From the IMG/VR virus record IMGVR_UViG_3300020445_000007, positions 1 through 44,194 of that record: a stretch of DNA of 44,194 nt. One strand, written 5' to 3'. The position numbers and the translations under genes are program-made. The DNA is from a virus. Below the pieces are notes generated by a model. The model searched no databases. It was not told where the DNA came from and was given only the letters and a program-made list of their open reading frames with translations. Positions 1-44,194 of this stretch are shown one piece after another. Positions within the stretch are counted from its first letter, which is position 1; the number at the start of each line of letters is the position of its first letter.

Positions 1-365
1 CTACCTATTCTAAACCTACCCTCACTAATAGTATTATTAGATGAAGTATTGTTATCAGTACTCCAAGCAGGATATATGCTGCTAGGACTACCATATTGTG
101 TCCAATTTATGTTGTTATAGTTAGCACCAAAGAACCACCTATCATACTTAATCCAACCATACTCATTGGTGCCATACCTGTCACTTGGATCAAAATCAAA
201 TTCAAACGGACCATTATTGGGTATTGTTACCCAAGCCTTATTAGTACGTAGTCCAAGGTCATACGCTTGTTTTGCTGAGACTGCTGGATTACCAGCATTG
301 GTTCCAGCACCTGATCCACCTCCAGAAGAAGCAGTAATAATAGCTTTTGCAAATCCTACTGGCAT
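1..365 (-). CDS. Putative virion/fibre protein, C-terminus off the window
   Basis: The reading frame starts with ATG at 363-365 and stays open to the left edge, giving about 121 residues. The start is fixed by a TAATG overlap with the stop of the 417-aa fibre gene. The N-terminus (MPVGFAKAIITASSGGG) is followed by a Gly/Ser-rich linker and then an aromatic, Asn-rich beta-type sequence with many Trp, Tyr and Asn residues (for example KYDRWFFGANYNN). I do not recognise the family. Its place at the end of a coupled chain of fibre genes suggests a fibre or virion-surface protein, which is inference. Function is unknown and the length cannot be judged. Confidence 0.7.
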   Translation of the reverse strand, partial: MPVGFAKAIITASSGGGSGAGTNAGNPAVSAKQAYDLGLRTNKAWVTIPNNGPFEFDFDPSDRYGTNEYGWIKYDRWFFGANYNNINWTQYGSPSSIYPAWSTDNNTSSNNTISEGRFRIG

Positions 366-1618
366 TATGAGAACTCCTGACCGCCTGTGAACCCGAACCA
401 AGAACTACCACCAGACACAGTTGATAGAGATATAACATCGCTATTGTTCTGTGTAGATGTCATAGTAGGTGATGTACCATTTGGCCATTTAGTGTTCGCT
501 GGCCACGTAATAGTATACTGAGAGTTGTCAGCGTTAGTAAAGATAAAGGTTAACGTTACTGAACGTGACGATGTAGGTAGTGTAATATTAAATGTAGTTA
601 TATTCTTATCCAATGCTATAGTAAACACTGACGCTGATGTTGCATCGATGGTTAATACGTTAGATCCACTAATAGCAACGTTAGTTACTGCTTCATCAAA
701 GCATCCATTAATTCTCAATGGAGCATTGAGTGTTGTTAGTGCTGATTGTACAAGTAACTCACTAGTACTACCAATTTGTAAGTCTATTGAACCATTTGTA
801 TCAGTATTATCAATCGCTACTGTACCACCATCATTAACAATGGTGAGTGGACTAGTACGTAATGAATTCTTATGTAAGTGAATACCAGACTTCTGTGCTT
901 GTGCACTGTTAGGATGTACTTCTATGTACGTAGCCTTAGCAGTTGTGTGGTCTGCTCTAAACCTACCAACTACTACATCAGCATCTACCGAATCAACTTT
1001 AACATCCAATGCAGTTGCTGGTACTGCTGTACCTATACCTACACGATCTGTAGTTGAATCAAATATCAATCCACCTGTCTTAACATTAAGACCAGTGGAT
1101 GCTGTAAGGTTAGTAACTGATATATCATTAGGTAATCTAGCATTATCAAATTGAGCTGATGTTACCTGTGTTGCTGCTATATTATATGATAATTGATTAG
1201 CACCCTCGAAGAATGCAGTACCACGTATACTACCAGTGACATCTAAGTCATAGGTTGTACTAGTACCTGATACAGTAATAGAGGGAACTGTAAGTAAATC
1301 TGTTGATGGATCATAAGTAAATGCTGCCTCACCACCAAGTGCTAGTCCATCTTTATATTGTACTTGGTTACTAGCATCACCGCCTGGTTGCAAACCACCA
1401 GCAAGACCACCAGAAGCAAACAAACTCCAATAGGATGTGTTTACAGTACCAGTAGTAGATGGTATCTGATTGGTACCATCCGCTATTGCAATGTATGCAC
1501 TAATAGTTGATCCGTCATCATAATGGACAAGATCATCTGCTGTATATGCTGTACTATTAGACCATAGTCCTTGCCAGGTAAGTTTAATCTTACCAACGTC
1601 TATTGTGAATTCTGCCAT
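365..1618 (-). CDS. Tail-fibre-like protein with carbohydrate-binding-like N-terminus
   Basis: 417 aa. Residues about 10-70 (WQGLWSNSTAYTADDLVHY, then YIAIADGTN and YWSLFASGG) have the pattern of the small CBM5/12-like module common in phage fibres: W-x-G-x-W, a D-x-V-x-Y strand, and a final aromatic strand. The centre contains the fibre phrase DRVGIGTAVPATALDV, seen in many phage and bacterial fibre-like beta proteins. The C-terminal 100 residues are Thr/Ser/Asn-rich beta strands ending GFTGGQEFS, probably a tip or trimerisation region. Start and stop are both in TAATG overlaps with neighbours, so it is co-translated with the fibre genes. Role in host-surface binding is inferred. Confidence 0.75.
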   Translation of the reverse strand: MAEFTIDVGKIKLTWQGLWSNSTAYTADDLVHYDDGSTISAYIAIADGTNQIPSTTGTVNTSYWSLFASGGLAGGLQPGGDASNQVQYKDGLALGGEAAFTYDPSTDLLTVPSITVSGTSTTYDLDVTGSIRGTAFFEGANQLSYNIAATQVTSAQFDNARLPNDISVTNLTASTGLNVKTGGLIFDSTTDRVGIGTAVPATALDVKVDSVDADVVVGRFRADHTTAKATYIEVHPNSAQAQKSGIHLHKNSLRTSPLTIVNDGGTVAIDNTDTNGSIDLQIGSTSELLVQSALTTLNAPLRINGCFDEAVTNVAISGSNVLTIDATSASVFTIALDKNITTFNITLPTSSRSVTLTFIFTNADNSQYTITWPANTKWPNGTSPTMTSTQNNSDVISLSTVSGGSSWFGFTGGQEFS

Positions 1619-3585
1619 TACCTTACAGTGACGATGAGATGCCCACTACTATCTATATTGAAAACCAACCCCGCAGGTGCGAAGAACTGGTGGGTATTCT
1701 GTGGGTCTGAATACTCTGTATATGATATATTTGTAGACCTTCCTGCTTTAAGTACAGTTAGATTACTTTGGACTGATGTTGGTTTCTGAATGATATAATA
1801 ATCACCAGCATCACCAGACTCTTTCCAATTGACACCATTATATGTCTTGAGTGTATCCTCAGCAGTATTATAGAAAATCTGTCCATTAATAGGAGTTTGA
1901 GGATCTACAGCACCAGATATGTCTACTTTATCTGATGTCACTGCGTTGTCAGCTAACTTAGAAGTTGTTACATTCAAGTCACGAATAGTATTAGTTACAA
2001 CTGCTTCAGCTCCACCTGTACTATTTAACTTAACATCCGTTACAGAATCATCTGCAAGTGATGCACTACCATCAATTCCACCTACATTAATTTTTGCAGA
2101 TGTAATTGTATTGTCTGCTAGTTTAGCATTAGTGACTGATAGGTTAATAATTTTAGTAGTTGAGACTGACAAGTCATCAAGCGTATCCGTCTGGACTCTT
2201 GTGAAGTCCTGTAGAGTACCAGTTGCAGTTGCAGGAGACTGGAATAAGAAACCTGCTGAGTATGCAGACCAGATACTTCCATTGTAATACCTTGTTCTAA
2301 CGTAGTAATTAGTTGATGGACGGATAGAATCAGTCGGAATAGGGAATGTAGTCTTGTTAACAGTGTCACTAGTAGCAGTAATCACTACGTTATTAAACCC
2401 TGCATCAGTTGATACTTGCCAATCACTATAAGTATGTGCCTGACCAGTACTTTGTGTTGCAACATAAGCAGATGAAACTACATCCATTCTATCATAGATT
2501 GTAGATTCTGTAATACTAGTCACATATGGACACTGTATCTCACCAGGAACATCAATAGTCGTGAAGTAAATGGGTTCAGAATATTCTGATAACCAAGTAA
2601 CATTCTGTAGGTCAACATACTGGTATCTTACACGTGCATAGTATGTTCTACCTTCCTCCAACACACCATTACCAATTGTAATGGTTGTTTTATTGTTAAT
2701 ATCATTTAATGACTGATACACAAGACCACTAGTGTTGGAGATCTGTGATGATGTAGTACCAGTTGCACCAGGAGCTGTAGTTGAACTACTACCAAACGTA
2801 GGTGCAAATGCTATCTGCCACGTAGATGATACGTGAGTAGCACCATTAGTACCAGAGAATGTAGAAGAACTAAGAGTTGGTGTCAAACTTTGACCAGATG
2901 CTGCATCAACAGGTGTTGTTATAGATGGTCTATTAATCTGAGGATTAACATTAACCTGAGTGTCTGTATAGAATGATGAAGGGGAAGACCACTCAGAGTA
3001 CTGTCCTAGATTATCCTTATACCTTACACGTATATAATATAATGTGTTATGTGTTAAGACAATATTAGCATCATAGAACTGCGTGAGCATACTAGGGCTA
3101 TCTATTGTCTGTGATGTAATAGTATTAAAGTAGTAGTCAGTAGAAACCTGCCAATCACTCCTACTATGAGTATTCACACCAACATATGCAGATGATGGAA
3201 TAATAGGAATTAGTGCTGTTGGAGATGAAACAGTTACCGTAGGCGTATTAATTTGTGCACCAGTATTAAACTCTGCAACCTGAGACCAGTTAGAGATATT
3301 ACCAAGAGTATCTCTAAATCTAATACGTAAGTAGTAAGTTTTATTTGAATCCAGCGTAGATGCTGGTACAGTTAAAGAAGTCTTATTAACTGTATCATTC
3401 TGGTTATATGCAAAAGTAGCAGACTCAAAACCAGTTGAGGTATTGATCTGCCAGTCTGTTGAATCGTGTGTGCCAGGAGCAACCCCACCAGTTGTCACTG
3501 CATAGAATGCAGTACCCGCCACCGTAGGTGTTAGCGAGCTTGGTGATGGGAGGTACCCAACGGCTGGTGGGAATACTAGTGCCAT
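1618..3585 (-). CDS. FN3-like repeat virion protein
   Basis: 655 aa. About four fibronectin-III-like repeats occupy roughly residues 1-450. Each has a strand with (S/T)-x-W-Q-(I/V/A), for example STDWQINTS, SDWQVSTD, SSTWQIAF and SDWQVSTD, followed 50-60 residues later by a Y-Y-x-R-x-R-(Y/F) strand, for example YYLRIRFRD, YYIRVRYKD, YYARVRYQY and YYVRTRYYN. Residues about 460-560 contain repeated LADNTITSAKI-type phrases, typical of trimeric fibre shafts, and a compact beta tip follows. The stop overlaps the start of the 417-aa fibre (TAATG). FN3-like domains are common on phage tails and are thought to give weak glycan adhesion; that role is inference here. Confidence 0.8.
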   Translation of the reverse strand: MALVFPPAVGYLPSPSSLTPTVAGTAFYAVTTGGVAPGTHDSTDWQINTSTGFESATFAYNQNDTVNKTSLTVPASTLDSNKTYYLRIRFRDTLGNISNWSQVAEFNTGAQINTPTVTVSSPTALIPIIPSSAYVGVNTHSRSDWQVSTDYYFNTITSQTIDSPSMLTQFYDANIVLTHNTLYYIRVRYKDNLGQYSEWSSPSSFYTDTQVNVNPQINRPSITTPVDAASGQSLTPTLSSSTFSGTNGATHVSSTWQIAFAPTFGSSSTTAPGATGTTSSQISNTSGLVYQSLNDINNKTTITIGNGVLEEGRTYYARVRYQYVDLQNVTWLSEYSEPIYFTTIDVPGEIQCPYVTSITESTIYDRMDVVSSAYVATQSTGQAHTYSDWQVSTDAGFNNVVITATSDTVNKTTFPIPTDSIRPSTNYYVRTRYYNGSIWSAYSAGFLFQSPATATGTLQDFTRVQTDTLDDLSVSTTKIINLSVTNAKLADNTITSAKINVGGIDGSASLADDSVTDVKLNSTGGAEAVVTNTIRDLNVTTSKLADNAVTSDKVDISGAVDPQTPINGQIFYNTAEDTLKTYNGVNWKESGDAGDYYIIQKPTSVQSNLTVLKAGRSTNISYTEYSDPQNTHQFFAPAGLVFNIDSSGHLIVTVR

Positions 3586-3599
3586 TAGTTTAGTTTATT

Positions 3600-6500
3600 T
3601 TATGAGCAAGTAGGGTTACAATCACCTAAGTATGAATAAAGAATTGGCCAAGGTGCAGGAACCTGGAAGTCCAGTGTCCTTGGTGTGATACCATCAGTTA
3701 CCTTGACTTGTGCTATTCCATCCATACCTATAATAGGTTGTTCTGGGTGATTACGATCTCTCAATGGTTTGATAAAGTTGCAGAAGTAATCGTTAGATGG
3801 TGTAACGCAAGCACCGTTCTGTGTGTATGCGAAATCATATGTGTGATCCTGACAAGGATCAGCAACTGCTGTAAGGTTAATCAAGTCAGTAAGTGTGAAT
3901 GGTGAACCTATCAACTCTACCCACAATGTGTATACCTTTTGAGTACCACGTGCAGGGAAGATAGCAGGTTGAATATCATTCTTAACAGAGAAGTCAACTG
4001 GCATATTGATAGAGGTGTCACCACGGAAGGGACACTCACGTAAGAGTCCAGTTGCTGCTGCTAATTGACCTGTGTATGTGCTAAAATCACCTGTGTTAAC
4101 AACAGTAGGACCGTTAGCGTGTGTAGCATTATTAAGAGTGAAGATGGTTCTAGTACCACCGTCAGTTGTTTCCATATATGGGAACTCATTAATGATACGC
4201 ATTCTCCAAGTAAATGTACCAGCATCAATTGTGTATGATACAGTTACATCCTGTGTCTGGTTGTTAGTAACAGAGAAATTCTGTGCACCCTTATAGTAAT
4301 CTTGTATCTGTAATGAATTAATGTCAATGTATGGTAGTGCACTCAATGGTGAACCAGCAACGTCAATCACGAATGAACGTGTAAGAATGTTACCGAAGTA
4401 ATCACCACAAGTTAATGCAGTATCTACAAAGCCATCAACGTGACGTAAGTATCCATTAGATAGGGTACCAGTCCATCCATTAGAATACTCGTACCACCAC
4501 ATACCCAACTGAGGTGGGTTAGCAATAACACTAATCTCATTAGATAGTGATGAGTATGATCCGTTGTAAAGATACAACTGGAATGAATATGGTTCGTTTA
4601 CACCAGATGGAATACCATTACAAGGAATATCAGTTGCACGAATAACATTACCAGAGTTGTCTAGAGGTGGTACTAACCCTGATGGGTTTTGGATAGGTAC
4701 TTCAACAGCATATCCACCGTACATACTACGTAATGGGAACTCTTCAGTAGTACTGATGTAGTTACCTACGTATACACCATTTCCTCCTTCAGTTGGAGAA
4801 TAGTCAACAGTAACATCATTACGAGCATCTACCCTAGATCTATAGTAATTAGATGCTAGTGGTACATAATCAGGATATGTTTCATACTGTGTCTTCCAAG
4901 CGAATGACTTAGTACCTGTAGCAGTATCGTAAGTGAATGACTTACTGAACCAAATGTACTCAATGTTCTGGTCAGTACAGACTAACTGTACAGGGAAGCG
5001 ACCATTCTTAGGATCCTTATCAGCAGTTAGATAAGGAGTAGTGTTTGGATAATGTGTTTCTCCACCGTACTCAGTATTTGCAGTGAATAGGTTAGCAGTA
5101 ATTGCGTTAGCACCACTGTACATAGTCAGTGCTGGCTGTGCAGGTAGTGCAGGTAAATTGCTAACTGTTAATTGTACAGTAGATGTAATGATTGCATTGT
5201 AAGTAGTAGTAAAGTCTAAGTGCTGTGATGCAAATGTAGTACCACCAGACTGACCGAACCAGATACTTGCTAGACTATATGACTCAGGTATATAAACCTC
5301 AGCCCAAGCACCAGCAGATCCTGGTGTTCCATACGTACGTACGTTAGTAGTACTTGCAGAAGCAGTAGCACCTAATCTAAATTCAAATGTCTTACCAGTC
5401 CAAGATGAATCACTAAGATTAAATCTATAGAACGCACCCTTAGGTACTTCAAATACAGTAGAACCACCAGCATTAACTTGAACCTGATAGTCAGCACCAA
5501 CTGCTACTAGATCATATGTTACTCTCCAACGCATCTTGCAACGGAAGAACGCATTAGCAAACTTCCACCACTTATTAACAACAAGATGAGAGAATCCCAT
5601 CTCACGTCCTGTTACGTCCTCATACTTCTCAACGTATGCGTAATGTGTATTCTTATTATCTACATTATTCTCGAACCAGTCTCCTTCCTCATATCCTGAG
5701 CTAGTTGCAGCAGCAAGTTCATTTAGATTGTACCACTGACTACCACCACCTTTGTCACCATACAGTTGCCAGAATGGTACGTACTCAAACTTATCATTGT
5801 CAAACTGAGTCTGAGTAAACATAGTACTCAATGACTTGTAGAACAATGGACGTGAGTACCAGTTCTGATTAACCCAAGACACATCGTCGTTAGGCTCTCC
5901 GTGAACTGTATATACTGTATTGTAATCAACTACCTTACTAGTAGCATCGTAGACCATTTCTACGTCTGATGTATTAGTAGTAACATTGGTTAGTTGAATC
6001 GTATACTCCTGAGTTTGCCCAGAAATATTTTCTTCAACTGATAATGTTAGGTTAAGTGTTTCTGTATTGGTTAGAGTACCAGATAATATACCAGTCTCAG
6101 TGTCAAATGTTAGACCAGTAGTAGCAATTGATGCAGAACTACTTAGAGTATAATCTCTATCAACAATAGTTTCAGCAGCAAATGTTCTAAGGAATGATAC
6201 ACCTAACTGTATGTTAACAGCCTGTCCTAAATTAAAGGTACCTAATGAACCAGCAGGAGTATACCAAGTAGTTAATAGGTCAATGTATGGTGTAACAGCA
6301 CCTCTAGTTACTGGCTCATCTGCGTGGTTATGATCTGTTCCTCTATCTACTGGGAGTTGTAGTATCTCTGTACCTTCACCCTCTCCAGCTAATTCTTGTT
6401 GCTCAGTCTGATACCACAATTTGTTATTTGCACTCTCTTGTTGCCAAGTCCAAATACCATCCATTGCCTGATGAGTTCCAGTAACATTAGAAACCTTCAA

Positions 6501-9500
6501 TAGGTTACCACCAACCTCACTAGATTGAGCAGTGAATGATGCCTCTGCTGGAGTGATCTGGAAACTAGTGTTAGCAGAATCTACGTCAGTAATTGGATGC
6601 CAAGTATATTGTAGGGCATTGAATTCAACACCACCTACATCATATACGAATGAATCACCCTCGTATGCTGTGTCACCAGGGAAGATAGGATCTGACTTGA
6701 ATGTATCACCAGCAATATATGGGAATGCAGGGTCACCGTTATCATCTTCAGTAATGAAGTATGCATAGGTACCATTTGGATAGTCAGGAGTCTTACAATA
6801 GCGACCATTTCTCTTATCTAAGTCACCTACGATAAGTCTCTCACCCATATTAGCGTGATTGTAGCAGAAATAGAATAGTGCTTGTGGTGCATCAACAGCA
6901 GGAGTAACTTCCACTGATCTTAGAGTTGCAGCATCAAAGCCAGCAACATAAGCAGCATAATCTACTACTGCATCTTCTAACTTATAAACTACACCAGCAG
7001 TATAAACTGCGTTAATATCTTGTGCGTTCTGTCCACTAACGTGCCAACCCTGTGATACACCATCACCATAAACAGAGAAGAGCATAGCGTGAGTATCATT
7101 AGATGCATCAGATAGGTTAAAGATATACTTTCTACCCTTTCTAAAGTTGAAAGAAGGTTTCTCTACAGTACCATCTAATCCAGTACCACTAATGTAGTAG
7201 CGATTACCACTACCAGAGGTTACAGCAGCTGATACAACCACTGTGTAAGTTGTTTCTAATCCATCGTTATCATTACCAGCATATTCAAAGTCTTCATTGA
7301 ATGACTTATATGGATATGATACAGTAGAAGGACGGTTGAGATATCCATCAGGTGTTCTACCTACCAATTTCTGCATATATCCTGGCTTAAGACGAACAAC
7401 AGAACTAGAACTATTCGTCTCATCCTGATAACCATATGGTCCGTAGATAGGATAACCATCAAATGCTATTCCTAAGATCTTAGAGTGTCCATTAGCGTGT
7501 CTCCTGTAGTCACCTTGAATATTAGTATTAGTTGTAATAGCATCACCCATCTTGGAATGATTATTACATACGTAATGAAGATCAGCAGGTGCATCTAAAG
7601 GAACTATAATAGTTACAGATCTAGTTGTTGCAACGTCAAATGATGAGACATATGTAACAGCATCAACAGAGACACCATTAAGTCTGTATGTTACACCATC
7701 GTTATACTTAACACCACCACTGTGTACACCATCATCTGTACTAGAGAAGTATAATGGGTGAGTGTCATTGGAGGTATCATCTTGATTAAAGATGTATGTA
7801 TTACCCTTAGTGAATTCAAGTGTAGGTTGCTCAGTAGTAACACCAGCAGCACTTCTTAAGAAGTAACCATTAGCACTACCTGAACCAAAGTCATTGTTAC
7901 CAGCAGTCTTAACATCAACAGTTACGACCCAATTAATAGTTTGATATCCTAGATCGAAGTAACTATTGGCAATATATGTGGATCCAGTACGAACAGCTTC
8001 ATCCTCATATGATTCTAATAACTTACTAGAGTTATATCCATATACATTTGCTGCATTAGGATAACCACCGTATGTGTCAGCACCAGTTAAGTTCTCGTTA
8101 GTAACGTCATTGAATGTCCAACCAGGAGTTGGTCCACTCTCGTTACTGTAATGGTACATATACACACCAGTTGTGCTTATACCAAATGGTTTAACACTAC
8201 GTAGTGGTATGGCAACTGGAAGAGTTGTGGAGTGACCGTAATCAGTACCTCCTCTCCAGTTAAAGTCTTGGTCGAATGATTGATCAACAATACTATTTGG
8301 GTTACCAGCAGTAATTGCAATAGATGCTACAGCAGTTGCCTGTACACCACCAGCAACGTTTGGTGCTGCGATAGAAACAGTTGGAGCAGTTGAGTATCCA
8401 GTACCTGGGGTAGTTACATTTAATGCTGAGATATAACCATCAAGAACCGATAGGGTTGCGGATGCTTGAGCACCTGCACCACCTCCACCTCCAGTGAAGC
8501 TAACAGTACAAGTGGTATATCCAACGCCAGGAACATCAATAGTAATTGCATCAAGAACACCAGTTTGTGTACCAATATCACATCCAGCAGCTGCAGGTTC
8601 TTCAAAGACTGGGTTTGCAGATGCACTACCACCGTAAGCTACAGGATCACCATAGAAGTAATCTCCAATAACGTACGGGAATACAGGAGTTGCTGACGAA
8701 TTAAACGTCATAAAGTATGCGTATGTACCACCTGGGAAGTCAGGAGTAATACAGAATCTACCGTTTCTACGGTCTAAATGAATTGATTCTCCAGCAGTAT
8801 TAGTACCCGTCTTCAATTCATAATCCTGTATAAAGGATCCCATTGGGTAAGTATTTGTATTAGGAGCATAACCAACAGGTTCAGTCAGGGTAATAGTACC
8901 CGTCATTGCTTGGTGTGCTTCGCAGACGTAATAGTAAGTGCCAGGATATGTTGTAGATGTGTTCCACAATACAGTAGCATTATGGTTACCATTGTTAGTT
9001 ACTGTTGCAACTACCTGCGCAGGGTTGTAAGGAGCAGGTACTTTCTGAATCCAGAATGGATGGTTAACAGTTGTACCACCACCGCCACCAGGAGCAGATA
9101 CTGTAATAGTTCCAACCATACTACCGTGGTATTCGCACTGGTAGTAGTAAGTACCAGCAGTTGTTGGAGTCCAACTAACAGTACCACTCTGTGTACCTTG
9201 GTTAGTTGCACCACTTACCTGATTTCCAGTACCAGTACCAGCAGCAGTCTTTAGATAGAATGGATGTCCACTAGCAGATACTGTAAAGTTAATAGTATCA
9301 CCTTCATAGAATGTTAATCCTGGATCAGCACCATTTTGGTTACCATTTCTATCAGATCCAGAGATTGTATAGTCATTAGAGTTAGATGCTGTAACAACTA
9401 AGTTATAAGTTTGAGGAGTAGATCCACCACCACCACCTGTGACATAAGATGCGTTAACGTTGAAGATAAGGTTGTCACCAACATTAGCAGCAATACTTAC

Positions 9501-12500
9501 ATCAGTACCAGAGTTTGATGAACCACCTGTTGCAGTGAACAGATAGTCATTACTATCAGATGCAGTAACATCCCAAGTGTAGTTTACAGGAGTGTATGGA
9601 GTACCTGAACGAACAGATCTTACATCATAAGCAGATATCATCCTTGCTAATGTTGTATTCGATGCGGGATCATCATATCCAATTGGACCATAGATGGGAT
9701 AACCATCCATAGCGTATCCAACTATAGGTGAGTGATGAGTTGCATTTATAATATCTGATGTGGTATGTGATGGTAACGCAGCAGAGTTTGTATTTGTAGT
9801 AACAGATGCAGCACCACCATACCCTGAATACAATGAGCAATAGTAATAAAGGTTAGCTGCTTCAGGTTGCACCTGTAAGTATGTACCAGTACCAGCCTGA
9901 CCATCACCAGGAGTACCCTGATACTTAATACCTGTTAAGTACTCACTACCACCTTGGATGTGAATACCATCCTGTGAATCTGCTAATCTAAATGGGTATC
10001 CAGTATTAGTAGAGTCACTCTGATCGAAGTAATATGTATTACCTTCTGATAAAATAAGGTTAGGTGTCTGATTACCATCTAAGTAGTACCTATTACCACC
10101 AGCAGTATTAACTACAGTGACAACATAGTTTGTAGTTGATCCTTTCCAAGTATTGATTAGGAAGTCACCAGTAATGTAGTAGTATGCTCCATCAGTATTA
10201 ACTATACCTGTACCTTCGTCAGCACCGAATGCAGTTCTAGTAGTATACTTATCAAAGGCATATCCAGTAGGACAGTTATATCCAGAAGGTAAGTTAACAC
10301 CACTACCGTGACTCCAGTTACGTATACTAACACCGTTCTTGGTAAGACCAAGCATATCGTAAGCAAATCCTTGAGTTGATGTAGGAGTATCAGCAGTAAC
10401 GTTCCTACCACCACGATATGTTATTGTATGATTATATCCTTTCGGTAATATTGAATAAGAGTTGTTTGCGTTAGGGAAGACACCATATAATGCAGGCTGT
10501 GGTAAGTTATCAGCAACCTGTGTTAGTGCTCTACTAACTGTGTTCAAGTTACCAGTTGTAACAGATCCACCACCAGATACAAAGTCATTGTCTGGATTGT
10601 GTGCAGGATTATTAACTGGTGCAGATGCATTAGCAATACCAACAGTAGGTGCTACAGTATATCCTGAACCTGGACTATTAATAGTGACAGCAGTAACAAC
10701 ACCATCAACCACAACTGCGGTTGCAGATGCACCAAGTCCTCCACCTCCAGTGAAGGTAATTGTTGGTAAATCTAGAGGGTTGTATCCGTGACCACCGTTG
10801 GTAACAGTAACACTTTGTATACCACCACCAGTAAGTGAGATAGTTGCAGTTGCAGTTGCACCAACACCATCTCCAGTAAGGACTACGGTAGGTGCTACTG
10901 TGTATCCAGAACCAGCTTGATCAATGTTAATACCTGTGACAGCACCACCAGTTAGTGTGATAGTTGCTGATGCAGCAGCGTCTACTCCACCACCACCTGA
11001 GAAACTAACAACAGGTGCTACAGTATATCCTGAACCCTGTTGACTTAGAGTAAGGTTAGAAACATATCCAGATGTTCCAGCTTTAGGGAATGTACCGTAA
11101 AGACCTGGAGCAGGATGATTGTCACTAACAAGATTAAATAATCCACCTTCTTTATGGTATGCAGCAGTAGGTGATCCAGCAGATGTTACCCATACATCAG
11201 AAATCACATCCTGAGATATAATACCAATAGGAGTACGAACTTGAACTAAATTACCAATAACAGGGTTGAACCTAGAAAATTCAGATCCCAAGTTAAATGT
11301 TATAACATTACTTGCTTGACCTACCGCAACAGTAAGGTTAACACCATCTAGTGTTATCTCATCTAGACTGTTATTAGGATAGGTCTGAACACTACCACCA
11401 CCAAATTCATAACTAACAGGTGATGCATTACCACCATTATATTGACGACTGTAATCCCAATCAAGTGGTCTACGTAACCAAGCTTTTGCTAACTTAGGAA
11501 GTGATTGACCACCTTCATAAGTATAATTCTGAAGATATGCCATCTTCGTAGCCCACTGGAGTAGAATACCAGCAACAATAGGACCAGAGAATGATGTACC
11601 ATCAGTACAAGCATAGTAAGAAGAACTTACTTGGTTGTATACAGTATTACTATTCCAATAGTATTGTGGGACATATACTGATTCACCAGGAGCACTAGTA
11701 GTAATAGTACCGTAGTTAGAGAACGCAGAGAATGTATTAGCCCAAGATGTAGCACCAACGGTTATCTTACCATCGAGACTCTCTTGTCCAATCTCCATAT
11801 TCCACTTGTTATCCTTCGGACCATTAGAACGAACACCAGGTAAGAATTTACCTTGATATCCTTCATAGGATGAACCACCTATTGTATAGAATCCATTACC
11901 AGCAGAACGTACAAGAATGATGTGGTTAGCTACAAGATAGTTTTCATAGTCATCAAACAATGTGTCACTACCCAATCCAGTATCAAATCCAGGTTCGTTC
12001 TTAGGAACATAAGGATATGAAGGACCAGGTGCTGTTGTTCCTAATGATGCGTTAACAATGGCAGGTCTATAGTTACCTTTCCAATTAGCGTGAGCAGGAT
12101 TATTGTGATTAACAATTGCTAAGATAGCATATGCAAATCTACTTGAAAATGTTGAGTACTCAGATCCTAATTCATTAAAAACTTTTAGAGAATATATTTT
12201 AGACTTCTTGGATACACCAAAGGTTCTACCAGCAGCAAAGATAGCACACTCTGTACCGTGACCTGAATCATCCTCATTACTATTTGCTACACCGTTGAGT
12301 GTGATACCTGAGTTATACCCTGGAACCTCATACACACGATAATTTGCTTGTTCTGTCGCACCATTTAAATCGGATGCGTAATCTGGGTGATACAATTCTG
12401 GGTGTAGGTTAGCACCAGCAGATCCAGTTGGTCTGCTACATCCACGAACACCAGTGTCAATAACATATAAGTCTGAATTCTCTCCGTCTTCGGTCAATGA

Positions 12501-13487
12501 ATATAGACCATATCCTAAACCATCCTGATACTGCGAAATTCTTTGTAAGTACCACTTATTAAACAACGTAAACTTCATCGATCTTGTCGTTGAAGGTAAC
12601 GAAGAACCTGAAAGACCTAAGCCTGGAGTAGTATCTTCATAAAGATATAGTTCTAAAGGTGTAGTTGCAGTAATTGGAATAGCGATGTAAGCACCATTAC
12701 CATTGCCACCACTGTTACCAGAGCCAGGAGTACCAACTCTTACAACACCAGTAGTATATTCTACACCACCATTATGTACACCATCTGGAGTAGTAGAAAA
12801 GCACCACTTATAGTTTAAGTTAGAAGCATCTCTTACCCAAATATAAACTACAGTACCTGGAACTAGGTAATCTATCTGATAAGATTCATAGACCAAACCA
12901 CCAGCATAGTATCCTAATTTAGGACCAAAGCTACCATTATTAACAACACCTTCATAGGTTGGAGTGGAAGTACTTCCAGTGTAGGGAACAACATTACCAT
13001 ATGCAAAGGGATCTACCTGTTGCTCTAAGTTTGGAATACTATCGCCTTCTTGCGCAATTGCAGTAGCAATTTCTGTTCTTGTAGGGGAATTAAATGTTAA
13101 AGTACCGTGCTCAGTCTTAGGGTCTGTTACTGCGTCTGGAGGGGGAGTTACTTCTGCGGAAAATTTTGTTGCGTCTGCGTGATTAATATGCGACTCTGGG
13201 TTCATCCAGTGTGATATAGCTTCTTCAGTTGCTGATACGTCATCTTTTGGGATTCTAATCTCTTTATCCCAACGAGCACCTATTACTTCAGGAAAATCTA
13301 CGTTACTCTTTAAAACTTCAATATAATTCTGATCCTTTCCAGGAAAATCCAAAAACACTTGGTTAAGTGCTCCAAGATCGTGTGCCTCTATCAGCGACGT
13401 AAAACGTTGTTTCGCACGTTCAATGACGGCTCTTGTATCGGTCTCTTTCGATACCGTAACAATAAGTCTGCCTTCCTCTTTTTGCAT
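3600..13487 (-). CDS. Giant virion protein: subtilase + cupredoxin-like + YHYH domains
   Basis: 3295 aa. Residues 1-100 look like an I9-type protease propeptide. Residues about 330-660 are a subtilisin-family (S8) protease: D344 in YVIDTG, H410 in DSGHGTE, oxyanion N531 in RSAGNG and nucleophile S632 in DGTSFSGP, all in canonical order. GxGY-type beta repeats lie at about 806-956 and 1640-1730. Four cupredoxin-like segments have an upstream His and a C-x2-H-x2-M motif: H1408/C1451/H1454/M1457, H1476/C1522/H1525/M1528, H1910/C1974/H1977/M1980, H2133/C2208/H2211/M2214. Two YHYH-like domains carry DGYPIYGP (about 1251-1268 and 1997-2017). Residues around 2450-2500 show an FDTETGILSGT (He_PIG-like) motif; the rest is beta-rich. 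No signal peptide. It sits among fibre genes behind a late-type promoter, so it is probably virion-borne. Copper binding and protease activity are inferred. Confidence 0.85.
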   Translation of the reverse strand: MQKEEGRLIVTVSKETDTRAVIERAKQRFTSLIEAHDLGALNQVFLDFPGKDQNYIEVLKSNVDFPEVIGARWDKEIRIPKDDVSATEEAISHWMNPESHINHADATKFSAEVTPPPDAVTDPKTEHGTLTFNSPTRTEIATAIAQEGDSIPNLEQQVDPFAYGNVVPYTGSTSTPTYEGVVNNGSFGPKLGYYAGGLVYESYQIDYLVPGTVVYIWVRDASNLNYKWCFSTTPDGVHNGGVEYTTGVVRVGTPGSGNSGGNGNGAYIAIPITATTPLELYLYEDTTPGLGLSGSSLPSTTRSMKFTLFNKWYLQRISQYQDGLGYGLYSLTEDGENSDLYVIDTGVRGCSRPTGSAGANLHPELYHPDYASDLNGATEQANYRVYEVPGYNSGITLNGVANSNEDDSGHGTECAIFAAGRTFGVSKKSKIYSLKVFNELGSEYSTFSSRFAYAILAIVNHNNPAHANWKGNYRPAIVNASLGTTAPGPSYPYVPKNEPGFDTGLGSDTLFDDYENYLVANHIILVRSAGNGFYTIGGSSYEGYQGKFLPGVRSNGPKDNKWNMEIGQESLDGKITVGATSWANTFSAFSNYGTITTSAPGESVYVPQYYWNSNTVYNQVSSSYYACTDGTSFSGPIVAGILLQWATKMAYLQNYTYEGGQSLPKLAKAWLRRPLDWDYSRQYNGGNASPVSYEFGGGSVQTYPNNSLDEITLDGVNLTVAVGQASNVITFNLGSEFSRFNPVIGNLVQVRTPIGIISQDVISDVWVTSAGSPTAAYHKEGGLFNLVSDNHPAPGLYGTFPKAGTSGYVSNLTLSQQGSGYTVAPVVSFSGGGGVDAAASATITLTGGAVTGINIDQAGSGYTVAPTVVLTGDGVGATATATISLTGGGIQSVTVTNGGHGYNPLDLPTITFTGGGGLGASATAVVVDGVVTAVTINSPGSGYTVAPTVGIANASAPVNNPAHNPDNDFVSGGGSVTTGNLNTVSRALTQVADNLPQPALYGVFPNANNSYSILPKGYNHTITYRGGRNVTADTPTSTQGFAYDMLGLTKNGVSIRNWSHGSGVNLPSGYNCPTGYAFDKYTTRTAFGADEGTGIVNTDGAYYYITGDFLINTWKGSTTNYVVTVVNTAGGNRYYLDGNQTPNLILSEGNTYYFDQSDSTNTGYPFRLADSQDGIHIQGGSEYLTGIKYQGTPGDGQAGTGTYLQVQPEAANLYYYCSLYSGYGGAASVTTNTNSAALPSHTTSDIINATHHSPIVGYAMDGYPIYGPIGYDDPASNTTLARMISAYDVRSVRSGTPYTPVNYTWDVTASDSNDYLFTATGGSSNSGTDVSIAANVGDNLIFNVNASYVTGGGGGSTPQTYNLVVTASNSNDYTISGSDRNGNQNGADPGLTFYEGDTINFTVSASGHPFYLKTAAGTGTGNQVSGATNQGTQSGTVSWTPTTAGTYYYQCEYHGSMVGTITVSAPGGGGGTTVNHPFWIQKVPAPYNPAQVVATVTNNGNHNATVLWNTSTTYPGTYYYVCEAHQAMTGTITLTEPVGYAPNTNTYPMGSFIQDYELKTGTNTAGESIHLDRRNGRFCITPDFPGGTYAYFMTFNSSATPVFPYVIGDYFYGDPVAYGGSASANPVFEEPAAAGCDIGTQTGVLDAITIDVPGVGYTTCTVSFTGGGGGAGAQASATLSVLDGYISALNVTTPGTGYSTAPTVSIAAPNVAGGVQATAVASIAITAGNPNSIVDQSFDQDFNWRGGTDYGHSTTLPVAIPLRSVKPFGISTTGVYMYHYSNESGPTPGWTFNDVTNENLTGADTYGGYPNAANVYGYNSSKLLESYEDEAVRTGSTYIANSYFDLGYQTINWVVTVDVKTAGNNDFGSGSANGYFLRSAAGVTTEQPTLEFTKGNTYIFNQDDTSNDTHPLYFSSTDDGVHSGGVKYNDGVTYRLNGVSVDAVTYVSSFDVATTRSVTIIVPLDAPADLHYVCNNHSKMGDAITTNTNIQGDYRRHANGHSKILGIAFDGYPIYGPYGYQDETNSSSSVVRLKPGYMQKLVGRTPDGYLNRPSTVSYPYKSFNEDFEYAGNDNDGLETTYTVVVSAAVTSGSGNRYYISGTGLDGTVEKPSFNFRKGRKYIFNLSDASNDTHAMLFSVYGDGVSQGWHVSGQNAQDINAVYTAGVVYKLEDAVVDYAAYVAGFDAATLRSVEVTPAVDAPQALFYFCYNHANMGERLIVGDLDKRNGRYCKTPDYPNGTYAYFITEDDNGDPAFPYIAGDTFKSDPIFPGDTAYEGDSFVYDVGGVEFNALQYTWHPITDVDSANTSFQITPAEASFTAQSSEVGGNLLKVSNVTGTHQAMDGIWTWQQESANNKLWYQTEQQELAGEGEGTEILQLPVDRGTDHNHADEPVTRGAVTPYIDLLTTWYTPAGSLGTFNLGQAVNIQLGVSFLRTFAAETIVDRDYTLSSSASIATTGLTFDTETGILSGTLTNTETLNLTLSVEENISGQTQEYTIQLTNVTTNTSDVEMVYDATSKVVDYNTVYTVHGEPNDDVSWVNQNWYSRPLFYKSLSTMFTQTQFDNDKFEYVPFWQLYGDKGGGSQWYNLNELAAATSSGYEEGDWFENNVDNKNTHYAYVEKYEDVTGREMGFSHLVVNKWWKFANAFFRCKMRWRVTYDLVAVGADYQVQVNAGGSTVFEVPKGAFYRFNLSDSSWTGKTFEFRLGATASASTTNVRTYGTPGSAGAWAEVYIPESYSLASIWFGQSGGTTFASQHLDFTTTYNAIITSTVQLTVSNLPALPAQPALTMYSGANAITANLFTANTEYGGETHYPNTTPYLTADKDPKNGRFPVQLVCTDQNIEYIWFSKSFTYDTATGTKSFAWKTQYETYPDYVPLASNYYRSRVDARNDVTVDYSPTEGGNGVYVGNYISTTEEFPLRSMYGGYAVEVPIQNPSGLVPPLDNSGNVIRATDIPCNGIPSGVNEPYSFQLYLYNGSYSSLSNEISVIANPPQLGMWWYEYSNGWTGTLSNGYLRHVDGFVDTALTCGDYFGNILTRSFVIDVAGSPLSALPYIDINSLQIQDYYKGAQNFSVTNNQTQDVTVSYTIDAGTFTWRMRIINEFPYMETTDGGTRTIFTLNNATHANGPTVVNTGDFSTYTGQLAAATGLLRECPFRGDTSINMPVDFSVKNDIQPAIFPARGTQKVYTLWVELIGSPFTLTDLINLTAVADPCQDHTYDFAYTQNGACVTPSNDYFCNFIKPLRDRNHPEQPIIGMDGIAQVKVTDGITPRTLDFQVPAPWPILYSYLGDCNPTCS
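6840..9900 (-). repeat. Cupredoxin-like and YHYH domain duplications in the giant protein
   Basis: Reading with the gene: a degenerate cupredoxin-like copy (LYYYCSLYSGYGG, ligand His replaced by Tyr), YHYH copy 1, two intact copper motifs, an intact third motif followed by YHYH copy 2, and a fourth intact motif. The order cupredoxin then YHYH occurs twice, so the pair seems duplicated as a block. Confidence 0.7.
10615..11085 (-). repeat. GxGY-type tandem repeats in the giant protein
   Basis: Four units of about 35-40 residues share GSGYTVAPxV, a GGGG or GDG turn, and A-x-A-T-I/V strands, followed by a V-T-x-(I/V) strand. A further pair is at about 8290-8575. Related units occur in the gp5-like and gp53 proteins. 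Confidence 0.8.
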
Positions 13488-13521
13488 TATTCCAAAAGTA
13501 AGTGGTACTTTCCCTAAGTGT

Positions 13522-13529
13522 TATTTAGT
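13522..13529 (-). promoter_or_regulatory. Late-promoter-like box ACTAAATA
   Basis: ACTAAATA lies 35 nt upstream of the giant-protein ATG and contains the TAA stop of the PKHD oxygenase gene. It matches T4 late TATAAATA at 6 of 8 positions and is identical to boxes at 28666 and 33299. Confidence 0.5.
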
Positions 13530-14199
13530 AAGCTTTATAACGCATCAAAGCATTCAGTTGTTCATCCAAAGTTCTTGTCATACCATAATGAGGATCATCA
13601 GGAGAGGTTGCGTTAGGATAAAGTTTATGTAGTTCAGTTTTTGTCTCATAATTAAGGGTTGCAATCCGTCGATCATCATCACAACGGAACATTGATGTAG
13701 TCCAAAAAACAGCTACGTTTCTTTCACCAGATGTTACCTCTTTGACCATATGCCTAGTTCCAGTGGGATAACTAAATGCCCATCCAGCAGGTAATTTAAC
13801 TTCAAGAGTTTCAGTACCGTGCTCTAAGACTAGTTCTCCTCCTTCATATTCATCTGGTTCGTTTAAAAATACAGTTGTACTAAAATCAGTTCTTGCTTGA
13901 CCACCCATAAAAGGTGAGTCGCAATGCCAATTATAATGCATACCCTCGGTATACTTAACGAATAAAGCTACGGTACTGGTACAGCCCCACATATAAAAAT
14001 TGGGTACTGTATGCTTCTGAAAATTATCCCAGATTATATTCCAAGCAGCCTTACTGTGCTCATCCTGCATCTCAACATTGTTTTTGATTTTCTTGTCATT
14101 AGCACCAGTCTTGGCACCATCAGTAAAATCAGAGAAACCATAAAAATCTTGAACGTGTTTAAGATTAACATCATTCAATAGCTCATAACGAAAAAACAT
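13525..14199 (-). CDS. 2OG-Fe(II) oxygenase, PKHD-type hydroxylase
   Basis: 224 aa, the usual size for PKHD/PiuC-like Fe(II)/2-oxoglutarate hydroxylases. The iron ligands appear as H92-x-D94 (NWHCDSPF) and H150 (TGTRHMV), with R160 (SGERNVAVFW) as the probable 2-oxoglutarate anchor. The family phrases FLNEPDEYEGGELVLEHG and KLPAGWAFSYPTGTRH are clear. Such enzymes hydroxylate proline or other residues of proteins; the phage substrate is unknown. It lies 2 nt after the tail-chaperone-like gene and before the giant protein, so a virion protein substrate is possible (inference). Its TAA stop lies inside the late-promoter-like box of the next gene. Confidence 0.88.
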   Translation of the reverse strand: MFFRYELLNDVNLKHVQDFYGFSDFTDGAKTGANDKKIKNNVEMQDEHSKAAWNIIWDNFQKHTVPNFYMWGCTSTVALFVKYTEGMHYNWHCDSPFMGGQARTDFSTTVFLNEPDEYEGGELVLEHGTETLEVKLPAGWAFSYPTGTRHMVKEVTSGERNVAVFWTTSMFRCDDDRRIATLNYETKTELHKLYPNATSPDDPHYGMTRTLDEQLNALMRYKAY

Positions 14200-14201
14200 A
14201 A

Positions 14202-14879
14202 TTAGGGCACAAATGTAGCGTCAGTAGGGGGAACTGGCCAACCAGTAAAGTTATTATAATCATATGGATCTGCTTGTTGAGACGGGAGATCTCTTAAACG
14301 TTTCCTGTATGTCTTCCAATTATCTTTAACTCTAGCAGCAGCAGGTACTTGAGCTGGGGGATCAGCAGCATAATGTTCCCATATATCTTCCAACATATAG
14401 AAATCAGTGTCTTGCATTAATTGATCTCTCATAGCACGAAGTGCTAGAAGATTCTCTGGAATTTGATTGTCAACGAAATATTTTCTCTGGTTCTCTGCAT
14501 CAAGTGCTGCTTGTTGCTCCGCATTATATGCAGTTTCGTACGTTGTACGAAGAGGAGTCAACGTGTTAACCAAAGTAGTTGCTTCATTAACCTTTGTAGA
14601 ATCATTAGTAGTAATAGCTACTTCACCACTTAGATCCTTATTTTCGGCAAGATACCAAACTGCTTCACCTACTGGATTATTTTCTTTCCAATAGTGAAGG
14701 CAAGTTAATTCATCTACACCAGCAACGTGGAATGTACCATTAATGGCAGGAAGAACTGTACTAGTCCAATCACTATCAGAGATAACAAATCCCTGTTGCT
14801 TACCAGTTGAATTTTTACCGCCGATAATTTTACTATCTACCCAGATAGTGAAATCGGCTTCTCCAAAATTACGAGCCAT
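14202..14879 (-). CDS. Tail-assembly-chaperone-like protein
   Basis: 225 aa. The C-terminal half (about 140-225) has the layout of the Phage_tail_APC family seen after fibre genes: a conserved R-x-x-R-D-Q-L helix (LRAMRDQLMQDTDFY), a Y-R-K-R-L-R-D-L-P helix, and a terminal W-P-V-P-P motif. The N-terminal 100 residues are not recognised. A central Ala/Glu-rich helix (about 115-140) may be a coiled coil. It overlaps the upstream oxygenase gene by 11 nt and is 2 nt from the next oxygenase, forming a three-gene set. By family analogy it may help fold or attach a fibre; the partner is unknown. Confidence 0.7.
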   Translation of the reverse strand: MARNFGEADFTIWVDSKIIGGKNSTGKQQGFVISDSDWTSTVLPAINGTFHVAGVDELTCLHYWKENNPVGEAVWYLAENKDLSGEVAITTNDSTKVNEATTLVNTLTPLRTTYETAYNAEQQAALDAENQRKYFVDNQIPENLLALRAMRDQLMQDTDFYMLEDIWEHYAADPPAQVPAAARVKDNWKTYRKRLRDLPSQQADPYDYNNFTGWPVPPTDATFVP

Positions 14880-15519
14880 TTAATAGATACCATCCTGTCA
14901 ATATGTATTTATCACCTGATAAAACTGTATTTCCCTTGTGTGTATGCGTAAAACCAGCAGGCCATACAACACAGGTTCCCCTTGTAGGTTTAATCCTTCT
15001 CTTCTGATCAAAAAATTCTGTCTCACCACCATCTTCTACATCATTTAAGTAAATCATCCAAACTAAAACACGTGGAGAATGAGATAAACCCATTGCTTCA
15101 TAGTGCCATACGTGATAACCACCACCCTCAGGAGTATGCTGAAACTTGATGACACTACTCATCATCGTTTCTGTTTCTAACTGTGGATACTTAAAGATAT
15201 AGTGTTGGGTAATCGATTTAAGATATTGTAAGGTAACGTTCTGTAAGGTAGGATTATTATGATTGATTAAAATTTGCTTATCATATCTACCAAGAGAACC
15301 TTGCGGAAACTGTACTCTACCATCAGCAACAGTTGTAGAATCTAACTTAGGAGTAACTATATCCGCAGCCTGCTCTAAAGTATCATACCAGTCAATATAC
15401 TGCTGGCATAAACCCTCTGGCATTAATCCTGGCCAGACTCCAATGAAATCACTGAACTCTGATTCTGTAACCTTGGAGTCTAACATCAACTCCATAGGTT
15501 TTATTGGTGCTAAATCCAT
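14869..15519 (-). CDS. 2OG-Fe(II) oxygenase, prolyl-4-hydroxylase-like
   Basis: 216 aa. The double-stranded beta-helix core is visible: GGGYHVWHYE gives an H139-x-E141 pair where most relatives have H-x-D, then LVWMIYLNDVEDGGETEFF, the G-x-x-V-V-W-P-A-G-F-T-H strand with the distal His (H192 or H194), and K204 (GDKYILTGW) as probable 2-oxoglutarate anchor. Glu in place of Asp is a conservative change that can be tolerated but is notable. The last codons overlap the start of the chaperone-like gene. Likely a protein hydroxylase; the substrate is unknown. It differs enough from the 224-aa enzyme that recent duplication is unlikely. Confidence 0.88.
   Translation of the reverse strand: MDLAPIKPMELMLDSKVTESEFSDFIGVWPGLMPEGLCQQYIDWYDTLEQAADIVTPKLDSTTVADGRVQFPQGSLGRYDKQILINHNNPTLQNVTLQYLKSITQHYIFKYPQLETETMMSSVIKFQHTPEGGGYHVWHYEAMGLSHSPRVLVWMIYLNDVEDGGETEFFDQKRRIKPTRGTCVVWPAGFTHTHKGNTVLSGDKYILTGWYLLNGS
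14906..14913 (-). promoter_or_regulatory. Late-promoter-like box GATAAATA
   Basis: GATAAATA (7 of 8 to TATAAATA) lies 27 nt before the ATG of the tail-chaperone-like gene, inside the end of the HxE oxygenase gene. It encodes Asp-Lys-Tyr there, so chance is possible. Confidence 0.4.
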
Positions 15520-15548
15520 AACAAATCTACTCTAAGAGCAGTATAACA

Positions 15549-15556
15549 CATTTATG
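15549..15556 (-). promoter_or_regulatory. Weak late-promoter-like box CATAAATG
   Basis: CATAAATG (6 of 8) overlaps the stop of the 1121-aa collar protein and lies 30 nt before the HxE oxygenase ATG. Its position repeats the stop-codon overlap seen at other boxes, but the last base is off consensus. Confidence 0.3.
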
Positions 15557-18500
15557 GATCTCCGTCACCTGGTTCCCACACATCATTAATATCACTAGTA
15601 TTTAAATCACCGCCTGGCATCGTGATTGAGAATGTCGCTGTAGCAGCAGTGTTATGACCTGTAGAAGGACCACTGAAGTCAGCAACGTTACAATGTGCTG
15701 TAAGATCTATAAAGTCATCATCTGTCTGACCTGATGGTAGATCTTCTACAAGGAATTTACCATTGATAACTCGTGCCTTCAACTCACCTGAGTTAGAAGC
15801 ACCACCAGCACCGATGATATTCAATATACTTGTACACGTCCAAGTAGTACCAGCATTAATTAATGCAGGGAAGACATCAATATAACCTTGATTACTAACT
15901 CCTACTGTGCTAAAGTTATATGTTGTTTGAGGAGAGTTACCTACTCCAAAGTTAGATCCAGTAAAGTATGCTGTATTCTGCCAATCGCTATACCTAGCAA
16001 TTCTAAACTGAAGAGCAACAAATCTGTATCCAGAAATTGCAACCATTCCAGCAGTGTTAGATGCTTCTACTTTAATGATTCCCTTTCTCTTAGAAGCAGA
16101 GATTGCATCCACACCACCAAGAGAGTTACCATTCTCACTAGGCATAGGAACAACACTACTCCAAGTACCTGTAGCATTGTTACCAGTGCTACCTAAGTTA
16201 GTATTAACACCATCATTCGATGGGTTTGTACCACTATCTGTATATGTTCCCCAGTAAATACCACCCCAAATAGTATTAGCAGTTCCAGTAACAGCATATC
16301 CAACTGTAATTGGTTCGTTACAACAGAAGTATAACCAGTCTAACGCATCAGCTGATGCACCTGAAGTCATAATAAACTGACTACTACCAACAGCAGGTGT
16401 ATATGATCTGTTAACTGTTAGTGTAATCTCTGGCATACTAATCACTGTTATGGCTACGTTAGCAGAATCAGATCCACTAGAGTTTGTAGCAGTAATTGTA
16501 TACGTTGTGTTAACTTGAGGAGCAACGTTGAATACACCAGAAGTAGTTGTAGGGTTCCAGTTAGGATCATTAGGTGTAGATGTACCAGATATAGTAACAC
16601 CAGCAGTATTAATCGTACTCCAAGTCATTATTGCTTCAGTGTCATCATCTGGATCGTAGTTACCATACTCAGTAGTTGTAATATTAGATGATAGTGAGAC
16701 CTCTGGAAGAGGTAGAGGATCAACAGTTAATGTAACTTGTTGAGTACTCTGACCGTGTTGGTTTTCTAGTGTAATATAGTATATTGTGGTTGCAGTCGGT
16801 GATACACTTTGACTGAAGAATGTTGTAGTATGAGAAGCATTATCCCAATTTGTATCTGTTGGAGATGATGTTGCAGATATAAACGTATCCGCATCATTAC
16901 AGTTATATGATACCGCAGAAGATCCACCAGCAGTTATCTGAGTGGGGTTAACACTCATATTAATTGTAGGAGCATTAGCAGCCTGAACATTAACTACTGT
17001 AGTTCCTGTTGTAGAACCCCAAGCATTACTTAAGGTAACAGTATATGTTGTCGTAACCGTTGGATAAACTGCAAGTGTCTGTCCTGTTGCAGTAGTAGCA
17101 CCAAAGTTTGAAGATACAACAGCTGTTGCTCCAGCAGACTCAAACGTTACATTAGCAGCAGTACCAGAAGAAACACTTGTTGGTAGTGCTGATATTGTAA
17201 TTGTAGGTGCTGCCTCATAAGTTATAGTTGCCTGAGCAGTCATTACAGTTGAAGCATTAAACTTAACTCTAATTTCATACTGAGCATTTGTACCACCACT
17301 CGCAGGTGCTTCTAGAGTCATACTAATAGTATCATCTAAAACATATCCAGTTTTAGTAGCAAGTCCAGTTCCTCCTACATTAATAGGCTGAGAACTTACT
17401 GACTCACCACCTGTCTTTAATACTTCAACGTCAAAAGAATATGTGTTACTAACACCAGTAAGATTGAAACTTACAAGTCCATCTCCACTAGCTTGAGTAA
17501 CTGCAATGTTAAAAGGACCAACTTGGTCAGGAGTTTGATCACCAGCACCGCCACCTGGAGGTGGTGTGTAAGCATCACTACTAACTCCTGCAAATATCAT
17601 ATATGCAGTCTCTTGATATTCTGGTTGAAGATCAGGTGTTCCTTCTAAACCTAGGTCAACATCTAATTGGAAAGTAACTTGAGTAGCATCTACAGGAGAC
17701 ATATCAAACACCCACTGCATCATAGATGCGGTTGGTTTAATAGTACAAGAACCATTGTTTATATCGATTAAACCTTCATTTGCAGGATCAGCACTACCAC
17801 CACCAGAACCACTAGTCTGCTCTTCTTTTACCTGTATCTCATAATAGTTAGGATTTTGCCAAGAGTTACCATTATCTACTGCCAATGATCCACCATAATA
17901 TCTCTTACCACCTGACTCTACTGGCTCTGACTGACCAGTTCCCATTGTGATAGTACCAACAGTGGAACCCTGATAAACATAAGTGAATACATTCTGATAG
18001 AATGAAACATAATTCTGAGTAGTATATGCAGGACCGTAAGTAGTTACCCAACTGGTACTACTGCTACCACTACCACCACTACCAGATACACAAAAATCTT
18101 GATACCAATCATTACCAGCGTATCCATTTCCTGCTGTGTTTTGTCCTCTTATACCTACGGAATCACCCCATCCTTTATGGTAAGAAACAGTTCCTCCAAT
18201 ACTACCTTTAAATGAAACCCAGTGTGAATGAGGTTCAGAAGCACCTCCTGTAACTAATATTTGCGAACCATCGTAAGTTGTACCGCCACTAGGACCACCT
18301 TGAATCTGTGTATCTCCACTACCAGGACTAGTACGGTCAGCAGTAATACCACCACCACTTGTCATACTGGTGTATCCAGTACCGTGACTATGAGGTGGCC
18401 AATGAGGCATTGTGTGGTTAGCAAGGAAACCACTGTTAACTTCTAAAACACCATCTGTAATCTGAGTTGATACTTGCTGAAGTCTACTCGTATTAAATGT

Positions 18501-18917
18501 ACTCTGTACACTTCCAGATACAAGTTGAACTCTTGAAGCAACATCAAGTAACGTTATATTATTTTTACCACCTGTAGTACCAGTGTTATTTGTTGTACCA
18601 CTATCGTGTTGTTCTAATTGAGGGGAGGCACCATCTGGTCTCAATCTACCAGTACCTACAACTCTTCTATCTCTAAGATCGGGAACATTGAAACTACCTG
18701 TCATCGCAGGGAATGTACCAGTAACAGTTCCACCATACGTTGCTTGAATAATAGTATACAAACCCAAATATTCATTTGGATCAAGTGACCTACCATTACA
18801 TTCTAACCATCCAGCAGGGGCATAATAAGCACCAGTAGCATCTTTAGGCATCATAGAGATGGTGCCAACTTGTACTCCATTCCACGCAGGAGATGTTTGT
18901 GAATAATACTTTGCCAT
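15552..18917 (-). CDS. Tail-collar-domain protein with Ig/PKD-like repeats
   Basis: 1121 aa. Residues about 16-95 are a phage tail collar domain: VGTISMMP, PAGWLECNGRSLDPNEY, YGG and FNVPDLRDRRVVGTGR. The next section has Gly/Ser/His-rich loops (HTMPHWPPHSHGTGY) typical of collar fibres. Three Ig/PKD-like beta domains occupy roughly 565-835, each ending in a T-T-x-Y-x-(V/I)-T strand (TTTYTVTLSN, TTIYYITLEN, NTTYTITATN). The C-terminal 290 residues are beta-rich and unrecognised. It starts in a TAATG overlap with the stop of the preceding collar protein. It is the largest of three tandem collar-domain genes and is probably a receptor-binding or fibre protein. Confidence 0.82.
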   Translation of the reverse strand: MAKYYSQTSPAWNGVQVGTISMMPKDATGAYYAPAGWLECNGRSLDPNEYLGLYTIIQATYGGTVTGTFPAMTGSFNVPDLRDRRVVGTGRLRPDGASPQLEQHDSGTTNNTGTTGGKNNITLLDVASRVQLVSGSVQSTFNTSRLQQVSTQITDGVLEVNSGFLANHTMPHWPPHSHGTGYTSMTSGGGITADRTSPGSGDTQIQGGPSGGTTYDGSQILVTGGASEPHSHWVSFKGSIGGTVSYHKGWGDSVGIRGQNTAGNGYAGNDWYQDFCVSGSGGSGSSSTSWVTTYGPAYTTQNYVSFYQNVFTYVYQGSTVGTITMGTGQSEPVESGGKRYYGGSLAVDNGNSWQNPNYYEIQVKEEQTSGSGGGSADPANEGLIDINNGSCTIKPTASMMQWVFDMSPVDATQVTFQLDVDLGLEGTPDLQPEYQETAYMIFAGVSSDAYTPPPGGGAGDQTPDQVGPFNIAVTQASGDGLVSFNLTGVSNTYSFDVEVLKTGGESVSSQPINVGGTGLATKTGYVLDDTISMTLEAPASGGTNAQYEIRVKFNASTVMTAQATITYEAAPTITISALPTSVSSGTAANVTFESAGATAVVSSNFGATTATGQTLAVYPTVTTTYTVTLSNAWGSTTGTTVVNVQAANAPTINMSVNPTQITAGGSSAVSYNCNDADTFISATSSPTDTNWDNASHTTTFFSQSVSPTATTIYYITLENQHGQSTQQVTLTVDPLPLPEVSLSSNITTTEYGNYDPDDDTEAIMTWSTINTAGVTISGTSTPNDPNWNPTTTSGVFNVAPQVNTTYTITATNSSGSDSANVAITVISMPEITLTVNRSYTPAVGSSQFIMTSGASADALDWLYFCCNEPITVGYAVTGTANTIWGGIYWGTYTDSGTNPSNDGVNTNLGSTGNNATGTWSSVVPMPSENGNSLGGVDAISASKRKGIIKVEASNTAGMVAISGYRFVALQFRIARYSDWQNTAYFTGSNFGVGNSPQTTYNFSTVGVSNQGYIDVFPALINAGTTWTCTSILNIIGAGGASNSGELKARVINGKFLVEDLPSGQTDDDFIDLTAHCNVADFSGPSTGHNTAATATFSITMPGGDLNTSDINDVWEPGDGDP

Positions 18918-19855
18918 TAGTACTTAATAATGAACTCTAGGATCATATAGGGTGATGTAACGTGATTCAAATGCTCTCTAGTATCAGCAGTTAGACCACA
19001 AGTAGCAGTAGAACCAGAAAAACTAATATCAATCTGCGGTTGTGTAAATTCTAACTGATTTGATGCAGCAGAACCAGCAAGACCGTGTTGATGATTGACA
19101 TCTGTTGTAGTAGTTAAGTCAATATTGAACGGAGCTCCTACGTTAACAGATGTAATACCGATTGATGGACCTTTCCATAGGTTAACACCATATCTATCGA
19201 ATGAAGTCAGGTCAGTATCTATACCTCTTCCTTGAGGTTGAGTTATCTTTGGAGCAGTTGGTTGCCCAACACCTGCATCGTGGTCGTGCTCTGCACATTG
19301 ACCAATACTAATTGTTGCAGCAGTTATACTACTACTGTCAACTGTTAAGATAGGAGATCCACTTGCTGCTGAGGAAAACTCAGGGCAACGAATATATCCT
19401 GTGTATGAACTATTTGCAGTTGGTTGTATTTGTGCTTTATATCCAAGACCAGCACGTTCTACTATACCACCACCACTCATTGCAGAGTCACCCACAAATT
19501 GAGTACCTGCTGTACTACTAGGTTGTAAATACTTTGCTCCTAAATTAGGAACACAGAATGTACCCTGAGTAAATTGTCCATCAGCATCTACAGTAGGATT
19601 AAGTAATGAAGTGCCAGAGATTCCAGGAGGATACCTACAAGCAGGTATTCCACTTCCACCAGCAGCACCCACACCCAAAACTCTTGCAAGATCTGGATAA
19701 TCTGATGCTTGAAATACACTTCCATCACATCTTAAGTAACCACCAGGAACACGATCCATCTGCTGTCCAGCATTCTGAACCTCCCTTGAAAAAGGAATTA
19801 TAACTCCTGGTGCTACACCTTGTGCTCCTTTAATAGCTGCGTACTGTATTGCCAT
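18917..19855 (-). CDS. Tail-collar-domain protein
   Basis: 312 aa. The N-terminal collar domain is seen in VPGGYLRCDGSVFQASDYPD, YPPGISGTS and FCVPNLGAKYL. It has an insertion before the final strand relative to the 269-aa neighbour. The C-terminal half carries the His-rich loops of the family (QCAEHDHDAG, DVNHQHGLAG) and ends SPYMILEFIIKY, a typical last strand of collar proteins. Both ends are in TAATG overlaps, so translation is coupled to the neighbouring collar genes. Probably a small fibre or collar subunit; it is not clearly the T4 gp12 equivalent. Confidence 0.82.
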   Translation of the reverse strand: MAIQYAAIKGAQGVAPGVIIPFSREVQNAGQQMDRVPGGYLRCDGSVFQASDYPDLARVLGVGAAGGSGIPACRYPPGISGTSLLNPTVDADGQFTQGTFCVPNLGAKYLQPSSTAGTQFVGDSAMSGGGIVERAGLGYKAQIQPTANSSYTGYIRCPEFSSAASGSPILTVDSSSITAATISIGQCAEHDHDAGVGQPTAPKITQPQGRGIDTDLTSFDRYGVNLWKGPSIGITSVNVGAPFNIDLTTTTDVNHQHGLAGSAASNQLEFTQPQIDISFSGSTATCGLTADTREHLNHVTSPYMILEFIIKY

Positions 19856-20664
19856 TAATATGCCTTTATGATGTATATTGCCGACTGATATGGTGGTTGC
19901 ATAGCAAGTTGAGCATTACCTACACCTGGATTATTATTTAGTGCCACTGTACTATTAATATCATCATAATCTCTTTGGTAAGGTGTTATCTGAATACTTC
20001 CTCTTTGTACTGTAAATGATGCTGCTCCGTGAGAGTGTGCACCACCAGGAACACCATATCTACCTACATCATCAGAGTTTGGACAACTTGGAGGAGAAGC
20101 TAATGGTTTATCTTGCATATCTCCAGCAAATTGTGCACTAACATCACCACCAGACTCAGCACTAGGAGTACCAGTAAACTGGTTATTCATAGTCTGAATA
20201 GTATAACTGTGGTTATGTGCTGGCATATTCTCGAAAGACATTACTCTCGGTTGAATAGCAATATTTTGTTGCCAAATAGCACCACCTGGACCATTTGATT
20301 GTATAGTAGCAGGAGCTGAAAAACTTACCTGTCTATTAGGTCTATCTTCTATATCCCAACTCGCATTCAATGTAATTGATGTGTTAGTAGAACCACCACT
20401 AGATGAAGCATATGATGCTCCTTTGTGAACTGGTACCTTAGTGGAAGATCCATTTAAATTGGGTACAACAAATGTTGAAGACCCTGAACTACCACCGTAA
20501 GTATATCCAATCACACCAACTAATGCTGGATAATCACTATCGGAATATGTGGTACCATCACAAGCGAGCCATCCGCCAGGAACATCACTAACGGTACCAG
20601 TCCACGCCATAATTGTACCTATAGAGGCATTCTTAAATCCTCTAACTGCTGCTAAATTTTTCAT
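19855..20664 (-). CDS. Tail-collar-domain protein
   Basis: 269 aa. A compact tail collar domain covers about residues 15-90: GTIMAWTGTVSDVPGGWLAC, DGTTYSDSDYPALVGVIGYT, YGG and FVVPNLNGSSTKVPVHKG. The His-containing loops PAHNHSYTI and GGAHSHGAASF and the terminal strand PPYQSAIYIIKAY match the collar-fibre pattern. It is the first translated of the three collar genes, since it directly follows the 2169-aa fibre by a TAATG overlap. It resembles the 312-aa protein in plan and end, so duplication is likely. Confidence 0.84.
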   Translation of the reverse strand: MKNLAAVRGFKNASIGTIMAWTGTVSDVPGGWLACDGTTYSDSDYPALVGVIGYTYGGSSGSSTFVVPNLNGSSTKVPVHKGASYASSSGGSTNTSITLNASWDIEDRPNRQVSFSAPATIQSNGPGGAIWQQNIAIQPRVMSFENMPAHNHSYTIQTMNNQFTGTPSAESGGDVSAQFAGDMQDKPLASPPSCPNSDDVGRYGVPGGAHSHGAASFTVQRGSIQITPYQRDYDDINSTVALNNNPGVGNAQLAMQPPYQSAIYIIKAY

Positions 20665-23600
20665 TAGAGTTCAATTAAACGCCAACCAATTGCTGATGTA
20701 AGGTATACAAGACCAAGACCAGCACCAGGAGTTTGTATTAACAACTGTCCTTGTGAATCTCCTTGTATAGGTTTAGAACCATCAGTCTTAATAAGTATAG
20801 ACTTGTTATAAGTCAAACCATCTGTAGTATCAAGTATTCTAATTTCATCTCCTTTAGATGGAGAAGCAGGTAGTGTCAATGTTAATACAGCACCACCAAA
20901 GGTAGTAACATAGTATCTAGTATTGACTGCTAATGAAGTATCAGTACTTACCTCAACCCACTTGCGACCAGCAGTAGGTGTGAAGAATCCTGTAACACCA
21001 TCGAGGTCAATACTACCGTCAATATTAACCTTAAAGAGGTTGGTACCACCGTTATTAATATCAAGTTCACCAGTAGCAGAAGAGATGTTTCCACCAGCGT
21101 TGATGTCTCCACCAGCGTTGATGTTACCCTCAACTCCAAGTCCACCATCCTGAATTATAACTGCACCAGTATCTTTAGATGTTGAATTAGTATTACTATG
21201 AACTGTTAATGTACCAGAGTTATCTGTATCATTACCAATGATAGTGTTACCATTCGCAGAATCTACATTGAATGTTACATCATCAGTAATATCTAACTTA
21301 CTAATAGTAAAGTCATTACCGATAGTCAGAGCACCTGTGTTCTCTAAACGTGCTCTAGGAGCACCACCTGTACCAGATCCAACAAAGTCTACACGTCCAG
21401 TTGCGTCTTGCTTAAGTCTGAGGTTTGCACCATCATATACTGTTAGTAGTTCTCCACCACTAATTTCAATCTTAGTAGATCCATTGACCCACAATTTCTG
21501 AGTAGCATCTGGAGTTGCCTCACCGATTGATACATTACTGTTAGCATCCATCTGGATACCACCGTCAGCGTCTCCAATACGAGCAGATCCATCTGCCTTA
21601 ATGACCAACTTAGCAGTAGAAGCATCATCAAAATGATCATTAGCCCATACTGCATCACCAATTACAAGGTTCTGACCCTGTACAGTAATGTAATTATCCT
21701 GACGATCTGTAGCAGACTGATCTGTATCTATTCTTAAGTTAGTAGCAGCACTATCACTATCTAAACGATATAACTTAATATTACCACCACGAACGGTTAG
21801 ATCCTTAGTAACTGTTAGGCTACCCACCATCTCGTGATTACCATCACTCAATGCAGTGAATGTACCATCAATAGTAAGGTTACCATTAGATTGACCACCA
21901 CCAACTGATTCAACAGGGGTAGTTCCAACACTGGATCCACGTACTATTACGTCACCACCAACCCAAAGTCCTGTGTTACCAGTAACTTCAGTAGTATCAC
22001 CAGTGTTAATAGAAACACGTCCAATACCATTACCGTCATCATCATATGCACGTAATGTATGCTGTCCAGTTGGGTTAAGGTTATCACCACCAACCCATAA
22101 AGAGTTACGGAAGATACCAGAACCTTCAACGTCTAGTGTCTGTTGTGGCCATACAGTACCATTAGTAGTACGAACATTTCTGAGGTTAACACCCAACCTC
22201 ATATCATTACCAGGATCGTTAGCAGTAGAGCCAGCACCTGTAGTATATGTGGTTAGTGCATCTGCACCAATTACACCCCATTCTCTCCATCCAAACTCAG
22301 CACTCTCACCTGATTGATATCCACCAATCTGTGTGTAGATCCAACCTAATGATGTATTGTAGTTAACATTTGAAATTCTATGTGCTTCACCAACTGTCTG
22401 ACTACCACGGAATTCAATAGTACCTTCTTGCTTAAAGGATTCAGAAGCAGGAACTGTCTTATCCTCAGAAGTCTTGATGGAATAGATTACTCCAGAAGTA
22501 GTATTACGTGGATTTAGTTCCCATTGAGCAAACTGAATTGTGTTAGGCTTGAACACTGGGTTCAAGTTCATATGGGTTCTAGTTAATGTCTCGTCAACAG
22601 ATGGATTACTGATGTTAGCAACACTCTTAATAAGAAGTGCTGGAGCATCATTACTATCATTAGCAAATGGATCTTCTGCTAGAGATATCTCTACAGGTGA
22701 TGTAAACTTAGTACCACCAAGAGCAGCTATCTGGAAGTCATTTGATAAATTAAACTTAACTTTCTTATTAACAGTTAAAGTGTCAACTGTTACGTCATTA
22801 GTATTCTCTTCCTCGTCTGCGTTTTCACCAGCAACACGAAGAACTGAATCATCAATCTTAGTCTCTTCACCAGAGATAGCATTAATTCTTTGGTTACCAA
22901 CAAATAGGTCACCATTAGCGTTTAGACCTGAGTAGAATACAACACCACCGTCTTGACGTTTTGCCTGAGAGAAGAGAACTTCATCATCAGATAGAACGTA
23001 TTCCTGTCTAGATGGGAATGCGGTTGAATAGTTACCTGGTCCAAAACCAGTGTATTCAAAGGTATGGTTACCAGAACGTGCCTGAGAGGGTCGTCTAAGT
23101 TCAACATAGACTCTACGGTCAGCAACAGCAACACTGTCGCCCTCAACACCGATTACCCTGTCCTCACGGGACGCAACTGCCTTACCCTCCATCGCTTCTA
23201 GAGAGATGGAAATAGTAGAACCAGTTCCAAATCTATCAAGGTTTGTCAGAATGCTTTCTGTAGCTTCTTTAGTAATACTGTTCTTATTATCGTCAGCAAC
23301 AACAAGACCGTGAACATAGTTGTCAGCAACAGATATAGTTGCAGGAGCATCTTTAACAGTAGAACCATCACCATTAGGATCGAACCATAAAGGATCGTCA
23401 GCAAATAGTTCAGGATATAGTCTCTCTGTTGGATGTCCAAACTTAAATGTGTTGAACTCAGTTACAGATGGAGAGAAGTCACCACGTAGAGCAGTTAGAT
23501 AATAGATACCATCCTGCTGGTTGTAAATTCTCTTACGAAGAGTCTTAACACGGTAAACATAATATGTGTTATCAATCTCAGGAACATCACTAACAGAAAC

Positions 23601-26600
23601 AACCTTATAGTCTTTCTGGTTACCGTCAGTTTCGTCTCTAACGAAATCACCAGGTGTCAGTGTATAAACTGGAGCATTACGGATAACATATTGCTTACCT
23701 AGATCGTTAGCATAATCGGTATAATCATCTCTACCGCCATTTGGTCTCTCTGCCAATATACCAGTAGCTGTACCACTAGCAAGTATAGTATTAGTGCCAG
23801 CATTGTACTTGATGTAAGGAAGTAGTGAGAAATCACTCGCTACAACAACATATGTGTTTCCACCTTCAGTATACTGTTTATGTACACTAGGTAACTGTCC
23901 ACTAATAGGTGAACTACTAGAGAAACCAGACCAAGCAACTGAGTTACCAGTTACAAAAGCACCACCAGCAACACTGGTTAGTTTAAATTCTGTAAGGATA
24001 GTACCAGATGCTAGTGCAGTACCAGCAGCTACGTTAGTATTAATGGTATGATCTACAACTGTTAACTCAATTCTGTTAACACTACTAATTGTCTTCTGTC
24101 TTGCTGATTCAATTGTAAACTTAATACCCGAATCAGTTACAAGACTCTTACTGTTACCAGTTAGATAAGGATCATATTTGTAGTCACTCTGAATAGGTAA
24201 GTTATTACCACTACCATCTACAGTAGGAGTTCCACCATAGAATGTTGGCATATCTGAAGTACCATCAAGTGCTTCTAGAACTACTTTTTGGGGTCTACAT
24301 CTTCTATTCTCGTCAGTCCTGACCTTAAGGACATAACCGAGCAATGGTTCACGTACGTTGTCAACTTCCTTCGGTATGACGTAACGGAGACGGTAGATGC
24401 GGTCATCTTCCCTGCGTCTATCGTTGATACGCTTGATGTAAGTATTTGAGGTTGTAAGGATTTCTTCACTGACATACTCCGTAAGGGTTGATATACGTGT
24501 ATAAATCTGGTTAGGTTGAGAACCAGTGTTGAGAACATTAAGATACCAATGACCACTCTTAAGTGGAGATGCTGTCATCTCTGGGTCATATCTCAATGGG
24601 TGGCGATTGTTACAAGAGAATACGTAAACTTCATCTTGGCCAGGAGTACCAACAGTACCACTAGATGTGATACTATAAGGAACACCACCACCTTGAATTG
24701 CTAGTGCAGCACTTTCAGCAATCTTAAACTTATTTGTGTTACTAGATGAATTGTCATAGATGACATAATACATCTTATTAGCATCTAACGCACCAGGAAG
24801 TTGAGATCCTGGTTTTGCACGGAAGAATACACCTGTTGCTGCCTTAGTAGCGAAACCTTTATCGAATACGTGTGACTGCTCTAATGTAAACTCATTAGTT
24901 GCAGGATCCGCATTAGTAATCTTATACTTGTAAGGTGTCGGAAGAACATCAAAGATGAACTGATTCATCTGAATCTGTACACCAGAGTTTAAACCTTCTG
25001 GAATATAGATAGCGTTACCAGCAGCAGAGTCATCTTCAGATGCTGCTAATAGGAATGTGTTTAAATCCTCTGTTGGGAATGTCTGATCTGGGGGTACAGG
25101 TTGTGTATGACGACCTGGAGCAATGATATAGTAAATTGTGTTAGGATCTAATCCCTTAGGAAGACGTACTAACTCATTAGCAATAGAGTTACTGGTTCTC
25201 TTAGGTACTAGTCTAACTGGTGCACCTGTATAGAGACCGTGTGCCTCAGGGCAAGTAAATATTGTTGCACGATAGGTAATAGTTTCACCTTGTGCGTTCT
25301 GTACTGACTGTGATGCAGATGAAAGGGTTGATACAGTAAATGTATCAAAACCATTAGGTGACAACTGTGCAGATTTCTCTTGTGGACCTGCCTCACCACC
25401 AGCAATGTCTGGTTCTAACTTAGCATATATTCTATCATCACGTTTTGATCCAATCTTATAAGATTGAAGTAGATACGTTGGTGTCTTATCTGGATCTGCT
25501 ACTTCTTCTGGCTCACCTGATAGGTAAACACGTGTCTGACCTGATGGCTCCTTAGAAGAAAGAATATCAACACCGTAATATGGAGGTTGTGTAGTATCTT
25601 CTAAATCAACTGTTTGTGGAGGAACAATATCAGTAACATAACCGTGCTTATCTTGGAAGAATGAATATCCCTTATATCCAATAGCATCTAGGGCAGTATT
25701 ACCAAAGTTACTGTTAGAGTTGGTAATTGAAATATCAGCACCAGACTCAATTAGGAAGTGATCAGCGAAACCAACAGCGAAGATCGAAACTGCCTGAATG
25801 AACGCATCATTAGACAAACGAACGTGCGCATTACGCCACTCATTCTTAAAGTATGCTCTACCATCAGTGTGATATGGTGTAGTAGCAAATGAACCAGTAG
25901 CTAATTCTTCTGGATCTGTTACTGCTACACCATTCCACGCTGAATCAAACTGTGCTGTTTCTTCGTTAAACTTAGTAAATGCTCTATCGTCTTTCTGTAG
26001 AGATACACCAGTATACTGAGCACAAACCATAGATTTGAAACCAGTAACCTTAGATCCATTGGCGTGCATACCGCACAATCCCCAAGTAGATCTAATAGAC
26101 AGGTTGAACATATATGGTGACGCTGAGTCAACAGTGTCAATCTCTGCCTGTACAATAGCGTTCTCATTCAACCTGTTAGGTGGTAGAGATGCAGTAGTAT
26201 AAGTAGTACCCGAAATTAGAGAGGTAATACTCTCATTAACACGATAATAGAATAGTGTATTATCAGCAGGGTCTAAACGTGTAATCAGGAATGAACCGTG
26301 AAGGTCATTTGTTAATCCAGTGTCGTCAATTGTAACGAACTGTCCTACAAAATAACCGTGAGGTGCTTTTGTCTTAATTTTAATTTCTGTTGCATTACCA
26401 CCAAGTGTCTGAGGTGTAATGGCTTCAATAATCTTTTTATCTGATAGAGGACCAACAATTCTGTTCTCTAGGTCAGTCTCTTCAATGGCACCATCAACAT
26501 TAACGTCGGTGACCATATTAACATAGGCATCACCAATCTTATCATAATAAAGGGTTAAATCATCAGCATCAGCAAACTCAAAGTTAGTGATCTTGTGGTG

Positions 26601-27173
26601 CGAGAATGTAGGATTTGCCTTATTTCCTGTAGTGTCGAAATATACCTTCTGCTTACCGTCAAATATTGAGAACTGCCAGAAATAGCATCCACCCGTTACA
26701 TTGAATATAGAGGCTGTAGGAATACTAGAATCTGTTGGGTTGGGCACATACAAAGGACGGACTTTAGTCTTTCTCAAATCCATACCTACTAGAGAAGTAC
26801 CTCTAGGGACAATTACACCACCTGTAGTTGAGTTAAACTTGTATAAGTCGTTTTGTGAGTTACCTAAGTCAAAGTTAACATTGGTACTAAAATCAGGTAT
26901 AGAACTGGCACTTGCTACACCTGGTCTATTGTCAATGTAATGATCGCCTGGCGATAATACGACTGTAAATTCATCAAATCGGTCATTATCTGGACCTGAC
27001 TTGTATGAAAAGCGTGATACTTCTAAAAAAGCACGTTGTACTGATTTAAAAGGTCTAGTGGGTGAGTTACCCCTATTATTCACATCATCCGACGCATTAA
27101 AATCGTCAGGTGAAACATATACGAAACGTCCAGTTTTACTGGATATTAGATTCTCTAGTCTGGTAAGTGCCAT
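20664..27173 (-). CDS. Large fibre-like virion structural protein
   Basis: 2169 aa. The N-terminus (YVSPDDFNASDDVNNRGNSP, then RPFKSVQRAFLEVSRFSY and VVLSPGDHYIDNRPG) is a signature I associate with very large cyanomyovirus structural proteins and resembles a pectate-lyase-like right-handed beta-helix start. The long middle is beta-rich. Roughly residues 1480-2080 contain fibre-shaft phrases repeated with variation (DTLTVNKKVKFN, SLTVTKDLTVRG, GNINAGGDINAGGNIS). A compact tip ends GWRLIEL. A consensus TATAAATA late box lies 33 nt upstream. Presumed long fibre or baseplate-attached fibre; no T4 gene is recognisable by sequence. Confidence 0.78.
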   Translation of the reverse strand: MALTRLENLISSKTGRFVYVSPDDFNASDDVNNRGNSPTRPFKSVQRAFLEVSRFSYKSGPDNDRFDEFTVVLSPGDHYIDNRPGVASASSIPDFSTNVNFDLGNSQNDLYKFNSTTGGVIVPRGTSLVGMDLRKTKVRPLYVPNPTDSSIPTASIFNVTGGCYFWQFSIFDGKQKVYFDTTGNKANPTFSHHKITNFEFADADDLTLYYDKIGDAYVNMVTDVNVDGAIEETDLENRIVGPLSDKKIIEAITPQTLGGNATEIKIKTKAPHGYFVGQFVTIDDTGLTNDLHGSFLITRLDPADNTLFYYRVNESITSLISGTTYTTASLPPNRLNENAIVQAEIDTVDSASPYMFNLSIRSTWGLCGMHANGSKVTGFKSMVCAQYTGVSLQKDDRAFTKFNEETAQFDSAWNGVAVTDPEELATGSFATTPYHTDGRAYFKNEWRNAHVRLSNDAFIQAVSIFAVGFADHFLIESGADISITNSNSNFGNTALDAIGYKGYSFFQDKHGYVTDIVPPQTVDLEDTTQPPYYGVDILSSKEPSGQTRVYLSGEPEEVADPDKTPTYLLQSYKIGSKRDDRIYAKLEPDIAGGEAGPQEKSAQLSPNGFDTFTVSTLSSASQSVQNAQGETITYRATIFTCPEAHGLYTGAPVRLVPKRTSNSIANELVRLPKGLDPNTIYYIIAPGRHTQPVPPDQTFPTEDLNTFLLAASEDDSAAGNAIYIPEGLNSGVQIQMNQFIFDVLPTPYKYKITNADPATNEFTLEQSHVFDKGFATKAATGVFFRAKPGSQLPGALDANKMYYVIYDNSSSNTNKFKIAESAALAIQGGGVPYSITSSGTVGTPGQDEVYVFSCNNRHPLRYDPEMTASPLKSGHWYLNVLNTGSQPNQIYTRISTLTEYVSEEILTTSNTYIKRINDRRREDDRIYRLRYVIPKEVDNVREPLLGYVLKVRTDENRRCRPQKVVLEALDGTSDMPTFYGGTPTVDGSGNNLPIQSDYKYDPYLTGNSKSLVTDSGIKFTIESARQKTISSVNRIELTVVDHTINTNVAAGTALASGTILTEFKLTSVAGGAFVTGNSVAWSGFSSSSPISGQLPSVHKQYTEGGNTYVVVASDFSLLPYIKYNAGTNTILASGTATGILAERPNGGRDDYTDYANDLGKQYVIRNAPVYTLTPGDFVRDETDGNQKDYKVVSVSDVPEIDNTYYVYRVKTLRKRIYNQQDGIYYLTALRGDFSPSVTEFNTFKFGHPTERLYPELFADDPLWFDPNGDGSTVKDAPATISVADNYVHGLVVADDNKNSITKEATESILTNLDRFGTGSTISISLEAMEGKAVASREDRVIGVEGDSVAVADRRVYVELRRPSQARSGNHTFEYTGFGPGNYSTAFPSRQEYVLSDDEVLFSQAKRQDGGVVFYSGLNANGDLFVGNQRINAISGEETKIDDSVLRVAGENADEEENTNDVTVDTLTVNKKVKFNLSNDFQIAALGGTKFTSPVEISLAEDPFANDSNDAPALLIKSVANISNPSVDETLTRTHMNLNPVFKPNTIQFAQWELNPRNTTSGVIYSIKTSEDKTVPASESFKQEGTIEFRGSQTVGEAHRISNVNYNTSLGWIYTQIGGYQSGESAEFGWREWGVIGADALTTYTTGAGSTANDPGNDMRLGVNLRNVRTTNGTVWPQQTLDVEGSGIFRNSLWVGGDNLNPTGQHTLRAYDDDGNGIGRVSINTGDTTEVTGNTGLWVGGDVIVRGSSVGTTPVESVGGGQSNGNLTIDGTFTALSDGNHEMVGSLTVTKDLTVRGGNIKLYRLDSDSAATNLRIDTDQSATDRQDNYITVQGQNLVIGDAVWANDHFDDASTAKLVIKADGSARIGDADGGIQMDANSNVSIGEATPDATQKLWVNGSTKIEISGGELLTVYDGANLRLKQDATGRVDFVGSGTGGAPRARLENTGALTIGNDFTISKLDITDDVTFNVDSANGNTIIGNDTDNSGTLTVHSNTNSTSKDTGAVIIQDGGLGVEGNINAGGDINAGGNISSATGELDINNGGTNLFKVNIDGSIDLDGVTGFFTPTAGRKWVEVSTDTSLAVNTRYYVTTFGGAVLTLTLPASPSKGDEIRILDTTDGLTYNKSILIKTDGSKPIQGDSQGQLLIQTPGAGLGLVYLTSAIGWRLIEL

Positions 27174-27205
27174 TACCTAAAATTATATGGTGGATATCCT
27201 TTTCG

Positions 27206-27213
27206 TATTTATA
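27206..27213 (-). promoter_or_regulatory. Late promoter TATAAATA
   Basis: A perfect T4 late -10 sequence begins one base after the stop of the membrane-protein gene and lies 33 nt before the ATG of the 2169-aa fibre, in a 40-nt gap. The transcript should start near 27199. Confidence 0.75.
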
Positions 27214-27540
27214 CTATATCTTTGGTATGTAATTTCTGACTGACTGAATTTTAGGTAAAACCTCTGTTGTTACCTTATCTGCTATCTTATCAACGATACT
27301 GATGTCTATGTCCATAAAAGGAGGGATGATACCTAAAAGCCTTAGAGTACCATCCAAAAATAATGCTAGACATATGAATCCAAGTATCATCGATATAATC
27401 GTCGCACTACGATTATGTTTTGCCATCGACTCTTCGTCTATTCTTTGTGCTTCTGCTACAGCATACGCAATCAACTGATCTACCTCTTCCTTGGTGTAGC
27501 ATAAGTGGGGTATGATCTGTTTGATTGCTTCTTCAGTCAT
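27214..27540 (-). CDS. Small membrane protein, unknown function
   Basis: 108 aa from the ATG at 27538-27540. An in-frame TTG 24 nt earlier lies inside the upstream small gene and is less likely. Residues 1-44 are charged and helical, about 46-63 form a clear hydrophobic segment (ATIISMILGFICLALFLDG), another apolar stretch follows (LRLLGIIPPF), and the C-terminal 30 residues are amphipathic. One or two membrane passes are expected. It follows the 45-aa ORF by 4 nt and precedes the late promoter of the 2169-aa fibre. Holin-like size and topology could be imagined but nothing specific supports it. Confidence 0.65.
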   Translation of the reverse strand: MTEEAIKQIIPHLCYTKEEVDQLIAYAVAEAQRIDEESMAKHNRSATIISMILGFICLALFLDGTLRLLGIIPPFMDIDISIVDKIADKVTTEVLPKIQSVRNYIPKI

Positions 27541-27544
27541 TATT

Positions 27545-27682
27545 CTAATAAGCGTATTCTTCAAGGACTTCTAAAGCATTGTTTAATGCTTCTTGAGCAG
27601 CCCATCGCTCACTGTCGTTCCAATCCCGATGCCAAGTGCGATCGTCTATCCCCTTTTTGATTTTAAGGAGTCTAGATGTCAT
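27545..27682 (-). CDS. Small ORF, 45 aa, unknown
   Basis: ATG at 27680-27682, stop TAG at 27545-27547. AAAGG lies 5 nt before the ATG and is a good ribosome binding site. The product is charged with several Trp (DDRTWHRDWNDSERWAAQEA) and an acidic C-terminal helix ending EEYAY. It sits immediately downstream of a terminator and 4 nt before the membrane-protein gene, so the two may be co-translated. No family recognised. An upstream in-frame GTG could extend it by 13 residues. Confidence 0.55.
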   Translation of the reverse strand: MTSRLLKIKKGIDDRTWHRDWNDSERWAAQEALNNALEVLEEYAY

Positions 27683-27744
27683 ATCAACCTTTGAAAGTCG
27701 TCCGTTCACTGTTCGTGTCACGATAGGTACATTAGTATTTTAGC

Positions 27745-27770
27745 AAAAAGAGGGGTTCTAGAACCCCTCT
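27745..27770 (-). terminator. Intrinsic terminator after the 283-aa oxygenase
   Basis: A perfect 22-nt palindrome (AGAGGGGTTC with its complement) at 27749-27770 is followed on the minus strand by TTTT. It lies 20 nt after the oxygenase stop. Confidence 0.85.
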
Positions 27771-27790
27771 GTTACATTGGTGTGAGCGTT

Positions 27791-28642
27791 TTAGAACCAA
27801 TCAGATGACCATTCACCTGATTGATCTCCCTCTGGTTGGGGTTGTCCACCACCACCAGTTGCAGGAATTGCAGTGGTTCCTTGTGGACCTCCACCTTGCT
27901 TACCTTCTTCTTGTCCTAAACGTTCTGTTGCCTCTAGCTCACTAACCATCTCTACATTGAAAGAGAATGTCATATAGAGTTTTCCGTCAGGGTTCTTAAC
28001 AATACCTGGTTGCTTATGCACCATATGACCCAACTGAGAAGGGAATATAACAACATCTCCTTCTTCTACGTTTAGAGTCATTTCCTCTTTATAGCATCCA
28101 TATCCACACATATCAGGATCGTAGAAATGCTTATTATAACGAGGTGCCTCAGAAAAGTTCTTAAGCGGGTTTATAAAAGTTGTTGACTGATGAAGTTCTG
28201 GGTCATATTGAACATACCAACAACCTGACAAATGTGAAGGTACGTGATTATGCTCTTCTTGGTTCTGACCAGGACCATATGCGTTAAACCACTGCTGTGC
28301 AACTAAAAATGCGTGAGGATAGAATTCTGCCATCTTAATGGCTTCTTGAATATTAGCAGAAATGTCCTGTAATAGAAGTCCAACTTCGATCTCGGTTTCC
28401 TTGGTATGGTCTACCATACTCTCATCAAAGAAGGATGTGTAACAATCACAATTCCAACAAGCATTTCCTCCTGTATCCCTACTATAACTATTCGACCCAT
28501 TTACTTCTTGATACCTTCTTGACAAAATCGGAAATACCGCATCTTTCCATTTGGCGTGATTCTGGAGTTTTCCCCGATATAGAAACATTGGGAATAACGA
28601 GAACAATCCATATTGGTCTAGTTTATTAGTTTGTTGGGCCAT
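27791..28642 (-). CDS. 2OG-Fe(II) oxygenase-like protein (2OG-FeII_Oxy_5 type)
   Basis: 283 aa. The core motif QEEHNHVPSHLSGCWYV (about 128-144, H131/H133) followed by GDVVIFPSQLGHMVHKQPG (H206) and KLYMTFSFNV matches the putative 2OG-Fe(II) oxygenase family often seen in marine phages. A Cys-rich patch (ACWNCDCY, 61-68, and CGYGC, 179-183) is unusual and could bind a metal. The last 50 residues are a Gly/Gln/Pro-rich tail ending in WSSDWF. It is monocistronic: a late-type box upstream and a strong terminator 20 nt after its stop. Its substrate is unknown. Confidence 0.8.
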   Translation of the reverse strand: MAQQTNKLDQYGLFSLFPMFLYRGKLQNHAKWKDAVFPILSRRYQEVNGSNSYSRDTGGNACWNCDCYTSFFDESMVDHTKETEIEVGLLLQDISANIQEAIKMAEFYPHAFLVAQQWFNAYGPGQNQEEHNHVPSHLSGCWYVQYDPELHQSTTFINPLKNFSEAPRYNKHFYDPDMCGYGCYKEEMTLNVEEGDVVIFPSQLGHMVHKQPGIVKNPDGKLYMTFSFNVEMVSELEATERLGQEEGKQGGGPQGTTAIPATGGGGQPQPEGDQSGEWSSDWF

Positions 28643-28665
28643 AATTTGGAATAACGAGATCTTTG

Positions 28666-28673
28666 TATTTAGT
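28666..28673 (-). promoter_or_regulatory. Late-promoter-like box ACTAAATA
   Basis: ACTAAATA lies 24 nt before the ATG of the 283-aa oxygenase, downstream of a terminator, in a non-coding gap. This oxygenase needs its own promoter because terminators lie on both sides. Confidence 0.55.
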
Positions 28674-28700
28674 GTAACATACGTGGGCGGTTTTTACAAC

Positions 28701-28724
28701 AAAAACCTAAAGAGGCAAAAAATA
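28701..28724 (-). repeat. Shared intergenic element, copy 1
   Basis: It reads TTTTTTGCCTCTTTAGG then TTTTT on the minus strand and directly follows a terminator stem, its first T-run being the terminator tract. Confidence 0.6.
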
Positions 28725-28743
28725 GGCGGGGTTTTTTCCCCCG
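28717..28743 (-). terminator. Intrinsic terminator after the 58-aa gene
   Basis: On the minus strand CGGGG, a loop of GAAAAAA, CCCCG and then CCTATTTTTTG form a stem and T-tract 29 nt after the stop of the 58-aa gene. Confidence 0.75.
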
Positions 28744-28771
28744 AATATTTGAAACTAAAAGTCGAATTTGC

Positions 28772-28948
28772 CTAGGATGTGTAGATTGTCTCATCTGGTG
28801 CCATATCCCTACAGACCTCCAGAACACGGAGAAAACTTTCGTAATCGTCAGAACAGTCAACTGTTTTGCACGTACCTTCATCACTCCATATATGGAATGA
28901 TCTGGTCTGGACATCAACAACCACCTTGTTCAAGTAGGTATCAGACAT
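28772..28948 (-). CDS. Conserved small cyanophage-type protein, 58 aa, unknown
   Basis: ATG at 28946-28948 and TAG at 28772-28774 give 58 residues: it begins MSDTYLNKVVVDVQTRSFHI, continues WSDEGTCKTVDC and ends with a helix (FLRVLEVCRDMAPDET). I believe similar short proteins occur in cyanomyoviruses, but cannot verify it here. It has three Cys and a likely beta-beta-alpha plan. A sigma70-like promoter lies just upstream and a strong intrinsic terminator just downstream, so it is probably a separate unit. A longer antisense or shifted reading of the same stretch is a shadow. Function unknown. Confidence 0.75.
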   Translation of the reverse strand: MSDTYLNKVVVDVQTRSFHIWSDEGTCKTVDCSDDYESFLRVLEVCRDMAPDETIYTS

Positions 28949-28970
28949 AATGCTTACGCATAACTGCCTC

Positions 28971-28999
28971 AGTATAGCACAGATGTCAAGTCAATTCAA
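28971..28999 (-). promoter_or_regulatory. Sigma70-like promoter before the 58-aa gene
   Basis: TTGAAT (28994-28999), a 17-nt spacer and TATACT (28971-28976) form a near-consensus host-type promoter 22 nt before the 58-aa gene's ATG, mostly in a 42-nt gap. No late box is present here, suggesting early or host-polymerase expression. Confidence 0.5.
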
Positions 29000-29890
29000 G
29001 AAAACCGTCGCTCCTGCAATAGTTACGTTAGCAGATGCTGTTATGGTTGCGTTAACACCTGCTGCCATAGTAATGGTTCCAGCACCTGCGGTGTTGACAA
29101 CGTTACCTGCTGCTACGTTAGTTATCTTGTTACCTACTGTAACAGTGGTTACATCATTACCTATCATTACTTTTTCAGTCCTACCTGTACCACCCATCAT
29201 ACCTATAATACTCTGGTATGCTGCGGTTTGGCCTGCCATTGCTGGTAGTGGTGGAACTGGGATCTTACCACCCACAGAATAACTGTCTCTACCACCAATA
29301 GTAGTGAGTTGATCACCTGCAATAGTATTAATCATATGACCCTTACTAGTGATCCAGAATGTACCTCTAGGATCAGTCATAGACAGAGTTCTCTCTCCGT
29401 GAATCTCATCTGTAACAGGACCACTAACAGTACTCTTCTTCATATCAGTGTTCTCTTCTATCCTAGGAGTGTCAATGGATAGTTTTGCCTTAGCACCTAA
29501 ACCTATTGCTTGGTTAGCGTGTATCTCTACGTTCTTACTCGACTGAATTAAAATATTACCCTCTGCTCCTAACTTAAGATCTCCTACTGCGTGAGCATCA
29601 ATGTCTCCTTTACATTCAAGTTTAGTATCACCCATTACTTCTATGTCAGCATTCTGACGAACTTTAACCATAGCATCACCCCAGACACTAACCTTTAACT
29701 TACCTCCATTCTTATTGTCGGCAGGTACTTTAACAGCAGCTATCTGTACCGATCCATCAGAGTCAAGGAAGATATGATGACCATCCTTGTGTCTGATGAT
29801 CATATACGCATCATCTTCAGCATCACATTCTTGTTTGATGTGACCAGCTCTTGATACGTATGTTTGGGTATTATTCTGGTCGTAAGCCAT
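28991..29890 (-). CDS. Baseplate needle-like beta-helix protein (gp5 C-terminal-like)
   Basis: 299 aa from the ATG at 29888-29890, chosen because it forms a TAATG overlap with the gp5 stop; an ATG 9 nt earlier would lie inside gp5. The sequence is a run of short strands of the VgrG/gp5C beta-helix type: HIFLDSDGSVQIAA, KVSVWGDAMVKVRQNADIEV, GDTKLECKGDIDAHAVGDLK, LGAEGNILIQSSKNVEIHAN. The C-terminus (TVTVGNKITNVAAGNVVN, TITASANVTIAGATVFLN) continues the 8-residue rhythm. In T4 this needle is the C-terminal part of gp5; here it is a separate gene directly after the hub. Probably a trimeric membrane-piercing spike. Confidence 0.8.
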   Translation of the reverse strand: MAYDQNNTQTYVSRAGHIKQECDAEDDAYMIIRHKDGHHIFLDSDGSVQIAAVKVPADNKNGGKLKVSVWGDAMVKVRQNADIEVMGDTKLECKGDIDAHAVGDLKLGAEGNILIQSSKNVEIHANQAIGLGAKAKLSIDTPRIEENTDMKKSTVSGPVTDEIHGERTLSMTDPRGTFWITSKGHMINTIAGDQLTTIGGRDSYSVGGKIPVPPLPAMAGQTAAYQSIIGMMGGTGRTEKVMIGNDVTTVTVGNKITNVAAGNVVNTAGAGTITMAAGVNATITASANVTIAGATVFLN

Positions 29891-32800
29891 TAGGGACAAT
29901 CAACATAGTTAGCAGGATCTTTAGCAAGTCCTTGAAGAATGAGGTTAGACTCTTCAGCAGGGACACACTGTAAATCAGCTTTTGCCTTTGCTCCGAATCC
30001 ACCACCACCATATATTTGTATGGTTGGTGTAGTTTTGTACGTCATATCCTTTCGGATCAGTTCAACACCAGTAACATATCCTCCTGCTGCTATTGTAGCA
30101 CGTGCTACACCACTTATACCATCAACTAAAACTCTTGGTGGTGTCTTATACAATCCACCAACGTTGGTAAGGAAAACACCAACTAACTGACAAACTACAT
30201 TTTCTGGTCTCTTCTTACCAGTATATCCATAGCCAGGATTAATTACTCTCACTCTTGTTAGATATCCTTCACTATTAATAATAGGTTCAACATAAGCACC
30301 GTAACCTACATTACTTTCCAAAGTAATAAATGGTCTATCAACATATCTACGACCTGATCTCTTAACCTCAATGTCTATGATACCACCACGAGTATCATCT
30401 ATGATTGGGAAATCAAATTCTGGTTCATCATCATATTCTGGTTCATCTGTCTCACCTTCTGACGGGGTGCCATCTGGAACTTTAATGACAACAGTAGCAG
30501 TAGAACCGTAGTCATCTATACTGAATACCATATTCTCTTGCTGTTCTATAGTATTATCTTCTAGAACATCTATAGCAATGGTAGACTTATTGTTCTCAAC
30601 GTATAGGTTACCCTCTAAAGGTTGTCGAATATCTGTCTGAGTAATATTAGTACCAAAGATACTATAAGGTAGTAGTTCTCCGTTATCAAAATTAGTAGTT
30701 ACTACATTAAATGTTACCGTCTCTCCTTCATCTATTATAGTCTTGTCTGGTGTAATCTTAACAGTCCTAGTGCTAGGATCAGGAACTGACTGTATTGAAT
30801 CAAGTACAGCAACACCTACAGATGTGCTGAGATTATTTAACTCTAGGTATAATTGTTCAGCAACACTGTTAGTATCTTCTACGATACCATCATCCATCAG
30901 CTTAACAGTGACCTCTGCCTTACTATTATCAACCTTAAAACTTCTAGTCAAGTCATCTGCTTGAGTGACCCAACTCTTCACACCACCCTCAATAATATAT
31001 TCGATGTCACCATATACAATACCCGTAGACTCTCTTCCTAGAGTATAATTTACAACAGTACCATCATCAACATTCTGTGTTGTAAGTCTAAATGTAACCT
31101 CTTCTCCCTCATATACTACCTCTCTAGTAGCAGTCAAATGATAGACAGGATTAGTTAAGTTAAGTGCAGGTGTAGATGATCCACTTCCAATGTCAGGGAC
31201 AGTGAGTGTAGGAATATTTGTTATTGCTTGTGGATCCTTCATCCAGATACGTGCAATAGGTTTCAATACCTTGCCGCATCCATCGTGATCCATACGCAAG
31301 AAGAAATATTTCGATCCATCTTTAACACCATTGTTAAGTGTCTTAACTTCAACAATCTTCTCTGTCTCTCCAATACCAAATCCTATGAAACCATTAACAG
31401 GACAGTAATCTTCTGTTGCTTTAGCAGTTCCGTCTTGTGTATAGTATGTAATAGAGCTAGTAGTTGTTGTGTCTCCACCTCTAGTAATCCTAATGTATGC
31501 TATGTCTCCCTCCTGTACTGCTGAAATCTCTGGGATATCAACAACCTTAAAGGTTCTAGCATTACATATCGCTGCTGCTATATCCTCGTAATCTATTCCG
31601 TCTGTACCTCCATTAGTACCAGAACCAGGAGTAGTACCAGTACCTGTTGTACCTCCATCAGTACCAGCGCCAGGTATTGTTGGACCCCATATATTAACTT
31701 CTGTCGTTGGTTCTGGATCTGTAGTAGCATCACCACAATAAGAATCAATAGGAAGATGATTACCTGTCTCTAAATCTGCTAGTAATTCATCAAGACTATT
31801 AAATCCTCCCTTAAGTCCTTCAAGTGAACCATTCTTTGAACTAACCTTAGCTGGTTTTGAACACTTCTTCTTACCACTACAAGAAATGCCTAACATCTTC
31901 ATAATATTTGCTAGTCCACCACCAATAATATCTACAGCACCACCAATAGCTCCAAGTACTTTAGATATACCACCAAACAATCCATCAATCATCCCTGAAA
32001 TCTCACCAAGGACATTACCAAAGATAGCGTCAGCAAATCTCTTAACCTGACAAGCACTCCAGTTAATAATGTTGCCAACATATCCCATTAGGATATTCTC
32101 AGCAAAGTTTTCAATCCTACCACTGATGTCCATCATTGAACATCCTAAACGCTCCAGCATCTTCTGGAACCACTCGGTAACAGTTGTCAATATACCAGGA
32201 AGAGGAGCTAGAAGTGCCTTCATCAATGCTTTCACTGCTTTACGCAGCATATTCATCATCTCACCCATAATGCGAGACATAGCAGCATTCATTATCTTCT
32301 TGACTCTGCTGATATATCCCTTAGCAATACTCTGTATCTCAAACAGACCACCAGTATACTTACTGATATAATACGAACCTATGTTACCATTCGTATGCTG
32401 TAGAGTAGCAAAGAACTCTGACAATACATTCTCTATTTGTGAGGATGGACTCTCTGGACAGTCTACTGAAGCACGTGTAACCTCAAACACTCCTCCTTGG
32501 TTAGCAGGTGATGCTTCATCTCTAATTCCATTAAGACCATCCGATGCACTAGATGTACCTAATCTACCAAGAGGTTTAGTACCACCATCAACACATTGGT
32601 CTTGACTGGTATGAACACGTGGATTAGGATCATTACCTTTCTCTAAGTCCTGATTAACAGTCTTAGTTAATGGAATCGGTTCCTTACCTGTTGCTATCGG
32701 TTCTTCATCTGTAGCACAAGCAACACCTGAATCCATTACACCCACAACCACAGGGTTGTCGGTATCTCCTTGTATGAGTTTAATTAGGACTGGATCACCC

Positions 32801-33048
32801 ACCTGCATATTATGACTTGATGCAGATGTATGTGCTCCACCAGAATGAGTGACAGGCATCAATACCCTCGACCAAGGTAAATCCTTAGTCGGAGGGATGC
32901 CTATCCTAGACTCACCTTCACCTTCATACTCGTGGATACCAATGATCCTAACCTTGACTCTACCAGAGCCTTTGGGATCATCTATATCCTCTACGTATGC
33001 CTCGTGTAGGTCAAACGCCTTATCATTAGTAGTCCTATTACTTCCCAT
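29890..33048 (-). CDS. gp5: Baseplate hub gp5-like, OB fold with Calx-beta and GxGY domains
   Basis: 1052 aa against 575 in T4. Residues about 10-110 are the gp5/VgrG OB fold (EAYVEDIDDPKGSGRVKVRI, PWSRVLMPVTH, VGDPVLIKLIQGDTDNPVVV). About 205-400 is amphipathic and hydrophobic. About 500-600 is a Calx-beta-like domain (YYTQDGTAKATEDYCPVNGF, IGFGIGETEKIVEV), followed by one or two related but weaker repeats to about 850. About 880-1040 are GxGY repeats also found in gp53 and the giant protein. No T4-type lysozyme motif is visible. It starts in a TAATG overlap with CP12 and ends in one with the needle gene. It should form the centre of the baseplate with the gp27-like protein. Confidence 0.85.
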   Translation of the reverse strand: MGSNRTTNDKAFDLHEAYVEDIDDPKGSGRVKVRIIGIHEYEGEGESRIGIPPTKDLPWSRVLMPVTHSGGAHTSASSHNMQVGDPVLIKLIQGDTDNPVVVGVMDSGVACATDEEPIATGKEPIPLTKTVNQDLEKGNDPNPRVHTSQDQCVDGGTKPLGRLGTSSASDGLNGIRDEASPANQGGVFEVTRASVDCPESPSSQIENVLSEFFATLQHTNGNIGSYYISKYTGGLFEIQSIAKGYISRVKKIMNAAMSRIMGEMMNMLRKAVKALMKALLAPLPGILTTVTEWFQKMLERLGCSMMDISGRIENFAENILMGYVGNIINWSACQVKRFADAIFGNVLGEISGMIDGLFGGISKVLGAIGGAVDIIGGGLANIMKMLGISCSGKKKCSKPAKVSSKNGSLEGLKGGFNSLDELLADLETGNHLPIDSYCGDATTDPEPTTEVNIWGPTIPGAGTDGGTTGTGTTPGSGTNGGTDGIDYEDIAAAICNARTFKVVDIPEISAVQEGDIAYIRITRGGDTTTTSSITYYTQDGTAKATEDYCPVNGFIGFGIGETEKIVEVKTLNNGVKDGSKYFFLRMDHDGCGKVLKPIARIWMKDPQAITNIPTLTVPDIGSGSSTPALNLTNPVYHLTATREVVYEGEEVTFRLTTQNVDDGTVVNYTLGRESTGIVYGDIEYIIEGGVKSWVTQADDLTRSFKVDNSKAEVTVKLMDDGIVEDTNSVAEQLYLELNNLSTSVGVAVLDSIQSVPDPSTRTVKITPDKTIIDEGETVTFNVVTTNFDNGELLPYSIFGTNITQTDIRQPLEGNLYVENNKSTIAIDVLEDNTIEQQENMVFSIDDYGSTATVVIKVPDGTPSEGETDEPEYDDEPEFDFPIIDDTRGGIIDIEVKRSGRRYVDRPFITLESNVGYGAYVEPIINSEGYLTRVRVINPGYGYTGKKRPENVVCQLVGVFLTNVGGLYKTPPRVLVDGISGVARATIAAGGYVTGVELIRKDMTYKTTPTIQIYGGGGFGAKAKADLQCVPAEESNLILQGLAKDPANYVDCP

Positions 33049-33275
33049 TAGTCATCATATACCAAGCACTCGGGCTCATCTGGGTGCATTTCACAGAAGA
33101 GTTCGATGGCATTAGGATCGTGATGATCTCCTGCTTCAATCTCATCGTGGTGATGCTCTCTATACACCTCCAACTCGTGTAACTCTTCGTTGATGTGCCT
33201 ACGTGATGCAGCACTAGTCTGAGGATCATCCAAGATGTCCCTGTCTTTCTTAATGTGTTCTTCGATAGTTGTCAT
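33048..33275 (-). CDS. cp12: CP12-like Calvin-cycle regulator
   Basis: 75 aa. The C-terminus (HDPNAIELFCEMHPDEPECL, then VYDD) matches the CP12 C-terminal signature: E-L-x-C, a Pro in the loop, E-C, then V-Y-D-D, with C61 and C70 nine residues apart as in CP12. The N-terminus (TIEEHIKKDRDIL, RRHINEELHELEVY) is a charged helical region like marine cyanobacterial CP12, and lacks the N-terminal Cys pair, as some relatives do. CP12 binds GAPDH and phosphoribulokinase and turns off carbon fixation; cyanophages carry it to divert host carbon. Here a late-type box lies just upstream, and its stop overlaps the gp5 start, so it is apparently expressed with the baseplate hub. Confidence 0.75.
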   Translation of the reverse strand: MTTIEEHIKKDRDILDDPQTSAASRRHINEELHELEVYREHHHDEIEAGDHHDPNAIELFCEMHPDEPECLVYDD

Positions 33276-33297
33276 AAGAATAATGCTTACGATATGG

Positions 33298-33519
33298 TTA
33301 TTTAGTGCCGAGATTAGTTACTTCTACATCCGATCTACGGTTAGTGTCGGTTGAATCATAACTCTCTAGCTTTTGTTTCATCTGTTCTAATACCAGAGCC
33401 AGTTGTCCATACAACTTCGCTCTCATATTTTCATCTTCTTCTACTTTTATTTTCTCAAGGATAGTGTAAGCACCTTGAGTTATTTCTGGTGGATATTGAT
33501 CCAAAAACGAAGTGTCCAT
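33298..33519 (-). CDS. Small helical protein, 73 aa, unknown
   Basis: 73 aa, acidic and mostly helical: a middle helix (YTILEKIKVEEDENMRAKLY) leads into GQLALVLEQMKQKLESYD, a possible coiled coil, and then a polar tail ending NLGTK. It lies 3 nt after the gp27-like gene, so it is probably co-translated with it. Its TAA stop is inside the late-promoter-like box for the CP12-gp5 unit. No family recognised. Position between two hub genes suggests a small hub or chaperone factor, which is inference only. Confidence 0.65.
   Translation of the reverse strand: MDTSFLDQYPPEITQGAYTILEKIKVEEDENMRAKLYGQLALVLEQMKQKLESYDSTDTNRRSDVEVTNLGTK
33299..33306 (-). promoter_or_regulatory. Late-promoter-like box ACTAAATA before cp12-gp5
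   Basis: ACTAAATA overlaps the TAA stop of the 73-aa gene and lies 24 nt before the cp12 ATG. The stretch CGTAAGCATTAT between box and gene also occurs just before the 58-aa gene at 28948. Confidence 0.5.
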
Positions 33520-33522
33520 AGG

Positions 33523-34893
33523 TTAGCAATTTTTGTTGATAGTATCCCTAACTAGGGTTGCAGCAGTCCAGCACTCCTTCTTAGGTACCATAGAAAAGTA
33601 TTGACATAATCTATAGATGAGGTAATGCCCACTCAATTCTTTATCATAACTATCTACTGATGTTTTATGATCTGGTCTTGAGTCACGGAGATAGAGTTTA
33701 ATCTTATCCCCTGCGTGCAGGTATTGATTACCAGGAACTGTGATGTTAGCTGTGGTCAGTTGCATTGTAGCACGTCTTGCCTTATATTGCACGATTGTTT
33801 CCTCATCCCAATCTTGGTAGGTAGCAGACTGACTGTTAGTTTCAGTGGCCAACTGACCTGGATCTGCTTTCTCCTCATCGTCGTGGAAGTTCTCGTGACT
33901 TATCTCCAACTTGAATGTCTTGTTTGCCTTACCTGCTGACATAAACTCCTTAAGAAGCTTACTTCTTTCCCAAGGTGCAGACCCCTCTGTCTTAGCAATA
34001 TGTCCCCACCTATCCCAGTATTCACTAATATTCCATAGTTTCTTAGTATATTTCTTAGTGTCTGTATTATATACGATAGCATTAGCAAGGAAGACACCAT
34101 CATCACACATCTTCTTACAGTTTCCTCTATCAGTGACTGAGAAATTACCTATGATTAACTGTGCTGGCATATCCAAACTCACTGCCTCTGATGCTTGGTA
34201 GTATGAGTACTCAGCATCTGCTCCATTATGTGCACCACCTACAGCAAGTAAACTATCAATAGACTTGAACTTAACCTTGTATGTGTTGGAGTCTGACATA
34301 TTCTTCTTGGTTCCCCAACAAAAATACCCACAAGTATTCATAGTCTTACCAGATGCAGGTATAGACTGCGAACATATATCATAGACAACATCTTTTAATG
34401 GTTTCTTTGATGCTGTTACTATTAATGGATTAAAAGGTGCGTTACCATCACCCTCAATTTGAGGTTCAAACTCAGCATCTGCAAATACTTTCTGCAATAT
34501 CTCATAACCATTTCCTTTATAAGAGTCAGTAGCTTTCCACTTTGACATAGCAATTGACTCAGTACTAACAAGAGAACAGGTATATATTTTACCATCCTCT
34601 CCTGCTGAATCAGTCTGTATCTTCTCAACATTACCGTGGAAGATCATATTGTCATCATCAGTATGAGCACTAGTCATATAGGCTATCGATACTACATCTC
34701 CCTCAGATACATTAATGTTCTGCTTATTATCAGCAAACTTTATTACTGCTACTGGATTCAATCTAGTAAGATCTTCAAAGTACTTGAAGGTCATTAGATT
34801 ATTTCTAAGGTCAATCAACCTATTATTACCCAGTTGAATCTTACAGACAGTTAGATGCCAATCAGTAGCAGAACGATTATCAGTAGTTGCCAT
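33523..34893 (-). CDS. Putative baseplate hub protein, gp27-like
   Basis: 456 aa. Beta-rich with no signal peptide. The opening (WHLTVCKIQLGNNRLIDLRN, then FKYFEDLTRLNPVAVIKFAD) and FHGNVEKIQTD, IYTCSLVSTESI and GYEILQKVF resemble the plan of hub proteins of the gp27/VgrG-N/gpD type: a tube-like domain, then a region describing a second tube-like domain. The C-terminal part (NQYLHAGDKIKLYLRD, SGHYLIYRLCQYFS) fits the same plan. It lies between the tape-measure-like gene and the CP12-gp5 unit, where a gp27 equivalent is expected. Assignment is by position and fold pattern, not clear identity to T4 gp27. Confidence 0.6.
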   Translation of the reverse strand: MATTDNRSATDWHLTVCKIQLGNNRLIDLRNNLMTFKYFEDLTRLNPVAVIKFADNKQNINVSEGDVVSIAYMTSAHTDDDNMIFHGNVEKIQTDSAGEDGKIYTCSLVSTESIAMSKWKATDSYKGNGYEILQKVFADAEFEPQIEGDGNAPFNPLIVTASKKPLKDVVYDICSQSIPASGKTMNTCGYFCWGTKKNMSDSNTYKVKFKSIDSLLAVGGAHNGADAEYSYYQASEAVSLDMPAQLIIGNFSVTDRGNCKKMCDDGVFLANAIVYNTDTKKYTKKLWNISEYWDRWGHIAKTEGSAPWERSKLLKEFMSAGKANKTFKLEISHENFHDDEEKADPGQLATETNSQSATYQDWDEETIVQYKARRATMQLTTANITVPGNQYLHAGDKIKLYLRDSRPDHKTSVDSYDKELSGHYLIYRLCQYFSMVPKKECWTAATLVRDTINKNC

Positions 34894-34895
34894 AG

Positions 34896-37580
34896 TTAAT
34901 TAACGCTATGGGGGAACACAATTCCACCATCATCTATAGATGACTCTGTATTTATTATAATACCCGAAGCCCACGGTGGTATATCATAACTATTTCCAGC
35001 ACTATTTCCACCACTCATTCCACTACCACCAGTCAATCCTGCTCCAGCATTAGTTGATTGTAACATAGTACTGATAGCCGCTGCTTGATCCGAACCATTC
35101 GATGTATTCGGTGTTATCTTCGCACCATTATTAGTTGTCTGGGAAGCACTTACATTAGTGTTTGTAGATGATGATGACGTAGACATATTTGCTGTTGCTG
35201 ATGCAACCTTTTCAAAAGGTGTCTGCAATGAATATCCAAATTCTCTTGGGTCTTTAAGACTAGGACCACCACGTCCAACGTCTGCTTCTACAGTACCAAT
35301 CTCCCAATGTAAGTGTGGTGCACTAGAAGTACCTGTATTACCCATCTTACCAGCAAATGTACCACCAGGGAACATCTTACCTTGTTCAAGTGGTGATTTG
35401 TTCTGCATATGACCATACAAATGGGTCAATCCATCATTCTGAGTGGTAAAGGTAATGTAATTACCATACCCATTAGGATCCAGTCCATTACTTGTTATCT
35501 TAGCCTTATTAGGAAGGAACATAGGTTGTCCTCCCTTATCACCAGCAAATCCTATGTCAATACCTTGATGGTTAGGTCTACTTGCTGTCTTACGTCCGTG
35601 TGTGAGTACTGCTGTCTCGTTTGTTGGTTTAGCAATATCGCCACCACCAATACCCGTAGCAGTACCTCCACCAAGGATTAATCCTGGAGAACCACCACCT
35701 TGTCCTTCTGCACGATCTTTTCTACCCTGTTCTGTTGGAAGAGCAGTGTTAGTATTGTCAACGAAACTATTAATATTACCCAGAACATCACCACTCATAG
35801 CCTCACCGAAACCAGCTAGCATACCCTTCAGAGCTTTTGATCCAGGTACCCAATCAGGTATCCTATTAATAATCCCACCTAGCAAACTCCCTATACCTTT
35901 AACAAGCCAGACTAGACCCTCAACTACTTTACCTATAATCTGTACGGCCCATTGGATGGTTTTCAATGCCATCTGTAGTATTGGTACTAGAGTTTTGATT
36001 AATATCTTAGCAATGATACCAATAATTCTACCAATATTCTTTATAGCAGTGATGAATCCTCCACCACTATCATCACCACCAATACCAAATGACTTAGCCA
36101 CACCATTCAATGCATCACCAATACCTGTGGTCATTTCTTTCCAAACATTCAGCACAGGTCTGAAGGTCTCACCCCAATCAAATCCTTTAAAGACTGAACC
36201 AATACCCTCACCTAAAAACTTACCTAAGTTCTCACCTAACCAAGCACCAAGAGCAGCACCAATAGGACCAGCAATTGCGAAACCTAAAGCAGTACCAGCA
36301 CCAGCACCTAGACCAGCACCTACAGATCTACTAACAATCTTATTCTTATCCTTACTTAACGTACCATTTTTTAAGTTTGCATTGATGTCCTCGTCAGTCA
36401 TCATTGGATTCTCTTTACGCAAACGTTCCATCTCTTCATCGTTTGCTTCCATCGCACCGAAACCAGCACTAAGTAATGATCCAAGGATAGGAATCCTCTT
36501 CATTCCTTGACTAGTTGCCTTCAGTCCTCCTCCTATTACTTTCCTACTAGTATTAAGTCCTCCACTAATACCCTTAAACCCTTGGTATATACCTTTAGGT
36601 GCAGCTTGAAGACCTTTACCTAGGTTTTGTATACCACCCGACAACATTCCCTTAGAAAGGTTCTTCAACTGAAGACCTATACCTTTCAAACCATCAGTAA
36701 TATTCTTTAACCTTATATTTTTAAGACCCTTAAAGAAATTTCCAATAGATTTAAGAGCATCATCTAAACCACCTCCTTTCCTAAGGAATTTGTTAAGACC
36801 AGGTGCTGTATAATTCTGTGCATCAAAACCTGACTTAAACTGATTGAACATACCACCCTTAGGACCAAGGGTATTACGAAGTCCAAGTCTTGCCCCAAGT
36901 GGTAACCTAGGACCAGTAAAAGGAGTAGCTAAACTGGTACCAAGATTCTCTATGCTCTTACCAGTAGCCTTAATACCTTTTAATACAGGTACACTAGCTG
37001 CTCTCCTGAGTCTACGAATGCCACTTGTCTGATCACCAAGATCGAACCCTCTCCTAAGAATATTCTTACCTAATGCACCAGCCTTCTGACCTTTATTCCA
37101 TTGCGTAAAACCCATCGCAACTGGACGGGTATCAAAATCACTAAACCCATCAATTGATGGAGTAAATTTATCCCATACTTCATTAACTTTCGCAAGTGTT
37201 CCTCTTGCTTTCTCGTCTAATTTCTGTGTAAATCTTCTTAAGAGTTCAGGACCAAAGAGAGCTGCCAGCAAAGCAGCATCCATAACACCTAAACCTCCTG
37301 TCCCTATACCCTTACCACCAGCACTTCTTATTAAACCTGGACCACCACCAGACTGTCTTTCTATTCCAGTTTCTTGACGAGCAAAGGCTTGCGACCGTAA
37401 ATTCTTCTGCTCAAAAACAAAATACTGTTTGTTTAACTTTAACTGCTCTGTCTGTATATTAACAAGGTCAGACAACAGACTATTCGTAATCATATGCTGC
37501 TTCAAAGAAGCTGCAGAAATTGAATCATTATCGTTGCCAATAATGTTCGGTGCTTTCTGTTCTCTAGATTCGGGTGCCAT
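34896..37580 (-). CDS. Tape-measure-like protein with C-terminal M23 peptidase
   Basis: 894 aa. The N-terminal two thirds are Lys/Gly-rich amphipathic helices; about 425-580 is strongly hydrophobic (GFAIAGPIGAALGAWLGENL, IIGIIAKILIKTLVPILQMA), as in tape-measure proteins. About 665-775 is a LytM/M23 metallopeptidase: H671-x3-D675 (NHQGIDIG), H720/H724 (HLYGHM) and H756-x-H758 (HLHWE), the full zinc-ligand set. The tail is Ser/Asn-rich. It directly follows the gp26-like gene and the 58-aa ORF, the standard chaperone/tape-measure order, and its start is in a TAATG overlap. Likely sets tail length and cuts peptidoglycan during entry. T4 gp29 (590 aa) lacks this peptidase. Confidence 0.75.
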   Translation of the reverse strand: MAPESREQKAPNIIGNDNDSISAASLKQHMITNSLLSDLVNIQTEQLKLNKQYFVFEQKNLRSQAFARQETGIERQSGGGPGLIRSAGGKGIGTGGLGVMDAALLAALFGPELLRRFTQKLDEKARGTLAKVNEVWDKFTPSIDGFSDFDTRPVAMGFTQWNKGQKAGALGKNILRRGFDLGDQTSGIRRLRRAASVPVLKGIKATGKSIENLGTSLATPFTGPRLPLGARLGLRNTLGPKGGMFNQFKSGFDAQNYTAPGLNKFLRKGGGLDDALKSIGNFFKGLKNIRLKNITDGLKGIGLQLKNLSKGMLSGGIQNLGKGLQAAPKGIYQGFKGISGGLNTSRKVIGGGLKATSQGMKRIPILGSLLSAGFGAMEANDEEMERLRKENPMMTDEDINANLKNGTLSKDKNKIVSRSVGAGLGAGAGTALGFAIAGPIGAALGAWLGENLGKFLGEGIGSVFKGFDWGETFRPVLNVWKEMTTGIGDALNGVAKSFGIGGDDSGGGFITAIKNIGRIIGIIAKILIKTLVPILQMALKTIQWAVQIIGKVVEGLVWLVKGIGSLLGGIINRIPDWVPGSKALKGMLAGFGEAMSGDVLGNINSFVDNTNTALPTEQGRKDRAEGQGGGSPGLILGGGTATGIGGGDIAKPTNETAVLTHGRKTASRPNHQGIDIGFAGDKGGQPMFLPNKAKITSNGLDPNGYGNYITFTTQNDGLTHLYGHMQNKSPLEQGKMFPGGTFAGKMGNTGTSSAPHLHWEIGTVEADVGRGGPSLKDPREFGYSLQTPFEKVASATANMSTSSSSTNTNVSASQTTNNGAKITPNTSNGSDQAAAISTMLQSTNAGAGLTGGSGMSGGNSAGNSYDIPPWASGIIINTESSIDDGGIVFPHSVN
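34949..34956 (-). promoter_or_regulatory. Late-promoter-like box AATAAATA
   Basis: AATAAATA (7 of 8) lies within the last codons of the tape-measure gene, 56 nt before the gp27-like ATG. Being coding, it may be chance. Confidence 0.35.
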
Positions 37581-37756
37581 TATGGTGTCTGCTGTTGTTG
37601 CCTTAGTTTTTCTTCCTCAAGATGTTGTATCAATAATGTCACATATATTTCTCGCTCCCACGGTAGCATACTCTCAAGTTCTGTTAGAGAATACTTATGA
37701 TGTTGCATAAGAGCGAAGTTAGTCCTGAAATAGTTTTCAAGACTGTTATATGACAT
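37580..37756 (-). CDS. Tail-assembly chaperone T-like ORF, 58 aa
   Basis: ATG at 37754-37756 and TAA at 37580-37582 give 58 residues: MSYNSLENYF, a helix SLTELESMLPWEREIYVTLL, and a Gln-rich end. The L-P-W-E-R-(E/D)-I-Y core is the kind seen in the second (T-type) partner of tail-assembly chaperone pairs. It overlaps the gp26-like stop (TAATG) and the tape-measure start (TAATG). It lies exactly in the -1 frame relative to gp26, and a slip heptamer 9 nt upstream of the ATG would fuse the two proteins. It may therefore be made both alone and as a gp26 extension. Confidence 0.72.
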   Translation of the reverse strand: MSYNSLENYFRTNFALMQHHKYSLTELESMLPWEREIYVTLLIQHLEEEKLRQQQQTP

Positions 37757-38469
37757 TACGAGCCGAAAAAAGCGGCTAGTCCCTCAATGGTGTACTCTTC
37801 ATTACTACCTGTGTTAGGGTTCTTCACATTAAATGTATGTGATAACTTAGGCATATTAATAAAGAACTGTTGCAAGTTTTCAAATTGCTTAGAGGTTAAA
37901 CTATCTAGGAAGGTATTAAGTTCTTTCTTAGATGCATTACAAGCTTCGTGTACCTCATCACCCTCAATAATCTGGTCGATACACTCTATGATGACATCAA
38001 ATGCCTCTTCAGGCTTAGCATTCTGTGAAAAATTACTCTTGACAAAGGTATCTAATTGAGGATACTTCATCTTGACAGTAATACCATCAGTAATCTGTAC
38101 CATATCAGTGACACCCGCAGGTTTCACAACCTTGACATCATCTAGATTGATGGATACATCTACTACGGTTTCATTATCATCTCTACAAGTGATCTTGAGT
38201 TCTAATTCCTCACTCACAGACTTACCACGGATCTGAAGGAATAAAAATTCCAAGTCAAACATAGGTAAGTTTCTAACCTTCACTCTACTTTGAATACAAT
38301 TAGTAAGAAGAGTACATACAGCATCAGTGATCTGTTTGTCATCATCTGTCTCCATAGCCATCAATAGTACCTTCTCTTCTTTAACAAGGAAGGGACGGAA
38401 CTTAATTGTCTGACCAGTAGAAGGAAGTTCAGTCGTAAAGGTGGGCACCTCAATTTTTGGTAAAGGCAT
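37756..38469 (-). CDS. gp26: Baseplate hub/tail assembly protein gp26-like
   Basis: 237 aa, close to T4 gp26 (208). The N-terminal signature ELPSTGQTIKFRPFLVKEEK, then FDLEFLFLQIRGKSVSEELE and the C-x-D strand, is the T4 baseplate (gp26) family pattern. The C-terminus is helical (LDSLTSKQFENLQQFFINMP). In T4, gp26 acts in hub assembly. Here its position before a 58-aa T-like ORF and the tape-measure gene makes it the likely G-type tail chaperone. Codons near the stop read GCT TTT TTC, a -1 slip heptamer. A TCTAAATA late-type box lies 22 nt upstream. Confidence 0.85.
   Translation of the reverse strand: MPLPKIEVPTFTTELPSTGQTIKFRPFLVKEEKVLLMAMETDDDKQITDAVCTLLTNCIQSRVKVRNLPMFDLEFLFLQIRGKSVSEELELKITCRDDNETVVDVSINLDDVKVVKPAGVTDMVQITDGITVKMKYPQLDTFVKSNFSQNAKPEEAFDVIIECIDQIIEGDEVHEACNASKKELNTFLDSLTSKQFENLQQFFINMPKLSHTFNVKNPNTGSNEEYTIEGLAAFFGS
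37765..37771 (-). other. Candidate -1 frameshift slip site T_TTT_TTC
   Basis: In the gp26 frame the codons are GCT TTT TTC, so the heptamer T TTT TTC fits X_XXY_YYZ. GAGGGA, a Shine-Dalgarno-like element, lies 8 nt upstream (37780-37785), as at dnaX. A slip reads CGG CTC GTA and then the ATG of the 58-aa ORF, giving a fusion of about 296 aa. A 5-bp stem AGCCG/CGGCT surrounds the site. Confidence 0.6.
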
Positions 38470-38490
38470 AATATTCTGTTTCAGTATCTT

Positions 38491-38498
38491 TATTTAGA
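38491..38498 (-). promoter_or_regulatory. Late-promoter-like box TCTAAATA before gp26
   Basis: TCTAAATA (7 of 8) contains the TAA stop of the 239-aa gene and lies 22 nt before the gp26-like ATG, in an otherwise empty 24-nt gap. Confidence 0.55.
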
Positions 38499-39213
38499 CT
38501 GGATGTCGGACGTGATTTCTAGCACAATAGATAACATACCTACCAGTAGTGGGTTCCATACCCAAAACCAGTTCTTTCTGTCTATCTTTAGTGAATTTTC
38601 CATCATATATTTTGTCGAGAACACCCTGTGTATCCTTATCAAATTTTAAATCACCACCAATTCTATCTCTAAATGGCTTGGAGTATAATTTTATTGGATT
38701 CTTAGACGGATAGCACGGTATCTTGATGCCTAGCAACCCATCAACCTCTATCCCCTGCTCTATTGTCTTCCATTCTGTACCATTTATAGCATTCATAGTG
38801 TCTAACGTATCCTCACCTCCTATAAAGTACGTCCACATTACTGCTTTCACTACCTGTATTGCTGTCTTTCTCTCTGCTGCTTGGAAATTAATATAGTAAT
38901 CATCATCCTCCACAACATCTATAAAGACTTTAGACTTAGGATCTAAATTAATACCTAGATGTTCTGCTACCTTCTTTAAATTGCTACCGTAATCTGGTTC
39001 ATCATCTCTCCAGTTCTTTGTACGGTCACCAAAATATTGATAGGACTCCTCTCCTTTATAATATTTGTATAGACAATTCTTTTGTTTGTTTATGAAATAT
39101 AATTTGGCCACACGTACAGCAGGTTCATACTGCACGACAAATAACTCCGACCCTTCTGTAAGAGAAGATCTATCTGTATTAGATAGAGATAAAACATACT
39201 CTAGATTAAACAT
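38494..39213 (-). CDS. Unknown protein of the hub cluster, 239 aa
   Basis: 239 aa, mixed alpha/beta and soluble. Visible features are an acidic patch (DVVEDDDYYINFQ), a helix with conserved-looking aromatics (AIQVVKAVMWTYFIGGED) and a basic C-terminus (YVIYCARNHVRHPV). I do not recognise the family. Its length is near that of T4 gp51 (249 aa, hub assembly), and it sits between gp26-like and tail-tube-like genes, but no sequence evidence links it to gp51. It has a good ribosome binding site (TTTAGG, 5 nt spacing), which is part of a repeated intergenic element. Its TAA stop lies within the late-type box of gp26. Confidence 0.7.
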   Translation of the reverse strand: MFNLEYVLSLSNTDRSSLTEGSELFVVQYEPAVRVAKLYFINKQKNCLYKYYKGEESYQYFGDRTKNWRDDEPDYGSNLKKVAEHLGINLDPKSKVFIDVVEDDDYYINFQAAERKTAIQVVKAVMWTYFIGGEDTLDTMNAINGTEWKTIEQGIEVDGLLGIKIPCYPSKNPIKLYSKPFRDRIGGDLKFDKDTQGVLDKIYDGKFTKDRQKELVLGMEPTTGRYVIYCARNHVRHPV

Positions 39214-39237
39214 AAAAACCTAAAGGGTCAAAAAATT
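39214..39237 (-). repeat. Shared intergenic element, copy 2
   Basis: On the minus strand it reads TTTTTTGACCCTTTAGG then TTTTT, and provides the ribosome binding site of the 239-aa gene. It agrees with 28701-28724 at 21 of 24 positions. A weaker form lies at 44110-44134. Confidence 0.6.
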
Positions 39238-39261
39238 ACCTGAGTTTTTTTTCCAGTTTTT

Positions 39262-40032
39262 TTAGAACAGGTTATCGAATTCTGAGGAGAAATCGTTGAA
39301 TGCATCCTTGACTTTATCAATAGCACCTTGGAATGTAGCAGGGTTCTTGTTAGAGCTAGTAATATTATTAGTCTTACTCTCTATGTTTGATCTTGCATCT
39401 TCATACTGTACTTCAAACCTTTCATAGTGGAAGTTAACAGTAGCAGTCATCAGAGTTGTTGTTCCTGCATCCAATGGTATCGCATCGATAGAATAAGGAT
39501 AAGCACTAGTAAAGAAGTAACGAATACTTCTACCTTGCTCACTGTATCGTGGACCTGCTTCAAACTTGTCTACAATTACTGTTCTTTGATAATCATCAGG
39601 GTATGACATCCGAGTGAAACGATTTCTATTACGCTGAGGGTAATGAGACATCTCGTTAGGGATCCTCTCCTTCTGATTAAACATACTCTTCTCTTGAAAG
39701 ATTCTATCGAACCAAGAGTTCATTACTTTGAACCCAGTCATATTTGCATCGCAAATAAAACTGAGACTTAAATCACTATACATTTTCATTGTGGGATACT
39801 TATAAGATGATCCTGTATAGTATCCATTCACTTGCTGAGTAGCTGCTTGTACGCTAGGCAGTGATGCTGCATTACACAAAACTTCCAGTGTACTTCTATC
39901 GAAATTCACTGGAAAATCTGAATTAAAGATTCCCCCCTGTAAATCAGGGAAAACAACACGAAACTGGTTGGACTTAGCAATCCCACCACCACGATTTAGT
40001 TTCTCCTGAACCTTAGAGTATAGGTTTGCCAT
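39262..40032 (-). CDS. Tail-tube-fold protein, probable gp54-like tube initiator
   Basis: 256 aa. The sequence has the gp19/gp54 tube-protein plan: FRVVFPDLQGG, LEVLCNAASLPSVQA, YKYPTMKMYSDLSLSF, then CDANMTGFKVMNSWFDRIF and a C-terminal strand MTATVNFHYERFEV. It is longer than gp19 (163 aa) and nearer gp54 (320 aa). T4 has gp54 next to gp48; here gp48 is close by on the other strand. It lies first in its unit, behind a CATAAATA box. Tube initiator at the baseplate-tail junction is the best guess; a second tube protein is the alternative. Confidence 0.68.
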   Translation of the reverse strand: MANLYSKVQEKLNRGGGIAKSNQFRVVFPDLQGGIFNSDFPVNFDRSTLEVLCNAASLPSVQAATQQVNGYYTGSSYKYPTMKMYSDLSLSFICDANMTGFKVMNSWFDRIFQEKSMFNQKERIPNEMSHYPQRNRNRFTRMSYPDDYQRTVIVDKFEAGPRYSEQGRSIRYFFTSAYPYSIDAIPLDAGTTTLMTATVNFHYERFEVQYEDARSNIESKTNNITSSNKNPATFQGAIDKVKDAFNDFSSEFDNLF

Positions 40033-40039
40033 CTAAATA
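40032..40039 (+). promoter_or_regulatory. Late-promoter-like box TCTAAATA before gp4
   Basis: TCTAAATA on the plus strand lies 24 nt before the gp4 ATG, in the 30-nt gap between divergent genes. It starts on the last base of the opposite gene's ATG. Confidence 0.55.
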
Positions 40040-40057
40040 GGCTAAAGGAATACATCT

Positions 40058-40065
40058 TATTTATG
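40058..40065 (-). promoter_or_regulatory. Late-promoter-like box CATAAATA before gp54-like gene
   Basis: CATAAATA (7 of 8) lies 26 nt before the ATG of the gp54-like gene and includes the gp4 start codon on the other strand. With the plus-strand box it makes a face-to-face pair of late promoters. Confidence 0.55.
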
Positions 40066-40503
40066 TACAAGCAGGGAGTATACATTCCAGCGAATGCGAG
40101 TAAGTACCGAGGGAATCATAGAAATATATTCTATCGTTCCTCTTGGGAAAGAATCTTTATGAAATGGTGTGATAGAAATAACAATATAATTGAGTGGGGA
40201 AGTGAAGAGTTGTGGATACCGTACAAGTGTCCTACAGATGGCAGAGTACACCGTTACTATCCAGACTTCTATATTAAAGTACGTGAACAGACGGGTGTGA
40301 TGAAGAAATATATAATTGAGATCAAACCAGATAAACAAACCAAAGCACCTGTCCAAGGTAAGAGATCTAAGAGGCAGTTCCTCTTTGAAGCCAATACCTT
40401 CTTAAAAAACCAAGCGAAATGGAAAGCTGCTAGAAAGTATTGTAATAAAAGACAAGCAGAATTTTTAATCTTCACAGAAAAAGAACTTGGAATCCGTATT
40501 TGA
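40063..40503 (+). CDS. gp4: Head completion protein gp4
   Basis: 146 aa against 150 in T4. The N-terminus (GNHRNIFYRSSWERIFMKWC) and YYPDFYI followed by YIIEIKPDKQTKAP match T4-like gp4. The PD-(D/E)XK-like set is visible: E30 in SSWER, P67-D68 in YYPDFY, and E86-x-K88 in IIEIKP, consistent with the known nuclease-like character of this family. gp4 acts in late capsid completion, when packaged DNA and the neck are finished. It is the first gene of the plus-strand cluster, 30 nt from the divergent gp54-like gene, with AAAGGA 13 nt before ATG and a TCTAAATA late-type box. Confidence 0.9.
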   Translation: MYKQGVYIPANASKYRGNHRNIFYRSSWERIFMKWCDRNNNIIEWGSEELWIPYKCPTDGRVHRYYPDFYIKVREQTGVMKKYIIEIKPDKQTKAPVQGKRSKRQFLFEANTFLKNQAKWKAARKYCNKRQAEFLIFTEKELGIRI

Positions 40504-41080
40504 AAAACTAGAGGCTGCACAAGCAGGACAAGATAGATCATTATCTTGGTGGAAGAAGGCAGCTGAACTTGCAATGCGTTCCTCCTTTTCAGAATCAAGT
40601 AAGGATAATATTATAGAAAGAGAGAAAGGTAACCTAGATGATGGTAATGGTGTCAGATATACACCACGAGTAGGTACAATAGTACTGTTTGAATACAATG
40701 CTGAGACAACGAAGCAAAGACTACCATACTACGACCAACTACCAGTAGGTGTAGTTTTAAATAGAACCAGTCATCATTTTCATCTTGCAAACCTACATTA
40801 TATCAGCCCAAAGAAGAGATTAAAGACTCTTAGTGCACTATCACAAGGCAAGATAGATGTACCCCGAAAAGTAATCCATAAATACAAAAGTGAAGATGTA
40901 AAAAATCGTCTCTATATAGAAATAGCAGAGACCGATTGGGATTCAGCAATCTATATGCCTATAGAAAGGTTTGTATCAGCTGCAGGATCATTAGAAGTAC
41001 CTGTAAAATCCGATATAGTATGGTTTAATAATGATCCTTTGACCAAATTTAGGTTCCGTGCCAAGCGTAAAATTCAATGA
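40487..41080 (+). CDS. Conserved virion-type protein with SH3-like segment, unknown
   Basis: 197 aa from a TTG start at 40487 that overlaps gp4 by 17 nt. The TTG was preferred because the first 30 residues (SVFEKLEAAQAGQDRSLSWW) look like a conserved helical N-terminus; the first ATG in frame would remove them. The centre has a pattern I associate with T4-like phages: RVGTIVLFEYNAE, then LPYYDQLPVGVVL and FHLANLHYISPKKRL, probably an SH3-like barrel. The C-terminus is basic (FRFRAKRKIQ). It lies between gp4 and gp48 where T4 has gene 53, but it is not gp53, which is found downstream. Function unknown. Confidence 0.72.
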   Translation: MESVFEKLEAAQAGQDRSLSWWKKAAELAMRSSFSESSKDNIIEREKGNLDDGNGVRYTPRVGTIVLFEYNAETTKQRLPYYDQLPVGVVLNRTSHHFHLANLHYISPKKRLKTLSALSQGKIDVPRKVIHKYKSEDVKNRLYIEIAETDWDSAIYMPIERFVSAAGSLEVPVKSDIVWFNNDPLTKFRFRAKRKIQ

Positions 41081-41997
41081 GCATATCATTTAACCTAGCA
41101 AGTAGTCAGGCATCACTAAGGTTTCCACTAGACAAGGTAGAAACATCTGATGACTATCTAATGTTTAGTGTTTACAAATATCAACCACCATTTAGGAAAG
41201 CAAAATGCCTAGATGAAACTGGTGGATCATCTTGGGGTGGAAGATATGCCGAGTATGATGTAACAGGACTGGGTGGTGGTGACTTATCTAATAGTAAGTA
41301 TAAAAAAACAATAGTCTATATGCCAGAAGACATAAGACTAAACGAAAAAAGAAATTGGAGTGGTAAGTCTGTAAGTCCTGTAAATATGGCAATACTCAGA
41401 GCTACTGGTGCTGGTGTTGATAAAGGAATGTCTTGGGATGCTGCTAGTGAGGCAGGTAAGTCTTTCGGAAACGACGCAAAGAGTGCTTGGGAAAATAGAG
41501 CACTGGTAAAATTATTAGCATCACGTGCTGCTGGTTCTGCTGGAATTGATGAGAACGTTGCAACAGGTGGTGTCCTAGGTCAAGTAGTTAATCCTAACTT
41601 AGAAGTATTCTTTGACAAACCAGAACTTAGATCATTCAACTTTGGTTGGACTCTAGTACCTAGGAACGAAAGAGAATCAAGGATCATTAAAGAAATGATC
41701 TGGCAGTTCAAGAAAGCATCCTCACCTGAATTAAATCCAGGTGGATGGTACTTGAATGTACCACACGTATATAAAATACAGTACAAGACTGGTTCTAATG
41801 AAAACCACTGGTTAAATAAAATAAAAGCCTGTGCTCTCACTGATATTCAAGTCAACTATACTGCTGGTGGTTCTTGGTCAACCTTAGAAGACGGTGCTCC
41901 TACTGCTGTGGGTTTAACACTATCATTCCAAGAGATAAAAACTGTCATCTCTAATGATTATGGCGATAGCTTCCAATACACTAAACAGTACTACTAA
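41077..41997 (+). CDS. gp48: Baseplate tail-tube cap gp48
   Basis: 306 aa (T4 gp48 is 364). The signature VNPNLEVFFDKPELRSFNF, then GWTLVPRNERESRIIKEMIW and QFKKASSPELNPGGWYLNVP, and the early IVYMPEDIRLNEKRNW, are typical of cyanomyovirus gp48. A Gly/Ala-rich helical stretch lies between them. The start overlaps the preceding stop (ATGA), and the stop overlaps the gp53 start (TAATG). gp48 sits on the baseplate and, with gp54, starts tail-tube polymerisation; the gp54-like gene is 1 kb away in the divergent unit. Confidence 0.88.
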   Translation: MSISFNLASSQASLRFPLDKVETSDDYLMFSVYKYQPPFRKAKCLDETGGSSWGGRYAEYDVTGLGGGDLSNSKYKKTIVYMPEDIRLNEKRNWSGKSVSPVNMAILRATGAGVDKGMSWDAASEAGKSFGNDAKSAWENRALVKLLASRAAGSAGIDENVATGGVLGQVVNPNLEVFFDKPELRSFNFGWTLVPRNERESRIIKEMIWQFKKASSPELNPGGWYLNVPHVYKIQYKTGSNENHWLNKIKACALTDIQVNYTAGGSWSTLEDGAPTAVGLTLSFQEIKTVISNDYGDSFQYTKQYY

Positions 41998-44111
41998 TGG
42001 GATATTTTACTTACTTACCTAACATATCTCTTGCTACCAGACCTATTCAATTCCCTTGGTCGGAGCAACAGTATCAGACTGCAAAGAATATCTTCAGAAG
42101 GTTTAAGATATCTGATGCTGCATTGGATAGTCTAGTTTACTACAAACAATACACAGTAACAGATGCTGACCGTCCAGACCTAGTATCCGAGAAAGTATAT
42201 GGTGATTCACAATATGACTGGGTTATCTTACTAGCAAATAATATAATCAATCCATACTTTGATTGGCCAATGCCTACTCCTGTCTTACAGGATCATATCA
42301 ATCAGAAGTATGACAAACCATTTGAAATTAAACACTACGAAACTAATGAAGTAAAGAACAGTGCAGGTGACGTAGTACTACCAGAGAACCAACTAGTTGG
42401 AGAAGATTTTTACAAGGCACCTTACTGGACAAACTATGATGAAGTTCTTTCCGATGCTCCTGAACCATTAAACACTATCAACTTTGAGTCCAACAGAAAG
42501 TTCACAATAACATCTGCTCCAATATCAAGTACTAGTAATGGATTTGAATCTGTACCTGAGTTTGGTCTTGGTCAACCAGTTGCTCCTAATGGTGAGTTCC
42601 CAATCTTTACAGGATCAATCAGTGTAAACCTATCAACTACAGGATACATTAAGAGAATTGATGTTCTAGATGGTGGATCCAATTACACATACCCTCCAGA
42701 TGTAACATTTAGTGGTGGTATGTCAGGTCAATCTGCTACAGCAGTCATCGATGGCGGTGAAGTGACAGAGATACGACTAGATGGTACTAAGTACGACACA
42801 ACAGACGCAACTAACATCTATGAGTTCAGTACTGGAGTAACAATTGCAGAAAATGGTTCTGGTGTTGGTTCGACTGGTGGTTTTAATGTGGGGGGCACAC
42901 ACCTAAGATTTGGTGATAGTTATGGTGAAAGATATGCTACCCTAAACAAAGTAGATATGACTACTCACGACACTGTTCGGGTGTATGCTATCCGTGGTAA
43001 TGGTTATAATGGTGGTGAAACACCAGACATTCCAGGTGTTGAGGAACTTCGTTTAAGATATCAAATCGAAGCTAGTGAGACACCAGATAATAGTGCTTGG
43101 ATTACATTAGGTATTGTTATTCCTGCTACTCCTAATGGTACTGGTACTGGTGTGCTAGAACCATATGATTTTGTAGTACCTAGCGAAGTTAGAACTGGTA
43201 ATGTATTCTTCCAGTTACAACAACCTGGAAACAGTGGTCCTCAATTCGATCACTTTGCTATCACAACAGTTAACTTTATAAACAACGACGCACAGTATAC
43301 AGACAGTACAATAACCCTTACAAACAATAGTCTTGATACAACTGGTGGTGGTGCTACTGCTGCTGTTTATCTCGGTAAAACAATTGCGAGCATCAACATA
43401 GACAACCCAGGATCATACAGTAATGCTAGTGAGAACATATCATTTAGTTACTATGCTCCTTATGGAGGTCACGGTAATCCTGGTACTCGTAGTTACACTC
43501 CGTCTTGGTCTCTTACTGGTGGTGCATATATGAATGCAAATATAGTAGTGACAGAAAGTGGTCCTCTATTCCAAGTAGGTGAGACAGTTGACTTTAGTAA
43601 TGGTGCTTCAGGTAAAGTAACTGCATACACAGCACGTTCTGGTGTGTTTGGTGACACTGGTGCTGACGTAGAAATTAACCTAACCGATTGGGATAGTAAC
43701 AACCCAGTAACAAATGGTATGTTATTTACTGGTACTGTTAGTGGTGCTCAGTCAGTAGTGAAAACATTCAACTCCACATCATTCACAGAGCCAACGTACG
43801 TTGACAAACTCAACAATAAATTCAGGTATAAACTATCGAGAGCAGATGGTACGTCAGGTTGGGAGAAATTAGTTAGAGATAGTTTTAGATACAGAGACAC
43901 CAATGGATCTATTGTCACCCTTCAAGGTTCAGCAATAGTTAAAGCTGTATCCCATCACGAGTATGAAACAAGACTGAATGATGATAAGAGAAAAATATAT
44001 ATCCTGCGTGAACGATACCTGCTACAGTTCATAGAAGAAATGAAAGACCAACTACCATACAAATCTTCTTCTGATTTTATTAGCACATCTCTTAAGAGAT
44101 CAGCAGTTTAA
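41997..44111 (+). CDS. gp53: Baseplate wedge gp53 with large internal insertion
   Basis: 704 aa against 196 in T4. Residues 1-110 carry the gp53 core: YYKQYTVTDADRPDLVSEKV and YGDSQYDWVILLANNIINPY. Residues about 600-704 look like the other end of the core (SAIVKAVSHHEYETRLNDDK, then RERYLLQFIEEMKDQL). Between them lies about 430 residues of Thr/Gly/Ser-rich beta sequence with a GxGY-type repeat (LDGGSNYTYPPDVTFSGG) and a likely jelly-roll segment. Wedge role at the baseplate rim is known for gp53; the insertion may decorate the baseplate. It ends the plus-strand unit at a strong terminator. Confidence 0.88.
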   Translation: MGYFTYLPNISLATRPIQFPWSEQQYQTAKNIFRRFKISDAALDSLVYYKQYTVTDADRPDLVSEKVYGDSQYDWVILLANNIINPYFDWPMPTPVLQDHINQKYDKPFEIKHYETNEVKNSAGDVVLPENQLVGEDFYKAPYWTNYDEVLSDAPEPLNTINFESNRKFTITSAPISSTSNGFESVPEFGLGQPVAPNGEFPIFTGSISVNLSTTGYIKRIDVLDGGSNYTYPPDVTFSGGMSGQSATAVIDGGEVTEIRLDGTKYDTTDATNIYEFSTGVTIAENGSGVGSTGGFNVGGTHLRFGDSYGERYATLNKVDMTTHDTVRVYAIRGNGYNGGETPDIPGVEELRLRYQIEASETPDNSAWITLGIVIPATPNGTGTGVLEPYDFVVPSEVRTGNVFFQLQQPGNSGPQFDHFAITTVNFINNDAQYTDSTITLTNNSLDTTGGGATAAVYLGKTIASINIDNPGSYSNASENISFSYYAPYGGHGNPGTRSYTPSWSLTGGAYMNANIVVTESGPLFQVGETVDFSNGASGKVTAYTARSGVFGDTGADVEINLTDWDSNNPVTNGMLFTGTVSGAQSVVKTFNSTSFTEPTYVDKLNNKFRYKLSRADGTSGWEKLVRDSFRYRDTNGSIVTLQGSAIVKAVSHHEYETRLNDDKRKIYILRERYLLQFIEEMKDQLPYKSSSDFISTSLKRSAV

Positions 44112-44126
44112 AAAAAACTAAAGGAC

Positions 44127-44160
44127 AAAAAAATACCCCCAATTTTTTTGGGGGTATTTT
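44127..44160. terminator. Bidirectional terminator between convergent genes
   Basis: TACCCCC (44134-44140) pairs with GGGGGTA (44150-44156), extended by A-T pairs. TTTT follows on the plus strand, after gp53, and seven T on the minus strand, after the next gene. Confidence 0.88.
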
Positions 44161-44178
44161 AGTATTCAGAAGTGGATT

Positions 44179-44194
44179 TTAGTCCTCTTCTGCT
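44179..44194 (-). CDS. Possible C-terminus of next minus-strand gene
   Basis: The last bases read on the minus strand as codons for Ala-Glu-Glu-Asp followed by TAA at 44179-44181, just before a terminator that also works on this strand. An acidic C-terminus ahead of a convergent terminator is plausible, but only four codons are visible, so this is weak. Confidence 0.3.

Follow-up and report, generated by a model that had tools for sequence, protein, structure and literature searches.

Organization of the Giant Tail Protein

The window analyzed here, a virus record of 44 kb (44,194 nucleotides), contains tail genes, among them an ORF of 3,295 amino acids (positions 3600-13487, minus strand) that encodes a giant tail protein and carries all cupredoxin copies described below, each of them on the minus strand. 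Matches of this protein in PHROGs belong to the baseplate wedge subunit, tail fiber connector, and virion structural families. Near the N-terminus lies a degenerate cupredoxin-like copy (N; 12594-12947, residues 181-298), which lacks the ligands and is similar to the other copies and to 18 orthologs. It is followed by a subtilase (S8) region (11418-12530, minus strand, residues 320-690; Pfam PF00082, E-value 9.2e-22) with the motifs DTG, HGT, and GTSxS. The catalytic motifs of this domain are apparently intact; in relatives, subtilases are encoded by separate genes. Further downstream are a second degenerate copy (E; 9789-10133, residues 1119-1233) and a first YHYH-like segment, placed by eye (9588-9752, minus strand, approximately residues 1246-1300). 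Pfam PF14240 (YHYH) matches the giant protein with an E-value of 1.3e-36 in four stretches.

The next two copies are nested, an insertion that the initial annotation had overlooked. The first half of copy B (9414-9581, residues 1303-1358) aligns with the N-terminal half of the domain (20 orthologs) and contains strands in the AlphaFold2 (AF2) model; the second half (8880-9092, residues 1466-1536) carries the ligands H1476, C1522, H1525, and M1528. Between these halves, and joined to them by glycine-rich linkers on both sides, is a complete cupredoxin, copy A (9093-9410, residues 1360-1465; ligands H1408, C1451, H1454, and M1457). The AF2 model of the 242-residue nested stretch has a mean pLDDT of 91.6, with low confidence mainly near the linkers. 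The A-in-B arrangement recurs in the orthologs that span the region.

Copies C (7524-7937, residues 1851-1988; H1910, C1974, H1977, and M1980) and D (6825-7250, residues 2080-2221; H2133, C2208, H2211, and M2214) are of a longer type and are separated by a YHYH domain (7254-7523, minus strand, residues 1989-2078; best PF14240 stretch, 1998-2078). The last copy, X (5202-5522, residues 2656-2762), is again devoid of ligands. Beside the giant protein gene, two 2OG-Fe(II) oxygenase genes (phrog_61; 13525-14199 and 14869-15519, minus strand) flank a tail fiber assembly-like gene, and an ORF at 27791-28642 (minus strand) resembles a 2OG-Fe(II) oxygenase by eye.

Ligand Sets and Fold of the Cupredoxin Copies

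Four segments combining an upstream His with C-x2-H-x2-M had been noticed in the initial annotation; they correspond to copies A, B, C, and D, and their true span, 6846-9266, differs by a few bases from the 6850-9270 given there. In 20,000 shuffles of the residues of the giant protein, the C-x2-H-x2-M motif occurred 0.0035 times on average and at most once, against four occurrences in the actual sequence, which excludes a chance origin. The fifth copy, described earlier as having lost its His residues, is copy E: its first His is replaced by Tyr, Met is gone as well, and Cys1217 alone is retained (YYYCSLYSGYG). With copies N and X, both absent from the earlier list, the number of degenerate copies in this phage is three.

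By sequence profiles and predicted structure, copies A-D are true cupredoxin domains, modeled as eight-stranded sandwiches with the type-1 ligand set and a ligand loop of amicyanin length. PF00127 (Copper-bind) matches the whole giant protein with 22.1 bits, above the gathering cut-off of 21.2, and copy A in isolation with 19 bits, under the same cut-off of 21.2. Searches of the PDB with the domain profiles retrieved amicyanin (1.3e-5) and plastocyanin (1.9e-5), along with copper nitrite reductase (CuNIR), rusticyanin, auracyanin, and pseudoazurin. The best match of the short-type profile was amicyanin, so the amicyanin-like spacing of C-x2-H-x2-M, proposed from the sequence, was borne out. 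For the long type, no significant PDB match was obtained by sequence, the alignment of copy C, YHYH, and copy D gave zero matches against the PDB, and the best, weak hits were multicopper oxidases, with the first His aligned to a His of HPxHLH. Copies C and D are tied to the cupredoxin sequence family only via the short type, with which they align in hhalign at 99.4% (E-value 4e-21) with the ligands in register.

The structural models agree with this assignment. Copy C was modeled by AF2 at a pLDDT of about 90 and copy D with lower confidence. In Foldseek searches with the AF2 models of the nested pair and of C/D, the top PDB hits were CuNIR and laccases; the low TM-scores reflect the use of complete multi-domain models as queries. 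The first His stands ahead of a strand in each of the four copies, Cys is located at the end of a strand or immediately after one, and the second His and Met fall within the loop that follows; both the ligand order (His, Cys, His, Met) and the positions relative to the strands are those of a canonical cupredoxin. The membership in the type-1 copper family suggested from the ligands is thus supported by sequence profiles and by the predicted fold.

The phage domains share profile homology, ligand order, and, with amicyanin, motif spacing with the amicyanin/plastocyanin family. Unlike those free periplasmic or lumenal carriers, they are repeated domains of a phage tail protein, one of them inserted in another. 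The residue after the first His also differs: it is usually Asn in plastocyanin and azurin and Pro in multicopper oxidases, whereas in the phage it is Pro in copies A-C and Ala in copy D. The His-Pro context, as in HPxHLH, and the best Foldseek matches liken the copies to the type-1 domains of multicopper oxidases and CuNIR. Unlike in those enzymes, no HPxHLH or HxH for a type-2/3 center was noted in the ligand segments and no catalytic partner domain was found; no multicopper oxidase family was matched in the Pfam search of the giant protein.

Occurrence in Other Phages

The initial annotation presented the sites as belonging to a single giant protein. This holds for the protein itself and is too narrow in general, as the domain is a common tail and baseplate module in T4-like marine phages. 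With tblastn, the gp9 domain retrieved 332 phage records, nearly all of them cyanophages; copy A retrieved 180 phage records, and copy C with YHYH retrieved 399, including Methylophilales and Pelagibacter phages. Among isolates, the range of the domain is essentially marine. According to the annotated synteny, it ends gp9, beside a wedge protein, in S-ShM2, S-SM1, and S-MS29. In S-H9-1 it lies at the end of a subtilase, and in P-SSM2 two copies occur in the proximal tail fiber, adjoining a subtilase gene. As judged from these sequences, the domain is a module of the gp9 end, the adjoining wedge protein, proximal fibers, and tail subtilases in marine T4-like phages. Since gp9, wedge, fiber, and subtilase proteins carry it separately in relatives, we infer that the giant protein may combine, in fused form, modules encoded elsewhere by separate neighboring genes.

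The gp9 of S-SM1 matches PF07880 (T4_gp9_10_N), a family it shares with T4 gp9, the connector between baseplate and long tail fiber; unlike T4 gp9, the cyanophage protein terminates in a cupredoxin domain. The virion proteome of S-SM1 has been published (PMC3037559). S-CREM2 was considered as proof of a virion location and rejected, as its virion and wedge proteins, in the gp7-gp8 region, have no cupredoxin domain.

Seven loci in marine metagenome-assembled genomes (MAGs) were found by a scan of genome contigs with a single pattern containing Cys and His, which cellular relatives without the pattern would escape. The four loci checked with PHROGs all match phage tail families, and a cellular origin of the family is therefore disfavored. 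The contigs of these four (L111, L113, L115, and L117), which carry phage-type tail genes, are assigned to bacterial MAGs, and in L111 a phage major head protein gene lies beside the tail genes; the sequences are either prophage or phage DNA misassigned to a bacterial bin. Relatives of this phage have, in addition, a separate gene for a plastocyanin-like protein of 135 amino acids (L078 and L079, in the genomes of L005 and L002).

Retention of the Ligands among Homologs

The statement that all four ligands are kept in all four copies is correct for this phage and does not extend to all orthologs, some of which have copies B and C without sites. The four-ligand set is intact in copy A of 20/20 orthologs and in copy D of 16/16. 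In copy B, Cys and His are gone together in 5 of the 18 orthologs; in copy C, Cys, His, and Met have jointly disappeared in one lineage and the whole set in another relative. Partial sets are also present, as in some relatives copies B and C retain the first His although Cys and the second His are gone. In copy C of L012, the axial Met is replaced by Gln with His, Cys, and His retained (CTNHSKQ); axial Gln is a feature of stellacyanin-type sites.

A wider survey employed a ligand-blind profile, in which the ligand columns were masked, and yielded 264 unique domains. Of these, 167 had the complete set of ligands, 66 lacked every ligand, and 31 had partial sets, some of the latter being truncated domains. 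After clustering at 70% identity (70 clusters), the respective counts were 33, 31, and 6. Pairwise Fisher tests gave p <= 1e-13, values inflated by the relatedness of the sequences, although the 70%-identity clusters show the same picture. All 110 short-type domains were complete, the split copy B standing outside this count. Among gp9 proteins sampled via their non-cupredoxin part, the motif was present in 63/63 complete proteins, and three more ORFs stop at a contig end; as the gp9 ends are on average 73% identical, this invariance is weaker evidence than it appears. For the wedge protein, 52 sequences have a second copy without any of the four ligands; in the same 52, the upstream copy has C-x2-H-x2-M in 51, plus a recognized upstream His in 44. 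A bias due to motif searching was checked by refetching the orthologs through copy X, which returned nearly the same contigs, and gp9 through its N-terminal part.

Selective retention, which had been read from this single protein, is thus seen in orthologs, the ligand-blind survey, gp9, and the wedge protein: the ligands are mostly kept or lost as a set. Free variation of these residues among homologs, which would have spoken against metal binding, was rejected by the same data.

Possible Role of the Predicted Copper Sites

Judging from the conserved ligand sets, the intact predicted sites likely bind copper. Because the cytosol, in which phages are assembled, contains little free copper, loading would likely take place after lysis. 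In the scenario that we propose, the particle leaves the cytosol and the predicted sites then take up copper, probably as Cu(I); there is good reason to expect binding of this kind by the intact sites once the particle has exited the copper-poor cytosol. A loaded site would shape or rigidify the loop face by which cupredoxins meet their partners, and this face may thereby provide a contact that depends on the metal where baseplate, fiber, and host meet. A copper-loaded contact face at this junction is our tentative best guess for the use of the metal. Taken as a whole, a cupredoxin tail module with copper-binding intact sites used as a contact face is the interpretation that we moderately favor. 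Metal does not seem to be simply needed for folding, because the ligand-less sister copies keep the fold, and a use of the metal itself is argued by the fixed positions, which never lose the full set in our sample.

The main rival to the contact-face role is a redox function, with electron-transfer-competent sites conducting redox chemistry or sensing at the host surface, for instance in triggering adsorption or contraction. Among proteins of solved structure, the nearest relatives function in electron transfer, and the full type-1 set is kept including the axial Met, more than a zinc site with a structural role alone would require. However, Pfam revealed neither a reductase nor a cytochrome or partner domain in the giant protein, and Pro after the first His resembles multicopper oxidases rather than showing the usual Asn; we regard this role as possible but rather unlikely. 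That the domains are purely structural, i.e., sandwich spacers whose ligand residues are remnants or adventitious metal binders, agrees with the three copies in this phage and the 66 of 264 surveyed domains that lack the full set and nevertheless keep the sequence pattern of the fold. The mostly set-wise loss, together with the persistence of the set in gp9 (63/63), copy A (20/20), and copy D (16/16), makes such a vestigial state unlikely.

The virion copper could also act as a lure or cargo, aiding attachment or supplying metal, in analogy to the "Ferrojan horse" idea proposed for iron. HxH motifs that bind iron have already been discussed for phage tail fibers, including T4 gp37 and those of cyanophages (PMC11705849); like the cupredoxin sites, they are metal ligands on tail proteins, and they differ in the metal set, in the fold, and in where they sit on the particle. 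The essentially marine range of the domain among isolates fits such a role, but the sites are found on the baseplate-proximal gp9 and wedge proteins and not only at receptor-binding tips, and we consider it improbable. Mimicry of plastocyanin, by which the phage would tap or replace the photosynthetic electron transport of the host, might be suggested by the predominance of cyanobacterial hosts and by the presence of petE in some relatives. Yet the domains form part of tail and baseplate genes, petE is a separate gene of the same genomes, and the phages with matches include those of Pelagibacter and Methylophilales, hosts that have no photosystems. Since some hosts are thus not photosynthetic, this mimicry is disfavored and seems very improbable.

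A more far-reaching reading is that most marine T4-like cyanophage particles are copper metalloparticles, with tens of predicted type-1 sites each (gp9 plus wedge), the copper state of which would gate attachment or tail firing; we mention it as an unlikely, speculative possibility.

Relation to Previous Work and Implications

The fold and the site are known; their recurrent use as a tail module in marine phages appears to be undescribed in the open-license PMC papers that were searched. None of these papers links cupredoxins with the phage baseplate, and the only one in which the terms "cyanophage" and "cupredoxin" co-occur deals with Borgs. As far as we found, copper in phage tails has gone undiscussed, unlike YHYH and tail-fiber iron. 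The present proteins resemble phage YHYH proteins (PF14240) in that YHYH adjoins cupredoxin copies both here and in cyanophage wedge proteins. An earlier study of the YHYH domain (PMC7824862), in which cupredoxin, copper, and plastocyanin go unmentioned, predicted a site for Zn and a role as a hydrolase; phage YHYH domains are also discussed in PMC7029224.

The question is open to test in cultured phages such as S-SM1, S-ShM2, and P-SSM2, and the ligand-less sister domains of the same proteins offer built-in controls. Should the intact sites indeed be copper-binding, viruses of a class that is very abundant in the ocean would bear a redox metal on the structures used for infection, a metal-binding module would join the known parts of phage tails, and phage adsorption would be linked to marine copper chemistry.

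Follow-up and report, generated by a model that had tools for sequence, protein, structure and literature searches.

Why a phage would join a subtilisin-type protease to a giant protein, and what such an enzyme could cut, is the question raised by the 44,194-base stretch of DNA analysed here, which is a whole virus record and is called the window below. The first-pass annotation had placed a complete S8 protease behind an I9 propeptide at the beginning of a virion giant, and had proposed self-processing or cleavage of host-surface proteins during adsorption. Taken as a whole, the best explanation, to which we give a probability of about one in two, is a zymogen-type subtilase at the N-terminus of a giant of the tail-fibre/baseplate region, cutting a host-surface protein at adsorption.

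The virus and the parts of its giant protein

Tail and baseplate families of PHROGs turn up all along the window, with matches to tail fibres, hub/lysozyme, tail tube, tube cap and wedge, and the tail-tube-cap protein shares about 33% identity with those of Synechococcus phages. Nine records that encode a relative of the S8 domain were examined for reaction-centre genes (PF00124), and six have them, including 5/5 of the window's own lineage, hereafter lineage A; in a control set of 14 genomes, the match occurred in Synechococcus elongatus alone. The presence of these genes in all five tested lineage-A contigs points to a T4-like cyanophage, and the best reading of the genome is that of a marine virus from a lineage distant from the cultured ones. 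The giant protein, its parts and the next gene are as follows.

1618..3585, minus strand: P0004, the next gene, tail-fibre-like (tail fiber families phrog_28766/892; phrog_27200, 1670-1829; synteny)
3600..13487, minus strand: giant protein with protease, 3,295 aa (ORF translation)
13248..13475, minus strand: I9-like propeptide domain, residues 5-80 (predicted fold, superposition with pro-subtilisins)
12963..13247, minus strand: fast-evolving low-confidence linker, residues 81-175, where the propeptide would be released (dN, pLDDT)
12588..12962, minus strand: beta domain, residues 176-300 (cupredoxin-like according to the P-HM1/P-HM2 alignment; strands in both models)
11454..12575, minus strand: S8 (proteinase K-like) catalytic domain, residues ~305-678 (PF00082 match, structure comparison)
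12456..12458, minus strand: catalytic Asp344, context LYVIDTGV
12258..12260, minus strand: catalytic His410, context SGHGTEC
11895..11897, minus strand: oxyanion-hole Asn531, context VRSAGNG
11592..11594, minus strand: catalytic Ser632, context DGTSFSGP
6798..10055, minus strand: cupredoxin-like and YHYH domains, residues ~1145-2230 (PF14240 in four stretches; PF00127, 22.1 bits)
3603..6587, minus strand: conserved C-terminal part, residues 2301-3295, putative virion anchor (identity, dN/dS)

PHROGs matches within the giant are phrog_27200 at residues 152-895 (E 5.7e-158) and phrog_708, a baseplate wedge family, at residues 1987-2274; the long fusion announced in the first annotation is indeed there, with about 2,600 residues C-terminal of the protease. 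Along roughly 1,000 residues, the C-terminal part is 63-85% identical in 14/16 lineage-A loci, the other two being cut by contig ends, and its dN/dS is 0.19-0.22. The last ~250 residues of the giant (window 3603-4400, minus strand) are near-invariant across nine aligned lineage-A sequences.

Four C-x2-H-x2-M motifs were also observed in the giant (residues 1451, 1522, 1974 and 2208; 0.0025 expected in shuffles), and Pfam Copper-bind scored above its cut-off at residues 1396-1463. We take this spacing to be that of amicyanin-like copper ligands; a tail giant with several blue-copper sites is possible. The motif is lost in the cupredoxin-like domain that precedes S8 in the window and kept in P-HM1, P-HM2 and MED4-213 (L001, L002, L004).

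A conserved S8 domain constantly fused to the giant

Residues 300-700 searched alone matched PF00082 (Peptidase_S8) with an E-value of 1.3e-22 and 81 bits, for a cut-off of 21.8; the family is absent from the match list when the whole giant ORF is scanned and appears only with this piece excised. The nearest solved structures by sequence (phmmer) are aqualysin I (E 3.2e-9) and proteinase K. Judged by the S8 motif definitions, the Asp-His-Ser order, the motifs and the oxyanion Asn are all present, with D344, H410, N531 and S632 at exactly the positions first reported, and the predicted model contains the subtilisin fold (1sh7_B, Z 29.0, rmsd 2.1 over 245 residues). The stretch originally assigned to the protease, 11560-12480 (about residues 336-643), does lie within it, but the domain is larger, reaching from about residue 305 to 678. 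Taken together, these data identify a real and complete S8 protease domain, conserved among its relatives.

When a phage collection was searched with the S8 domain of the window, seven records were retrieved, namely P-HM1, P-HM2 and MED4-213 (two each) and S-BM3. Among viral contigs, a single-sequence search gave 12 loci, an alignment recovered 165 relatives, 80 of which were kept, and more came from other members of the family. Across all the loci gathered by then, D, H, N and S were found together in 154 of 160 S8-domain ORFs, the remaining six missing positions at contig ends (four) or being pieces of the frame-broken L070 (two). The same four residues are invariant in 106/106 distinct S8 domains encoded by named cyanophages or on contigs of marine phages, counted over domains with at least 320 aligned letters and sharing 36-99.7% pairwise identity, and 51 of 388 alignment positions are invariant throughout. 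Thus, the loss of catalytic residues in relatives, which the first-pass annotation had singled out as telling against its proposal, did not occur. The S8 segment has a dN/dS of 0.16-0.32 in 7/8 pairs; in the close pair L006/L018 it is 0.49 at a dS of 0.06, with neighbouring segments above 1. At the level of sequence, the domain is under purifying selection and very likely encodes an active enzyme.

The alignments used here (A2, A3 and A4) leave out near-duplicates, 5'-cut ORFs, L005, which is identical to the window, and the broken frame of L070, and A3 and A4 also leave out the loci of named phages. An earlier sequence set had skipped six loci, four for the want of a literal GTSFS and two for being too short; L021, L060 and L086 are back in A4, which holds 73 of the 74 listed references, the N-terminally short L156 having been dropped.

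A search with the C-terminus only (last 950 residues) gave 22 loci, in 20 of which S8 lies in the same ORF, the other two being cut by the contig end and frame-broken, respectively. Every locus with a visible N-terminus (20/22) therefore has S8 joined to the same giant, and the idea of S8 as an optional add-on was abandoned, as no intact giant without it was seen among these loci, very different C-termini being beyond the reach of the search. Frame breaks were noted in the giants of two relatives, within the glycine-rich repeat that follows S8 in L030 (9227-11848)/L177 and inside S8 in L070; assembly errors are possible in both, and with the L030/L177 break lying within the repeat, a gene split there was not retained. 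A bacterial origin was likewise set aside: a scan of genome contigs based on the S8 alignment found a single relative, located in a Dehalococcoidia MAG on a 7-kb contig (L169, PBPE01000110.1) that is probably a misplaced phage contig.

The N-terminal cap in predicted structures

Throughout the family, a distinct N-terminal domain can be recognised that corresponds to residues 5-80 of the window's giant, and W73-D74 is nearly invariant in it. No I9 profile was found among the Pfam matches of 39 such domains up to E 10, the best being unrelated chance matches (E at least 0.007), and a sequence search of solved structures with the same 39 domains returned no propeptide, only RNA-binding proteins (E 0.4-0.75). 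The assignment of residues 1-100 to an I9 propeptide could consequently be kept for the predicted fold and its placement, and had to be amended as to its extent (about 5-80) and the expected sequence match; for want of a sequence match, the cap is filed as I9-like rather than I9.

Two AlphaFold models were computed, model 1 from a 37-sequence alignment (pLDDT 59.3, pTM 0.62) and model 2 from a deeper one of 73 sequences (pLDDT 73.6, pTM 0.83). Both give the cap as strand-helix-strand-strand-helix-strand, with pLDDT of 84-92 over most blocks. The comparison with S8 proteases and propeptides suggested at the outset was run on them, and the models resemble both proteinase K/aqualysin and pro-subtilisins. 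For model 1, the top superpositions start at model residue 1-5 and are with chains that carry their prodomain, such as PCSK9 (6u2f_A, Z 23.2, 288 residues, rmsd 3.9), pro-subtilisin E (3whi_A, Z 22.9, 294 residues, rmsd 3.5) and pro-Tk-SP (3afg_A, Z 21.6, 308 residues, rmsd 3.8); zymogen chains align over 287-332 residues starting at model residue 1-7, and most mature chains over about 230-243 residues from 310 on. For model 2, mature proteinase K-type enzymes come first among the best 50 rows, headed by the cold-adapted proteinase 1sh7_B with the values given above, and one row spans the N-terminal domain, that of pro-Tk-SP (3afg_B, Z 24.8, 318 residues, rmsd 3.1, model 5-680). Because these superpositions cover cap and protease at once, the cap is predicted to sit as in a zymogen, with a propeptide fold docked on S8. 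This pose may echo known zymogens, as a network trained on them may favour it.

The tail of the cap (residues 78-91) has pLDDT below 50, too low to place the cut site or the entry of this tail into the active site, and strand 76-80 is present in model 1 and missing in model 2. The pLDDT of the linker, taken over residues 81-170, is 26-40 for model 1 and 37-72 for model 2, and its dN is the highest of all segments in 7/8 pairs. A cleavage subsite was sought in the hydrophobic positions that follow the conserved Asp74 (63% at +3), which proved too variable to name a cut site.

In S-BM3, the cap directly precedes S8 and a cupredoxin-like domain sits inside S8, where the window has its beta domain ahead of S8. 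It is thus the beta module that changes place and the cap that stays with S8, as expected if cap and protease work as one unit. The cupredoxin-like insert of S-BM3 (L003, 11737-13500) lies before the oxyanion Asn motif; in this part, L097-L099 match S-BM3 with 77-91% identity. Overall, a zymogen reading is plausible from the models, and the cap probably inhibits or chaperones the protease.

The arrangement can be set beside known enzymes. Proteinase K-type subtilases share the fold and triad of the window's domain (rmsd 2.1-2.6 over 245-247 residues for 1sh7_B and aqualysin I 4dzt); they are secreted, whereas the window's protease has no visible export signal and is fused to a phage giant. The first annotation had reported no signal peptide, and this agrees with a maximum 15-residue mean hydropathy of 0.85 within the first 50 residues, a crude test rather than a signal-peptide predictor. 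I9-S8 zymogens (pro-Tk-SP 3afg, pro-subtilisin E 3whi, PCSK9) are like the predicted model in that one superposition spans cap and protease, but the window has about 225 residues of linker and beta domain between the two, and its cap gives no I9 sequence match.

Among phages, P-HM1/P-HM2, MED4-213 and S-BM3 are like the window in their S8 domain (39-40% identity, tblastn), N-terminal I9-like domain, long C-terminus and phrog_27200 match, and homology over cap, beta domain and S8 places the window's protein in phrog_27200/T4-GC519. They differ in length, lineage A having about 3,230-3,300 aa against about 1,830 in the P-HM type and 2,648 in S-BM3, whose product is named 'peptidase S8' and carries Peptidase_S8 in its record. 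Among predicted viral structures, more S8 proteins occur in cyanophages, in other phages and in giant viruses. The 'subtilisin-like serine protease' of S-H9-1 (L095, 4414-6420) and the 'S8 family peptidase' of jumbo phage Phosso (L096, 7512-11375) start, by eye, with an I9-like part followed by S8, but neither was retrieved with the window's domain; for S-H9-1, the S-BM3 query matched the cupredoxin-like part only, and the S8 of Phosso is 25% identical to a relative of the window's S8.

Tail location and possible role

Gene order was surveyed in 38 chosen loci. In lineage A it runs tail fibre (P0003), 2OG oxygenase, tail-fibre assembly, 2OG oxygenase, S8 giant, P0004 and P0005; the three genes immediately upstream of the giant are kept in all 16 lineage-A loci examined, and P0004 follows in 14 of them, the other two ending before it. 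Of 18 P-HM-type loci examined, 17 have the S8 gene ahead of the gp13/gp14 neck genes, and in the same 17 the S8 ORF contains, close to its end, a segment like the N-terminal part of P0004. Since this segment is fused inside the S8 protein in the P-HM type and is a separate adjacent gene in lineage A, the two products may well touch, and gene order together with this fusion in relatives points to the tail. The S8 giant is thus probably carried in the virion as a tail-borne protein. In the open-licence literature, we found no virion proteome of any phage with the S8 giant gene; those named in the consulted text of PMC3037559 are of S-SM1, S-PM2 and Syn9.

The window has three 2OG-Fe(II) oxygenase genes amid its tail genes (13525-14199, 14869-15519 and 27791-28642, minus strand), and the trio formed by two of them and the tail-fibre-assembly gene in between recurs in the 16 loci.

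That an S8 peptidase exists in this gene cluster was already known, having been published in 2010. The consulted text of PMC3037559 lists 'S8 peptidase (T4-GC518)' among the genes common to P-HM1 and P-HM2 only, of 16 cyanophages, and suggests that genes limited to these two may hint at needs for infecting Prochlorococcus MED4; GenBank notes give T4-GC 519 for the S8 gene and T4-GC 518 for the small gene before it. The main text of a P-HM2 expression study, so far as the terms tried reach into it, leaves the S8 gene unnamed (PMC5082946). The open-licence literature yielded no paper on a phage-tail subtilase and no description of the capped layout, the invariance over 106 sequences or the constant fusion. 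What is new is therefore the zymogen-like layout, its breadth, conservation and constant fusion, and not the presence of S8.

We propose that the I9-like domain would aid folding and block the active site during synthesis in the host cytoplasm, that the protease would cut within the linker after about residue 80, and that the cap would be gone once the virion is free; the tail-held protease would then, as the phage adsorbs, cut a protein at the host surface or close to it. Digestion at the host surface is our first choice, and we judge the chance that the protease acts on host surface proteins to be a little short of even. In its broadest form, a widespread marine cyanophage lineage whose self-capped tail subtilase is activated after leaving the cell that made it and, at adsorption, breaks down the protein coat on the surface of the cyanobacterium, the proposal is more tentative still.

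Self-processing of the tail is the main rival, and both can hold together. An assembly (morphogenetic) protease would cut itself, and perhaps neighbouring tail proteins, in virion maturation, its catalytic part maybe being released or left spent. Such a role is favoured by the layout in cis, in which a cap resembling a propeptide and a variable linker of low model confidence share one polypeptide with the tail giant, by the adjacent structural genes and by the unseen export signal. Related T4-like cyanophages without S8 nevertheless exist, and its restriction to P-HM1/P-HM2 among 16 cyanophages in the text consulted (PMC3037559) argues against a general need in assembly, so that we regard this role as rather unlikely. 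An export signal would equally be dispensable for an intracellular protease acting in takeover or lysis of the infected cell and not bound to the virion; this is improbable given the ~2,600 residues of tail-type domains fused to it in giants with an unbroken visible N-terminus, and the place of the gene within a tail/neck cluster. S8 folds without further activity do exist, such as PCSK9 after processing and the Csp pseudoproteases, and the domain might by analogy be a dead fold retained as a structural or binding module, but the conservation of all four catalytic positions described above makes this very improbable.

Most of the tail enzymes known so far act on sugars or on the cell wall. If host-surface digestion is true, the giant would be the protein-degrading counterpart of polysaccharide-degrading tail depolymerases, and a conserved tail protease on phages of the ocean's dominant phototrophs would suggest that protein coats act as a barrier to adsorption. 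The cultured carriers P-HM1, P-HM2, MED4-213 and S-BM3 would also offer a system in which to test directly how a virus prevents a broad-type protease from doing damage within its host. Elsewhere in the window, a tape-measure-like protein (34896-37580, minus strand) has a peptidase/endolysin-type domain at about residues 660-765, with metallo-endopeptidase matches.

Follow-up and report, generated by a model that had tools for sequence, protein, structure and literature searches.

The window, i.e. the whole stretch of DNA analysed, is the 44,194-base IMG/VR virus record IMGVR_UViG_3300020445_000007, which is probably a fragment of a virus genome. On its minus strand, a gene for the small protein CP12 is located downstream of a tail protein gene and upstream of a gene for a gp5-like baseplate hub protein, which is directly followed by a second hub or tail-lysozyme-like ORF (Table 1). 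The tail protein is homologous, as judged by position and tblastn, to GC15 of S-SM1-type phages. In contrast to the cyanophages compared below, one extra small ORF lies between this gene and cp12; it matched no Pfam or PHROG family over the cut-off and has relatives in 7 of the 142 listed cp12 loci. An 894-aa protein with an M23 peptidase domain is encoded upstream of the tail protein (34896-37580, minus strand), and the Calx-beta domain of the gp5-like hub protein covers residues 507-590. A weak candidate terminator is predicted past the hub ORFs; the terminator scan of the region was not above chance, with 2 sites found versus a shuffle average of 3.0.

Table 1. Features around cp12, with positions in the window.
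Feature	Position	Strand	Remarks
Possible intrinsic terminator past the hub ORFs, hairpin and T-rich tail	28727..28743	(-)	weak; terminator scan
Second hub/tail-lysozyme-like ORF, directly 3' of gp5-like	28991..29899	(-)	phrog_4540; start codon as mechanically listed
gp5-like baseplate hub protein, 1052 aa	29890..33048	(-)	phrog_1922; Pfam Phage_base_V and Calx-beta
TAATG, cp12 stop overlapping the gp5-like start	33046..33050	(-)	1-nt overlap
cp12	33048..33275	(-)	75 aa; ATG start, TAA stop
C-terminal GAPDH-binding motif CEMHPDEPECLVYDD	33051..33095	(-)	codons 61-75; from the translation, binding from CP12 literature
73-aa ORF between tail protein and cp12	33298..33519	(-)	ORF list
Late-type promoter box CTAAATA (by sequence match)	33299..33305	(-)	23 nt before the cp12 ATG; TAAATA begins 29 nt before the ATG
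T4-GC15-type tail protein, 5' of cp12	33523..34893	(-)	phrog_350
AATAAATA box	34949..34956	(-)	TAAATA 61 nt before the tail protein start

The profile search which the sequence-only reading had proposed was run and identified the predicted CP12-like protein as such: the Pfam CP12 family matches with 45.5 bits (cut-off 22.7) over residues 3-74 and profile positions 4-70 of 70, and phrog_627 matches over the full length. Similarity thus extends past the last 25 residues, as is also evident from the N-terminal half (residues 1-42), which is 52% identical to that of a Prochlorococcus CP12; taken on their own, residues 1-50 matched no Pfam family and residues 46-75 did match. C61, P65 and C70 together with a YDD end form the CxxxPxxxxC pattern with acidic tail, the C-terminal stretch which in CP12 binds GAPDH (PMC9406205). 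C61 and C70 are the only cysteines, so that the earlier observation of a C-terminal pair alone holds; the N-terminal Cys pair of the classical CP12 form is absent, and of the classical AWD_VEEL core no AWD was found in the window protein. An AlphaFold model (mean pLDDT 76) places helices at residues 4-16, 22-47 and 57-63, a fold search retrieved the CP12 of 6gfo as best, weak PDB match (E 0.85), and a sequence search of PDB chains retrieved CP12-type chains only (E 0.03-0.39). The gene product is a CP12 of full length whose C-terminal motif is intact.

Loss of cysteines as a mark of a new role was considered and rejected, as host proteins show the same pattern. The 75 distinct CP12 sequences from genome contigs, which a split by length divides into 65 Prochlorococcus-type, nine phage-like 75-aa and one 77-aa protein (L116) outside both, all possess the C-terminal Cys pair only and none carries AWD. 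Since the N-terminal pair is absent in all 65 Prochlorococcus-type proteins, it is not required for a marine CP12 and its absence from phage CP12 is inherited; marine picoplankton have been named as an exception to the classical form (PMC3906501). The window protein shares with Prochlorococcus CP12 the C-terminal motif and the lack of both N-terminal Cys pair and AWD, but has 75 aa, whereas the Prochlorococcus proteins as a rule have 72 aa. Among the genome contigs, L109 (NZ_RMVE01000006.1), a 188-kb contig of a Nonlabens xiamenensis assembly, encodes a CP12 with two differences, counted by eye, from that of cyanophage P-TIM40; because of this near identity, it looks like a cyanophage contig inside a Bacteroidetes assembly.

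AWD is likewise absent from all 142 listed viral CP12s, of which 141 retain the C-terminal motif, the exception, L207, lying at the end of a contig stretch with its last residue not read as D. For pairs of dS 0.1-1.2, the only ones compared, the ratio of mean dN to mean dS amounts to 0.088 among gp5-linked genes (251 pairs) and to 0.116 among those with cpeT (185 pairs), and in the gp5-linked class pN of residues 51-75 is about one quarter of that of residues 1-50; cp12 is under purifying selection. A cp12 tree of 148 sequences implied 22 changes of context, 10 changes between tail and other positions and 16 changes of the box, and carries no weight here because only 28 of its 144 inner branches are starred. 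Most likely, the window CP12 is itself an ordinary CP12, and late timing is the unusual claim.

CP12 matches (E up to 0.01) were found in 362 of 50,697 phage records. The order tail protein-cp12-gp5 occurs in S-SSM7, ACG-2014e, Bellamy, S-CAM9 and S-WAM2; cp12 is followed by cpeT and later gp5 in P-SSM4, Syn9, S-SM1, S-SSM5 and P-TIM40; and cp12 stands next to talC in P-HM1 and P-HM2, in which the tail protein-gp5 site lacks cp12 and is joined by TAATG. Variable places of talC and cp12, including near gp5, have been described since 2010 (PMC3037559), and the gene and its place between tail protein and gp5 are already known. Cyanophage CP12s (T4-GC337, phrog_627), such as those of P-RSM6, S-SSM7, S-SM1, Bellamy and P-HM2, resemble the window protein in being full-length with the C-terminal Cys pair only (P-RSM6 with 77% identity); several of these phages also carry cp12 between the GC15 tail protein and gp5, and Bellamy shows the same 1-nt overlap with gp5. 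Unlike in the window, cp12 has no box of its own in S-SSM7 and Bellamy, and in P-HM1/2 its neighbour is talC and a sigma-70-like promoter overlaps the box. In P-TIM68 (L002, 7001-7228), cp12 is located just before baseplate wedge genes and not gp5, with TAAATA 31 nt upstream.

The cp12 stop codon indeed overlaps the gp5 start, the join reading TGACTAATGGGA. From this, the sequence-only reading had argued that cp12 is translationally coupled, or locked, to the hub gene; while the 1-nt overlap is real, coupling has the overlap as its one argument and TAATG is routine here, occurring at four other joins of the window (1618, 18917, 19855 and 20664), so that coupling as a special sign was rejected. 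The overlap was found in 19 of the 70 listed gp5-linked loci, those with a cut upstream end included, and not in the others.

The late-type box upstream of cp12 was likewise borne out, by sequence match, and covers the end of the 73-aa ORF. TAAATA occurs 22 times on both strands of the window, at six places as CTAAATA, and lies 27-40 nt upstream of 8 of the 25 listed gene starts with 0.09 expected (Poisson P about 8e-14). These eight genes comprise five of structural families, one 2OG-Fe(II) oxygenase, cp12 and the gene at 14202-14879. With the late promoter of T4-type phages (TATAAATA), given as NATAAATA for S-PM2 (PMC2984593), the window boxes share the core TAAATA and the narrow distance before structural genes; different from it are the CTAAATA version and the position in front of a metabolic gene. 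The 2OG-Fe(II) oxygenase-like gene (27791-28642, minus strand) is situated among tail genes and has a separate CTAAATA box (28672). At 40032-40065, a tail tube gene (minus strand) and a head closure gene (plus strand) diverge from a 30-nt gap in which late boxes face one another; the start codon ATG on the plus strand is the complement of CAT in the CATAAATA box of the other.

Viral cp12 loci were compiled from three sets: the 80 best among 378 relatives, 77 additional loci out of the 80 best among 591, and 17 loci from annotated records; these 174 loci comprise 142 distinct by sequence, the window not counted, and 141 once a locus with less than 60 nt upstream is set aside. As only best matches were kept, the set leans to close relatives. 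TAAATA is present 22-45 nt before the cp12 ATG in 106 of these 141 distinct listed loci, as compared to 4.3 boxed loci on average and 11 at most after dinucleotide shuffling of the upstream regions, and the 105 boxed loci with sufficient upstream sequence can be sorted into 26 groups whose upstream sequences are dissimilar. By context, the box precedes cp12 in 39/39 listed loci with cpeT, 2/2 with the order tail protein-cp12-talC, 7/7 with cp12-talC elsewhere, 15/15 of other contexts, 5/8 with tail protein-cp12 and another or a cut downstream end, 37/67 with tail protein-cp12-gp5 and 1/3 of the latter order with a cut upstream end. In thirty-three of the 35 listed loci which lack the box, gp5 follows cp12 directly or the sequence is cut at this point; L218 and L223, also without box, have gp5 740 and 594 nt away respectively.

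Control genes were counted in the same manner on the best 80 loci per gene, with duplicates and loci without usable start or upstream stretch dropped. The box was present before the portal gene gp20 in 66/66 loci, and before psbA in 0/75, td in 0/75 and talC in 3/56. Among the cp12 genes of genome contigs, and different from the window gene, those of Prochlorococcus type carried it in just 1/65 and phage-like ones in 6/9. In P-HM2, where unit heads were classed manually and hypothetical genes were not counted, 11 of 13 structural unit heads have the box 22-67 nt upstream, versus 3 of 16 heads of replication or metabolic units (Fisher P 0.0007). Of the metabolic genes tried, cp12 is therefore the only one regularly located behind a late box. 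The new point is this late box before most cyanophage cp12 genes examined, and its presence in most relatives suggests that cp12 may be made late in infection.

With a probability of roughly 0.55, we favour the reading that a host-derived cp12, flanked on either side by a tail gene in a T4-like cyanophage genome, is transcribed late together with gp5. The usual spacing of the window box, the order box-cp12-gp5-hub ORF and the lack of a strong sigma-70-like promoter close by point to this timing. The phage late sigma factor would give a single mRNA for cp12 and gp5, possibly terminating at the weak hairpin at 28743, and CP12 would then be made during virion assembly. Its C-terminus could bind host GAPDH, and perhaps PRK, as host CP12 does, and carbon fixation held down late in this way would leave ATP and NADPH unspent there while virion proteins are made. 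Such a late CP12 would have a purpose, since S-PM2 is reported to be energy-limited for late protein synthesis (PMC5931967); the connection is only suggestive because S-PM2 itself lacks CP12 (PMC3037559). According to reviews, CO2 fixation stops at about 2 h with S-RSM4, a phage that has cp12 along with other carbon genes, and at about 4 h with S-PM2, which is without them, a difference that does not suggest a late CP12 effect. The sequence-only reading, whose observation at the locus is confirmed, had offered as one option that carbon-flux control continues during assembly; of this interpretation, late control is backed by the box, the relatives and the control genes, while the reading as a whole found partial support.

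A less likely alternative holds that cp12 is a middle gene, transcribed from a host-like promoter or by read-through, with a late box that only prolongs or boosts expression. In the published RNA-seq of P-HM2, the metabolic genes including cp12 are expressed only in the middle cluster and cp12 is among the most expressed genes (PMC5082946), which disagrees with the early expression that had been expected for CP12 and also speaks against late timing, as P-HM2 cp12 has the box; P-HM2 psbA, with TAAATA 43 nt upstream, is boxed too. The box CATAAATA of P-HM2 cp12 is overlapped by a TTGACA-17-TAGGAT promoter, and overlapping early and late promoters are described to give middle expression in RB49 and probably in S-PM2 (PMC2984593). 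TTGACA-17-TAGAAT is found upstream of cp12 in S-SSM5 and L206, and TAGACA-17-TATTAT, perhaps sigma-70-like, in Syn9; together with the sites in P-HM1/2 and the 35 of 141 listed loci without box, these also count against the late reading. On the other hand, a stricter scan detected no sigma-70-like site on the minus strand of the window from the cp12 start to 34225, and by a looser rule the window gene reaches just 6 of 12 within 90 nt, with a 9-of-12 site about 85 nt upstream; a hidden sigma-70 promoter is not favoured. Over all listed loci, sites of at least 9 of 12 in the 90 nt upstream are near the expectation from shuffles (27/140 versus 21), the excess being clearest in the talC class (3/7 versus 0.4 expected), and the typical middle genes tried, psbA and td, have no box in their control counts. 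As to published timing, S-SSM5 cp12 is reported to be expressed (PMC9723779), the accessible passages of field metatranscriptome and S-PM2 papers do not mention cp12 (PMC7238727, PMC5931967), and the literature searched, in its accessible parts, yielded no statement of late cp12 transcription in Syn9 or P-TIM40.

That the box is merely the promoter of gp5, and that cp12 came by chance into an insertion spot between tail protein and gp5 where its late transcription serves no purpose, appears unlikely. It is true that the window box is the nearest one upstream of gp5, that the P-HM2 site exists with a TAATG join and without cp12, and that the box is altogether missing from 30 of the 67 listed loci in which gp5 follows directly; but cp12 is boxed also in contexts without adjoining gp5 (cpeT 39/39, both talC contexts 9/9, other contexts 15/15 of those listed), gp5 itself is boxed in 36 of the 37 listed loci where cpeT parts it from cp12 (approximate starts), and selection has maintained the cp12 protein. 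Highly improbable is the other option of the sequence-only reading, a CP12-like protein turned virion or hub-assembly protein, for which only its position argues, i.e. the stop-start overlap with gp5 and the shared late box. In S-SZBM1, where gene 65 (tail protein) is followed by gene 64 (cp12), oxygenase, cpeT and gp5, the same type of box (GATAAATA, TAAATA 27 nt upstream) precedes a cp12 away from gp5, and gene 64 is absent from the published table of 30 virion proteins, in which gene 65 and a 9-kDa protein are listed; this table also lacks the gp5-like gene 61, though the text of that paper counts it as detected. No CP12 is named among the 52 virion proteins of S-CREM2, whose cp12 is a deep branch. 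Furthermore, record notes tag the tail protein and gp5, but not CP12, as similar to an S-SM1 protein, a tag taken as the mark of virion proteins, and CP12 features are seen at either end of the protein, in the conserved C-terminal motif and the host-like N-terminus.

The accepted model is that phage CP12 diverts carbon to make NADPH for nucleotides. Beyond this contig, it is possible, at somewhat less than even odds, that cp12 of many T4-like cyanophages is part of the late regulon, unlike psbA, talC and td, and that CP12 acts as a Calvin-cycle brake during assembly, at a time when the phage is limited by energy for protein synthesis, rather than chiefly supplying nucleotide synthesis; the late box would remain with cp12 as the gene changes genome sites. 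L218 and L223 without box and the additional sigma-70-like sites in S-SSM5, L206 and perhaps Syn9 weaken this generalization. The claim is checkable in existing infection time courses of Syn9, P-TIM40, P-SSM2 and S-SSM5. If true, the metabolic genes of one phage would be split between regulons, and, if many phage cp12 genes are late, their timing would fit the saving of ATP and NADPH for virion proteins better than the accepted model, a conclusion which would apply to many cyanophage cp12 genes.

Follow-up and report, generated by a model that had tools for sequence, protein, structure and literature searches.

One of the closest described counterparts of the locus analysed here is gpG/gpGT of lambda, which, along with a wider range of frameshifted TAC genes, was reportedly described by Xu, Hendrix and Duda in 2004, a paper cited in PMC12859696, and in which the slippery heptamer is G_GGA_AAG. 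Lambda and our locus have in common a short gene lying between those for the tail tube and the tape measure, a -1 slip, predicted in our case, near its 3' end and a -1 frame that extends the protein at its C-terminus; the heptamer, by contrast, is T_TTT_TTC here, and the comparison with lambda was one of fold rather than of gpG sequence. A second counterpart is the gp26/gp51 pair of T4, in which gp26 belongs to the same family (PF12322) and gp51 carries the same C-terminal piece, but where two genes on opposite strands, with no slip site in gp26, stand in for what is very probably one frameshifted gene here. Finally, the Vandenendeviridae and Andersonviridae loci described with phage Adele (PMC12846349) have a poly-T slip motif (conserved GTTTTT) ending a short chaperone and a -1 extension that is routinely entered as a separate hypothetical gene; these are other phage families, likened to our locus by slip motif and annotation.

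Within T4-like phages, the chaperone genes were reportedly identified by Vladimirov, Gautam and Davidson (Virology 566:9-15, 2022). In the passages that cite this work, the PRFect paper (PMC10885494) refers to T4-like phages in which a short chaperone gene and a second, fused one take the place of frameshifting, and the phage Adele paper (PMC12846349) to poly-T signals for slippage in T4-like TAC-N genes. Earlier, Sullivan et al. (2010; PMC3037559) described cyanophage gp51 as having about 20% of its usual length and gp51 as absent in Aeh1, with no mention of frameshifting. The frameshifted chaperone mechanism considered below is thus a well-conserved case of one already described for tailed phages, T4-like phages included.

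The window, i.e., the whole stretch of 44,194 bases that constitutes the virus record under study, encodes a gp26-like protein whose relatives belong to T4-like phages, for the most part cyanophages. Judging from sequence comparison, a deliberate one-base slip very probably yields a short and a long chaperone in this marine T4-like phage. We assign a probability of about 0.92 to the reading in which gp26 and the 58-aa ORF that follows it are one recoded gene giving both forms, based on sequence signals, conservation of the site and of its phase, homology and predicted fold. The gp26-like gene, the slip site, the 58-aa ORF and the tape-measure-like gene all lie on the minus strand, which the initial annotation had left unstated, as do the other features listed here:

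39262..40032, minus strand: tail tube protein (PF23849 Phage_TTP_2, E 1e-39).
38494-39213, minus strand: 239-aa protein that belongs to no known family, encoded after the tail tube gene and before the chaperone gene, present only in the window's own clade (L001-L016) among the loci fetched.
37756..38469, minus strand: gp26-like gene, 237 aa, putative short form of the tail assembly chaperone (TAC-N; counterpart of gpG in lambda), from PF12322, phrog_150 and predicted fold.
37780..37785, minus strand: GAGGGA, 8 nt upstream of the heptamer, candidate stimulator resembling a Shine-Dalgarno sequence, from its position and a GAG bias.
37765..37771, minus strand: slippery heptamer T_TTT_TTC, from phase conservation in relatives and synonymous constraint.
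37720..37745, minus strand: predicted stem-loop AGTCTTGAAA-ACTA-TTTCAGGACT, about 20 nt past the heptamer, from folding energy.
37580..37764, minus strand: -1 frame extension, RLV plus 58 aa, which would form the C-terminus of the long chaperone (TAC-NC; counterpart of the T portion in lambda gpGT) and is mostly entered as gp51, from phrog_634 and a match of the extension profile to T4 gp51.
34896..37580, minus strand: 894-aa tape-measure-like protein containing, close to its C-terminus, an M23 peptidase domain, from PF01551 and weak tape-measure PHROG matches.

The gene order is therefore tube, 239-aa gene, chaperone and tape measure, and the gp26-like gene stands between the tube and tape-measure genes. 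With the tube upstream, the tape measure downstream, an in-frame heptamer and an open -1 frame, the layout of the G/GT type that the initial annotation had proposed is borne out. The M23 domain of the tape-measure-like protein spans residues 670-762 (E 5e-12). The minus strand of the window also carries a very long ORF of 3295 aa (3600-13487).

Membership of the 237-aa protein in the T4 gp26 family is indicated by its matches to PF12322 T4_baseplate (E 5e-68; 229 bits against a Pfam gathering cut-off of 24.5) and phrog_150 (E 3e-75), PF12322 being matched by 24/24 aligned members. The 58-aa ORF matches phrog_634 ('baseplate hub assembly catalyst', gp51; E 2e-28), which matches T4 gp51 as well and points to a shared C-terminal domain. 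It also matches the C-terminal columns 240-279 of phrog_150, a hint that some members of the family are continuous.

The 3' end of the gp26-like gene reads GAG GGA CTA GCC GCT TTT TTC GGC TCG TAA TG, in which T_TTT_TTC is in frame two codons ahead of the stop, and the 58-aa ORF (37580-37756) occupies the -1 frame, its start being the ATG of the TAATG overlap. The initial annotation had called the heptamer, GAGGGA 8 nt upstream of it, the ORF in the -1 frame through the overlap and the tape-measure-like gene next in line; each was found again at the positions given above. Joining the frames likewise reproduced the junction that it had predicted, Ala-Phe-Phe-Arg-Leu-Val-Met, the slipped product being a 296-aa fusion of residues 1-235 with 61 aa (RLV plus the 58 aa). 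In the 23 putative window genes of at least 100 aa, in-frame X_XXY_YYZ heptamers (Y = A/T) occur 27 times per 14,045 codon positions, and the T_TTT_TTC of gp26 is the only one of them located 10 codons or fewer from a stop. Nevertheless, the decisive argument for the slip site is its conservation in relatives, not its rarity.

This conservation was followed in two sets of genes. In the closer set, drawn from viral contigs plus two cyanophages and made up of 72 distinct gp26 genes, window included, TTTTTTC was found in the same phase in 72/72, one or two codons before the stop. The residue preceding the heptamer varies (Ala, Ser, Asn, Gly), with a third codon base that is always T. The -1 frame is open for more than 50 aa in 70 of these 72 genes; the remaining two are L056, where the contig end cuts it, and locus L083 of phage S-SCSM1, a true exception. 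The more distant set, for which Sinorhizobium phage phiM19 and Aeromonas phage CC2 served as search seeds, comprises 68 distinct genes, all of which have an in-phase site (57 TTTTTTC and 11 TTTTTTT) and a -1 extension of more than 40 aa past the stop. Further named phages, with hosts among Synechococcus, Prochlorococcus, Pelagibacter, Methylophilales, Sinorhizobium, Rhizobium, Pseudomonas, Vibrio, Aeromonas, Stenotrophomonas, Delftia, Cronobacter and Xanthomonas, display the same slip site and -1 extension in 17/18 cases, CC2 and a phiM19 relative recurring in the 68-gene set; both elements are present in Aeh1, and in four named phages the site is a longer T-run, T_TTT_TTT.

The two kinds of case that the initial annotation had set against its own proposal, i.e., relatives without the site or with the ORF in another frame, are confined among named phages to K474 and S-SCSM1. 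Vibrio phage K474 (L097, around 3223) has CTTTTTG instead (ACG CTT TTT GCG TAA TG), still followed by a -1 ORF, and is the sole frameshift-type relative examined that has no T_TTT_TTN. S-SCSM1 (L083, 4001-4904) retains the heptamer, but a junction 11 nt longer shifts gp51, which has an ATG of its own, to the +1 frame; this reflects either a real switch of mechanism or a sequence error.

The latter phage, in which the gp51 frame is unreachable by a -1 slip, is one of the observations in line with the view that the 58-aa ORF represents a gp51-like gene in its own right, reached through termination and reinitiation at TAATG, the T-run being incidental or imposed by a conserved Phe-Phe. In the window and its nearest clade, the ATG overlaps the gp26 stop, so that independent initiation is possible there, and gp51 is entered as a separate gene in public records. 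Moreover, the tape-measure start overlaps the extension stop in the same manner (TAATG, 37578-37582, minus strand); TAATG by itself is hence no indicator of frameshifting. However, 50 of the 70 extensions (22 of 33 representatives) have no ATG, GTG or TTG in their first 8 codons, i.e., before the conserved core, which leaves frameshifting as the only obvious route to their translation. Extensions of this kind, unannotated and without start codons, are found in CC2 (L096, 3206-3366), LPCS28 (L098, 3179-3342) and Aeh1 (L184, 2275-2441). A conserved Phe-Phe alone, in turn, would not fix TTT TTC and the preceding T in phase, including in phages that prefer TTC: TTT is kept at the site despite its rare use for Phe in RHph_I9 (10%), IG49 (11%) and Mendera (13%). 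We therefore regard reinitiation as the sole source of the C-terminal part as very improbable.

Selection at the nucleotide level is also apparent around the proposed frameshift site. In a set of 35 representatives, residues 231-237 stand out for their synonymous constraint, at 1.58-1.72 where the mean is 1.17 (sd 0.16), and only the gene start is higher. The Glu codon of the Shine-Dalgarno-like motif is GAG in 27 of the 28 representatives bearing Glu, compared with a background of 30% elsewhere in these genes (491 GAG : 1140 GAA). The 50 nt directly after the heptamer have a mean folding z of -3.46, with 79% of 34 representatives below -2 and a value of -4.0 in the window, whereas averages at other offsets between -420 and +150 range from -1.36 to +0.64, save for the overlapping interval at offset 0. 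The stem position varies between clades. RNAalifold found no consensus structure over 20 representatives and, in the window's clade, 8 pairs without compensatory change; the stem given by hand is paired in 79% of cells versus 44-50% when slid, with covariation no higher than in shuffles. It is thus folding energy that speaks for the stem-loop, which is likely and, as a conserved structure, putative.

These translation-type stimulators, the Shine-Dalgarno-like motif and the downstream RNA structure, also bear on a transcriptional origin of the shifted frame, in which RNA polymerase would slip on the T-run and leave a fraction of the mRNAs frame-shifted. Nearly every relative has a run of 6-8 T, which speaks for such slippage. 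Yet the run is short and always in phase for tandem tRNA slippage, a fixed phase for which polymerase slippage would have no need, and it comes with stimulators of the ribosomal type, making this origin of the long form very improbable.

The T4-type arrangement provides a contrast to the two-part gene. T4 genes 26 and 51 lie on opposite strands, and T4 gp51 consists of a whole gp26 domain (PF12322, E 4e-52) followed by the C-terminal piece; the profile of the frameshift extensions matches its residues 211-243 with an i-Evalue of 8e-7 in a two-sequence search. T4 gene 26 ends in GAG TTC TTT GAG TTA CTA TAA and is free of a slip site. As in T4, both domains are found in a separate full-length gp51 in Klebsiella phage Potts1 as well as in Proteus phage SJ_PmiM, and gp26 is without slip site in these two phages. 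A slip-site gp26 together with a separate full-length gp51 was not found in the phages examined. Depending on the phage, frameshifting or a second gene would accordingly supply the long form.

The predicted fold of gp26 (AlphaFold model from 24 sequences, mean pLDDT 90) moderately backs the chaperone reading. With VIA-align, the top match of residues 1-85 of the model is the HK97 tail assembly chaperone 2ob9, at a Z of 7.0, which is below 8, with 4.6 A over 84 residues, followed by 3klu YqbN (6.8), 3fgx (5.9) and 5ir0 (4.5), the remainder being at or below 3.8. YqbN is a member of the XkdN chaperone family. Foldseek ranked 2ob9 fourth, with a weak E of 0.64, and a profile of diverse gp26 sequences gave no meaningful match against PDB sequences.

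On comparative evidence, both the -1 frameshift and the tail-chaperone readings are strongly supported because of the phase-conserved site, the loss of start codons, the RNA and Shine-Dalgarno-like stimulators, the T4 split arrangement and a predicted fold that suggestively matches the HK97 chaperone. That gp26 is a tail chaperone, as the initial annotation had suggested, is well supported by these comparisons and the predicted fold; it is not new, a precedent being ascribed to Vladimirov et al. (2022) in the papers that cite it. That slippage takes place in vivo, how efficient it is and that the products act as chaperones are inferred here, and we envision the following mechanism. The majority of ribosomes would read to the gp26 stop and release the 237-aa short chaperone (TAC-N). 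A minority would pause at T_TTT_TTC, aided by the downstream stem-loop and by GAGGGA, a motif able to pair with 16S rRNA; the two tRNA-Phe would then re-pair one base further back, on TTT TTT, and reading on as ...AAFF-RLV-MSYN... would produce the long chaperone of 296 aa (TAC-NC). If lambda gpG/gpGT is a guide, the short and the long form would coat or hold the tape-measure protein during assembly of the tail tube. In the window's clade, a third product could be added to the short chaperone and the frameshift fusion, namely a free C-terminal domain made by reinitiation, although we consider such a trio unlikely.

The comparison indicates that, in cyanophages as well as in many other T4-like phages, 'baseplate hub gp26' and 'gp51' are very probably one frameshifted chaperone gene, which current annotation wrongly splits into two genes or whose second part it misses; no joined gp26/gp51 annotation was found in the public records of the relatives examined. 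A frameshift extension would account for the cyanophage gp51 of about 20% length, and the slip site and unannotated -1 extension of Aeh1 for the absence of gp51 reported in that phage (Sullivan et al., 2010; PMC3037559). In S-SM2, the predicted junction-spanning peptide is GFFRIALIHMDLENYYR.
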